A stretch of DNA of 64,000 bases, taken from assembly GCA_903813345.2 (NCBI GenBank), contig CAIIXF020000003.1:8023815-8087814 (forward strand), written 5' to 3'. This document shows, piece by piece, positions 1 to 64,000 of the stretch (position 1 is the first letter of the stretch; the number at the start of each line of letters is the position of its first letter). The position numbers were made by a program, and so were the translations under genes. This DNA comes from Owenia fusiformis (taxonomy: Eukaryota > Annelida > Polychaeta > Sabellida > Oweniidae). The notes beneath the pieces are model-generated. The model was not told the origin of the DNA. It saw only the letters and a list, made by a program, of their open reading frames with translations, and made no database searches.

Positions 1-1
1 T

Positions 2-207
2 TTTCGAGTATGGTAGATTTATTATCTGAAAACGAAATGATTCACATAGATAACCTCTGTAGACTTGTGGCAACACATTTTCCGCCTCATTTCCAGAAAG
101 AAAGATCCAGGGGATGTATCTCTGATGTACCCCCCAAAATTGCTTAAAAAACTGCAAAAACAGCTGGACACGAAGCCCAAAAAAGTGAATAACTTCAACA
201 AATTTTA
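2..207 (+). other. Broken reading frame(s) at the left edge
   Basis: Frame 1 is open from the edge to a stop at 145-147, with a possible ATG at 10. Frame 2 is open from about 41 to TAA at 205-207 and ends in a lysine-rich tail (LLKKLQKQLDTKPKK). The two may be one former ORF split by a frameshift. No family is recognised. Confidence 0.2.
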
Positions 208-299
208 ACATTTTCACCTGATATTATCCTCAGTATCTTTTTGACCTCTACTGAGTTGAATAGAATAATCGTTTTTGGCTATACTTCTCAAAATGTTGA

Positions 300-560
300 G
301 ATATCGAGCATGTAATATTAGAACTTTTGAGTGACGAACTTTTGAAAAAGACCCATATACGGGATGCAATAGTGAGAGGACTGCATAAAGCAAAGCCAGT
401 ACTAAAAGCAATATTTCCAGTGATTTCTGGTTTAGGTATGATTCTGACAAGGGTAAAACACCCTATTGCAACGATGATTGGAGGAATACTAAGTGGGCTT
501 GGTTTAGTAGGCACTGGGGTGAATGCATTACTTGAATACATGCTGCCAAATATAGAATAA
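300..560 (+). CDS. Unrecognised small ORF with a glycine-rich hydrophobic segment
   Basis: An 86-codon frame runs from after the stop at 297-299 to TAA at 558-560, without an ATG near its start. It begins with a charged stretch (LSDELLKK), then two hydrophobic stretches rich in Gly (around FPVISGLGMIL and IGGILSGLGLVGTG), ending LLEYMLPNIE. It looks like a small membrane-active or membrane-spanning protein. A lysine-rich frame ending at 207 precedes it. It may be a relic of a mobile or virus-like element inside the carboxypeptidase intron. Expression and family are unknown. Confidence 0.25.
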   Translation, partial: DIEHVILELLSDELLKKTHIRDAIVRGLHKAKPVLKAIFPVISGLGMILTRVKHPIATMIGGILSGLGLVGTGVNALLEYMLPNIE

Positions 561-738
561 ACTTTAACCTTCTGGTCCCTGGGATACAATTCGATGCGAA
601 GTCGTCCAAGAACAGCGAAATCATTATAGGTTAACTGTTATATAAGATGGCTAACCTAAAATGTTAATGTGTCGAACCGATTGGTCATTGTTGGTGGCCG
701 GTAATGTATCAAGTTGAGTAAAGTAGTTATAAAAACCT

Positions 739-930
739 TGAAAAAATACTGAAGATAAAGTACTTAATGACTTTATAAAATTTGATAAAAAAATAATCAT
801 TATACTGTACTGTACTGAAGATAATGTACTTAATGACTTTATGAACTTTGATAAAAATCATTGTACTGTACTGTACTGTACTGAAGATAATGTACTTAAT
901 GACTTTATGAAATTTTATAAAAAATAATGC
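739..930. repeat. About 69-bp tandem repeat, three copies
   Basis: Three copies of a unit containing TACTGAAGATAATGTACTT and AATGACTTTATGAAATTTGAT, separated by CTGTA repeats of variable number. Confidence 0.7.
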
Positions 931-1129
931 ATTTATTGGCTTGTAATAAACATTTTTAAGATTCTCACAGTAAGCCTAATATTAAAGATGTAAAGATATA
1001 AGTATTGACATTATATAACATTCAGAATACCTCTACGTTTTGATTTTAATACGAACACAATCTTCAATTAAGAACCTTCTTTTTGCATTGTAAATATCAA
1101 AGCTCTAAAAAGGACAGTTTTGGATGCAC

Positions 1130-1198
1130 GGTCGAAGATGGCCGAAGACTCTAAAAGGAATTTGATTGGTTCTTTAAAGCATCTTCGGCCATCTTCAT
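1130..1198. repeat. Short inverted repeat (hairpin)
   Basis: GAAGATGGCCGAAG near 1134 pairs with CTTCGGCCATCTTC near 1184 across about 35 bp. It lies in a carboxypeptidase intron and may be a small foldback element. Confidence 0.55.
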
Positions 1199-1298
1199 GA
1201 TTTTAACATCTTGGATGACAAAATGAGATGTATCGGTGCTCTCCCGATGTAGAAATTGATGGAAAAATATTGCATTTGAATTTGGAGAATTTGGAGAC

Positions 1299-1334
1299 TG
1301 TTCCACATGTGGTCAAAGTTTTTTTTGGGATCTG
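1299..1334 (-). pseudogene. Partial duplicate of carboxypeptidase exon 8 end
   Basis: About 36 bp in the intron after exon 8 resembles the last part of exon 8 (NFDHMWN reading on the minus strand, then ACAGTCTCC instead of ATAGTAAGT). The donor is weak and the upstream half is a run of A. I read it as a decayed local duplication of the exon end. Confidence 0.6.
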
Positions 1335-1428
1335 TTTTTAAATATAGATGGCATCGCAATCAATCTGTTTTACAATTATCTGCTAGTGCTGCCATCTTTA
1401 TATCGCCCTAAAACGTACATCTACTTAC

Positions 1429-4400
1429 TATTCCACATATGGTCAAAGTTCCTGTTGGCATCTGTTCCAATGCAGTCTTCGTCCCACGTTGGAGACATAG
1501 TCTTTCGCCACATTCTGTCCTATTTAATATAAAGTAAATCCTTAGTACTCTCCCTTCAAAAAGTTTGGCAATGGGATCTTCTCTTTTGCACCACATGTTT
1601 AAAGCCCGTTTATGTTCAACGATGTTAACAAATTCATCACTAATTTTTGAACAAAATTAAGATTACGAGAACTTTTCAACTCTGCAAATAGATAAAACCT
1701 TGACCTTAATACGCTTTAACAGACTATCCGGTTGGTTGCCACACTTTTGGAGGGGGTGTATATTTATTTGATGGCTTGTATTCTCATTATTTTGGAATTA
1801 TTAAAACTAGGAACAAAGAATCATGTATCATTCTAAATCCAATCAGGCCATGGACTTACCACGTTCCATGTATTGAGGTATCCATCAACATTGATCAATG
1901 GCATTATGTACCAGTCATAGTTGTCCAGGAGTGGGGTAACACTAGCGTCGGTGCCATATCCCGTGAGCAGCTGAAAAATAGTACGAGGGTGAGACAAAAA
2001 CTTTGACCCTAGTCATTACCCGTTGACCATTGCTGATATGGGATCAGTGAGTATGTGACTTGTCTGGAAAAAACATAGCATCTTGTCTAAAATTTCTCAT
2101 CCAATGGTCAAAAATTGCATATGGAGACTTTCACATTTGGCCAGTATGTTGTGGAATCCATAAAATTTAGTACTTGGAGACTAGTGGGCTTTATGAATAT
2201 CATACTTGTGGTGGTTTCTTCATTTGTCTATATAGATCTGTTCTAACAATGTTTATTTTGCAGTATTATCTACAATGATTTGTATGTGGCATATTCTGTG
2301 AACATTGAATTTAATGGGAATAAATTGAAAAATTAAAAAAGATACATTATTTTATGATCACACCTCGTATATTAAAAATTAGCTCACTTGCTCTATGACG
2401 TACATGACCGTAGCTGGGGAGATCCATTCTCTCGCATGTATTCCACCATCTAACCAGATTTTTCTACGTCCATCACCAGTGCTTAGCTGTAAGCATACAA
2501 TTACACCATTAATATCACATAGTTAGTAAAATATTTATTAAAGTCTCACACTGTAGTTAACAATATACATGTATATACTAAAATACTACATTAATAGTAC
2601 AATAACGCCATTTTGAACGGCTGAAACAGCAAGAAAATCTTACGCACTGAACGATATCTAATTTCCCGGGGAAATTTGCCAGTCGTTAAATGCATTGACC
2701 GGCTATATTGACCACCACTATGACGACACATATTGCTCAGGTCGATATAGTAAAATGAATGCCTTCTAAACTAGCACTAAACCCCTAGAACTAGCCCGGC
2801 AAGGTGGTAATAATTAATAGTCCAAGCCGGCTTCGGCGTATGAGAACACCTTTATTTGAACACAAATATAGTGAACACATTTCTCACTGTGAACATATAT
2901 TTACCATCCCTCTTATTAATATTTATATAGCATAGTCAACACGTTTTATAAACATATGTACGCTGAACACCTTTTTTTGTAAACACATATACAGTAAACG
3001 TCTTATTTGTTAATATATTTTACAGAGTAAAACACATTAATTATGAACACTCGGAACACATGAACTGTAAATCTTTTTCTCGTTTATGTTTATTCTACAG
3101 TGGCACCCTCGTAAACACTTAAACAAAATGTCTTATTTGTTAATATATTTTATAGTAAAAAAACATTAATTATGAACACTTAGAACACATGAACTGTAAA
3201 TGTTTTTCTCGTTAATGTTTATTTTACATTGACACCCTCGTGAACACTTAAACAAAAATGTCTTATTTGTTAATTTATCTTATAGTAAAACACTTTAATT
3301 ATGAACACTTAGAACACATGAACTGTAAATGTTTTTCTCGTTTATGTTTATTCTACATTGACACCCTCGTGAACACTTAAACAAAAAAGTCTTATTTGTT
3401 AATATATTTTATAGTAAAACACATTAATTATGAACACTTGGAACACATGAACTGTGGATGTTTTTGCTCGTTTATGTTTATTCTACAGTGACCACCTCGT
3501 GAACACTTAAACAAAAATGTCTTATTTGTTAATATATAGTAAAACACATTAAATATGAACACTTGGAACACATGAACTGTAAATGTTTTTGCTCGTTTAT
3601 GTTTATTCTACAGTGACCACCTCGTGAACACTTAAACAAAAAAGTCTTATTTGTTAATATATTTTATAGTAAAACACATTAATTATGAACACTTGGAACA
3701 CATGAACTGTGAATGTATTTCTCGTTTATGTTTATTCTACATTGACCACCTCGTAAACACTTAAACAAAAATGTCTTATTAATTACACATTAATTATGGA
3801 TTCTTATACAGTAAACACCTTTTTCTATTTTATTGTAAACACAAGCATAGCAAACACTGAACACCCACGATTACAGTAAAAGCAGATTATTGATTTTCAA
3901 AAGCAATACTCTCTTATGCTACTAGTTACGAGAAACCAGAAATGCCATGCAGAGTACTCAGTATTGACCTAGCTAGTGTCTATTCTAAAATAGACTTTCA
4001 CTAAGGATTTAGAAGATTAATTTCACAACAGTAGTTTACACGCTGAGTTCCAGCATTCTATATTGCTAGGTGTCTTTTTTCAAGAGCTGCTCGTAAATAA
4101 AATAACCAAGTATTTTCGTAACTGGACATGGAGCAGAGAGAAGAAACACGAAGATAAAATGATTATGAATGAAATCTTGCTCATTTACACTGAGGAGAAT
4201 CAGGCTCGAAATGTACTTGTTTGAGTAACTAGATTGATAGACTTCTTTCAAGAGTCGTCAGTAAATAAATTGAGTTCAGGGAGTAAGTCCTCGATGTCAT
4301 TTAACTAACATGTAATATGAAATCTAATCTGAAGAGATGAACGAGGTATAAAATGAAAATCTAAAGTCAGAAAGAGTGCCATATTTCTGGTAAACAATAT

Positions 4401-7400
4401 TCGGGATATATATACACAGAAAAAGAACCGAGTATTTAATAATCAGGACAACAATATAAAAAGAAAGTGGACCATATTTCTTGGTTTATGATAATCCACA
4501 TAAAATCTATAACAGAAAGAGAACGCTTTCGTTTTCTACTTGGTATAAGTACAGTAGAACATTATACAAGATAGGACTTTGTTTTCTGGTATAATCAGTA
4601 GAACATCTATTCACAAATAGGCGACTATATTTTCTGATATATCATGTACAAGTGTCTGGAGGTTCAGGTTCCCACTGAGCCACTAAAACTAGTTGAGAAA
4701 CCCATCCCAGTTCCACCCTCCAAGGGTCTGGTGATAAAAGTAAGTAAATGAAATGTATTATGATTATTCTACTTTAAAAACAGTGCTTAAAATACATTCA
4801 TTTCAATGTTCCAATCCCTCTCTTTATGAGTTTATTTGATAGCTATGTATAGTCTAAAATATGAGCTTAAAGTCCCCGATAAATCGGGCTACGTATACCG
4901 CCGTGTTTACATTAGGGGATTAGAAGAGTTTATTTTTTATTTAGGTATGCAAGCTACGTATATCAATATCAGGCCTTCATTCATGTACTCGTGTGCATGT
5001 AATCAGCATGCCCTTCAATATTATGTAAACCAGGCTATTCAAGTATAATGTAAATGTACACTATTTATGTGTGTACTACATACAATACAATTCCCTGGGA
5101 AACAAAACACAAATACGTTTTATATGTTCAAAATGAGCCATTTGATTGATGCAAACACTTAATAGCTTTAGGTTATTGTTATTTATTTCTATAATATTCA
5201 ACATAATTATTTACATAGATTGTGAGGGGCCGAGGCTACATAGCATTATTGGCCCCCCTCTAGAAAGTTAAAAACATATAATAAATCACTGGAGTGTGTA
5301 GGATTGCAACGGACAGACGGTCGTCCACCAGGTCTTGCCCATGATGATGTATATGAGTGTTAATGAGAGATGATGTGAAATGAGGAGGATGGTCATTCTA
5401 AGATGTTATCGATATAATTTGAAGATAGTTGAAGGCATTTTGTATTCAGTTCACTATTTAAATTTTCATCTCCAAAAAGTATAAATTCTATTTTTTGCTT
5501 TCTGGTTTTTCCAAAATAGCACATAATATCAAGATTGTCTAACTTTAGGATGTTCTGTATGTAATCATTTCTATGTAATGTTTCTTAATAGCTTCATAAA
5601 TAACATCTACAAAGTAAACTTCCCTGGTTAAGATTGTATGGGAAATCATCACGAGACGAAGATCGTTCGCCTTCCTGGCTTACCTCTGAATCGTGTACCG
5701 GGCAATCTCTTTATATAGTTTAGCGAGAGCGGTGCGCCTGCGCAGTTTTAAACTTTGGCGCACACTTTAACAAATATAACGAATAACTATACTCCTAAAC
5801 TTTTCTACCCTTGCTCACGATATAAACATTTGTGTGTAGATTTTACACCTGGTCTGAGGTTAATGTCAATATGAAGTATTTGTATAGCATAACAGTTAAA
5901 TAAAAAACTACAAGAGCGCTTTGATAAGGCTTGTTAAGGTGACTTGGACTATCTCATAAAAATTAAAATTAAACCATAGCGTAACACAGCATAATTAGAG
6001 TTGATCAGACTTTAATTCTAAAATAAAGGCCATGCTTAAAGTAATGCCTGAATCAGTTTGTTTAGTAAAATGCCAGAATTATTTGCTGATATAGTATCTT
6101 GAAATCGACATTCAATTTCATTGATATATGTTTATTTACGTTATATTAGCCAACTAGATTCATCAAAGGGTATACTGTTCAAATTAATATTTTGACAGAT
6201 AAATCATACATAGACAGGCTTAGCATAATTTTAACCATTACTTTAAATAGCTAATTTAAAAGCGTTTCATAACAATATTGTATATCATTTATGTATTGAA
6301 AATATGACTGTAGTGCTTTGTATTAATTACATTATACATTACATTACATTATCGTGATATACTAATTTAATAATGAAACGTCGCTTGTTTCGTTCGGCAC
6401 TCATGCTGAAGACCCGGATAATAAATCAATCTCTGGTATGAACAAATATACAAAAACTTACTCACTTCGAGAGCCATGTTAGATTTTGAAACTTATGGCT
6501 CTCAAACGGAGAAGTGAACAGCTGATCAATAGTGACCTTTGAAATTGAATTAAGTCGATCCGCGGCTTACTTTTGGTCTCTAACTGTGTCTTACATCAGT
6601 ATCATCAATCCGTGTAAGTATTGGAGCGCTGGAGTACTTCTTTTTCGATCAAGACTTGTAAATTGTTCATCGAGTTAAAGTTTTACAGACCTATTTCCAA
6701 TATGGCGGTTTGCTAGGTGCGAGATACGCAACGAACGAAATGAATTTTGAGAATTAGTTAGGTTCGGACAACCTCCGGAGATTTACGAAAATGTCCGAGC
6801 AGAAACCGCCATATTGGAATTTGGCAGTAAAACGATTCACTCGACCTAACAATTACAAGTCTTGATCGAAAAAGAAGTACTCCAGCGCTCCAATACCTAC
6901 ACGGATTGATGATACTGATGTAAGACACAGTTAGAGACCAAAAGTAAGCCGCGGATCTACTTAATTCGATTTCAAAGGTCACGATCACTGAGCTGTCCAA
7001 ATGCTCCGTGGGAAAGCTATTATATCAAAATCCAAATAGCTTTCGCAGGAAGTAAACAAAAACAATTTGATTTGATGATCAAACCATTCATTTTCAGACT
7101 GAGTCCTGTGGAATGTGCCATACAGACATTGCTATAGCAGACAACTACATGAAGCTTGCTGATGGTTTTGAAGACAATACGCTAACTCAATATGACCCAG
7201 ATTTCAAATACCCTGTAGTAATGGGTAAGGGGATGGTGTTCGAACGATGAAAATTGTGGAAGAACGAGGTTGATTTTGAAATGATCTTCCTCCCCTTGTA
7301 AAACGAAATTTAAAAGTATCGATTCATCGTTAATTTGAATATTAACATTTTTCAATAACTAATCTTCATTGAATATAAACTGTGCTTTTCATCCATCTAA

Positions 7401-10400
7401 TAACTATATTTGCTATTTATTTATACATAAACCATAAAAATACTATTTGACCAATATTGACCATAATCTATTTCAGGACATGAGGTTGCAGGAACAGTTT
7501 ACAGTATCGGTGATGGAGACTGCCTAGGTAACAATGATAGAAGGAATTATAATTTGAAGTAAAAGAGAAAGTAAAATGTTAGCAGCAATCTTTGGCGAAA
7601 ATCATGCCAATGTTTGTCTACAGTTTTTTGGGAAAAATGCCTGATGAAATCTTGAAGATTGGAGATCTAGAAATTTCCAAATTGATGAGAACAAAGGGGA
7701 GTCCTCCTTTTGAAAACTTGAAAAGCTTTATTTTGCTTGTAACGTCTTATTTAGGAAGTGAGGAACTGGAAGTTGGTGACCGTGTTGCAGTGTATACATT
7801 CCAAGGTTGTCAGAACTGTAAGCTATGCAACACAGGAAACCACTTGATGTGTGACAGGAGACAGTGTAATGATCTAGGCCAGGGTGGTGATGGAGGGTAT
7901 GTAATGTACTGTAGAATATACAGGGTGTCCCGAAAGTATGGGGCCTCCCTAGGCAGGCATACACCAATGTTAAATTCAATATCCTGGAAACAGCGCTTAC
8001 CTCAATGTGACCAAAAATGTGGATGCTATCGTCAGAGAGAGGATGGATATTGAGTTGAAAAAAGAGGTTAGTGAGGGTAGATACTCCAAGGAAATTCTTC
8101 TTAAAGTGTCTCACATATTCGATCAAAATTTGCCATGCAAACATGTTAGTCTACTTTACTGGCCCCCCTTGCTGTAACAAGGAACCCAAAACACATTCAA
8201 ACGTAAACATAAACCAATTAGTCACTTCACTATGAAAGTGAGGGGTGTACGCTGTGTGCATGGACTAACACAATATCAGTGGCCATTTACTGTGTCAACT
8301 TAGTAACCCTTGCATATCGTGCTCACTCAAGTATTGAATAATTTTTTTATGATCTAAATGTTTGTGGTTTATAAAAAAATGTGATATATTTTAGTTAGAA
8401 ATACATTAATTAATATATTCATTCAAACAGCACTAGAATGCGGGAAGAGAGAGCAATGGTGACAAAATGCAGACAGACTTTTCCGTAAGGGTTTCAAACA
8501 TTTCTGAACACAATCATACATGTACTTCATGTGTACTGTTATTTTTAGTGCTGTATTTATAGATATAATTTCACGTATTAAAATCATATTTTCCCGCAAT
8601 GACTTCAAATTCGGAACCACACCCATATCACATTTTCTTCAATAACTCCAAACATGTGTAAACATTGACCATGTGCATATAAATTCAGATTTCATGAGCT
8701 CTTTCCTATTCGAGTACCTCATACACCCCTGCATGGATTTGAGTTGGATTCACCTTTTATACGTGAGCCGACACACTCTCAAACGCTGATTGGATAAAGA
8801 TTGCGAGAATCTTTAAATGCCTTAAAAAGGTTTTATGAGCATTACAAAATGCCATACCCCTATTTGAAGTGTATTTAAGGTCATGTCTGGAAAGAATTGC
8901 TGCTGTTAACATGGCCAAGGGAGACACGGCGACTATTAATTTTGTGTAAAACCAAGCTTTAATTTAAAAACTACATTTTGAAATGCCTTTTTGAACTTTT
9001 TCCCGTTATTGGGTTGAACCATGATACTTGGCAAATTAATGTAACTTTGGATCAGCTTTAAAATGATATATGACACATACTATGGGGACATTGGTGTATG
9101 CCTGCCTAGGGGGAACACTTTCGGGACACCTTGTAGAGTGTGGCAACCTGACTCAGCCTGTTAAAACCTTCTAATGTTTCAAATATTATTGTAAAGTTAA
9201 AGTTGGTAGTACAGACTGCAGACTGTTCTAGAATAGCCGAAACAAGCAGGGTATCTGAGGTTGAATTTGTGAAAACCTACTAGATTTTATCTGAACGAAA
9301 TTATGTTATTCCACTTTCAGATATGCAGAATATGTTAGTATTCCAAACAGGAAGTTTGTTTTCAAGCTACCAGATTCTATCACCATGGATACAGCATGTT
9401 TATTTTCGTGCAGTGCATTAACAGCCTACAATGCCGTCACCAAGACTAAGCCTGCAATTGAGAATGCACTCAACATATTTGGTAAATGTAATAGTAAAAT
9501 AGATGTGGTGTGATATCATACTTTGCTTTGTTAAACTTAACGATAAAAGTACTTCTACCTGTACTTAACGCTGAGAAATTGTACAGCTGTTGTTTGAAAA
9601 AATTATACATATAAAAATCAAAAATGCAAACTCTAAAAACCATGTCATAAATAAAATCAATAATTAAAACCTGTACTCAATACATATTTTGAAAAAGATA
9701 TCATTTCGGTTTTGCTACGCTGTTGATCATAGAAACAGGAGGTTTAGGTCAATTGGTACCACGAATTGCAACAGATGCACCAACCAAAGAGACAAAATAA
9801 TGGTTTTCATATAATATTAAGCCTATTCACTTTGCCCTGCAACTTTTCCAGGTTCTGCTACGCTGTTGATTATAGGAGCAGGAGGTTTAGGTCAATGGGC
9901 AATTCAGATTGCTAGAGCTGTGCTTCCCACGGAGACCAAAATATTAGTAGCAGATATTTCAGTAAGAATCACAATGGTTTAAATAACCTTTATAAGACCT
10001 CAATTTCTATGCTCTTCAAATTAAAGATAATTCTTTGATAACGCCTTTTTTTCACTTGATGTTTGAAATAAATAAATGAAATGAAAAAATTATCACTTGA
10101 AACAATTATAAATACCTATAGTAATTGTCAACGTTGATTGTGTTAAAGTCGTGTAATCAAAAGTTCATAAATATGGGGAATAATGCTATCAATATCAGAC
10201 ATGATTGCTGTATGAAGCACCTATTCAAAATGTTCCGTATCAGATGGTCACATTATTGTTTGTTCCAGTATCAATTGTGATATACTAGAGATATATTGAA
10301 ATTAACTTATTGCCATTCATAGTTTGCGATATACGCATTCAGCTATTTTCGACATTTTCCTCTGTGAGAATTATTTTCGGGTTTCATTGTAATACAGGCT

Positions 10401-13400
10401 GATAGGCTGGCAGCTGTACAAGAGAGTGTGGATATGACAGTGGAATGGTCTACAGATGGTAAATATAACCTAGATTCATCATATACCATTGGATAGATAA
10501 CTGATATGTCACTCAAAACACTTTAAGTGGCTTTTGAAAATCTCCACCCTTTAACTCTACCAAGAAATATTTAGCGCAACAATTTCTTGACAAATAAATG
10601 TCAGGGGCTTAACCAGCAATTGTCAAGGGGGTGCGATTTTTGGGTAAGCACCACTGTGAGCGAAGCGAATCCCAAAAGAGGGATACGGGCGTTCACCCCA
10701 ATAAAACTTTTTTTTATATTGTATATGGTGCATTCTAGGCATTTCAAACTATGATTTGTTAATGTTCTTTCAACAAATTTTACAAAATTGCTTTTTTCTT
10801 TTTTTGTGAAGAGGGGGATGCGATTGCACCCATTGCACCAATTTCATTTAATTTTGTTAAAAGTGGCGCGGCAAATATTGGTTCAAATCCTAAGTCAAAA
10901 TTGGCATTTTAAACTAGATCTCCTTAATAAGCTAATCGAGAGGAAAGGGATTGGTCATGTTTTCTTTCTATTTTTGGCAGATGACATGTCCTTCATGACT
11001 AAGGTGAAAGAAGTGACAGGTAGTGAATTTGTAGAGGCCTCCATAGACTTTGTTGGGAATCCTGTTAGCATGAAACGTGCAATGTGGCTTGGAAATAAGG
11101 TACTTTGTCTACGTCATATTAACATATGGGTAGCAAGGATCTAAAACTAAGTGATGGGGACATCTTAAATTGGCTAAAGAATTTAGAAAACGTCGGAATT
11201 TTCCTCCTCTGCTTCATGCCTGCTTATGTTTACCATAAACTCCACATTTATGATGGAGATTTATCAGAAAGCAAAATACCTTGCCACTTATCGGGCCAGA
11301 TATGACTCTGGTGGAAAAAGCTTCTCACTGAGATGAATGAGGATGAAATTAATCAGGGCTCGAACAAAGGTCTGTTTTGACCATTAATTGTTGAAGCTTA
11401 ATAGTTTCGTAACTGATTGAGTGTTTCAACAACTATTTGGTTGAAAATATTTTCAATGAAATGTAATGGGTACCAAGAATTCTTACAACGGACACTTTTC
11501 AGGGTTCCACGCATTGTATAGTTGGATTACTCGGCGGTGCTACTACCTTCCCAGTGCCATTTATCCCATGTAAGGTGATGGATATCCATGGGATATATCT
11601 CGGATCCACCCAGCAAATGCAGGAAGTCATAAAACTTGCAGCAACGGGCAAGGTGAATTTGAAATACGATTTCGCTCACTTTTCATATTTTAGAAATTAA
11701 CCCTCTACTTTAATATAATCCATTTGATATACATGTTTTTAGGAAAACACTTAAGAATTCAAGTCCTCCATTTAGACTTGAACAAGGACGGATCTATAAA
11801 AAGGCTATTTCATTTATCTCCGAGAGAACTTCCTTCTCTAATACATTCCTTCTGTATTTCTTGCGTTCCTAATGTATAACTAGAATTTCCACATTATTAC
11901 TTGCATTTCCTCTTTCTCGCACTCTTTCTGCATTACTTGCATTAAACTGTTTTATATAACTTACGATTGTCCGTATTTCCATTTTAGATAGTGGCTCCAC
12001 CTATGGAATACTGCAGACTTGAGGAAGTGAACGATGTTTTGAACCGACTCAGAAAAGGAAAAATTAACGGACGTGCCATCATCAAGTTTGACTAGAAAAA
12101 CATCACTGTTTTAGAACAAACAGGGTCTAATCAAGGCATTCTATATACAGGGTGCTTCATAATGACCATCGCCCATCAATCACCAATCCTAGGTGGAATA
12201 TCTCCATGTGTAATATATCATTTGAAAGCTTGACCAATTCTGGACTTATTGACATATTAACTTTAGATTAAGCTCAGCAGCTTTAACAACTTGCTGCACA
12301 CCACTACAAAAGGTGTCCATTTGATCTATAGCATACAATTGAACAGCCACATGTTCTAGGAAATTGGCTGTGTGTCCTGTTAAAAACAATGATAACTAAG
12401 GCTCAGAACAGTATTAATCAACAGTAATGCACCAATTATAGCATTTGATGGATGCTGGAAAGTATTAATTGTAGAAAAAGTCTAATCATGGAATGATTAT
12501 AGGTACTTTAACCTGAATTTTGTGAATATCTTGACCTTGTTCCCAAGAACAGTGAATTGTTCCCACCTACTGTACCTTGAACACTTGCAGTGGTCTATCC
12601 TCGTATATCGAGCCTATGTTTAACAAAGAACACGTTACACTACTTGGACATCTGCTAACTGAGCCGAGGAGCAGTGAATTATTCCCACCTACCTTGAACA
12701 CATGCAGTGGTCTACCCTCGTATGTCGAGCCTATGTTTACCAAAGAACACGTTACACTACTTGGACATCTGCTAATTGAGCCGAGGAGCAGTGAAGTATT
12801 CCCACCTACCTTGAACACATGCAGTGGTCTACCCTCGTATGTCGAGCCTATGTTTACCAAAGAACACGTTACACTACTTGGACATCTACAAATTGAGCTG
12901 AAGAGCAGTGAATTATTCCCACCTACCTTGAACACTTGCAGTGGTCTACCCTCGTATGTCGAGCCTATGTTTAACAAAGAACACGTTACACCACTGGGGC
13001 ATCTGCCAATTGAGCTGTTCAGCCAGGCATAGATCTGCAAATATAAATGAATCTATATATGGTATTATAACTCATATACGGTATCGTTATATAGTATATA
13101 GTATCATCATGTTGTCCATAAATTGACCTCGGTGTAAGGCTTGCGTACCATAACCTTGTCTGCACAAAGAATTAGGTCTTGAATATATCATGAACTTGTA
13201 GTAATAAAAGGGTAAATGACCAATGGATTCTAGATCACTATTCAAAATGTAACAATGTCTTAAGACTCGTCTCCTGTTACTCAAATCAACATAGAAGTTA
13301 TGTTTTCTTCATTCTCTAAAATTTTAACATGACATTCAATTGTAAAATCCGGCTCGTTGCTTGCTTTTCCCATCCATATTTACTTACACACTGTTTGTAA

Positions 13401-16400
13401 AGGGTGTTTTTGATAGAGCAGAGGGACAGAGTCCTACATACAGTATAGTTGTTCTTTTTTTATTTATTATTTATTTCATTGATATAGTTTAAAATACAAT
13501 TACAATAACATCCCTAAATCGCCAGAGGGCATTATATAGGAATGGTGAGAGGCTGGGGGTGGCAGGCAGACAGGGTCCCGGACCAGAGCAAGTGTGACAG
13601 AACAGGATATCAGAGAGAGAGACATGAGGGAGGGAATTAGCTATTGTCTATAATGAAGTCAAGTATCAGTGAAATGGCTTTAGAGTTTACATCTATGCTT
13701 AAAGTGTGCGCCAAAGTTTAAAACTGCGCAGGCGCACCGCTCTCGCTAAACTATATAATTATAAAGAGATTACCAGGTACACGATTCAGAGGTAAGCCAG
13801 GAAGGCGAACGATCTTCGTCTCGTGATGATTTCCCATATAATCGTAACCAGGGAAGTTTCACCATTGAAATTGAAAATTACTATTAGATATACTTTGTAG
13901 ATGTTATTTATGAAGCTATTTAGTGTTTGCATCAATCAAATGGCTCATTTTGAACATATAAAAAGTATTTGTGTTTTGTTTCCCAGGGAATTGTATTTTA
14001 TGTAGTACACACATAAATAGTGTACATTATACAGTACTTGAATAGCCTGGTTTACATAATATTGAAGGGCATGCTGATTACATGCACACGAGTACATGAA
14101 TGAAGGCCTAATATTGATATACGTAGCTTGCATACCTAAATAAAAAATAAACTCTTCTAATCCCCTTATGTAAACACGGCGGTATACGTAGCCCGATTTA
14201 TCGGGGACTTTAAGTTTGGGCTTCCTGTTTTCAAAATGGAGATAAAATATAGTTGTAAGAGCACTAGCTACCCCTTAACGGTACTTTCACGAATGATGAC
14301 AAATATATCTTTCCAATAAACCCTGCCACCTTTCGATATATCAGTGAAACTTTGATATAGGTTGTATTTTTTTGAATTTAACAATGAGTTAATCTTGTTT
14401 TTGCACGGTCTGATTTCTTCCTACGATCATGGGCTACCACCTTTTGGTAAATCAGAGAAATTTTGATATATTGGCTAGCTTGATGATGTCATAGGTTGTA
14501 TTTTTTAAAATTGGCAATAAGTTAATCCTGTTTTTGCATGGCCAAACATCTACAATGTCCTTACAACCGATAATATCATCAATTTAGAATACATCATAGT
14601 TTTTATGTCACCACCAAAAAGTGATAACATATTGTTATGGTCTCCGTCTTTTTGACGGCGGTTGGCGATCGGCGGTTGGAGTGTGTAACAAATGGTGGTG
14701 ACATTTCACATTCGCATTCATACCTCATCAGGTGTCCTATAATCCGTGAAGAATTGCTGTCCCTGTTGCGTTGACGTTTTCCTTTTAGCTTCCCTGCTGT
14801 CAATCACGCTGAATATGCAATATAAATGCATGATTTAAAGAAGAATGTAACAAACAAATGCTGTCGATTATTTTGAAATGCAAAATTTAACTGAATTTTC
14901 ACACAGGCTGTCAATCACAATGAAATATACGATACGTTAATAAGATAAAATTTTCAGTACTGTCACACTAGAATAAATTAAATATATACAGGGTGTCAAA
15001 TAAGTCCCGTCCCCCCTCTACAGCCAAAACCAAGATATATGGTACCAAGTGTGATATATCATTGGAAAGGTCTTCCAAAGTTACGTTGATTAGCATATAT
15101 CTGACAAATGTCAATCAATCTCACAAAGTTTTACAGTGTATCAATTGAGGTGACCATAGGCCTAGAAACATGGCAATTTGGCGTATTTGGCAGGGTTTTT
15201 AGAATCGGGAATAAGAAAAGTCAAAGGACCTAAAGATGACTACATATGTATATGGCAATGAATTTAACCAATTTCTGGATAGGGGAAGATGTGTAGAAAA
15301 TAGAGGAGCAAGGTAAGTGGTGAAAACATTTTTGTAAGAAGGGGAATGCGAAAAATATTATATTTCCGTGGTCAAATCCTTCTCATTTTGAAGCAAAAAA
15401 CTGCTTAAAGGAGAGTATGCTAACTATAAAAGACATCATGAAAATATAGGTGAAGTTCATCCAAAATATTTGAGAGTTTAATAGTGAGTTAACATAACTT
15501 TGTATGATCTTTCCAATGGTATATCACACTAGGTGCCATCTATTAAGGTTCTAGCTGTAGCAGGGGGACGGGACTTATTTGACACCCTGTACATAATTAT
15601 GTTTACAATAAATATATACAAACAGTATAGTAACAATTGCATTGTAGTAAGTTTGTTCTGTTCTGTTGTTCATTTCCTGACTGAAATATATTTTCCTTCG
15701 CAATTAGTTCCCGTTGGTCTCGTAACACTGGTCAATATTAAGTGAAGGAAACGGCCGTAACATTCGCATCTAAGATGGCGGACGGTATTTTGATATCTTC
15801 AGTTTCCATTGAAGAGTTGACGTTATGCTTTGATATTTGAATATACAGGGTGGTCCAAAAAAAATTGGAACATTTGTTAATTGAATGCAAAACCTTTATT
15901 TTTCTTCTAAAATGCACAAAACTTTTACTGAGCATAGTTCAGTCACTTATTTATCTGATGTAAAGTTTATAGGTGAAAACCACAAAGTTAATGCATTAAA
16001 CTAGTCAATGTTTGATATGACCCCTCTTCTCCTGACTTACAAGTTGAAGCCTGTGGCTCAGATTTGTAAATATTCAATTAGTTTGCTGTTCGTTTGTTTT
16101 GTCCAAGCCATCTTAATTAAAAATTTCAGCTTGATCAAACTTCCTATTTGTTTGCCTTGGAAGATCAAATCTAGTAGCATATTCAAAAATTTTTACCCAA
16201 ATTCATGGGATCAAGCATATTTTAATGGCTATTGTTGGGTGTATTACTGATTGAATATTCTCCAGAAAGAGGCCAGGGCAGTCTGATTTGACTGGTAAAT
16301 GAAGCCCCTTCCCCTTTATTGTTCTGATATGAATAATATTCATTGGGAATATCAATATGTCTATCAATATCATGGAGGAGTCTCCCGTATTTGTGCTTAG

Positions 16401-19245
16401 CATTGGTTTTTAATAAAACTTTGTGAATAACTGGTCAGTTTTGCCTTTACTGAAAAGTGGGAACAATTCTTCTGTCACTTGAGCAGCTGTGAGGGTTATG
16501 CAATCGCTCACCTCTGACATGTTCCTTCTTCCCTACTCTTAAATGAAAATGATCATTTTGGGTATTGTTTAAGTTAACACAATATTTTTCTGGCAAACCC
16601 CAGATGTAAATACCCTTTGTCAACTGAATATGATTTTATAAAATATTTATACCAATTAACATGTGCATTAAAGCTTTGAAATAAATAATACTTGAAAAAG
16701 TAGCCGCGGAATTGACAAGTGTATATTTAAGAAAAGGGGGTCCTATCAAAGATTGACTAGTTTAATGCGTTAACTTTGTGGTTTTCACCTATAAACTTTA
16801 CATCAGATAAATAAGTGATTGAACCATGCTCAGTAAAAGTTTGGTACATTTTAGAAGAAAAATAAAGCTTTTGCGTTCAATTAACAAATGTTCCAATTTT
16901 TTTTGGACCACCCTGTATGATCATACACTCCCCTCCGTAAGTTTGGCAACCTTTTTCCCCCATTGAACTACGTGTTAAAGCCTCTTTACCTTTGAATTTT
17001 TATTTACTTAACCTGCGATGAAAATACTTATACTATTGATGGAAACATAATTTGACTTTAATTCCAATACCTCCAAATTTTCTTAATTTTTTTCCTCAAT
17101 TACAATAGGTCGAAAATTGATGATAAATTTGATGAATTTTTGAAAATCGACATTCCCATGTTAACCAATGGGAAATGGTAGGTTTGCCGCAAGTCATATG
17201 ACAGAATATCCATCCATCCGAGTCCTTGCAAAAAATACGAGTTAGGCAGGCAATTGAATTTGCTAACTTTATTTAACAAAAAATTGATATGTTTCTTCAG
17301 ATTCAACAAAGTTATAGGGCTTTAAAGTCAAAATTGTTTTTCAAAAAACCTCTCCCATTGAAATAACACAGGAGGCGAAAAATTATTTTCAAAAATGACT
17401 TTGAAGCGCTGTAACTTTAATATTCATCAAATAAACTAAACACTTAGTGTTCAAAGAAGTTAGACAATTCAATTTTCTATATAAAAATATTTTTTGCTGA
17501 ATCTTTTACTGAAAAGATATCCTGATTTTTGATTTGCCCCGAACCCTCCATTTCCCATTGGATTACATGAGAATGACGATTTTCAAAAATTCATCAAATT
17601 TATCATCAATTTTCGACCTATTGTAATTGAGGGAAAAAATTGAGAAAATTTGGAGGTATTGGAAATAAAGTCAAGTTACGTTTCCATTAATATTATAAGT
17701 TATTTCATCGCCGGTTAAGTAAATGAAAATTCAAACGTAAAGAGGCTTTAACACATAGTTCAATGGGGAAAAAAGGTTGCCAAACTTATGGAGGGGAGTG
17801 TATATGATCATTTCTTCATATACTGTGCGTGGGCGCCACAGTTCGACGATATCTGTCACTGTTTAACAGTTAATTTCCATTAAGCGGTGGAATATCTCGA
17901 TGAACTGCGGCGCCCAAACATGGTATATGAGGAAATGGTCATACTCCAGAGTTTCCGCGACATATAAGCCTGATCTAGATCACATATCCTGATCAAAGCA
18001 TTACGTCAACTATAAAGCATATAATTCGATAAAAACATTTTCGGCAATCTTCGTGATATAAACATTTTCGGCAATCTTCGTGATGTAAACATTTTCGGCC
18101 ATCTCGGATGAAGTGCACAGGTGCTCTCCATTGGTAGTAAGATCGAGCATGCGCAAATGAACTCATGAATGGATTTACCTCTGGATATCTTTGGATACCA
18201 CATCATATTTTATTCCACTTTCAATGAATCGAGTCAGAACGTATTTTAAACCACGTGGGGCGATTAGGATGAGGACGTCATTGTGAAGCTTTGATGGCTC
18301 GGTCCAGAAATCTACCTTAAAGTAAAAATCAACAAGATTAACTTTTAGAGGCATTTTTTGTCGTTTTATTAATCATATTTCAAATACCAGAGCGGTAATT
18401 AACCTACAATCCAACTGCTTTTTACCGTTTTAGTATCTTGAAGTGAGTTTAAACCAATTTTTAACGCAATTTTGAGTAACTCCCGCTAGTCTGTGTGCGT
18501 TTTTTGAGGAAGGCCCCGGGTCAATATTTTAATGTCCGTCAAAAACCTAATTTGTTACGATAGGGGGAGGGGTACAACCCTATTCAATTAGGTGACGGAC
18601 ATTGATTTTTAGTTTCCCTAGGTTCCACCTTAACACAGATACCCCCAGTCTGTGTGCATTTTTGAGTAACTTACCCCCAGTCCGTGTGCATTTTTAAGTA
18701 ACTTACCCCCACTACATATGCATTTTGAGTAACTTACCCCCAGACTGTGTGCATTATTTCCGAGTAACTTTTGAGTAATTTACACCTAATCTCAATGAAA
18801 ATCTGTGTAAATTGTTGAATAATTTACCGCTAGTTTGGTGTGTATGATTGAGAAACTTACCCCCAGTCTACGTGCACCGTTGTGTATATGGCGAAGAACG
18901 TTATGTTGGTCAGCTGTCTCGGATGTGACCTTTAACAAATTGTATCTGCAAGACAAACATCTCCATATAATGAAAGGATGAACACTATTTTGAAAGTGAT
19001 ATCCACTGTGACAGTTCGAAAGTCCATACATCCAGACATGGAAATTTGGTCAATGGGAAACCATACGATGCTTTAACCGTAAACGAGGACTCGGTTGTCT
19101 TTTGAAACCCAGTCCATACGCCATTCATTTCCACATAAAAGGTAAAAAACTGTTCCAATAATCATACATACCCGTCATATCGTGTTCTCTTAGCCGCACA
19201 GCAACACGTCACCAACAAAACAAGAAGAGCAAACCGGCCCACCAT
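1429..19245 (-). CDS. Procarboxypeptidase A-like zinc metallopeptidase (M14A), exons 1-8, gene runs off left edge
   Basis: Exons on the minus strand: 19172-19245, 18861-18945, 18179-18315, 14724-14808, 12927-13034 (alternative ends 12810, 12693, 12576), 2388-2486, 1860-1970 and 1429-1519. All are bounded by AG/GT and phases agree, giving 263 codons plus one base. Exon 1 encodes a signal peptide (MVGRFALLVLLVTCCCAA). Exons 2-3 encode the activation domain, ending in the typical VDFWTEPS segment and the following fold. Exon 4 carries a basic activation region (SREAKRK) then FFTDYRTPDE. Exon 5 has NIGSTYEGRPL. Exon 6 has GIHAREW, the first two zinc ligands (His180, Glu183). Exon 7 has NVDGY. Exon 8 has RMWRKT (Arg127 equivalent) and DANRNF (Asn144/Arg145 equivalents). 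The third zinc ligand and catalytic Glu must lie left of base 1. It is expected to be a secreted zymogen that removes C-terminal residues. The reconstruction is my own reading, supported by unbroken phase over eight exons. Confidence 0.93.
1735..1762. mobile_element. Lone terminus of the GGAGGGGAGTG MITE family
   Basis: GTTGCCACACTTTTGGAGG and the following GGGTGTATA match the right end of the element at 16926-17800. No partner end was found nearby, so this is a solitary or truncated fragment. Confidence 0.4.
2840..3800. repeat. 129-bp minisatellite in carboxypeptidase intron 5
   Basis: TCTTATTTGTTAATATATTT recurs at 3001, 3131, 3261, 3390, 3520, 3645 and 3774, giving a period of 125-130 bp and six full units rich in GAACAC. 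The first 150 bp holds looser GAACAC motifs from which the array may have grown. No coding potential is seen. Confidence 0.85.
4644..12095 (+). CDS. Zinc-dependent alcohol dehydrogenase (MDR family), complete, ten exons
   Basis: Exons: 4644-4739, 7098-7224, 7477-7527, 7755-7896, 9321-9481, 9852-9961, 10398-10458, 10981-11099, 11503-11652, 11988-12095. They total 1125 nt, 374 residues plus TAG, with GT-AG borders and matching phases throughout. Catalytic zinc ligands are Cys39 (CGMCHTD), His76 in the signature GHEVAGTV, and Cys169 (LFSCSALTAY). The structural zinc lobe is complete: Cys110, Cys113, Cys116, Cys124. The Rossmann motif is GAGGLG (201-206), with Asp227 at the end of the second strand, favouring NAD over NADP. 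Length is normal for the family, and all key residues are present, so it should be an active cytosolic oxidoreductase; the natural substrate cannot be told. The gene lies inside intron 5 of the carboxypeptidase on the opposite strand. No AATAAA or ATTAAA is seen in the 450 bp after the stop. Confidence 0.95.
4851..5770 (+). repeat. Repeat family copy in alcohol dehydrogenase intron 1
   Basis: The segments 4851-5160 and about 5635-5770 recur inverted at 13697-14215, including a CGGTGCGCCTGCGCAG stretch. The short open frame at 4836-5048 is repeat sequence, not an exon. The two copies carry different central stretches (here 5165-5630, there 13440-13690). Confidence 0.6.
6519..6998. mobile_element. 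Palindromic foldback MITE in alcohol dehydrogenase intron 1
   Basis: Two arms of about 175 bp, ACAGCT...GTGACCTTTGAAATTGAA at the left and its complement at the right, surround a centre of about 100 bp. Arms are about 95 per cent complementary by eye. The open frame 6758-7000 on the minus strand is one arm and not a gene. Confidence 0.8.
7920..9133. mobile_element. TA-flanked inverted-repeat transposon in alcohol dehydrogenase intron 4
   Basis: Ends CAGGGTGTCCCGAAAGT and ACTTTCGGGACACCTTG with about 50-bp terminal inverted repeats, flanked by TA on both sides. This is the pattern of Tc1/mariner-type elements. About 1.2 kb, no transposase recognised. The open frames crossing its left end (7592-8053 plus, 7728-8144 minus) are not genes; they overlap the real exon 4. 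Confidence 0.75.
9708..9800 (+). pseudogene. Dead tandem copy of alcohol dehydrogenase exon 6
   Basis: This stretch, about 60-140 bp upstream of the real exon 6, repeats its sequence (TGCTACGCTGTTGAT... GGAGGTTTAGGTCAA). The acceptor AG has become CG, the Rossmann motif reads ETGGLG rather than GAGGLG, and a one-base loss gives a stop (ACA AAA TAA). It cannot replace exon 6 and is read as a decayed duplicate. Confidence 0.75.
12146..12270 (+). mobile_element. Single end of a CAGGGTG-type element after alcohol dehydrogenase
   Basis: TATA then CAGGGTGCTTCATAATGACC begins here like other TA-flanked elements of this window, but I found no matching right end. The rest of 12096-12575 shows no other feature. 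Confidence 0.3.
12576..13034 (-). CDS. Carboxypeptidase exon 5 with four tandem in-frame splice donors
   Basis: The true acceptor (TTTGCAG before ATCTATGCC) is at 13035-13036. The shortest exon is 12927-13034 (36 codons). Beyond its donor the sequence repeats with a 117-bp period. Each unit restates the exon end (SSVTCSLVNIGSTYEGRPL then VFK) and ends AAG followed by GTAGGTGGG. Donors begin at plus positions 12926, 12809, 12692 and 12575. Because 117 is a multiple of three and no stop interrupts the units, each donor yields an in-frame exon of 36, 75, 114 or 153 codons. Past the last donor, which has a 5-bp insertion (GTACAGTAG), the frame meets a stop, so that one must be spliced. Intervals between the similar cores are only 41 bp, too short for normal introns, so internal splicing is unlikely. 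Which donor is used cannot be seen from DNA. Confidence 0.8.
13440..14215 (-). repeat. Inverted partner of the 4851-5770 repeat, in carboxypeptidase intron 4
   Basis: Reverse-complement similarity to the alcohol dehydrogenase intron repeat covers the CGCAGGCGCACCG segment and the 280 bp before 14215. The centre (13440-13690) differs and has a T/A-rich start like a retroelement tail. Confidence 0.55.
14604..14707 (+). mobile_element. Short copy of the GTCACCACC repeat beside carboxypeptidase exon 4
   Basis: It starts TTTTATGTCACCACCAAAAA and ends GGTGGTGACATTT, with the GACGGCGGTTGGCG core between. It is an internally deleted version of the 20035-22260 element and ends 16 bp from exon 4's donor. 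Confidence 0.65.
14989..15589. mobile_element. TA-flanked MITE, about 600 bp, in carboxypeptidase intron 3
   Basis: Ends CAGGGTGTCAAATAAGTCCC and its complement, long terminal inverted repeats of about 120 bp, TA duplicated at 14987-14988 and 15590-15591. No coding sequence. Confidence 0.85.
15846..16915. mobile_element. TA-flanked inverted-repeat element, about 1.07 kb, intron 3
   Basis: Ends CAGGGTGGTCCAAAAAAAAT and complement; inverted repeats of about 170 bp; TA on both sides. The short frames inside are not recognised as transposase. It is mariner-like by termini only. Confidence 0.85.
16926..17800. mobile_element. TA-flanked MITE with long arms, intron 3
   Basis: Ends CACTCCCCTCC(G/A)TAAGTTTGGCAACC and complement, arms of about 250 bp, TA flanks at 16924-16925 and 17801-17802. 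It begins only 10 bp after the preceding element ends. Confidence 0.85.
17806..17941. repeat. Small imperfect palindrome, intron 3
   Basis: About 49-bp arms (GATCATTTCTTCATATACTG... and complement) around a 35-bp loop containing TGTTTAACAGTTAA. Probably a tiny foldback element. Next to it, 18030-18105 has three short repeats of ACATTTTCGGC(A/C)ATCT. Confidence 0.6.
18641..18860 (-). repeat. Splice-donor minisatellite after carboxypeptidase exon 2
   Basis: On the minus strand, copies of the exon 2 end plus donor (GACTGGGGGTAAGTTACTC-like) recur with about 32-bp spacing. Donor GT positions are near plus 18736-37, 18705-06, 18673-74 and 18641-42. The authentic donor is at 18859-60, and degenerate copies lie near 18775, 18826 and 18481. 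Reading on from exon 2 reaches a stop at 18792, so use of the downstream donors would not give a normal protein. Confidence 0.75.
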
Positions 19246-19316
19246 TTTGTTATGTGAATATACCATCTGCTACAGCTAACCTCCTATTGCAGTTTTATTA
19301 ACACATCACATACTTT

Positions 19317-19342
19317 TGATAAATTAATACAGCTTTTGATAA
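19317..19342 (-). promoter_or_regulatory. Two TGATAA (GATA-type) sites upstream of the procarboxypeptidase start
   Basis: TGATAA occurs at 19317-19322 and 19337-19342, each inside CTTTTGATAA and spaced 20 bp apart, 72-97 bp upstream of the ATG at 19245. TGATAA is the known motif of gut GATA factors in several invertebrates, which suits a digestive zymogen. The regulatory role is inferred from motif and position only. Confidence 0.3.
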
Positions 19343-20034
19343 AACTAACGTATAAGTTCTCTGATTTGCAAGTATATCCTCAAAGTAATCATTTTTTCCT
19401 CTCAGGTCAATTTTAAAAGCCATCTAGATCTAAACAAATCGGTTTGATTACATGGTAACTTTAATTGTGACATCACAAAATATTTTGCTTTACAGATGAT
19501 GCGGTGGTTACGAAGTCATAATACGTTTTCAGTTTTCTACGTACGATGACTAAATACACAATTTTTATGATCTGATGATTACAGCAGTGAATGTCATGGC
19601 AACATTATTCAAAATAAATAGAAAACAATAAACAAAGATCACTTGTAGAAGGCATCTGCATTCGCAATACCAAAGTCCTCCTTTCTTAAATCCATATCGA
19701 AGGGGTGACCTTTCATTTAAAGATCAAAATCTCTTCTATTAAACATATCTTAGGCAAAACATTTTGAATGGCCCCTGATACAAATGTATTGCTTCAAGTT
19801 GTTAAACCAATCGATTAAGTGGTTGAAATTAGTCAAACTGGATCCATTTTTAATGAGACCCTGTAATGGGTTTGTGTAAAAAAACCGGGTGACCGGGTAA
19901 CCGGGTACCCGGTCGACCGGGTACCTAACGTTCCTAGCAGGGTTACCAACTTTCAAAGTTCCACATTTCCCCCGATATATAGTAGCGAATTGACTTGACA
20001 GACTTAGCCTACCGAGTGCACTGCTGTTCGATAT

Positions 20035-22260
20035 TTTTATGTCACCACCAAAAGTGGTGACATATTGTTATGGTCTCCGTTTTTTTGCGACGGCGGTTGG
20101 CGTCCGGCGGTTGGCGTCCGGCGGTTGGCGTCTGTAACAATTTCTTACAACTTCCTATAACTTAACAAATACTGTTTAGACTGACTTCAATTTTTTTCTA
20201 AATCATCTACATGTTCTCAGAAGTTCAAATCTGATTTTAGATTTGACATTTGACCTTCAATGACCTTCTCAAGGTCAAAAAGGTCTTTTTTCAACTTGCT
20301 TCACATTGACTAAATTTTTTTCAAAATCATTTACATGTTCTCAGAAATTCAAATCTGACTTTAGATTTGACATTTGACCTTCAAATCTGACTTAAGATTT
20401 GACATTTGACCTCCAATGACAATTTCAAGGTCAAAAAAGGTCAAAAAGGTCTGTTTTCAACTTGCTTCAAATTGACTAAAATTTTTTTCAAAATCATCTA
20501 CATGTTCTCAGAAATTCAAATCTGACTTAAGATTTGACTTAAGATTTGACATTGAGAGTGGTGACATATTGTTATGGTCTCCGTTTTTTTGCGACGGCGG
20601 TTGGCGTCCGGCGGTTGGCGTCCGGCGGTTGGCGTCCGGCGGTTGGCGTCTGTAACAATTTCTTACAACTTCCTATAACTTAACAAATACTGTTTAGACT
20701 GACTTCAATTTTTTTCTAAATCATCTACATGTTCTCAGAAGTTCAAATCTGATTTTAGATTTGACATTTGACCTTCAATGACCTTCTCAAGGTCAAAAAG
20801 GTCTTTTTTCAACTTGCTTCACATTGACTAAATTTTTTTCAAAATCATTTACATGTTCTCAGAAATTCAAATCCGACTTTAGATTTGACATTTGACCTTC
20901 AAATCTGACTTAAGATTTGACATTTGACCTCCAATGACAATTTCAAGGTCAAAAAAGGTCAAAAAGGTCTGTTTTCAACTTGCTTCAAATTGACTAAAAT
21001 TTTTTTCAAAATCATCTACATGTTCTCAGAAATTGAAATCTGACTTAAGATTTGACTTAAGATTTGACATTTGACCTTCAATGACCTTCTCAAGGTCAAA
21101 AAAGGTCAAAAAGGTCTGTTTTCAACTTGCTTCAAATTGACTTAAAATTTTTTTCAAAATCATCTACGTGTTCTCAGAAATTCAAATCTGACTTTAGATT
21201 TGACTTAAGATTTGACATTTGACCTTCAATGACCTTCTCAAAGTCAAAAAAGGTCAAAAAGGTCTTTTTTCAACTTGCTTCAAATTGACTAAATTTTTTT
21301 TTCAAAATCATCTACATGTTCTCAGAAATTCAAATATGACTTTAGATTTGACATTTGACCTTCAATGACCTTCTCAAGGTCAAAAAAGGTCAAAAAGGTC
21401 TTTTTTCAACTTGCTTCGAATTGACTAAATTTTTTTTTTCAAAATCATCTACATGTTCTCAGAAATTCAGATCTGACTTTAGATTTGACATTTGACCTTT
21501 AATGACCTTCTCAAGGTCAAAAAAGGTCAAAAAGGTCTGTTTTCAACTTGCTTCAAATTGACTAAAAAAAATTTTCAAAATCATCTACGTGTTCTCAGAA
21601 ATTCAAATCTGACTTTAGATTTGACTTAAGATTTGACATTTGACCTTCAATGACCTTCTCAAAGTCAAAAAAGGTCAAAAAGGTCTTTTTTCAACTTGCT
21701 TCAAATTGACTAAATTTTTTTTTCAAAATCATCTACATGTTCTCAGAAATTCAAATCTGACTTTAGATTTGACATTTGACCTTCAATGACCTTCTCAATG
21801 TCAAAAAAGGTCAAAAAGGTATTTTTTATCTTGCTTCAAATTGACTAAATTTTTTTTCAAAATCATCTACGTGTTCTCAGAAATTCAAATCTGACTTTAG
21901 ATTTGACTTTTGATTTGACATTTGGCCTTCAATGACCTTCTCAAGGTCAAAAAAGGTCAAAAAGGTCTTTTTTCAACTTGCTTCAAATTGACTAATTTTT
22001 TTTTTCAAAATCATCTACATGTTCTCAGAAATTCAAATCTGACTTTAGATTTGACATTTGACCTTTAATGACCTTCTCAAGGTCAAAAAAGGTCAAAAAG
22101 GTCTGTTTTCAACTTGCTTCAAATTGACCAAATTTTTTTTCAAAATCATCTACATCTTTTCAGAAGTTCAAATTTGACTTTACAAGTTCTCAGAAATTCA
22201 AATCTGACTTAAGTTTGAGCTCATAATATTATGAGCAACTAGGTGGTGACATTTTGTCAT
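20035..22260 (+). repeat. GTCACCACC element with internal AGGTCA-rich minisatellite
   Basis: It starts TTTTATGTCACCACC and ends GGTGGTGACATTTTGTCATG. The first 504 bp are duplicated in tandem (20053 and 20557). Most of the body is a loose tandem array of about 130-150 bp units with TTTGACCTTCAATGACC, then CAAGGTCAAAAAAGGTCA, AAAAGGTCT and ACATGTTCTCAGAAATTCAA. No coding potential. Confidence 0.85.
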
Positions 22261-22339
22261 GTTAATGCCTTGTTACCCTATACGAGACAGAGCACTTTTT
22301 AAAATAATCGATCCAGCAAAGAGTGACGTCCATGTCACG

Positions 22340-22975
22340 TTGCTCATAAGTAGCATATAAGTTCCTATCGAAGACGTTGCACATTTTCGTTCTTTACACA
22401 TCGAGGCAACGTAAACATGAGACATCTATTGATGGTATAAAAAGAACGTTGTTGTAACGTGTCCGTAAAGTTCGTTAGTGTGGAAAACATAACAAACAGA
22501 AACGTTTGATTTTTTACTACATTCGTCCATATTTGACGTAACTCAAACGTTAAAATTCAAGGTTGTCAAAACAGGCTTTTAATATCAATCACCAAGTCGG
22601 TACATTTCCGACGTATTGTTAACGTTAAAATTTAACGTTGTCGAAACGTTTTTTCGATTTGAAATAACCTCAAAACGTGACGTCGATAATGACGTTCATG
22701 GAGCGTATTAATCTGACGTTATTCAAATATTCAGCAAAACGTCGATGGATGGTCGAATTTCAACATTGTGGAAATGGCTTCAAAATATTTTTGAGTTAAG
22801 GAATCGTTACAAAGACGTCAATATGTTCTCACTAAATCGGTTCATTACCGACGTTATTTTAACGTTAAAAGTTAACGTTGCCAAAACGTTCTTACGATGT
22901 GAAATAACCTCAAAGCGTGACGTCGAAAATAACGTACATGTATCGTCCAGATCCAACGTTATAAATAAAAAAAAT
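22340..22975. repeat. ACGT-rich degenerate tandem repeat
   Basis: Two copies of about 235 bp (around 22585-22740 and 22830-22975) share GTTAACGTT(G)..AACGTT, GAAATAACCTCAAA(A/G)CGTGACGTCGA and similar. AACGTT and TGACGT cores recur densely. Confidence 0.55.
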
Positions 22976-23066
22976 CCTAATCCTGCTAGGAACGTTAAGT
23001 ATCCGGTCACCCGGTTACCCGGTCACCCGGTTACCCAGTCACCCGGTTTTTTACACAAACCCCCCT

Positions 23067-23370
23067 GTAATCACCTTGTTGAGAGCTTTATGTGGGACTT
23101 CATCACTAAATGGCAAAATATAAAAAACATAGTGACACATGTCCATTATGTCATGGGTCAGATGCAGATACTGGAACACATATCAATTCACTGCCAAGCT
23201 GTTGAACACTTATGCCAGCAGTTAAACCCAGGAGGAATGGCTCACAGGGTCGAAACCCGATATTTTCCAACAATGAATACTTCGAAATGTCGTTATTTTC
23301 TGAAATTATTACCGACTATAAATTCAAAATAAACAATCCAAAAGATTCGAACCAATATCTCGATCATTTC
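23067..23370 (+). pseudogene. LINE-like C-terminal zinc-knuckle fragment, unit 1
   Basis: It corresponds to the unit 3 frame at 45617-45981 but is frameshifted. Consensus over the three units is C-x2-C-x8-H-x4-C (CPLCHG...EHILFHC), the knuckle found at the C-terminus of many non-LTR reverse transcriptases. No polymerase domain is present. Confidence 0.4.
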
Positions 23371-23836
23371 TTGTGAGTTTTGGTATTTTTCATTTGACAA
23401 TAAGACCAAAATTCACGATTCAAATGTTGAAGTGAACAAAAAAGCGGCTGTCTGAATTCGAATTTTGTATCACGACATGCCCATATATGGGACAGAATAT
23501 CGATGTTGCACTTTGGGAGCCAATCCTCCTCGCAGTTAAACAGTATCATGAAAGTATAGTGGAGTATCTAATGAAGTGATATGCTTGGTAGAGACTTCAA
23601 TTTGAAAAGACAATTAAATGACGAGTCCACTTCTATTTGGTTCTAAAAATAACCAGGTACAAACGTATATAAAACTAAAATAAAGACAACAGTAGAAACG
23701 TATATTACCAAACAGATATTACAGTAAATTACATTTATTGGAACATGTTACAGACAGTTAAGTCTCAAATATATCTTTATTTTTAGAAATCAAGTATTAT
23801 ACATAAGATCATTTAGGCATCATCTATTCCCTATTT

Positions 23837-24072
23837 AGTACAGGGTGTCCCAAGATCTGTACCAAGATAAAACACTATCTCTATCAGGTAATTCCCATTT
23901 CTATAAAAAACTGTTTTAGTCTACCATCACTAATTTTCAGATGTTTGAGGTTGCATGCATTCATATTTGCATTCATTTTGAGGAGTTAACTGTTTATAAA
24001 TCCATTTATCTTTCTTATGTAAAAAGTTCTTCATTTTCAACGAAGTAAAAAGACAATCATTCCCGTCTCGAA
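23837..24072. mobile_element. Remnant of a CAGGGTGTCCCAAGATCT element, 3' of SDR1
   Basis: GTACAGGGTGTCCCAAGATC begins here and recurs 3' of SDR2 (33605) and SDR3 (46378). Units 2 and 3 also keep a TTTTTGGAACAT(C/T) right part. The rest is spacer; no gene is seen. Confidence 0.4.
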
Positions 24073-24891
24073 TTATTTTGCAGCGTTTTCTAATGTTTTC
24101 TTACTAAGACCCATTAAGACCATACCGCCATCACATACCACACAGGCCCCGTTCATCATGGATGCATCTTCAGAAGCTAGAAATGCTATCAGTTTTGCCG
24201 CGTCATCCACATTTCCAATTTTACCCAGTGGGGTACATTTTGCTGCCGTTAAATACAATTCTTCCTCTTCCGATTGCGATACCCCCTGATTCTTTAAAAT
24301 TCTCGTTCCTTTAAAATACCCTGGACAAACGGCATTAACACGGACAGATTGATTACCAAATTCCAATGCAGCACATTGTGTGAACATATTCAATCCGGCT
24401 TTAGTGATGCAAGAAAATGGACAACCATCTGATGCGAGTACGCCGGCGCAGCTGGACGTATTCACAATGTTTCCCTTGCTTTGTTTCAGTTCAGGCAAGC
24501 ACATTTGCGACAAAAGAATTGGCGCTCGCAACATGACTTTAACAGCGTCATCGAACAATCCAATAGATCCCGAGCCAAGATTGGGGTTCTTATCAAAATA
24601 TCCTGCATTATTTACTAGAATATCTATCTTGCCGAATGTTTCAACGGCTGTGTCACGAATCTTCTTCAGTACATCATCATCTCCGATGTCTCCTTGGATA
24701 TACGGAAACTTAGCATTTTCGACAGCCACCTTTTCACATTCAGCCACAGTTTCTTTGATAGTACTAAGACTGCGCCCATGTATTAGAACACTTGCGCCCT
24801 CTTTGGCCAGTAGCAATGCAGTCCCTTTTCCAATTCCACTATTCGACCCTGTCACAATAGCAGCCTTTCCTGAAAATCTCATGGTACTCAT
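24073..24891 (-). CDS. SDR1: intronless short-chain dehydrogenase/reductase with Tyr-to-Ser at the active site
   Basis: 272 codons from the first in-frame ATG at 24891; the frame is open for 19 more codons upstream but without ATG. Classical SDR: cofactor motif TGSNSGIG (14-21), HGR after the second strand, favouring NADP, NNAG (94-97), catalytic Ser147 (NTSS), then S160-C-I-T-K164 where the family has Y-x-x-x-K. The position usually held by the Asn of the catalytic tetrad reads VML, so it is Met. A CPGYFKG loop and GGMVLMG C-terminal end complete the fold. Loss of the Tyr would normally abolish oxidoreduction; the frame is otherwise intact. A possible acceptor (TTATTTTAG) lies about 70 bp upstream, suggesting a 5' UTR intron. 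Nearest in style to FabG-like animal SDRs; substrate unknown. Confidence 0.88.
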   Translation of the reverse strand: MSTMRFSGKAAIVTGSNSGIGKGTALLLAKEGASVLIHGRSLSTIKETVAECEKVAVENAKFPYIQGDIGDDDVLKKIRDTAVETFGKIDILVNNAGYFDKNPNLGSGSIGLFDDAVKVMLRAPILLSQMCLPELKQSKGNIVNTSSCAGVLASDGCPFSCITKAGLNMFTQCAALEFGNQSVRVNAVCPGYFKGTRILKNQGVSQSEEEELYLTAAKCTPLGKIGNVDDAAKLIAFLASEDASMMNGACVVCDGGMVLMGLSKKTLENAAK

Positions 24892-24948
24892 TCTCTGTGG
24901 CTCTGCATGTATGTATTTGCAATTCCAAATGCTGAATATATTCACCAA

Positions 24949-26918
24949 CTGTCTAAAATAATGTTACGTATTATTTTAGATAGTACTAAATCAAATCTAG
25001 TTCAATTTGACCCAACTTAAGTGTATACATAAAAAACATGTTTCAATTATCTAATCTTGTAATCTAATAGTGTAAAACTAGTCATATCTATGCCGAATAT
25101 TTGGTACAGATCTGTAATTGGACCACTACTTATATGGGGCATTTTGAGAATCAATCGTGTCATTCGGAGTTCAATGTTTTCTTAACTTGTCAGCATGCAT
25201 ATAGGATTGGGAACTCAAAACCACCGCTGTACAGAGCATTTCTTATACCCCGCCCCTGATAAAATCTACAGGGGATACTGTAAGACACCTTTATATCTCA
25301 GACACAAATAAAGGCATTGACTTGAATTTTTCAGTAAGTTGTTTTACTGTGATGTTTGATTTGTATGGCAAGAATCGAGAAAAAAATCTTAATCCATTGC
25401 TATAGCAACAGTAATAGAGCACTATGTGTATATACCTTAAAAGTGCATTATTTTGTGGGGTGACATTATTTTATTTATAATGACTGAAGACATTCACTCT
25501 GAAACTGCTCTAATGGATTTGACATTTACATTAAAATTATTATCAAACTTTAGACAATGATAATCATAAATATGCTTAATTAACGCCTCGGGTCTTACGA
25601 TATGTGTAAAACTTCAAATGTTACGTTTTTCAACCCCTTGTGAAGAGAGACATATTTGACCAAAAAGCCCGAAATTGTTTCAGCAAACGGTAATTGAAAG
25701 AATCAAGACACATGCACCTCTTTAAATATTGGTTCAAATGTTGCTGCTCTATATTTTAATCAGATTCTTCATATCCCAGAGTCAAACCATGGACTAGTCT
25801 GTGCAAGCACACTTCTCTGTGGTCCTAAACGTGGTCAGGTATACTAAGTTTAAACTAATATGGAACTGGACTAAAGAAATATTTGACATAAAAAGCATAT
25901 ATTAAAGGTGCAACAATTAGTGCAGGGGGCCATTCAACGATCATCGACCAGTGTCAAAATATATTTAAGTTTGGATATTTCATCAAGACTAACATATATT
26001 TTTATCATCTACAAAGAAACCACCTGGATGAACATTATTTTAGTTGATATTCCTCTTGAAACGTGGTGAATCTTAAAAATCTATAAGTTGGACTCCCTTT
26101 ATAGAAGCTTTGTACTGAGTTTACACTTCTTAATGCTGAAATTGAGAGTTTATCCATACATTTTAAGAAAATTGGTATGTCAAAGAAGATGTTAAGCCAA
26201 ATGTTGACCTGATAGCTCAGAAAAAATCAAAAAATCGAATTTTCTCTCTACAGTCCTTGTCGCACCTTTAGAGTCAATCATATTTAGTGGAACATTTTAC
26301 AATCAGTTTAGTCTAAAATATTGCTGCAAACTAAGGTCAAATATTATAGATAATTTTTAAGTCATCACCTGTTCACTTCTTACTACAGGGTGTCCAATAT
26401 TTATACCGAGATAAAACATATGAACTCGTTACCTGATGAAAGAACATTCTTTAAATTCAGCCATCATTCAGACAAGTTAATTAACATAACCATATGAAAA
26501 ATTGAACGTGTAACTTTTTGCTTTTTGAGTAGACTTTGTTTTGGTACCATAACCCATATTTCATTGTCGCACAAGGCAACTTGAAAACAGCAACTCCACA
26601 GAGTAGCAAATCACACTGAACAAAACATGTTTTGATGAATAGCAGCCATCTTGAACAGGTATCAGTATGTAACAGTACAAAATTTGAACACATCCGTTCA
26701 GTGGTATTTGAGTTATCAAAGAGCATGTTTTTACGAAAAATGGTGATTATTTTGAAATTCAGCTGTCATCTAGAACTATTTTTCTTGTGCAGATAGCTAC
26801 TTTGTCCATAGGCACCAGTATTGAACCAAATCCGTCAACTGGTACATGTTTTTGGGTTATCAAAGATTACAATTTTAACGACAAATGGCGTCAATTTTGA
26901 TAATACTGTAGTGGCTGT
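24949..26918. other. Upstream spacer of SDR1 (spacer A)
   Basis: No gene is seen. The same spacer lies upstream of SDR2 and, when its insertions are removed, upstream of SDR3. It holds the 368-bp element at 25903-26270 and a CAGGGTGTCC terminus near 26386. A partial second copy follows at 29742-30420 after the inserted cassette. Confidence 0.7.
25903..26270. mobile_element. 368-bp element with TAAAGGTGC(A/G)ACAA ends
   Basis: Ends TAAAGGTGCAACAA and TTGTCGCACCTTTA. Copies: 35746-36113, 40186-44724 (split by a 4.1-kb insertion) and a diverged inverted piece at 52440-52690. The spacer near 57703-57715 lacks it and looks like an empty site. Confidence 0.65.
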
Positions 26919-28067
26919 GAGTTATAACACATAGTCTAATTCTTATCTTTCTCTTAGCCACAGATTAATATAAACAACATTATTATTGGAGACAAGGAAC
27001 AAGTATCTCGTTTATAAACAAACTTGCCTTTCCTTATGATATGAACAACTATGCCAGAATGCGACGTTTGTATGTCAATTGAGGCACATTTATGCCAAAT
27101 CATAATTGAGCGTATTCCAAACTCTCTTTTCCTAAGGAATACCAAAATACAGCATTCGCTATACTGAGCTAGAAATATTGTAAACATACAATCAACTCTG
27201 TGAAATCATAACAATCACAGAGTTGATTATGTAATACATGTACTGTCTATTTGTATAAACAATTATACCGATGAGGAATCTTCGGTCTCAGGAAAGAAAG
27301 CTGGATGATTTTGCCACACCAAACTTGGCACCAGTTTTCTATTCTCTGAGACCTATGAGTATTTAGATAAGATCACGCATAATATGACATATCTATTTAA
27401 TATACATTATTACATACATTTGACGATGTTTTAATCTTAAAGATGTCGTGCTGAAATAATCAGTCAGTATGACTTTACTTCTTATTTATATTTAGTCACA
27501 AACAAGATAGTGTCTCGTAAGTAGACACGTGTTATTTGATAAATCAATTTATCATTATTATTATCATCAATACCATCATCATCATCATAATCATCATCAT
27601 CTTTGTTATATAATATACATAATAGACCATTACATATAAAGTAATAATATAAATTGATGGTATAAAGTTATAATAGGTAATACTAAATATAATGTACACA
27701 TGATCTATATAGTTACTATAAATCTAAAATGTATTTACAAGAGCTTTTCTCCTTCAGTTCAAAATATCCTAACGGTACTTCTTATAATGGCAAAAAAATG
27801 TTAAACGTCACATGTCAAAATAATCCAGGCTCATGGATTTTGCTAACAAAACATCTATGACAAAATATCTAGCGTATTTAGTGTTCCAAGTCATAACAAA
27901 TAACATAACAAACTCAGTGAAGAATAAGAAACCTAACAATATTATGAAAATATTTTCACAATGTCAATATTTTGAAACACAATCCAAATATAATAAACAT
28001 TGCAGCAAAAATATAACCACTAAATAACAAACCATAGAATTTTTTTTTACTCATATCTCTCAACTCC
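26919..28067. other. Non-coding part of the inserted cassette, unit 1
   Basis: No gene is seen. It holds a perfect 13-bp stem (ATCAACTCTGTGA / TCACAGAGTTGAT, 27190-27228), a second hairpin (GGTCTCAG / CTGAGACC, 27282-27354) and an ATC-rich microsatellite (27552-27600). The same items recur in unit 2 at 37037-37075, 37129-37201 and 37399-37447. Confidence 0.6.
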
Positions 28068-29154
28068 CTAAAAATGATTCATAAGATGTAAAGCTAACAA
28101 TTTGTAATTTGCAAAATTTGTACCGCATGTAGCACAAAGGCATATATTGTCTACACGATGGGACATATGTAATAAATGTAAATCCTCATCAAGAAATGAG
28201 ATTTGACAATAGATGCATTCGTATACATGCGTGGAATGGAAGGAATGACACTGTGAAGCTGTGAAACAAGTAAATGTATTGTCAGCAATCACTGAGACTG
28301 AGCAGAGTGACAGGGCCACTAGATCAAAATACTCAATGACTGTTGTTTCCCAAATATCGAAAGATAGATTATTGGCAATATGTAATTCAGCCTCCACACC
28401 AACTATGAAAGAAGATGAAGGCTGTATTACAGACTCCAAAAAAATCTTCCCACTCCATGGGCAAATCTGCCTCATGGATGGCTCTTTGGAGTAAATCTTG
28501 TTCTTCTTCATCTTGTTGCACAACTTCCTCAGCATCCAATAACATATCTTCAAAATTAAAATTATTCTCAAAATCTAGATTTTCTGGAGGTGTTATATCT
28601 TCATAATGGTTGGTTATTATAGGTATGATAACAGGTATGTTAGAACAACGATCATCTGGGTTTAGCATGTTCATGAAATTTTCACCCATACTGTATTAAA
28701 TGTGATGATTTATGATATAAAAATGAACTGCAAAGGCTTCTTCAGTGATGAAATTAAATCCCCATAGTGTGCATTTCTTGTGGTTATTGATGCTATGAGT
28801 CTCCATGTGCATGGTATGATGAATATTATTATGAAATGCGATGTCACAAAATAGGCACTTTAAGATACTAGAAGCGTTTGAAGATGTTGATGTGTCATTG
28901 GTTGTTGTTACTTCAGATGAATATGTTGACGATTCAGAGTTATTTGAAGAAATTGATGCTTGATCGATTGTTATGACATCAGATGGAATGTTAGATGAGT
29001 TGCTTGGAGTACTTGCACATAACCAATTCTTTACTGTCGAACCCTGGGGCAGTTCTTCGTGAATATCCGCTAAATGGTCAAAATATTCTAAAAAATCGAT
29101 ATCAACTTCCGAAATGCCATCTTCTTGAAGACAAATATGACAAGTCCATTCCAT
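28068..29154 (-). pseudogene. C2H2 zinc-finger gene with one in-frame stop and one frameshift, unit 1
   Basis: The first part (28696-29154, ATG at 29154) encodes a Cys-x2-Cys/His-x4-His motif at WTCHICLQ, a Ser/Thr-rich linker, a classical C-x2-C-x12-H-x3-H finger (LKCLFCDIAF) and a finger whose second Cys is Trp. After TAA and two codons the same frame continues from ATG 28689 through an acidic region. The frame then shifts (28387-28571 overlap) into a last part with two more fingers (ECIYC and CATCGTNF...LHLMNH), ending at 28068. Both copies carry the same stop and shift, so the damage predates the duplication, unless short introns repair it. Expected role would be DNA or RNA binding. Confidence 0.55.
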
Positions 29155-29244
29155 CTGCAATGTACAATATAATTGTTGTAATAATTGTTAATATTTATAA
29201 CAATATTTTCAAAAATAGGTCAAAAATTGCGAAAAAATGAGTGT

Positions 29245-29760
29245 CTATAAAGTGGTTTCTGCCATCTCAATCATAGGATTATCTGATAACTGAGTTTGTT
29301 TTGTTTTTGCACACCTAGCTATTACCTTTCCGAATTTTAAAATGATGGAACGCTGCCTTTTATAAAGTACAAATAGAGCAACCGATATGATTAACAGTAC
29401 CACAAGGATAATAAATTGTACCTAATCAATCCAAGTTGAGTTCAATGAATTTAAATCATTCGAAAAGAAAGGTTCTTGAATCCATGAATTACTCTCTTTG
29501 AGATTTTTAATTACATCTAACAACCTATGTCTGAATTGATCGTCTCCTGTTTCAGGATCAGTAAAATTTGGCACATCGGGCAACCTCATAGGTGCAAGAT
29601 CATGTAAATCTTCAACTCTGAGATATGGTGCAATTTTGTCATCCGAAAAATGAAAATGAAAAGGTAAATTTGTTTGAATTTGTGGTACTATTATAGCGAC
29701 CTTTTCACAGGTAGATATGTCAGCAAATAATTGTTGATTTGATTTATATCTCAGACACAA
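29245..29760 (-). pseudogene. Membrane-anchored protein fragment, nonsense-mutated copy, unit 1
   Basis: Same frame as 39079-39594 but with TAG at 29422-29424 where unit 2 has CAG, placed just before the transmembrane segment, so this copy would lose its anchor. No ATG start; the frame opens inside the duplicated SDR spacer, so the N-terminal part of the original protein is missing. Confidence 0.55.
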
Positions 29761-30900
29761 ATAAAGGCATTGACTTGAATTTTTCAGTAAGTTGTTTTAC
29801 TGTGATGTTTGATTTGTATGGCAAGAATCGAGAAAAAATCTTAATCCATTGCTATAGCAACAGTAATAGAACACTATGTGTTACCTTAAAAGTGCATTAT
29901 TTTGTGGGGTGACATTATTTTATTTATAATGACTGAAGACATTCACTCTGAAACCTCTCTAATGGGTTCGACATTTACATTAAAATTATTATCAAACTTT
30001 AGACAATGATAATCATAAATATGCTTAATTAACGCCTCGGGTCTTACGATATGTGTAAAACTTCAAATGTTACGTTTTTCAACCCCTTGTGAAGAGAGAC
30101 ATATTTGACCAAAAAGCCCGAAATTGTTTCAGCAAACGGTAATTGAAAGAATCAAGACACATGCACCTCTTCAAATATTGGTTCAAATGTTGCTGCTCTA
30201 TATTTTAATCAGATTCTTCATATCCCGGAGTCAAACCATGGACTAGTCTGTGCAAGCACACTTCTCTGTGGTCCTAAACGTGGTCAGGTATACTAAGTTT
30301 AAACTAATATGGAACTGGACTAAAGAAATATTAGACATAAAAATGTTTTTGGGTTATCAAAGATTACAATTTTAACGACAAATGGCGTCCATTTTGATAA
30401 TACTGTAGTGGCCATCTTGATTTTTTTCTAGAGCATAGGCATAATACAACTCACGTGACATTTGTTTTGTTCATCGAAAAAGTAGAACTTAAAACACTCC
30501 TTTATTTATAGGCATACAGCTCGGAATCATTTTGCCGCATTATCTAATGTTTTCTAACATTACGGTGTCTGACTTTACCGTTGTCAGGGTATTCCGGTGT
30601 AATTGGCATTTGTTGGTAATTTGTTGAATATGAATGCTAAAGACTAAAACAAGTTGAACTTGTTGAACAAGTTGTAATTGCTGACTATTCAATTTCACGC
30701 TACATTGATTTTAATGGGACTATGCGATACCTGCTATATTTGAAAGTGTATAACTTCAGTTCTAGAAATGCGTTTCAATGAATTTAGTTTTATTTGAAAT
30801 ATGGTAGATTATTCGTTAAGTAGCGATGTGAAAACAAATTAACAATTTATCACAGAATGTCAAAAATTTACACCCCCTAGATCACATTGACATCGATTTG
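29742..30900. other. Second partial copy of spacer A with internal deletion
   Basis: 29742-30343 repeats 25291-25895. It then jumps to sequence like 26850-26915 and continues as in 58310-58400, so about 950 bp is missing. It is followed by an SDR relic and by spacer like 58715-58925. No gene is seen. Confidence 0.65.
30520..30560 (-). pseudogene. Relic of an SDR gene 3' end
   Basis: About 40 bp matches the last codons and stop region of the SDR genes (CTCGGAATCATTTTGCCGCA then TTATCTAATGTTTTCT). It marks a sixth, almost wholly deleted array member. Confidence 0.6.
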
Positions 30901-31074
30901 ATCTTTGTTGACCTACTTTTAAAAAACGTGAAAATTCTTTTCTGAAGAGGTAATTATATAAAATTGAATAAGGTTTACAACAATACCAACAATATTGAAA
31001 TGAGACAAGTAATGAAAAATCGCAGAGGGTTAAACGTTTTTAACGTTAATACGCCCCTGAGTATTCCTTAGTAG

Positions 31075-32040
31075 TATGTCACATTACAAAATCTTTATGA
31101 CCTGATGATTACAGCAGTTAATTTCCATGGCAACAATATTCAAAATAAATAGAAAAAAATATAAGCAACGATCACTTGTAGAAGCTATTTGCAGTACTAA
31201 AGCCACCCTTTCTTAAATTCATATCGAATGGATGACCTTTCATTTAAATATCAAAATACCTTCTCTTAAACATATCTTAGGCAAAACATTTTGAATGACC
31301 CCTGATACAAATATACATGCTATCAAGTTGTTAAACCAATCGATTAAGTGGTGGAAATTAGTAAAACAGGATCCATTTTTAATAAAACCCTGTACATGTA
31401 TCACCTTGTTGAGAGCTTGAGGTGGAACTTCATCACTAAATGGCAAAATATATAAACATAGTGACACATGTCTATTATGTCATGGGTCAGTGTAGATATT
31501 GGAACACATATTATTTCACTGCCAAGCAGTTGAACACTTATGTCAGCAGTTAAAACCAGGAGGATTGGCTCCCAGGATCGAAACCGATATATTCTAACAC
31601 TGAAAACGTCGAAATGTCGTTATTTTCTACGATAAAAACCGACCATAAATTCAAAATAAACAGTTCAAAAGATTCGAACCAATATCTCGATCATTTCTTA
31701 TGAGTTTTAGAATTTTTCGTTAGGAAATAAGACCAAAATTCACGATTCAAATGTTGAAGTGAACAAAATGGCGGCTGTTTGAATTCGAATTTTGTATCAC
31801 GACATGCCCATATAAGGGACAGAATATCGCTGTTGCACTCTGGGAGCCAATCCTCCTTGCCGTTAAACAGTATCATGAAAGTGGATTGTACTTTGAGCAT
31901 TATTTATGAAGTGACATGCCTGGTAGAGCCTTCAATTTGACACTGCACTGTTTTAATAGTGTGTACGTGTGCAACTAATAATTCAGCAAGTTTAATTGAA
32001 AAGTGCATAGAAATGACAAGCTATGTGGTTCTAATAATAG
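31075..32040 (+). pseudogene. LINE-like fragment and spacer of unit 2
   Basis: Equivalent to 19560-19869 plus 23067-23640 without the 3.2-kb insertion. The zinc-knuckle (CLLCHGS..ILEHILFHC) has an in-frame TAG near 31495. No other gene is seen. Confidence 0.4.
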
Positions 32041-33423
32041 AGAGGTTAAGCTACACGTATAAATGTAAACCGTGAACCTGAACGCGTAAGTCCACGCTCA
32101 AGTACACGTTTAAGAAAATTTTCTGTTAAAGCTACACGTCTGAAACCATGTCAGTGGACGTGGAGCTATATTCATGTGGTGCCTGTGACTGAGGGTCATG
32201 TTTCAATGGTGTAATGGATAGCTCCTCGGACTAGTGTCCGTTAGGCCTGGGTTCGAATCTAGTCGCATCAAAACATTTTGTTTTTTATTTTTGCTTTATT
32301 TCATATTCAACCACAATTAAATGATCTAGTGCGCCCTCCATTATAATCTCCCCATGAACAAAATAAATTCATCTGATTTTTCAAAATGAATATTCTGCTT
32401 TTATTGTTGATATGTACACTAGTATTTTGTTGACCTATATTCAGCACTGTATTGATGAATGGGCCACTTATTAGGGCCAATATTCAACCATAAAGTGTAC
32501 AGGGGTAGAGATGCCACACTAGGAAGTCTTTGTGTGTCCGTCAAAATCCATTTGCATCCTACACATCCCTACATCTTATCCAAATATGTTATTAATTAAT
32601 GAAACATAACAGTATAATCTTTGGATTTACAAAGTTGTATGGGATTTCATAAGTGTAAAAGTTGCTTTTGAAGCATTTTTCTTTAGCCATTTTGTAGAAA
32701 AAATGATGAAAAAATGTACAATCTTTTAATTTTAAGTATGACCTGAATCGATTGATCGATACTTTATATTTGCACATCTGATGTGATATACCATTTGTGT
32801 CAAATTAATTGTGACATTATTTAATTTGCAATCAATTCAGGCCATTCAGTCATTCAGATTCAGGCAAATCAAATGTAGTGATAAGGCAATCGTAGGCCCT
32901 GGTTGTAATTTCATTTCGTTTAGTATACATATTGTACCAAGCCCCGGGATTCAAATTAGCCCTGCCTATTTATATTGTACGGAATGAACAAACGATCACA
33001 TTTGAAGTTGTCATTTAATCTCTAAAATGTATTCTTTATTTCCAATAAAGGATTTGGGGTTTACCGATATAACAAGCAATAGTGTTTGTATCAAATATGG
33101 GCCCCCGGGCCATCCTAAAACATAGCTAAAATCAATCACGTAATGAGCGACGTGTAATCACTCATCTACACGTAAAAACCTGTAACTTTCACGCTTACCT
33201 GTAGAAAGTAGACTAATCTGACGTCATTTTCCTGCGCGCGCATAGAAGTACACGTTCATGTTTTGTTGAATACGCGTCTGTAAATTGCACGAATATGATA
33301 ATCTCATGTAAAAACCTGTAATTCACGCTGGCCCACAGGAAATAAACAAATCTGACGTCATTTATCTGCGTGCGCATTGAAGTTCACGTTTAAGTTTTGT
33401 CAAATACGTGTAGCTTAACCTCT
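32041..33423. mobile_element. 1.38-kb element with AGAGGTTAAGCTACACGTAT ends
   Basis: Perfect 20-bp inverted ends AGAGGTTAAGCTACACGTAT / complement. It is absent at the matching sites of units 1 (near 23646) and 3 (near 46190), so it inserted after duplication. Inside are a tRNA-like segment (32196-32270) and two about 130-bp tandem repeats (33165-33415) containing CTGACGTCATTT and GTGCGCAT-like motifs. Confidence 0.7.
32196..32272 (+). tRNA. tRNA-like sequence (probably SINE head or pseudo-tRNA)
   Basis: An A-box-like TGGTGTAATGG and a B-box-like GGTTCGAATCT are spaced as in tRNA genes, with a T-arm CTGG/CTAG. The acceptor ends do not pair well and a T-rich tail follows, so a tRNA-derived repeat is more likely than a working tRNA. 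Confidence 0.35.
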
Positions 33424-33914
33424 CTAGTAGCCAGGTTCAAACGTATATCAAACTAAACTAAAGAAAACAGTAGCGATATTGCAGTAAATTACATTTAGCC
33501 AGAACATTTTACAGCCTTAAAGTCTCAAATATATCTTCATTTTTAGAACTTACTTAGGTCTAGTATTATACATATAAGATCATTCTAAGGCTTCACCTAT
33601 TTAGTACAGGGTGTCCCAAGATCTGTACGGAGATTAAACACTATCTCTATCAGGTAATTTTCCATCTCTATAGAAAAACTGTTTTAATATCATCAGTTAT
33701 CACTCATTTTTCAATGTTTGAGGAGTTAATTGTTTATCAAAAACCATTTATCTTTATCATGTAAAAAGTTCTTCATTTTCAATGAAGTTAAAAGTCATCC
33801 CCGTCTCATTTGGCTATAGTTTTTGGAACATTCTTGGAAAGAAATGGGAGATTTTGACACAGCATTCTGAAATTATTTCTCCGATTATCAAAACGTCAAT
33901 AGTACAATTCGGAA

Positions 33915-34733
33915 TTATTTTGCAGCGTTTTCTAATGTTTTCTTACTAAGGCCCATTAAGACCATACCGCCATCACATACCACACAGGCCCCGTTCATCA
34001 TGGATGCATCTTCAGAAGCTAGAAATGCTATCAGTTTTGCCGCGTCATCCACATTTCCAATTTTACCCAGTGGGGTACATTTTGCTGCCGTTAAATACAA
34101 TTCTTCCTCTTCCGATTGCGATACCCCCTGATTCTTTAAAATTCTCGTTCCTTTAAAATACCCTGGACAAACGGCATTAACACGGACAAATTGATTACCA
34201 AATTCCAATGCAGCACATTGTGTGAACATATTCAATCCGGCTTTAGTGATGCAAGAAAATGGACAACCATCTGATGCGAGTACGCCGGCGCAGCTGGACG
34301 TATTCACAATGTTTCCCTTGGATTGTTTCAGTTCAGGTAAGCACATTTGCGACAGAAGAATTGGCGCTCGCAACATGACTTTAACAGCGTCATCGAACAA
34401 TCCAATAGATCCCGAGCCAAGATTGGGGTTCTTATCAAAATATCCTGCATTATTTACTAGAATATCTATCTTGCCGAATGTTTCAACGGCTGTGTCACGA
34501 ATCTTCTTCAGTACATCATCATCTCCGATGTCCCCTTGGATATACGGAAACTTAGCATTTTCGACAGCCACCTTTTCACATTCAGCCACAGTTTCTTTGA
34601 TAGTACCTAGATTGCGCCCATGTATTAGAACACTTGCGCCCTCTTTGGCCAGTAGCAATGCAGTCCCTTTTCCAATTCCACTATTCGACCCTGTCACAAT
34701 AGCAGCCTTTCCTGAAAATCTCATGGTACTCAT
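33915..34733 (-). CDS. SDR2: near-identical duplicate of SDR1, also with Ser for the catalytic Tyr
   Basis: 272 codons from ATG at 34733. It differs from SDR1 at only a few residues seen by eye (GRNLGT for GRSLST, NQFVRV for NQSVRV). TGSNSGIG, NNAG, NTSS and Lys164 are retained and Ser160 again replaces Tyr. The upstream and downstream flanks match SDR1 for kilobases, so this is a segmental copy, not a retrocopy. Confidence 0.88.
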   Translation of the reverse strand: MSTMRFSGKAAIVTGSNSGIGKGTALLLAKEGASVLIHGRNLGTIKETVAECEKVAVENAKFPYIQGDIGDDDVLKKIRDTAVETFGKIDILVNNAGYFDKNPNLGSGSIGLFDDAVKVMLRAPILLSQMCLPELKQSKGNIVNTSSCAGVLASDGCPFSCITKAGLNMFTQCAALEFGNQFVRVNAVCPGYFKGTRILKNQGVSQSEEEELYLTAAKCTPLGKIGNVDDAAKLIAFLASEDASMMNGACVVCDGGMVLMGLSKKTLENAAK

Positions 34734-36765
34734 TCTCTGTGGCTCTGCATGTATGTATTTGCAATTCCAAATGCTGAATATATTCACCAACTGTCTAAAA
34801 TAATTTTACGTATTATTTTAGATAGTACTGAATCAAGTCTAGTTCAATTTGACCCAACTTAAGTGTTTACATAAAAAACATGTTTCAATTATCTAATCTT
34901 GTAATCTAATAGTGTAAAACTAGTCATATCTATGCCGAAAATTTGGTACAGATCTGTAATTGGACCACTACTTATATGGGGCATTTTGAGAATCAATCGT
35001 GTCATTCGGAGTTCAATGTTTTCTTAACTTGTCAGCATGCATATAGGATTGGGACCTCAAAACCACCGCTCTACAGAGCATTTCTTATACCCCGCCCCTG
35101 ATAAAATCTACAGGGGATACTGTAAGACACCTTTATATCTCAGACACAAATAAAGGCATTGACTTGAATTTTTCAGTAAGTTGTTTTACTGTGATGTTTG
35201 ATTTGTATGGCAAGAATCGAGAAAAAAATCTTAATCCATTGCTATAGCAACAGTAATAGAGCACTATGTGTATATACCTTAAAAAGTGCATTATTTTGTG
35301 GGGTGACATTATTTTATTTATAATGACTGAAGACATTCACTCTGAAACTGCTCTAATGGATTTGACATTTACATTAAAATTATTATCAAACTTTAGACAA
35401 TGATAATCATAAATATGCTTAATTAACGCCTCGGGTCTTACGATATGTGTAAAACTTCAAATGTTACGTTTTTCAACCCCTTGTGAAGAGAGACATATTT
35501 GACCAAAAAGCCCGAAATTGTTTCAGCAAACGGTAATTGAAAGAATCAAGACACATGCACCTCTTTAAATATTGGTTCAAATGTTGCTGCTCTATATTTT
35601 AATCAGATTCTTCATATCCCGGAGTCAAACCATGGACTAGTGTGTGCAAGCACACTTCTCTGTGGTCCTAAACGTGGTCAGGTATACTAAGTTTAAACTA
35701 ATATGAAACTGGACTAAAGAAATATTTGACATAAAAAGCATATATTAAAGGTGCAACAATTAGTGCAGGGGGCCATTCAACGATCATCGACCAGTGTCAA
35801 AATATATTTAAGTTTGGATATTTCATCAAGACTAACATATATTTTTATCATCTACAAAGAAACCACCTGGATGAACATTATTTCAGTTGATATTCCTCTT
35901 GAAACGTGGTGAATCTTAAAAATCTATAAGTTGGACTCCCTTTATAGAAGCTTTGACTGAGTTTACACTTCTTAATGCTGAAATTGAGAGTTTATCCATA
36001 CATTTTAAGAAAATAGGTATGTCAAAGAAGATGTTAAGCCAAATGTTGACCTGATAGCTCAGAAAAAATCAAAAAAATCGAATTTTCTCTCTACAGTCCT
36101 TGTTGCACCTTTAGAGTCAATCATATTTAGTGGAACATTTTACAATCAGTTTAGTCTAATATATTGCTGCAAACTAAGGTCAAATATTATAGATAATTTT
36201 TAAGTCATCACCTGTTCACTTCTTACTACAGGGTGTCCAATATTTATACCGAGATAAAACATATGAACTCGTTACCTGATGAAAGAACATTCTTTAAATT
36301 CAGCCATCATTCAGACAAGTTAATTAACATTGATAACCATATGAAAAATTGAACGTGTAACTTTTTGCTTTTTGAGTAGACTTTGTTTTGGTACCATAAC
36401 CCATATTTCATTGTCGCACAAGGCAACTTGAAAACAGCAACTCCACAGAGTAGCAAATCACACTGAACAAAACATGTTTTGATGAATAGCAGCCATCTTG
36501 AACAGGTATCAGTATGTAACAGTACAAAATTTGAACACATCCGTTCAGTGGTATTTGAGTTATCAAAGAGCATGTTTTTACGAAAAATGGTGATTATTTT
36601 GAAATTCAGCTGTCATCTAGAAATATTTGTCTTGTGCAGATAGCTACTTTGTCCATAGGCACCAGTATTGAACCAAATCCGTCAACTGGTACATGTTTTT
36701 GGGTTATCAAAGATTACAATTTTAACGACAAATGGCGTCAATTTTGATAATACTGTAGTGGCTGT
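34734..36765. other. Upstream spacer A of SDR2
   Basis: Near-identical to 24892-26918, including the small element at 35746-36113. No gene is seen; the short open frames are unconserved in other spacer copies. Confidence 0.7.
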
Positions 36766-37901
36766 GAGTTATAACACATAGTCTAATTCTTATCTTTCTC
36801 TTAGCCACAGATTAATATAAACAACATTATTATTGGAGACAAGGAACAAGTATCTCGTTTATAAACAAACTTGCTTTTCCTTATGATATGAACAACTATG
36901 CCAGAATGCGACGTTTGTATGCCAATTGAGGCACATTTATGCCAAATCATAATTGAGCGTATTCCAAACTCTCTTTTCCTAAGGAATACCAAAATACAGC
37001 ATTCGCTATACTGAGCTAGAAATATTGTAAACATACAATCAACTCTGTGAAATCATAACAATCACAGAGTTGATTGTGTAATACATGTACTGTCTATTTG
37101 TATAAACAATTATACCGATGAGGAATCTTCGGTCTCAGGAAAGGAAGCTGGATGATTTTGCCACACCAAACTTGGCACCAGTTTTCTATTCTCTGAGACC
37201 TATGAGTATTTAGATAAGATCACGCATAATATGACATATCTATTTAATATACATTATTACATACATTTGACGATGTTTTAATCTTAAAGATGTCGTGCTG
37301 AAATAATCAGTCAGTATGACTTTACTTCTTATTTATATTTAGTCACAAACAAGATAGTGTCTCGTAAGTAGACACGTGTTATTTGATAAATCAATTTATC
37401 ATTATTATTATCATCAATACCATCATCATCATCATAATCATCATCATCTTTGTTATATAATATACATAATAGACCATTACATATAAAGTAATAATATAAA
37501 TTGATGGTATAAAGTTATAATAGGTAATACTAAATATAATGTACACATGATCTATATAGTTACTATAAATCTAAAATGTATTTACAAGAGCTTTTCTCCT
37601 TCAGTTCAAAATATCCTAACAGTACTTCTTATAATGGCAAAAAAATGTTAAACGTCACATGTCAAAATAATCCAGGCTCATGGATTTTGCTAACAAAATA
37701 TCTAGCGTATTTAGTGTTCCAAGTCATAACAAATAACATAACAAACTCAGTGAAGAATAAGAAACCTAACAATATTATGAAAATATTTTCACAATGTCAA
37801 TATTTTGAAACACAATCCAAATATAATAAACATTGCAGCAAAAATATAACCACTAAATAACAAACCATAGAATTATTTTTTTACTCATATCTCTCAACTC
37901 C
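36766..37901. other. Non-coding part of the inserted cassette, unit 2
   Basis: Same content as 26919-28067: two hairpins and an ATC-rich microsatellite. No gene is seen. Confidence 0.6.
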
Positions 37902-38988
37902 CTAAAAATGATTCATAAGATGTAAAGCTAACAATTTGTAATTTGCAAAATTTGTGCCACATGTAGCACAAAGGCATATATTGTCTACACGATGGGACAT
38001 ATGTAATAAATGTAAATCCTCATCAAGAAATGAGATTTGACAATAGATGCATTCGTATACATGCGTGGAATGGAAGGAATGACACTGTGAAGCTGTGAAA
38101 CAAGTAAATGTATTGTCAGCAATCACTGAGACTGAGCAGAGTGACAGGGCCACTAGCTCAAAATTCTCAATGACTGTTGTTTCCCAAATATCGAAAGATA
38201 GATTATTGGCAATATGTAATTCAGCCTCCACACCAACTATGAAAGAAGATGAAGGCTGTATTACAGACTCCAAAAAAATCTTCCCACTCCATGGGCAAAT
38301 CTGCCTCATGGATGGCTCTTTGGAGTAAATCTTGTCCTTCTTCATCTTGTTGCACAACTTCCTCAGCATCCAATAACATATCTTCAAAATTAAAATTATT
38401 CTCAAAATCTAGATTTTCTGGAGGTGTTATATCTTCATAATGGTTGGTTATTATAGGTATGATAACAGGTATGTTAGAACAACGATCATCTGGGTTTAGC
38501 ATGTTCATGAAATTTTCACCCATACTGTATTAAATGTGATGATTTATGATATAAAAATGAACTGCAAAGGCTTCTTCAGTGATGAAATTAAATCCCCATA
38601 GTGTGCATTTCTTGTGGTTATTGATGCTATGAGTCTCCATGTGCATGGTATGATGAATATTATTATGAAAGGCGATGTCACAAAATAGGCACTTTAAGAT
38701 ACTAGAAGCGTTTGAAGATGTTGATGTGTCATTGGTTGTTGTTACTTCAGATGAATATGTTGACGATTCAGAGTTATTTGAAGAAATTGATGCTTGATCG
38801 ATTGTTATGACATCAGATGGAATGTTAGATGAGTTGCTTGGAGTATTTGCACATAACCAATTCTTTACTGTCGAACCCTGGGGCAGTTCTTCGTGAATAT
38901 CCGCTAAATGGTCAAAATATTCTAAAAAATCGATATCAACTTCCGAAATGCCATCTTCTTGAAGACAAATATGACAAGTCCATTCCAT
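37902..38988 (-). pseudogene. C2H2 zinc-finger gene, second copy, same lesions
   Basis: Parts: 38530-38988 (ATG at 38988), 38221-38523 after a single in-frame stop, and 37902-38405 after a frameshift. The same fingers as in unit 1, with few substitutions (for example YFDL to NFEL). The shared stop and shift show that both copies descend from one already altered gene, or that both use unseen splicing. Confidence 0.55.
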
Positions 38989-39078
38989 CTGCAATGTACA
39001 ATATAATTGTTGTAATAATTGTTAATATTTATAACAATATTTTCAAAAATAGGTCAAAAATTGCGAAAAAATGAGTGT

Positions 39079-39594
39079 CTATAAAGTGGTTTCTGCCATC
39101 TCAATCATAGGATTATCTGATAACTGAGTTTGTTTTGTTTTTGAACACCTAGCTATTACCTTTCCGAGTTTTAAAATGATGGAACGCTGCCTTTTATAAA
39201 GTACAAATAGAGCAACCAATATGATTAACAGTACCACAAGGATAATAAATTGTACCTGATCAATCCAAGTTGAGTTCAATGAATTTAAATCATTCGAATA
39301 GAAAGGTTCTTGAATCCATGAATTACTCTCTTTGAGATTTTTAATTACATCTAACAATCTATGTCTGAATTGATCGTCTCCTGTTTCAGGATCAGTAAAA
39401 TTTGGCACATCAGGGAACCTTATAGGTGCAAGATCATGTAAATCTTCAACTCTGAGATATGGTGCAATTTTGTCATCCGAAAAATGAAAATGAAAAGGTA
39501 CATTTGGTTGAATTTGTGGTACTATTATAGCGACCTTTTCACAGGTAGATATGTCAGCAAATAATTGTTGATTTGATTTATATCTCAGACACAA
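39079..39594 (-). CDS. C-terminal part of a type I membrane protein, intact copy
   Basis: A frame of about 170 residues with TTG, not ATG, at the usual start position; it is open slightly further into the spacer. It has an extracellular-type acidic/aromatic region (FHFHFSDD, FPDVPNFTDPETGDD), two N-x-S/T sites (NFT, NST) and an amphipathic stretch. One strong transmembrane segment (FIILVVLLIILVALFVLY) follows, then a basic cytoplasmic tail (KRQRS). The layout is like the C-terminal end of a receptor or a retroelement/virus-type surface glycoprotein, but I recognise no family. The N-terminal part was lost at the duplication junction. Confidence 0.45.
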   Translation of the reverse strand: MCLRYKSNQQLFADISTCEKVAIIVPQIQPNVPFHFHFSDDKIAPYLRVEDLHDLAPIRFPDVPNFTDPETGDDQFRHRLLDVIKNLKESNSWIQEPFYSNDLNSLNSTWIDQVQFIILVVLLIILVALFVLYKRQRSIILKLGKVIARCSKTKQTQLSDNPMIEMAETTL

Positions 39595-40434
39595 ATAAAG
39601 GCATTGACTTGAATTTTTCAGTAAGTTGTTTTACTGTGATGTTTGATTTGTATGGCAAGAATCGAGAAAAAATCTTAATCCATTGCTATAGCAACAGTAA
39701 TAGAACACTATGTGTTACCTTAAAAGTGCATTATTTTGTGGGGTGACATTATTTTATTTATAATGACTGAAGACATTCACTCTGAAACCTCTCTAATGGG
39801 TTCGACATTTACATTAAAATTATTATCAAACTTTAGACAATGATAATCATAAATATGCTTAATTAACGCCTCGGGTCTTATGATATGTGTAAAACTTCAA
39901 ATGTTACGTTTTTCAACCCCTTGTGAAGAGAGACATATTTGACCAAAAAGCCCGAAATTGTTTCAGAAAACGGTAATTGAAAGAATCAAGACACATGCAC
40001 CTCTTCAAATATTGGTTCAAATGTTGCTGCTCTATATTTTAATCAGATTCTTCATATCCCGGAGTCAAACCATGGACTAGTCTGTGCAAGCACACTTCTC
40101 TGTGGTCCTAAACGTGGTCGGGTATACTAAGTTTAAACTAATATGGAACTGGACTAAAGAAATATTAGACATAAAAAGCATATATTAAAGGTGCAACAAT
40201 TAGTGCAGGGGGGCCATTCAACGATCATCGACCAGTGTCAAAATATATTTAAGTTTGGATATTTCATCAAGACTAACATATATTTTTATCATCTACAAAG
40301 AAACCACATGGATGAACATATTTTTATCATCTACAAAGAAACCACCTGGATGAACATGATTTCAGTTGATATTCCTCTTGAAACGTGGTGAATCTTAAAA
40401 ATCTATAAGTTGGACTCCCTTTATAGAAGCTTTG

Positions 40435-43400
40435 TAGACAGGTTCCAATTCTAATAATTCAAGTTTTTGAGGCATTTTTTAGAAAAAGCAACAGACCTAT
40501 TTTTACTTGATCAGTTTTTCATGGTGATAAAGATATTAAAAGATGACAGCTCAACGGGGTGGTCACGACACTGAATTTTGGCATGTTTACCCCCCTTGGA
40601 AAATATTCTAGGGGGTACTATGAAACTAGTTCATAACTCAAAGGATATATGAGCTATTGTTCTGAGCTATTGTTCTGTTCTGTACACCATACATTGCTAG
40701 TACAAATATGAATAGTATCCTAAAGTTATAGGTTGATACCCTTATTGGTCTCAGAAAAAAACAATAAACAGGAAAAAGATACACAATTTTTGTCTTGCCA
40801 ATTTTATATTTGTAGCTTCAAGCAAAATATGACAGCTTTAACAGCTCATAGTAGTATTCTAAAAACATTTCCAGGCTATATGGGGTATTGTAATACATCT
40901 ATTTTAGTTATGAAGTACTATTTTGTAATTTTAATATGACTTTATAGTGCCCTACCCCTGGAAAATTGAAGAATGTGGATGTGGTGAATTTAATCATTTT
41001 GCAGCATTAAGTTAGAAACATGTATTGATAGACACCAAATCAATAAATTCATACCATCATCAAATGTTAGGTGACATTCTAATTCATTTATTACTAGAAT
41101 ATAGGACTTAAGATATTTTATATGTAAGTTTTCAATTTAGTACATGTATCATAATGTAATCTAGTGTAATCACATACTAGAGAGGACATTGACATAAAGT
41201 CTAAACATTATAATCATCAATTGATCTCATTTGAGCAACTAGACTATGGTGGTCATCATGCACAAGTAATGTACTACAGTGCCCCATGTACTAGGGCACG
41301 AGTCATTTGAGCCATATATACCTCCTGGTATATACCTTTACAACCTATTCAGAAGGGTCATTTACAATGTGCAACATGGCAAAAGTTCCGTAAAACTGTT
41401 AGTTCTCATCATCTGACCATATAGCAGAGTACTCATTAAGCCATGATGCATCACAGCCAGATGTTAGAAAAGTATCTAAGAATCCTTTTTATTAACTAAA
41501 GATGACCTTCCCACCGATGTTTTGCTACACACTGTACTGTCAACTGTACATGTTGGTTTCAATTTTGTTTACTCTACATAGATCTGATTCTGCATTTAAA
41601 TACCAAGACTTCAGTTTACTTCAACTGTCATGACTAAAGCATTTGATAGTATTTACATAATAACGTTATAAAAGAGCATGTAGGTTATCGCAAACAACTT
41701 CAGACAATGGTCCTTTTTCCATATAGCTTTGAAATCTCATTAAGGTCTTGTTTTTGATGAATTTTAGGAGATCTGCATTTTTAACCATTAAAAACTAATG
41801 TTTTCTTCCATCTGATGGCATATTTGAATTCTGTGAGTAATTCTCTATCAAAACAACTTTGATTTGCACTGTAATTTACCATTATTCAAATTCTAATGAC
41901 TTACTGGTTGTCTAAAAAGGTTGGGCTAAATCCCCATTGACACAATGCTGAAAAACCTTAAAAAGTTCAATTACTCTTCCAAGGATCACAATTTTAATGT
42001 GAAATCACAATCCACATGTCAATAAGATCATAAAGTTACATTCCAATGATGTTTTAAGTTGATCCAAATGGAATTACTTCTTAAATCAAGAAATTAAGTG
42101 ACTCTGGCAATACATTTACATGTATTCTAGCCCTACCCAAGCTCTACCAATACCCATGATGCCATCTATTTTTCATTTATATGGAAAAAGGTCAATTCTA
42201 ACTTGAATTATGAATATTTTCTGACCATGAACATAGGTATATCTTTTAGATCTATTCATTATCTTCAAGAAAAGTAAATATAATGATTAATCAGACCTAA
42301 GTGATATTAAAGGGAATGGCCCAATCAACATGCTTTTTACTAAAAATGATGACCTAGTTTTTACCAAAGATGCAACCTTTAATTATATTGTTGAATGCAT
42401 AATTAGAATATGCTTTGAGACAAATTCTATTTCCTAAGAGGAAAAGTGGATTGCTCCAGGGACTTTAAAGCCACTGAATTTGGATGACCAAAATGAACTG
42501 AAACCAATGGATAGCATGCATTTTTTCAAAGGGGAAATAACATGGGGAACACTAATCTTAGGGGAATTCAGTTTTCGTTTCAAGAGCTATTTGATATATT
42601 AAAATAAAGAATAGTAATGCATTAAACATTGTTAAAATAATTGCATTTTTGGTGAAAATGAGGTCAACAACTTTGAAAAAATATATTGATGGGTTGATTG
42701 CTAGTGAAATATCTCAGAGTCCGAATGACTTTATTATCCCTGTATAACTGTCTTCATGGTCAGGAAATAGTCATAATCAAAGATATAACTGTCTGAAATT
42801 GTTTGTGATAACTTACCTGAACATTTGCAGGTCAAATCAGGATTGACACAATTTATTTCCACCAAATTTTTGACATGTCTTCAAATATACGATAGTATTT
42901 TCTTCATAAGATAGAGTGTCACTTGTGAAATTTATTGATTGACCTGAGATCGTATCATATCTTTATGACATAAAAGCGAAATAGCCATATTGAACTTTAA
43001 TGAATGTTGTTTGCCACTTTTCGACAATTTCGTCAAAATTTGGGGTTTTGGGGGAGGGGTACAATTAAGTTAAAAAATTCACCTGATTCAGACTATCCTT
43101 AAATGAGCACTGATTCACCCGAGAGCATAACTTTTCCAAAACATGTTAGTGTTGTTTTTGGACCACTCACATTAATGTTTCGTCTAATTTTCCCCCAGAG
43201 TTTCCTCATCATTGTCTTAGGCCACATTTGTTGAGATATATGAATGTTCATTATTAAAATCTTGCCTTCCTTTGCAGTTGGAGAAGACTCGGCATTAGGT
43301 GTTATAAGTCCCAGACCACGATAAATAAAAAATAACAACACAATGACATAGAACTGATAAACGTTTTCTCTTGTGCGTGTCAGCCATGGTCTACCAAATT

Positions 43401-44563
43401 AATTGCTATTCAGTGAGAAGAAACTCATTTTTCAGTTTCCATTTTAATTTCCTGACAAATAGAGCGATCATCCCAGCATTTTTTCTATGATCTATATATC
43501 TATGTGCCTTAGCAACTTCTGTTTTAGAGAACAATAAAACAATAGAAAAGATTACTTTACCATAATTCTAATCATCCCACATTGTAGACATATTTAGAAT
43601 TAAAAATATGAAGAGAATGACAAAACCTCTTAAAACACATTTCTTAGGAAACAAATAGTGTGGTATTCTTGTTACTATGGCAACAGAGTTTTTTCTTTTT
43701 GTCATTTTTGTCATACAGATTACCTATCATACCAGGACCAAATCCTGAAAATTTGAATTCAGTATCTTCATTAGTATCTTAGATATATAGGTTTCTTATA
43801 GTATCCCCTGCAGATTTCATCGGAGTATAAGGAAAATGCTCTGAAGAGGAATGCCCAAGGATGCCACTTAACAGTTCTGGTATTTTTGAGGTCCCAACCC
43901 TCTATTCACGGGAATAGTTAACCATTGTAAAGCTACTCATGGTTAACTGACAGAATTGATTGTATCTTCAACTAAGAAGTCAACAAAATGTTAAAACCAG
44001 AAGAAAACCACACCAACGTTCTTCTATTTACCAGGGGTAGGGCATTATAAAGTCATATTAAAATTACAAAATAGTACTTCATCACTATAATAGATGTATT
44101 ACAATATCAAACATAGCTTGGGAATGTTGTTAGAATACTACTTTGAGCTGTTAAAGTTATCATATTTTGCTTGAAGCTACAAATATAAAATAAGCAAGAA
44201 AAAAATGACAAAAATGCATATTTTTTTCTAATTAATTGTATTTTTCCGAAACCAACAAAGATATCAACCTATAACTTTAGGATAGTATTCATCTCTGTAC
44301 TAACAATGTATGCTGTAGAACTCAGAACAATAGTTTATATATCCTTTGAGTTATGAACTAATATTATAGTACCCCCTAAGATAATTTCCTAGGGGGGTAA
44401 AAACGCTAAAATGCAGTGTCGTGACCACTCCGTTGAGCTGTCATCTTTTAATATCTTTATCAGCATGAAAAACTGATCCAGAAAAAATAGGTCTGTTGCT
44501 TTTTCTAAAAAAATGCCTCAAAAAGTCTTTCCCTTGAGATATTCTGAAATTGGAACCTGTCTA
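40435..44563. mobile_element. 4.1-kb element with about 530-bp terminal inverted repeats
   Basis: Ends TAGACAGGTTCCAATT and AATTGGAACCTGTCTA, flanked by TTG on both sides. It interrupts the 368-bp element, whose uninterrupted copies at 26114 and 35955 give the empty site. Arms are 40435-40965 and 44030-44563. The central 3 kb is AT-rich with no recognised coding sequence; a minus frame 43099-43341 with a hydrophobic start is not recognised. Confidence 0.75.
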
Positions 44564-44566
44564 TTG

Positions 44567-45616
44567 TACTGAATTTACACTTCTTAATGCTGAAATTGAG
44601 AGTTTATCCATACATTTTAAGAAAATAAGTATGTCAAAGAAGATGCTAAGTCAAATATTGACCTGATAGCTCAGAAAAAAACAAAAAATCGAATTTTCTC
44701 TCTACAGTCCTTGTTGCACCTTTAAAGTCAATCATATTTAGTGGAACATTTTAAAATCAGTTTAGTCTCAAATATTGCTGCAGACTAATGTCAAATATTA
44801 TAGATAATTTTTAAATCATCACCTGTTCACTTCTAAGTACAGGGTGTCCAATATTTGTACCGAGATAAAACATATGAACTCGTTACCTGATGAAAGAACA
44901 TTCTTTAAATTCAGCCATCATTCAGACAAGTTAACTAACATAACCATATGAAAAATTGAACGGGTAACTTTTTGCTTTTTGAGTAGACTTTGTTTTGGTA
45001 CCATAACCCATATTTCATTGTCGCACAAGGCAACTTGAAAACAGCAACTCCACAGAGTAGCAAATCACACTGAATTATTCGTTAAGTAGCGATGTGAAAA
45101 CAAATTAACAATTTATCACAGAATGTCAAAAATTTACACCCCCTAGATCACATTGACTTCGATTTGACCTTTGTTGACCTGCTTTTAAAAAACGTTTACA
45201 TTCTTTTCAGAAGAGGTAAGTAAATAGAATTGAATAAGGTTTAAAACAATACCAACAAAAATACCAACCAGTTTTTAACGTTAATACGCCCCTGAGTATT
45301 CCTTAGTAGTTTGTCACATTACAAAATCTTTATGACCTGATGATTACAGCAGTTAATTTCCATGGCAACAATATTCAAAATAAATAGAAAAAAAATATAA
45401 GCAACGATCACTTGTAGAAGCAATTTGCAATATTAAAGCCACCCTTTCATATCGAATGAATGACCATTCATTTAAATATCAAAATACCTTCTCTTAAACA
45501 TATCTTAGGCAAAACATTTTGAATGACCCCTAAAACAAATATATTGCTACTAAGTTGTTAAACCAATCGATTAAGTGGTGGAAATTATTAAAAAAGGATC
45601 TATTTTTAATATGTCC
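44567..45616. other. Spacer joining units 2 and 3
   Basis: 44567-45073 continues spacer A (as 26117-26616). It then joins sequence like 30808-31010 and 31050-31390. No gene is seen. Confidence 0.6.
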
Positions 45617-45981
45617 TGTATCCTGTATATGTATTGTTGAGAGCTTTAGGTGGAACTTCATCACTCAATGGCAAAATATATAAACATAGTGACACATGTC
45701 CATTTTGCCATGGGGCAGTGCAGATATTGAAACGCATATTATTTCACTGCCAAGCTGTTGAACACTTATGTCAGTTAAATCCAGGAGGATTTGGCTCCCA
45801 GGGTAGAAACTCGATTGTGTCCAACAATGCTAACTTCGAAATGTCGTTATTTTCTGAAATTATTACCGACGATAAATTCAAAATAAACGGTTCAAGAGAT
45901 TCGAACCAATATCTCGATCATTTCTTGAGAGTTTTGGAATTTTTCGTTTGGCAAGACCAAAATTCGAGATTCAAATGTTGA
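45617..45981 (+). pseudogene. LINE-like C-terminal zinc-knuckle fragment, unit 3 (open)
   Basis: The longest of the three fragments. CPFCHG...ILFHCQAVEHL resembles the terminal knuckle of non-LTR retrotransposon ORF2, with the usual His changed to Arg, followed by a C-terminal tail (YLDHFLRVLEFF). No reverse transcriptase domain upstream. Probably a fossil carried with the SDR unit; it lies 3' of the SDR gene on the opposite strand. Confidence 0.45.
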
Positions 45982-46716
45982 GGTGAACAAAATAGTGGCT
46001 GTCTGAATTCGAATTTTGTATCACGACATATATGGGACAGAATATCGATGTTGCACTTTGGGAGCCAATCCTCCTCGCAGTTAAAAAGTATCATGAAAGT
46101 GGAGCACTTAATGAAGTGACATGCTTGGTAGAGCCTTCAATTTGAAAAGACAATCAAATGACAAGCCCACTTCTATTTGGTTCTAATAATAGCCAAGTAC
46201 AAACGTATATAAAACTAAAGACAACAGTAGAAATTCGAAACGTATCTTACAAAGCAGATAGTTAGTATTACAGTAAATTGGATTTAGTGGAACATTTTAC
46301 AGACAGTTGAGTCTCAAATGTATCTTCATTTTTAGAAACATAAGATCATTTTAGGCATCACATATTCACTATTTAGAACAGGGTGTCCCAAGATCTGTAC
46401 CAAGATAAAACACCATCTCTATCTCTATCAGGTAATTCCCATTTCTATTGAAAACTGTTTAAGTACCATCACTCATTTTTCAATGTTTGAAGTTGCATGC
46501 ATTCATATTTGCATTAATTATGAAGAGCTAATTGTTCATCAAAAACCATTTATCTTTCTTATGCAAAAAGTTCATCATTTTCAACGAGAGACAATCATTC
46601 CCGTCTCATTTGGCTATAGTTTTTGGAACATCCTGTATGAATGGAGATTTTGACACAGCATCCTAAAATCATTTCTCTCATAATGATAATCACAACGTCA
46701 ATAGTACAACTCGGAA

Positions 46717-47535
46717 TTATTTTGCAGCGTTTTCTAATGTTTTCTTACTAACGCCCATTAAGACCATACCGCCATCACATACCACACAGGCCCCGTTCAT
46801 CATAGATGCATCTTCAGAAGCTAGAAATGCAATCAGTTTTGCCGCGTCATCCACATTTCCAATTTTACCCAGTGGGGTACATTTTGCTGCCGTTAAATAC
46901 AATTCTTCCTCTTCCGATTGTGATACCCCCTGATTCTTTAAAATTCGTGTTCCTTTAAAATAACCTGGACAAATGGCATTAACACGGACAAATTGATGAC
47001 CAAATTCCAATGCGGCACATTGTGTGAACATATTCAATCCGGCTTTAGCGATGCAATAAAATGGACAACCATCTGATGCGAGTACGCCGGCGCAGCTGGA
47101 CGTATTCACAATGTTTCCCTTGCTTTGTTTCAGTTCAGGCAAGCACATTTGCGACAGAAGAATTGGCGCTCGCAACATGACTTTAACAGCGTCATCGAAA
47201 AATCCAATAGATCCCGAGCCAAGATTGGAGTTCTTCTCAAAATATCCTGCATTATTAACTAAAATATCTATCTTGCCGAATGTTTCAACGGCTGTGTCAT
47301 GAATCTTCTTCAGGACATCATCATCTCCGATGTCCCCTTGAATATACGGAAACTTAGCATTCTCTACAGCCACCTTTTCACACTCAGCAACAGTTTCTTT
47401 GATAGTACTTAGATTGCGCCCATGTATCAGAACACTTGCACCCTCTTTAGCCAGTATTATTGCAGTTGCCCTTCCAATTCCACTATTCGATCCTGTCACA
47501 ATAACAGCCTTTCCTGAAAATCTCATGGTACTCAT
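46717..47535 (-). CDS. SDR3: short-chain dehydrogenase/reductase with intact Tyr-Lys pair
   Basis: 272 codons from ATG at 47535. TGSNSGIG, NNAG, NTSS (Ser147), then Y160-C-I-A-K164: the catalytic Tyr that is Ser in SDR1 and SDR2 is present (TAT versus TCT). The tetrad Asn position is Met here too. Differences from SDR1/2 cluster in the first helix (GRATAIILAKEG). It is the only copy here that is open and has Ser, Tyr and Lys, so it is the best candidate for an active NADP-type oxidoreductase. Confidence 0.9.
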   Translation of the reverse strand: MSTMRFSGKAVIVTGSNSGIGRATAIILAKEGASVLIHGRNLSTIKETVAECEKVAVENAKFPYIQGDIGDDDVLKKIHDTAVETFGKIDILVNNAGYFEKNSNLGSGSIGFFDDAVKVMLRAPILLSQMCLPELKQSKGNIVNTSSCAGVLASDGCPFYCIAKAGLNMFTQCAALEFGHQFVRVNAICPGYFKGTRILKNQGVSQSEEEELYLTAAKCTPLGKIGNVDDAAKLIAFLASEDASMMNGACVVCDGGMVLMGVSKKTLENAAK

Positions 47536-47744
47536 TCTCTGTGGCTCTGCATGTATGTACTTGCAATTCCAAATGCTGAATATATTCACCAACTGTCTAA
47601 AATAATGTTACGTATTATTTTTAGATAGTACAAAATCAAGTCTAGATCAGTTTGACCCAACTGTAGTGTTTACATAGAAAAAACATGTTTCAATTATCTA
47701 ATCTTATAGTGTGTAACTAGTCTTATATCTGTGCCGAAAATTTA

Positions 47745-48240
47745 GTACAGATTTTTAAGCTTAATAGCCGACTGGCTATTAGTTTTTACGTGGGGTGGAC
47801 CAAAAGTCTAGGACACCCCCACTCTAACTTTGCTGTATTGTTTAGTGGAACTTACAAATAATAAAGATTAACATGTTAATAACTTTTTATATAAGTTTCA
47901 CCAAAAATATTTTAGGTACTTTTTCGAGATATTTTTTGATCTGGGGACCCAGCCAGAAAAATCTAGAAAAATACATAAATAAATAAAATGAATAAAGAAG
48001 GTTCTTAATCTCTATCATTAGAAAGATCCAGGTAATTTTAAAGACCAATAACTAGAGCAGGGCGTCAAAGACTTTTGAATCGCCCCTCGTAATTACTAAT
48101 GCTGACACTTTGTTAGAGTGATATGAAAAGTGACCCAGGAATTGTTTCAGAATCTATCTTATATCCATCCAGAAACTGTGCTGCCAATATTGAATTACGT
48201 TTAGGCTATTAGAAAAACTTTGCTACATGCATATTCCTTG
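47745..48240. other. Extra sequence in the SDR3 upstream spacer
   Basis: Absent from units 1 and 2. It contains the palindrome AATAGCCGACTGGCTATT (47763-47780) and a GGGGTGGACCAAAAGTCTAG terminus, with a possible partner near 48060. Probably a small DNA element. Confidence 0.4.
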
Positions 48241-48483
48241 AGAATCAATCGTGTTATTCGGAGTACAATGTTTTCTTAACTTGTCAGCATGCATATAGGA
48301 TTGGAACTTCAAAACCACCGGATGCCGGAGCGGCACCCTTGGTCAACTCTCTACATAGCATTTCTCATCCCCCCTGATAAAATATACAGGGGGTACTCTA
48401 AGACACCTTTATATCTCTGACACAAATAAAGACATTGACTTGAAACTTTTAGCAAGTTGTTTTACTATGATGTTTGATTTGTA

Positions 48484-50616
48484 CACTGTGGCTAGTCGAT
48501 CAATGTGGATGCAGTCATGTATATGCAATGTTTCATGGGTTCTCGCGTACATTATAGGGAATGGGGTCGTTGAAAAAATATGACAGAAAATCGAGGTAAG
48601 TGATCTCAGAGTTTCTACTTAACATATTGACTTGAAATCTTGCATACATATTCAATATACATAGTATGACAATGTGTGAACGTTTCAGCTAGCATATTCC
48701 TGTTATAGGGAAGATATTTGAACAACATTTCGTAAACGTCAACATATATGTATCAAATGGATTCAACTATGTATCTTTGGATTCAGAACGGTAACAAATG
48801 GATGCTATAATAAATTATGCTTTTATCATGATGATTTATTTAGAGATGGACAACTGGCCAGATTTTCTTTGTATCCATAGTTTGGATAAACATTCCTTAT
48901 TCAGTGAAGTAATTAGCCACACCATTACAATACACCCTCATGAAGAATTGAAAATTGATAGATTTATATAGACCCGTCAACTGGAAAATGCCATTACAGA
49001 AGAAAAAACTATGGTTTCATCCCTAATACTGTTAACTTGAAAAACGGGTCCATAACATGTAATGATGACAATGAAGATGTTGAAATTAGGTACGCCAATC
49101 AAGTGAATTCAGAGCCCGAGAACCATCAACCCACTGGAATACCCACAGATCAAGTTTCAGAGCCATTAACATTCCTTGAAAGTGACAATGAGCAGCCAAC
49201 AGATGGACCATCTGTAAATCTTGATGATTTTGTCAGCTCAGCTGAAAGAGCCTACAGATTCCTTGAAACAAATGACCAAAATTCAAGAATTATATTATCT
49301 ATTAACAATTGTTTTAAAATCGTGGTAAGTGGAATCTTTCCAATTACCAATATAGCATTATTATTCTTTTTGGACATTGTGGACTATTTCACCGCTCCAT
49401 CTGCCAAACAAGTAAGGTACAGAAAGGAAACTAAATACTTTTGGTTCATGGGCTTTCGTCTGTTTCATGGGAAGTTTCTGAGGTAAGACTTCATTCATCT
49501 TTACTTTTAATTCTTATGATAATAAAATATAATAAAAAATGGTCCCGATCAACACAGGCTTCGCTATAAGTATTGCAGTAGCACATTGGTGGAGGAAGCC
49601 ATGGTTATAATATTTCGTGATTTAAACATTCGGTGTTATAGAACAAAATGCAATTTAGGATTGCTTTATTACAAACTTACATATATGGTAATCCTGTTTA
49701 CTGATTATTTGTTATAATATTGTTGGAACTCTGGCCGATCTAGAAACAATCGCTTTTTTTAGCACAGACTTGATATGGTGGTCTGGAGTTGCAGTTGGTA
49801 AGAATCGCGACTATAAATTATACTTCTAAATTCTAGGTGACAGCAGATACACTGACAATAAGCATGAAGCATCTACAAAATAGTTGTGATATATATGGAA
49901 AATATAATTAAGATGTCCATCATCTTGAGTAAACATCAGATTATCGTCGGGCATCAAATGTTCACCATATACTACTGTAAAATTATATTTTTGTTGAATT
50001 ATTGTCCCAACTCAAGTTTATATGTAACCATAGTTGTTTTTTCCTGATGTATCCAATGAGAGCGTTTAAGAAATATATGTAAAATATTAAAAATACACAC
50101 ATTCAAAATGATTCAATTAAAACCTAACCAGTCTGTTCATTGAATCCAATTAGAACGTCTACTAATCCACATGATACATCATAATTAAATTGCTTTTTTA
50201 AATCGGATATTTCATACCATAACCCCAAAAATATTATAAAATGCGTTGTATTTGTATTTTACTTCACACAGACATATTTGTGTACGTGAAATAATTATAT
50301 TACTTGAATTTTTTATTCCCCATTATAAGGTAAACCTATGGCAATTATACTAACCTTCTCACAGCTATGAGCGAGGTGATAAAACTGGTCGAGTGAACTC
50401 GTTTGAGTTATCTATTCGCTGTAAAATTATCAGAGAATGTGTGTTTATAGCGTTGCTTTGGTTTGGTAAATCAATGAAGTATGATATACACGGATGAGTA
50501 AATATAGATTATTTAAACAAAAGTGCAAAATTCTTCCATTGAAAAGTACAGAGGCGGGTACTCATGAAACATTACATGTGCTTGACTGCATCCACATAGA
50601 TCGACTAGCCACAGTG
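48484..50616 (+). mobile_element. 2.13-kb DNA transposon with CACTGTGG ends and TTGTA target duplication
   Basis: Left end CACTGTGGCTAGTCGATC and right end its exact complement, with inverted similarity for about 65 bp. TTGTA is duplicated at 48479-48483 and 50617-50621. Four uninterrupted spacer copies (TTGTA at 25361, 29814, 35203, 39648) show the empty site. A 5-bp duplication with CACTGTG termini fits Transib/RAG-type elements best; a 3-bp duplication with ACACTGTGG ends is also possible. Confidence 0.75.
48971..49482 (+). CDS. Putative transposon-encoded exon
   Basis: Frame open from 48962. A possible acceptor (TTATATAG) ends at 48970 and a donor-like GAG|GTAAGA follows at 49482. It reads DPSTGKCHYRR at the start, then an acidic low-complexity region, and ends AKQVRYRKETKYFW and FRLFHGKFLR. 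It has no ATG. I do not recognise a catalytic domain, and the remainder of the element shows no long frame, so it may be a decayed or captured gene piece. Confidence 0.35.
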
Positions 50617-52165
50617 TTGTATGGCAAAAATCAAGAAAAATCTTAATCCGCTGCTATAGCAACTGTAATAGAACACTATTAAAAGTGCATTATTTTGCGG
50701 GGTGACATTATTTTATTCATGATGACTGAAGACATTCACTCTGAAACTGCTCTAATGGATTTGACATTTACATTAAAATTATTATCAAACTTTAGACAAT
50801 GATAATCATAAATATGCTTAAATTAACACCCAACAGGATCTTAAGAGGTTCTGGACAAATCATTTGATTCTGGACTTGTCATATTTTTTTTTCAACGAAA
50901 TCACATCCAAGGGTTGAATTTTTATTAGCTATTTAGAGAGTGAGTCCTGCCTAGTATTAATTTCAATAAAAAAGTTAAAATAGAACCCTATTTGAGAGTC
51001 AATCTAATACTTACATTACATTGATAAATTAAGGCAAATCCTGAAATATTTTTAAAGTGCGTTTTTAATGCAAGTATTTAAATGAAACGGTCTTATTTAA
51101 ATACAAATCATAACATGATATTTTTCATGAAACATTTTTCAATGAAATTCAATTGAAGGGTCAAGATAAAACGAGCTAATTTAGGTGAAAACACTTACAT
51201 GATGATGTGTTTTCATAACTTCTTTCATAAAATTCCATCAAGGGGTGAAGATAAAATGATCGAATTTAAGTGATTTAAGGATCACGAGAATATGTTTTCT
51301 TTGATATTTTCTATGAAATCCCATCCAATGGTCAAGGTAAAATTTTGATTTTGATTTTGATTTGGTCACGTGTTCGAAAGATCCATATAAGGCCCATAGA
51401 ACCATATAGGAACGTCATTTTGAATGTCACGTGATATATCCATATAAGGCTTTTAGAACCATTTATGGAAAGATGAGGGAAGCCCCTGACACCTGTTTCA
51501 CGATTTTTATGCACTTCATTATTGTACCGAAGTTTGCCGATTCGATTCGTCGTATTTCGGAATCCTGGTGACAATTTTATACTCCATTGGAGTATTTTTG
51601 ACCTACTTCTTATGACGGAAATTCCCGAACCTTGTTCGGATTAATCCGGATTTTCTGACCTACTTTATCTACCGAGATTTCACGAGTTAACATTCGTCTC
51701 ATTCCGGAATCCTGGTGACAATTTTATACTCCATTGGAGTATTTTTGATCTACTTTTTCTGGATTTTGCCCTACTTATTATATCTTGACAACAAGCAAAT
51801 CAAAAAGTTCGACATGAACGGGTCTCGATCAACTAACCTAGACTATGGAAGCCAGGCACGCTAACCATTAGGCCAACGAGCTACCGATATGAAAGAACAA
51901 AAGTATTATATATTTATACCGAGCGTCAATTCAAAATGATCCTCACTTTTGTCTCCACTTAAATACGACTCGTCAGTTGTATCCAGAATAGTAGAACGCC
52001 TATGGCGCTAGTGAATAACCAAGTCCCAGGTGAGTGGTTCGTATCCCTCCGTGATATACTATTTTTGTTTTATTAAATACGACAGAAAGGAGCAAGGTGT
52101 AGGTTGAAAACAAGACGTTAGTTTGTTTCAAAACAGTTTGGAAACATTAATCTCTGGAACATTAT

Positions 52166-55100
52166 TTTTTCAACACTGATACAAATTTCCCTGACATTTC
52201 CCTGACATGTCTACCGTTTCAAAATTCCCGGTCATCTTTGGCCCTTTTGACCTAATTTTAAAATTACCTGACATTTCCAGCACTTTGAAAATCAAGTCAA
52301 TTTCCCTGACATTTCCAGGTGTGTATGAACCCTGGAAATATCCCACTGGCTCGCCCTATGAATCGCTGGCACAGATTGGATTGATTAGTGTTTCTAAATG
52401 GTGGACGAAGTGTTTGATTAGATAATTTACATATTAAGCTTCTTAAAGGGGCAACAAGGCCTGTACATAGAAAATTCGAAATTTTTTACATTTTCTGAAT
52501 TTTTAGGGCAACATTTGGCTTTAACATCTTTTTTTATACATTTTTTCTTAAAATGTATGGATAAACAATAAAATTTCAGCATTAAGCAGTGCAAATTCAG
52601 TTCAAAGCTTCTATAAAGGGAGTCCAACTTATAGATTTTGAAAATCCGACTCGTTTTAAGAAGAATATCAGCAGCTTAAATCACGCCTTGTGATCATACA
52701 AAATGGATGGAGGGGGGGGGGGGGGGTAGGCGATTTCTGCAAGAAAACTCAACAAATTTGGAAGATTTATTTTTTTCAAGATAAAATTTACAACTGAATT
52801 GCCAAATGAATAGGCGCAGTGCATGGCAAAATATGTAAGGTCTTCTAGTATTTTTTGAACTGATACGCTTCTAAGATATGAGATCTATTATAAAAGGCGC
52901 ATCATCATCATCATCATCAACGTGCAAAAGTCAATGTTTTTGCTATAAATCAGGCAACAATGGTCTACACGACCTGTAATAAATAGGTATGAGGGGCGTT
53001 ATTAGAGAATTTTCGTTATAAGTTTTTTAAAAACTTATACGTATACTTATACTTATAAACCCAATAAACAAGGTGTTTCATAATTTCCTAATTCGTCGGG
53101 AAATATCTCCTAGGACGGTAATAAAAAGGGCCAATGGCATACCATCCGTACCCCCTTGATGTAAAGCATGTTTAGTTGTGTCATATGTGTTTTCTAGAAT
53201 CAAATAGGCTGATATAGCACACGGGTTTTACAGATTTATCTACTCTCAAATATATTTTTTGTAGATGATCGTTTTGAATCACCTTGTAGAAATAACGAAG
53301 GGAGAATTAGTTCAGCTAATGAATGAGTCGGGCTATTTGATTGGATACTATGCCTATTCAGCCGATTAATTTTAATAAGCCATTCTGGTCAGTAGGTCCA
53401 CACATATACTATGCGGAGATCCAACTCTGTAAGTTTATAATCAGCGTATAAAGGCCCTTTTATACGTAACAACTTAAAAATTGACCTTATAATTTCATGA
53501 GAACTTTGAAATGATCGACTCGTTCGTGTAGTGATTCACTTTAAAGGGTCTTGTTTATCGTACACTACAAGGACCCGTCAACTAGAATTTAGTTTATCGT
53601 GTTCATAATTGACACTAGCAAAGGATATTGTATTCGCAGTCCCTAGTTGATGATGAAGCTTGACTATATCGGGAATAGTTATGCCCCACTTGGTACAGAT
53701 TATGAAAATCAATTTGAATTGATTTTAGTTCGACAAGACCCTTTAAACTATAAGTATACGTATATTTAAGTTTTTGAAACAACTTATAACGAAAATTCTC
53801 TATTATCACAACACTGACATTGCTCACTTTTTAAAGTTGTTTCAAAGCGTTATATGTAAATGGGCGTGTGGAAGGCCCGTGGGTGGCAATAAAATAACTC
53901 GAACTTCAAATTAAAATATATATAAAATAGTATATTTCAAACTTCAATGTTTAAAATACAATGCTCTGTAATGTACAACATGAACTCTTACAGCAACTAC
54001 TGACAAGCCAACATCCAATGCAAACTCAGCTACATGTGAGTGAGAAAGACCATATAGGGGAACAATAGATATATAAAACTGACACAGTTTGCATAGTTGA
54101 ATAACTCAAGGTGAAAAGTGAACATGGTATTAAAAGAGTAAAACTGCAAACAACCTACTTGATTGATTAATATGAACAGTAATAATATAAAATGTGAAAA
54201 TGACCATGTTACATATACAAAAAATAACCCCATTGTTACAAAATCACAAAAAGTGAAATATCTATTGTATTGCATTTTCGTTCACTGGACATATTTTAAT
54301 TGCATTGCTATTAGATACATTTTAAGGGTGATATGAAAATTGAACCACGAAAACAGATGTACTTTAAGTTAAAGGGAACTTTCTACCATACCCGCCATGC
54401 TATCTGACCCGAACGAGCCACCTTGTGGTGAGATTGGTAACTACCTGCTCGCATCTGCGTTATTACGCAGAGACATAAACGTATACACAAGAAACGATAG
54501 GAGATAACCTATTTTATCTCTGTATACATTTTAACTTTAATACATCGTTGAATCGAATTTGTCCAAAGGTCTTGAAACGTAAAATACCTAAATATTTATC
54601 TTAGACCTTGGGATGACCTTGTACAAGAAACATTAATGTTGACCTCGGTTCATCTAATCATAATTCGCCAAGGGCCATAGTATCATCAAACGCCAAATAC
54701 CTAGACATTGATCGTTTACTTGGATTTAAATAAGGAGTATGATTTTAAAATTGGCTAGGTCGTGGTTAAGCAACAATAGTATGTTCGAAATACCGCTGTG
54801 TAATGCCTGGATCACATTTGCTGCGAGTATTTTGTTCAAAATTGAATACATTTCTGAACACAATACTCAATCGGCCGGGCGCCGTAGTGAAAATCGGAGC
54901 AAATGTGACCAAGACATAAAACAATTGAATAATACTGTATCAGTTTCACATTTACAGCGGTCAAAAGCATTTACAAAAAACCGCCAGAGTTGGCAATCAT
55001 ATAAAATGAAACCAATCCCGCTGTGATTCATAGAAATAACTAATTTACTGCATTGAGTTCAATGTTATAACCATGTCGATTTACATGAGTGTCCGATTCA

Positions 55101-56049
55101 TTGTACCAAATTTAAACCTTGACTGTTCTCCAGAAAGCAATAAGCTGACATATATCATATTTTACATTTTAATACAACTGAAAAGATAATAAATGTTTTA
55201 ATATAAAGTTGACGTAGTTATAAATGTTTTCAGCGTAAAATCAAAGCACAACCATTTAATTAAAAACATTACGCTGGGATTCCAACTGGATACAACTGAC
55301 GAGTTGTATTTAGGTGGCCTAAAGTGCTGCTTATTTTTTCGTGAACCCACTCAGTAAAATTACGATTTCTCTCAACCCTGATGTTCAATCAACATCATTC
55401 GAGTATCTATATGTTCCTGACACGTTCGGGCATCCGGTTATGACAACGTCTACCCAATGTTTGCACGAGAAATTGACGTAATTCATGACTGAAATCGGGA
55501 AGACAAAAATATGTGATATTCTTTCAGAATTGTTTATAATAACTATTTACAAAAACGTTCCCGAGACACAATCCATTTAGGTAGGGTTTGTTTTAAAGTC
55601 GAAAAGCCCCAATAAGAGAATACAAACCCAGATTAAACCCAGAAGAATGCAGATTTCATGTAATGATTTACGTTCATGTAAACAAGGAAAGTACATATAA
55701 TCCCCATATAAAACACTGCCCTACGTGACATGTAAACATAGGTTCAAATTGAAATATAGAAAATTTTCAACATAGCATTTGCTTCTGTGTTCTGTATGCC
55801 CCTCTACCTGCTAATAAGGCAATGTATCTTCAAATAAAACCTTAGCCAAGTAGATAAGGGTCTCTGGAACACTTTTGTAAATAGTTTTCACAAGCAATTT
55901 TATTCCCGGACGCCCAAACGTGTCAGGAACACATATATATTTGAATGATCTTGATTGGACATCAGGTTGCAGAGAAATCGTATTTTTACTGAGTGGATTA
56001 TTGAATTTCATAGATCTAGAGGCCCTTCAGGAGTGGAAAACCTTAAATT
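52166..56049. other. Centre of the foldback element
   Basis: No gene is recognised. It holds a diverged inverted copy of the 25903-26270 family (52440-52690), a 15-bp G run (52712-52726), an ATC microsatellite (52898-52920), an inverted-repeat element (53005-53800), and a segment 54280-54470 repeated at 61675-61850. A further palindrome has arms near 55340-55445 and 55905-56005. The frame 54739-55026 is unrecognised. Confidence 0.6.
53005..53800. mobile_element. Nested MITE, about 800 bp
   Basis: Ends GAGAATTTTCGTTATAAGTT and an approximate complement, with further inverted TATACGTATA... motifs. No coding sequence. Confidence 0.6.
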
Positions 56050-56327
56050 ATCAGAGATTAATGTTTCCAAACTGTTTTGAAACAAACTAACGTCTTGTTT
56101 TCAACCTACACCTTGCTCCTTTCTGTCGTATTTAATAAAACAAAAATAGTATATCACGGAGGGATACGAACCACTCACCTGGGACTTGGTTATTCACTAG
56201 CGCCATAGGCGTTCTACTATTCTGGATACAACTGACGAGTCGTATTTAAGTGGAGACAAAAGTGAGGATCATTTTGAATTGACGCTCGGTATAAATATAT
56301 AATACTTTTGTTCTTTCATATCGGTAG

Positions 56328-56402
56328 CTCGTTGGCCTAATGGTTAGCGTGCCTGGCTTCCATAGTCTAGGTTAGTTGATCGAGACCCGTTCATGTCGAA
56401 CT
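56328..56402 (+). tRNA. tRNA-like sequence in the foldback arm (mirrored at 51823-51890)
   Basis: TGGCCTAATGG fits an A box and GATCGAGACCC a weak B box, at tRNA spacing. Its presence in both arms and poor stems suggest a tRNA-derived repeat, not a functional gene. Confidence 0.3.
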
Positions 56403-57383
56403 TTTTGATTTGCTTGTTGTCAAGATATAATAAGTAGGGCAAAATCCAGAAAAAGTAGATCAAAAATACTCCAATGGAGTATAAAATTGTCACCAGGATT
56501 CCGGAATGAGACGAATGTTAACTCGTGAAATCTCGGTAGATAAGGTAGGTCAGAAAATCCGGATTAATCCGAACAAGGTTCGGGAATTTCCGTCATAAGA
56601 AGTAGGTCAAAAATACTCCAATGGAGTATAAAATTGTCACCAGGATTCCGAAATACGACGAATCGAATCGGCAAACTTCGGTACAATAATGAAGTGCATA
56701 AAAATCGTGAAACAGGTGTCAGGGGCTTCCCTCATCTTTCCATAAATGGTTCTAAAAGCCTTATATGGATCTATCACGTGACATTCAAAATGACGTTCCT
56801 ATATGGTTCTATGGGCCTTATATGGATCTTTCGAACACGTGACCAAATCAAAATCAAAATTTTACCTTGACCATTGGATGGGATTTCATAGAAAATATCA
56901 AAGAAAACATATTCTCGTGATCCTTAAATCATTTAAATTCGATCATTTTATCTTCACCCCTTGATGGAATTTTATGAAAGAAGTTATGAAAACACATCAT
57001 CATGTAAGTGTTTTCACCTAAATTAGCTCGTTTTATCTTGACCCTTCAATTGAATTTCATTGAAAAATGTTTCATGAAAAATATCATGTTATGATTTGTA
57101 TTTAAATAAGACCGTTTCATTTAAATACTTGCTGGATAATATTTCATAAAAAATGCACTTTAAAAATATTTCAGGATTTGCCTTAATTTATCAATGTAAT
57201 GTAAGTATTAGATTGACTCTCAAATAGGGTTCTATTTTAACTTTTTTATTGAAATTAATACTAGGCAGGACTCACTCTCTAAATAGCTAATAAAAATTCA
57301 ACCCTTGGATGTGATTTCGTTGAAAAAAAAATATGACAAGTCCAGAATCAAATGATTTGTCCAGAACCTCTTAAGATCCTGTT

Positions 57384-59076
57384 ACCCCAGGTCTTACGAA
57401 ATGTGAAAAACTTCGAATGATACGTTTCTCAACCCCTTGTGATGAGAGACATATTTGACCAAAAAGCCCTTAGTTGTTTCAGCAAACGGTAATTGAAAAA
57501 ATCAAGACACAATGACACGTGCACCTCTTTGAATATTAGTTCAAATATTGCTGCGCTATATTTTAATCAGATTCAATCCATATCAAACCATGGACTAGTC
57601 TGTGCAAGCATATTTCTCTGTGGTCCTAAACGTGGTCAGGTATACTAAGTTTAAACTTATATGAAACTGAACTTAAGAAATATTAGACATAAAAAGCATA
57701 TGTAAAAGTTTAATCATATTTAATGGAACATTTTACAATCAGTTTAGTCTCAAATATTGCTGCAAACTAAGGTCAAATATTATAAATAATTTTTATGTCA
57801 TCACCTGTTCAGGGTCAAACAATTTTAACCGAGATAAAAACATATTGAACTCATTACCTGATGAACGAACATTCTTGAAATTCAGCTTACAGACAAGTTA
57901 ATTATCATAACCATATGAAAGTTAGAATGTGTAACTTTTTGTTTTTTGAGTAGACTTCCTTTTGGTACCACAGCCAATATTTCAATGTCGCACTAAGACA
58001 ACTGGAAAACAGCAACTCCACGGAGTAGCAAATTATACTGAACAAAACATGTTTTGATGAATATCAGCCATATTGAACAGAGGTATCAGTATATACCAGT
58101 ACAAAATTTGAACAAATCCGTTCAGTGGTATTTGAGTTATCAAAGATTATGTTATTTTTACGAAAAGTGGTAGCCATTTTGAAATATTTTCTTGGGCAGA
58201 GCTCCTTTGTCCCTAGACACCAGGATCGAACCAAATCCGTCAACTGGTATTGACTGCAACTGGGTTATCAAAGATTACATTTTTAACGACAAGTGGCGTC
58301 CATTTTGATAATACTGTAGTCGCCATCTTGAATTTTTTCTAGAGCAATACAACTCATGTGACATTTGTTTTGTTCATCGGAAAAGTTGTACTTAAAACAC
58401 AAGTTTGCTACTTTGTAGATGTATGGCACATACATTTGTAGCCTACATGTATTTTCAATTAATGTTTGGTAATATGTAGTAGGAGTGTCGGGGACCACTG
58501 ACAGATTATGATTTTGAACCCAAAAATTGAATCATATTTTTGGCGGTCTCAGTAAATCAGTGGCATAATCATATCCAACATGTTTATTCCAAAAAATCAA
58601 TGCTCACTATAAAGCAATATCTTTTTTCATTCGTGGGATATTTTTGTTACCATATAACCGAACGGGAAGTTTTTGAATAGGACTAAATTATCTGAATGGA
58701 TGCGAGGATCCGCCGTTGTAATTTCTGACTATTCAATTTCACGCTACATTGATTTCAATGGCACTATGCGATACCTGCTATCCAGCTTGAAAATGAGTAA
58801 CTTCAGTTCTAGAAAAGCGTTTACAATGAATTTAGTTTTATTTGAAATATTGTAGATTATTCTCAAAGGCAGCGATGTGAAAACAAATTGACAATTTATC
58901 ATATTGACCTCGATTTGACCTTTGTTGACCTGCTTTTAAAAAAAACGTAAAAATTCTTTTCAGAAGAGGTAATTATATAAAATTGAATGAGGTTTACAAC
59001 AATACCAACAATATTGAAGTCAGATAAGTAATGAAAAATCGCAGAGGGTTAAACGTTTTTAATTTCTTCAGTATAT
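57384..59076. other. Rest of spacer A between SDR3 and SDR4
   Basis: Continues spacer A without the 368-bp element, then sequence shared with 30395-31020. With the insertions removed, SDR3 and SDR4 would lie roughly 2.5-3 kb apart, the likely original repeat spacing. No gene is seen. Confidence 0.6.
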
Positions 59077-60142
59077 TCAGGTCAATGATGCAATATGTAC
59101 TCTTTTTGCAGCATTTCCTAATGTTTTCTTATCGAGGCCAGTCAATGTAGTGCCGCCATCGCACACAATACAGGCTCCGTTCAGCATGGACGCATCCTCA
59201 GAAGCCAAGAATGCTATCAATTTTGCTGTGTTATCCGCACTTCCAATTTTCACTACTAGTGGCGTGCATTTTGGGTAAGCAGAATACGCGTTTGGATCCT
59301 TTTTAATCCCTCTCCAAAAATAGCAGTTTGTTCTTGTGGACCTGGACAAATGGTCTTGTATCCCCCGACTCTTCATAATGCCGGCCCCTTTTGATAATCC
59401 TGGACATACAGTATTAACACGGACACCTTGGCCACCAAACTCCAATGCGGCACATTGATTTGTGTGAACATATTCAGCCCGGTGTAAAAGAAATTATGGT
59501 CCCCCGGGGATTATGGTCCCCTTTCTTAAAGGCTCTTGCTGGCCCTGATTGTGGATACGATAATAAGGGAAAGAGTTGTATTTAGGTCACCATATAAATC
59601 AATGGAAAGTAAGACCATAATTTGATAGGATCTCCTTCCCTTTTACAACGGCTTCAGCAATACAATAAGAAGGCGAAACATCTGATGTGAGAACGCCTAG
59701 TTGACTGGAAGTATTCATAATATTTCCTTTTGTATGTTTCTTTCTCGTACAGGCACATTTGCGACAGATGAAGCCAGGCTCGTAACATGACTTTAATAGT
59801 TTCATCAAATAAGCTTATCAATCCAGAGCACAAATTTTGGTTTGGATCAAAAAATTCTGCATTGTTGACTAATATATCAATCTTGCGAAATGTACCAATA
59901 GCAGATTCATGAATATTCATGAATCTTCTTCAATACATCACCTATGTCCCCTTAGATATATGGAGACTTTGCATTTTCGACAGCCACCCTTTCGCAACAG
60001 TCTATTTAATGGTACTTAGATTGCACCCCTGTATCAGAACACTTGCACCCTCTTTAGCCAGTAAAATTGCAGTTGCTTTTCCAATTCTGCTATTCGATCC
60101 TGTTACAATAGCAGCCTTTCCTGAAAATCTCATTTTACTCAT
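59077..60142 (-). pseudogene. SDR4: disrupted short-chain dehydrogenase
   Basis: It starts at ATG 60142 (MSKMRFSGKAAIVTG). The cofactor motif is damaged (TGSNSRIG), several frameshifts break the middle, and the active-site motif reads YCIAE, with the Lys lost. A 166-bp element splits the frame at 59483-59648. The last part (59077-59445) has an insertion of about 20 codons and reads past the usual stop (NAAKRVHIASLT). Clearly non-functional as an SDR. Confidence 0.85.
59483..59648. mobile_element. 166-bp MITE inside SDR4
   Basis: Inverted ends TGTAAAAG...AATTATGGTC and GACCATAATT...CTTTTACA, with CGG on both sides matching the single CGG of intact SDR genes. Confidence 0.7.
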
Positions 60143-60572
60143 TTTTAAAGTTTGATCATATGTATTCTTAACACTTAATGCCAAATATTACTCAGTAGGT
60201 AGATTGAAGTGAAATTGAATATTAACCTCACTGTGTATAGTGATACGATTTAATGTCAAGATGTTTGGCAACATCTTGACATGTATAAGCAACATACATA
60301 ATGTGTCTCCCTGATACATTACATAAAAGGTTATGGTAAAATAAGAATATATATGTTTTTGCCAACCCTATGCTTAATCATACTTATATTATTTTGATTA
60401 ATCGTGCCACGTGCTATAATTTAACATCGTTTAATATAACTTGACTGTTTATGATTATAACATGGCTATATGCACGCACTCACAAGAGTTTCAAACACTT
60501 CGCATAGTTTAGTCTAGTATGTAGTACTAGTATGTAGAACATCGAGCCATAGAATCAAACGTATGATTTAAG
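60143..60572. promoter_or_regulatory. Divergent intergenic region between SDR4 and SDR5
   Basis: 430 bp separate the two head-to-head starts. It is AT-rich with an inverted ATGTTTGGCAACATCTTGACAT-like stretch near 60260-60282. A shared promoter is possible but not shown. Confidence 0.25.
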
Positions 60573-61389
60573 ATGAATAATTTGAGATTTTCCGGAAAGG
60601 CGGTGATTGTTACTGGATCGAGTAGTGGAATTGGAAAAGGAACTGCATTGCTACTGGCTAAAGAGGGCGCTAGTGTCCTGATCCATGGGCGCAATCTGAG
60701 TACTATCAAAGAAACTGTTGCTGAATGCGAAAAGGTGGCTGTAGAGAATGCAAAGTTTCCTTATATCCAAGGGGACATCGGTGATGATGATGTACTGAAG
60801 AAAATCCACGAAACCGCCATAAACTCCTTCGGCAAAATTGATATTTTAGTCAACAACGCGGGATATTTTGATATGAACCCCAATCTAGGTTCTGGATCTA
60901 TGGGATTGTTTGATGACACTGTTAAAGTCATGTTGCGTGCGCCGCTTCTTCTGTCACAAATGTGCTTACCCGAACTAAAACAAAGCAAGGGGAACATTGT
61001 GAACACTTCCAGCATCAACAGCATACGCGCGTCAGATGTTTGTCCTTTTTATTGCATCGTTAAAGCCGGATTGAATATGTTTACATAATGTGCCGCATTG
61101 GACTCTGGTGGCCAAGGAGTCCGTGTTAATGCTGTATGTCCAGGATTATCAAAAGGGACCGACATTCTGAAGAATCAGGGGATACAAGGAAAGGAAGAGA
61201 CAGAATTCTATTCTACTCTAGAAAAAATTGCTCCACTAGGCAAAATTGGACACGTTGAGAACGCAGCAAAACTGATAGCATTCTTGGCGTCTGAGGATGC
61301 ATCCATGATAAATGGTTCATGCGTTGTTAGCGATGGTGGTACTACGTTGACTGGCCTTGAAGAAAACATTGGAAAATGCTGCAAAATAA
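60573..61389 (+). pseudogene. SDR5: plus-strand SDR with nonsense codon and late frameshift
   Basis: ATG at 60573. TGSSSGIG, NNAG, NTSS and YCIVK (Tyr and Lys present) are intact, but CAA has become TAA at 61086-61088. The remaining frame continues to GGTTLTGL, where a 2-bp loss shifts the end; the ancestral stop is at 61387-61389. The N-terminal half is close to SDR1/2, whereas the C-terminal half shares GGQGVRVN, CPGLSKG and GGTTLTGL with SDR4, suggesting a recombinant. A truncated 171-residue product would lack the C-terminal part of the fold. Confidence 0.85.
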
Positions 61390-61424
61390 TCCATGCTGTC
61401 TCATTGAAGTTAAGGCTACAGTAA

Positions 61425-62146
61425 ATATCAGTACAGAATGTGTTATACAAAAAGGATAGATGCGAGTAGAAATAATCTTGATCAACGTCATTAAAAATTC
61501 AACCAAAGTGATGTCATATTTGAAATATATATATGTAAAGTTACATCCACAAATGTGATTTTAAGAAGTGTTTCTCTATTTCGAAAATTCTATTTCATTT
61601 GGAAATGTGACTTCTAGTTTGGGGAGATTACCCATAAAAAATGAAATGTTTTTGATATAGACAGATGTAATATTTCTTTACTGGACATATTCGAACCCGT
61701 ATAACTACCAGGTACAAAAGTCCAATTTGAAAATTGAACCACTGAAACCGATAAATATTCATGTTTAGGGAACTTCTAATACCCTGCCATGTTATCTACC
61801 CCGAACTAGCCACCTGGTGGTGAAAATGGTAACTACCCTCTCGGATCTGGGTAATTAATATATCAAAATCAACTTTTGATTTTTTTTCTCAATAGTCATA
61901 ATTTATATTTGACTCACATTTATTTTTATTTTCCAAGAGGGGAGTGGTTTGATTCTTTTGGAGCATAACAAGAGCATTACAAAGAACAACAAATAGCGCT
62001 GTATCATTGAATTCCAGGCAACGGGAAAGAATTATTGAATCATTTGTCACAAGAAATCATCCGTCAGTTCAGTTTGATTTTGCTTGTGCATGTTTCCAGA
62101 AAATGAATTTAACATATTAGGAAATGCATCACAATACTTATAAAGG
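61425..62146. other. Intergenic, no gene seen
   Basis: Only a diverged direct repeat of 54280-54470 at about 61675-61850 is recognised. Confidence 0.5.
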
Positions 62147-62748
62147 CATGACAAAATGTCACCACCTAGTTGCTCACAATATTATGAGTTAATTCAATCT
62201 TAAATAAGATTTGAATTTCTGAGAACTCTGGAGATGATTTTGAAAAAGAATTGTTCAATTTTTGAAAAATTCCTTTTTTGACCTCGAGGTTATTGAAGGT
62301 AAAATCTCAAATCTAAAGTCAGATTTTAACTTCTGAGAACGTTTGAGAACTTGTAGATGATTTTGAAAAATTGGTCAATTTGAAGCAAGTTGAAAAATAC
62401 CTTTTTATCCTTTCTTTGACCTTGAAAAGGCTATTGAACGTCAACTTTTAAATCAAAGGTCAGATTTGAACATCTGATAACTTGTTATAGATGATTTTGT
62501 AGATGGTATTTGGTAAATTTGAAGCAAGTTGAAAGTCAAATCTTAAATGTAAAGCTAGATTTGCTCGTACTTCTTAAATCTTGTAGATGATTTGGAAAAA
62601 ATTGAAGTCAGTCTAAACAGTATTTGTTATTGGAAGTTTTAAGACAGACGCCACCCGCCGATCGCCAACCATCAACCGCCAACCACCAACCGCTGCCACA
62701 AAAAACGGAGACCATAACAATATGTCATCACTTCTTGGTGGTGACATA
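62147..62748 (-). repeat. Second GTCACCACC element, inverted
   Basis: Begins CATGACAAAATGTCACCACC and ends GGTGGTGACATAATAA, with the CCGCCAACC and AACGGAGACCATAACAATAT core. About 600 bp with four degenerate internal units; AGGTCA sites are mostly lost. Confidence 0.75.
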
Positions 62749-64000
62749 ATAATTAGTGAGAAATAGAGACGCATAAAATCACATCTCGCTATATGGAAAG
62801 CAAAAACAAAATATATCAAATTCTGATCATCCAACGCTAAAACTTCCGACTTGTTCCAAGGACAATTCTGGAATCGATTGCTGGAACTACAATAAAAACT
62901 CTAAAGCTTCTTAATGTACTTATTGCACAATCGGGTATCCTGGTTACACCATCATTTCTAATGAATTTTGACGTACACTTTTTTCTAAAACGCTGTCCTA
63001 TACACTATTGATACACTAGTGCATGTGACAGAGATGATCGGATCTTAAACATTTATATTGGCCTGGATATTTTAACAAATTAGGCTATCAGACATGGATT
63101 GTGACATAAAAAACACAAACCGAAATTGAAACTATAACATGAGCTAGAACCTTTAGAATAAGGAGCAGATGAATTGTCTAGATGTTCAAAACATAAGCAT
63201 TTTGGCTTACTTTTAGATATTAAAGCGGCCTTATGCAAAGTGCTTATGTTTAGAGGATCAAGAGGACTGGCCTCCAAAAAGATATTTAAAAACATAGGCG
63301 AATTGTAATTTCATCACGAGAATCTAAGACGGAAGTCAACATCCAAAACGAAAACTTGATGAAACAGTGTTATATTCAGATTTGGATTAAAGTTTTCACT
63401 TGGCATGCATTCTAATAATATCCGTATTATAATTATCCATTTTCAAATCATTTAGCGAAGTAATAGGAGTTATTTCTGTAATATCGTATATATACCCAAA
63501 AATCCGTCAAACTCAAACTGGATCGACGGCTCAAGGGGAGAACGCTTGCCTAGCAAACGTGAAGAAGCTGGCTCGAATCTCGACAACGATGATTTTATTT
63601 TGTTTTCATTTTATTTTTATTTCTACTTCAATCCTTTTGGAACCACAGTGTATTTTCTTGATACCTTTTATAAGACATGTAATTATATTTATAAACATTA
63701 AATATATATATAACATTATTAATTATTTCAAAAATCTATGTTGTCCCATAGAATGGTCACAATTTTTTCTAAGAGATTCTGAATTGTGTAACTTTTTAAA
63801 TTAATGTGTTTTCCCATTAAATGCAATGTTAAAGTAAAATATTTTTCCAGAAATCAACACTGGTTTATCGTGAAAGTTTAACATATTTAGATTGACATAG
63901 AAAAAGATTGACATAGAACAAAAAATGTCTTCACAATAGTGTAAAAATAATGTGTTTTGCGCTGTATACTGGAATATTTAATTATTAAAAAATCTATTTC
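62749..64000. other. Right end, no gene seen
   Basis: AT-rich; short frames are unrecognised. Contains only the tRNA-like sequence listed separately. Confidence 0.5.
63518..63588 (+). tRNA. tRNA-Ala-like sequence (probably repeat-derived)
   Basis: CGGCTCAAGGGGAGAACGC, a CCTAGCA anticodon-type loop (AGC, Ala) and a B-box-like GGCTCGAATCT occur in tRNA order. Stems are imperfect and a T-rich tail follows, as at 32196. Confidence 0.35.

Follow-up and report, generated by a model that had tools for sequence, protein, structure and literature searches.

The donor edge of exon 5 in an annelid M14 carboxypeptidase gene has been copied into a tandem array of in-frame units, which is probably a neutral minisatellite of the mirage type, with a 418-residue enzyme as the main product of the gene. 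The tandem repeats span the exon-intron boundary and copy the splice site, as is characteristic of mirage minisatellites. The array is beyond chance as a repeat, whereas it is not beyond chance as an open frame. The stretch of DNA analysed, hereafter the window, comprises 64,000 nucleotides of Owenia fusiformis, and positions refer to it unless another stretch is named.

The gene lies on the minus strand and was traced through 11 exons, of which exons 1-8 fall within the window and the last three, exons 9-11, within a further stretch, L001. Exon 1 (19172-19245) has a signal-peptide-like start MVGRFALLVLLVTCCCA, exon 2 (18861-18945) covers the activation-peptide region, and exon 3 (18179-18315) is followed by exon 4 (14724-14808), in which the propeptide region ends and the enzyme domain starts. 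Exon 5 proper (12927-13034; 108 bp, phase 0/0) reads IYAWLNSSIGRCPSGVTCSLLNIGSTYEGRPLQVFK and ends in donor 1, AAG/GTAGGT, where the slash marks the splice junction; its end falls at about the same M14 profile position in the paralogues. Exon 6 (2388-2486) carries GGIHAREW, whose His and Glu are presumably zinc ligands, followed by exon 7 (1860-1970) and by exon 8 (1429-1519) with DRMWRKT...DANRNF. Spliced via donor 1 of exon 5, the exons give an uninterrupted protein of 418 residues, of which residues 31-414 align with procarboxypeptidase A2 (1aye_A) at an E of 5e-74. The CPA/CPB features of this alignment comprise both the propeptide and the catalytic domain, and the aligned motifs are GIHAREW, RMWRKT, DANRNF, TVHS, ILYPSSG and YTVEL, to which we assign, as an assumption, the roles of the zinc and catalytic residues of M14 (HxxE, R, NR, H, Y and E). 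Overall, the procarboxypeptidase gene looks intact.

Two further features of the gene concern its 3' exons. In exon 11, within L001, the motif ILYPSSGTSRDW has an Arg in this enzyme and in L007, the closest paralogue, where the aligned 1aye_A has Ile. We take this site to be specificity residue 255, with Arg presumably as in carboxypeptidase O, and a preference of the enzyme for acidic C-terminal residues is possible. A GC-AG intron after exon 10 was considered and ruled out by the DNA, the donor being T/GTAGGT here and T/GTAAGT in L007. The latter locus has two copies of exon 10 (3327-3416 and 4427-4516 of L007), 77% alike in protein and each with its own acceptor and T/GTAAGT donor, which look like mutually exclusive exons.

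TRF places the exon 5 array at 12573-13015, with a period of 117, 3.8 copies and 94% matches, and thereby confirms the four-unit tandem array that the initial annotation had described at the exon 5 donor. The size of 117 bp given there for all four units applies to the full units 2-4; unit 1 is the real exon of 108 bp, of which the repeat covers only about the last 88 bp (up to 13015 by TRF, minus strand). Unit 2 (12810-12926), unit 3 (12693-12809) and unit 4 (12576-12692), all of 117 bp on the minus strand, are each composed of copies of the first 29 bp of intron 5 and the last 88 bp of exon 5. In the exon part, units 2 and 3 differ at 2 of 88 sites and the other pairs at 5-7 of 88; over the whole 117 bp, the differences are five between units 2 and 3, six between units 3 and 4, and nine between units 2 and 4. 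Units 2 and 3 are identical over their last 78 bp, which form the conserved core RCPSSVTCSLVNIGSTYEGRPLHVFK. Unit 4 has two residues of the GSTYEG motif changed, T to I and G to D. The M14 profile gives weak matches for units 1-3, and none is listed for unit 4. A search of the assembly (498 Mb in 525 contigs, one haplotype) with the array DNA returned a single match, the array itself. A 29-nt mini-intron between the units (GTAGGT...CAG) was considered as well and rejected: it would be very short, its AG occurs only in unit 2 while units 3 and 4 read CGG, and phase-0 joining gives CTC AAT TTG TAG, that is, a stop (read by eye).

The donor GTs start at 12926, 12809, 12692 and 12575, all in phase 0, exactly as first annotated; the last exon bases before donors 1-4 are 12927, 12810, 12693 and 12576, and the next exon starts at 2486. 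The accompanying statement that every unit ends in the same donor has to be corrected: donors 1-3, the last two at the ends of units 2 and 3, read AAG/GTAGGT, and donor 4, at the end of unit 4, reads AAG/GTACAG. Donor 4 was apparently altered by a 5-bp insertion, GTACA (12571-12575, minus strand), which displaced the original GTAGGT to a position 5 bases downstream and out of frame. The reference set for scoring comprised 87 donors, of which 70 came from carboxypeptidase genes (9 from this gene and the others from its paralogues) and 17 from among 19 globin donors. Against it, donors 1-3 are equal at the 84th percentile and donor 4 falls to the 1st, with one donor scoring as low; these percentiles are rough, as the paralogue and globin donors were picked for their resemblance to the consensus. 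The displaced donor 4 (last exon base 12571) reaches the 29th percentile on the same rough scale and leads to a truncated reading of 282 residues.

Splicing donors 1, 2, 3 and 4 in silico to exons 6-11 yields open proteins of 418, 457, 496 and 535 residues, respectively. The proposed addition of zero to three 39-residue modules is accordingly within the capacity of the array in silico, whereas the realistic range is zero to two, because donor 4 stands at the 1st percentile of the 87 donors. The insert would follow exon 5 directly, and counted from that junction GIHARE has its His at the 17th residue. Since the extra module would duplicate a pair of core strands in the enzyme fold, it is doubtful that the longer products would fold well.

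Read on the minus strand from 13034, the frame stays open through all four units and runs into a stop immediately behind the last donor (GTA CAG TAG), in agreement with the initial annotation. The argument built on it, that a period divisible by three, retained donors and an open frame together exceed neutral drift, did not hold up: the chance expectation for such an array is about 0.24, and an antisense frame is open too. The prior for a period divisible by three is about 1/3. We enumerated the possible donor-spanning duplications with a length of 60-160 bp, a start within the first 100 bases of exon 5 and an end 5-60 bp inside intron 5. Of these 4483, 1481 or about one third keep the frame without a stop, because the start of the intron happens to be open in the frame of the exon. 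The probability that ten random substitutions introduce no stop is about 0.72, and multiplying 1481/4483 by this value gives the expectation of about 0.24 for an in-frame open array. The antisense stop-free frame (12556-13032, plus strand) runs through the array for 158 codons and serves as a control, showing that openness can follow from the period alone.

Two other separate arrays in the window exceed 150 bp and have a period divisible by three. One, at 747-933, is a 66-bp minisatellite of 2.8 copies in the intron after exon 8, away from every traced exon edge, and has one stop-free frame. The other, at 2996-3780, is a 129-bp minisatellite of 6.1 copies that precedes the exon 6 acceptor by about 500 bp within intron 5, and has stops in all six frames. 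An open repeat with a period divisible by three beside an exon is, by itself, no evidence of a coding module, which should serve as a warning.

The window has further open frames. Intron 5 also holds a 156-codon frame (7583-8053, plus strand) with an alcohol-dehydrogenase-like zinc loop, GCQNCKLCNTGNHLMC, recognized by eye, which is perhaps an intronic gene fragment or a retrocopy. Three near-identical frames of 296 codons (24073-24963, 33915-34805 and 46717-47607, minus strand), alike at 880, 848 and 849 of 891 bases, are named dehydrogenase-like here for their TGSNSGIG motif, which we take to be typical of such enzymes; shorter relatives lie at 59077-59493 (minus strand) and 60567-61424 (plus strand). 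A recent segmental duplication is likely behind the 296-codon frames, because the frames next to the first two are repeated at a distance of about 9.8 kb.

The differences among the extra units give no sign of purifying selection on units 2-4 as protein, over the ten differences available. Units 2-4 have 10 variable sites in 9 codons, and the amino acid is altered in all 9 (counted by hand). One of the 10 differences is synonymous, compared to a neutral share of about 0.28. In a simple binomial on 10 sites, which ignores shared history, the probability of at most one synonymous difference is 0.19 under neutrality, 0.03 at a dN/dS of 0.5 and 0.0005 at 0.2. At such low divergence, the identity of the donors in units 1-3 is not telling.

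The exon 5 array is one of three splice-edge arrays in the same gene, together with one resembling the exon 2 donor and one at the exon 10 acceptor. The former (18640-18770, minus strand) lies inside intron 2 and has 4.0 copies of a 32-bp unit, ACTGGGG/GTAAGTTACTC..., like the exon 2 donor (ACTGGGG/GTAAGT), with the real donor about 90 bp away. The latter, outside the window at 2347-2797 of L001, consists of 13.7 copies of a 32-bp unit, TTTCAG/ATGCGTGTTGGTAATGC, and forms a row of acceptors just upstream of the real exon 10. Splice-edge arrays are also present at 3 of 13 M14 paralogue loci, which were picked from 123 profile matches for an exon 5-like or neighbouring match and several of which are partial genes. 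They affect the exon 5 donor of L013, the same edge as here (74 bp, 7.1 copies), the exon 7 acceptor of L004 (89 bp, 2.9 copies) and the exon 5 acceptor of L009 (50 bp, 9.3 copies, read by eye). Among the six M14 arrays, only the 117-bp period is a multiple of three, a proportion that may be compatible with selection on the 117-bp array too.

The initial annotation had named frame-breaking units in orthologues as evidence against its reading, and such units occur at the exon 5 donor of L013, a paralogue and not an orthologue. The extra donors of L013 lie 75, 149, 223, 297, 377 and 451 bp out (spacing 74-80 bp); just the first of the six is reachable in frame without a stop, the other five being behind stops. 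At the globin loci, of which 19 of 21 matches were used with two weak ones left out (the donor positions of L017 and L033 being doubtful), one of 19 (L034) has its donor duplicated once, at a distance of 171 bp, which is a multiple of three, and the copy is behind stops. An Eryth_link_C match above its cut-off (best E 5e-7), presumably of an annelid family, lies 7-53 kb from the globin matches on the same contig. An amphioxus origin of the genome, considered on account of the mirages, was not supported: a search for the GFP family, of which amphioxus has members, gave no match, a weak result given that the control genomes gave none either.

Minisatellites are plentiful in the introns, several lying at some distance from the exons, and some arrays happen to include an exon edge. 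Attraction of repeats to splice edges was not found: at the M14 loci, 5 of 154 edges have nearby copies, compared to 89 of 900 intron points, and at the globin loci 1 of 38 edges, compared to 51 of 1140 intron points. With L009 added by eye, the M14 count becomes 6 of 155. Fisher's P for depletion at the M14 edges is 0.005, with points that are not independent within a locus, and the comparison is rough, L013 and L003 supplying 51 of the 89 M14 intron points with copies. The edge count omits exon matches with E > 0.3, every match other than the best one for a given exon and locus, edges less than 40 bases from a locus end and edges with no suitable AG or GT nearby; these filters removed exon 5 of L009.

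These observations fit best with a neutral origin of the exon 5 array. We propose that a tandem duplication with one breakpoint within exon 5 and the other 29 bp past the start of intron 5 was later amplified, and that its period would be a multiple of three by chance. Donor 1, at the end of unit 1, would be the one mainly used, with most of the extra units removed together with intron 5; we infer this main use from the intact 418-residue reading and from the published amphioxus arrays. Donors 2 and 3 would be tolerated decoys that perhaps give a minor, in-frame longer mRNA, and some use of both is plausible because their sequence equals that of donor 1. The argument for a function of the array is not upheld, because the open frame is expected about one time in four and several sister arrays exist. 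In classical duplicated-donor experiments, the intron-proximal site is reportedly often favoured, and by this preference donor 3 or the displaced donor 4 would be favoured here. Further points against the neutral reading are the identity and strength of donors 1-3, the repeat-keeping transcripts known for 66% of the human boundary repeats that form introns, and the stochastic splicing of human UBC repeats.

Regulated or stochastic choice among donors 1-3, with zero, one or two extra 39-residue copies and donor 4 hardly used, is unlikely. The insert, a strand-pair module, would directly follow GSTYEGRPLQVFK and leave 16 residues before the zinc-binding His. Donor choice gains from three strong and identical donors, from open products of 418, 457 and 496 residues, from the core RCPSSVTCSLVNIGSTYEGRPLHVFK shared without change by units 2 and 3, from resulting exons of ordinary size (108-342 bp) and from the human boundary repeats, which often have repeat-keeping transcripts (PMC2812944). 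It loses from the missing sign of purifying selection, from a frame and openness that chance would give in about a quarter of cases, from sister arrays that mostly break the frame, from the doubtful folding of a product in which a core strand pair would be repeated, and from the published mirages, reported as normally spliced. A ladder of 418, 457 and 496 residues, which would arise from partial use of donors 2 and 3 with a copy number varying between individuals, has rather little probability. If the ladder were true, a splice-edge minisatellite would set the length of an enzyme like a dial, and would do so in an animal only distantly related to amphioxus.

It is very improbable that the unit ends are dual-specific sites as in human UBC, where the AG/GT of a unit end would serve as both acceptor and donor and 117-nt units would be removed as mini-introns, so that isoform length would vary by whole units. 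An AGGT core is present at every unit end (AAG/GTAGGT in units 1-3, AAG/GTACAG in unit 4), and human introns show an excess at multiples of the repeat length besides the stochastic splicing of UBC (PMC10809524). Upstream of the unit ends, the sequence (for example CACTGCATGTGTTC) does not look by eye like a good pyrimidine tract. The resulting proteins would not differ from those of donor choice, so that the two readings cannot be separated by sequence alone. An assembly artefact, by which the real gene would have fewer or more units, is equally far-fetched: repeat numbers are hard to assemble and just one haplotype is available, but the units differ at 2-7 of 88 exon-part sites, every unit junction is clean, neither the window nor L001-L014 contains an N, and arrays elsewhere show that the process is real.

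The neutral array resembles the mirage minisatellites of amphioxus, which are described in Adh3 and the globins BflGb6 and BflGb9 (PMC3087553) and also in PGBD5 and TnC (PMC3902484). Their units are given as 10-72 bp in Adh3 and 150-160 bp in the globins (PMC3087553), and as 60 and 108 bp in PGBD5 (PMC3902484); RT-PCR is said there to suggest regular splicing despite the mirages (PMC3087553, PMC3902484). The arrays described here have the anatomical features of mirages. Mirages are further characterized by a copy number that varies between haplotypes or cells and by concerted evolution of the inner units that excludes the boundary units. As regards such homogenisation, units 2 and 3 are the closest pair in the exon part (2 of 88 sites, other pairs 5-7), and the whole-unit differences of 5, 6 and 9 hardly set them apart. 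As in the amphioxus cases, both donor edges (exons 2 and 5) and an acceptor edge (exon 10) are hit, and the units of 32, 32, 50, 74, 89 and 117 bp are within the overall amphioxus span given there, with those of 74, 89 and 117 bp between the Adh3 and globin groups. Unlike the amphioxus mirages, they occur in an annelid host, three of them in one gene, and the exon 5 array has a period divisible by three and is open throughout. Among the matches listed in a search of the open-licence literature, there was no report of mirages outside amphioxus under that name.

Two human systems are relatives in mechanism. Internal tandem repeats at human exon-intron boundaries, which lie in segmental duplications and, where coding, mostly keep the frame, can yield novel introns as well as alternative transcripts, and for 66% of those forming introns there is also support for a transcript retaining the repeat as part of the exon (PMC2812944). 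In both cases the units carry the exon edge; a difference is the transcript support of the human repeats. Human introns whose length is a multiple of that of the surrounding repeat are in 8.4-fold excess, and the UBC repeats are spliced stochastically (PMC10809524). As in UBC, the array consists of tandem units, each with an AGGT usable as a splice site; unlike the coding ubiquitin monomers of UBC, for which stochastic splicing is shown, the units here mix intron and exon.

Tandem arrays have reportedly led to intron gain, as described by Zhuo et al. in PNAS in 2007. In both that work and ours, the arrays are raw material for introns or splice choices; the present gene shows no new intron. Should the pattern hold throughout the genome, it would provide further cases for intron gain from tandem arrays, as well as replicate frame-keeping and frame-breaking cases for the rules of donor and acceptor proximity. 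Among annelids, earthworm metallothionein genes have large minisatellites in the first intron (PMC12783039). They share with the present gene the presence of intron minisatellites in an annelid, and the excerpted text of that source does not mention the copying of splice sites. In C. elegans, intronic motifs and minisatellites are said to be linked with splicing decisions. Reed and Maniatis, in 1986, reportedly let tandem identical donors with exon context compete for one acceptor. Theirs was a laboratory construct, whereas the array here is natural. Living genes in which several equal and identical splice sites follow one another offer a natural test of spliceosome choice.
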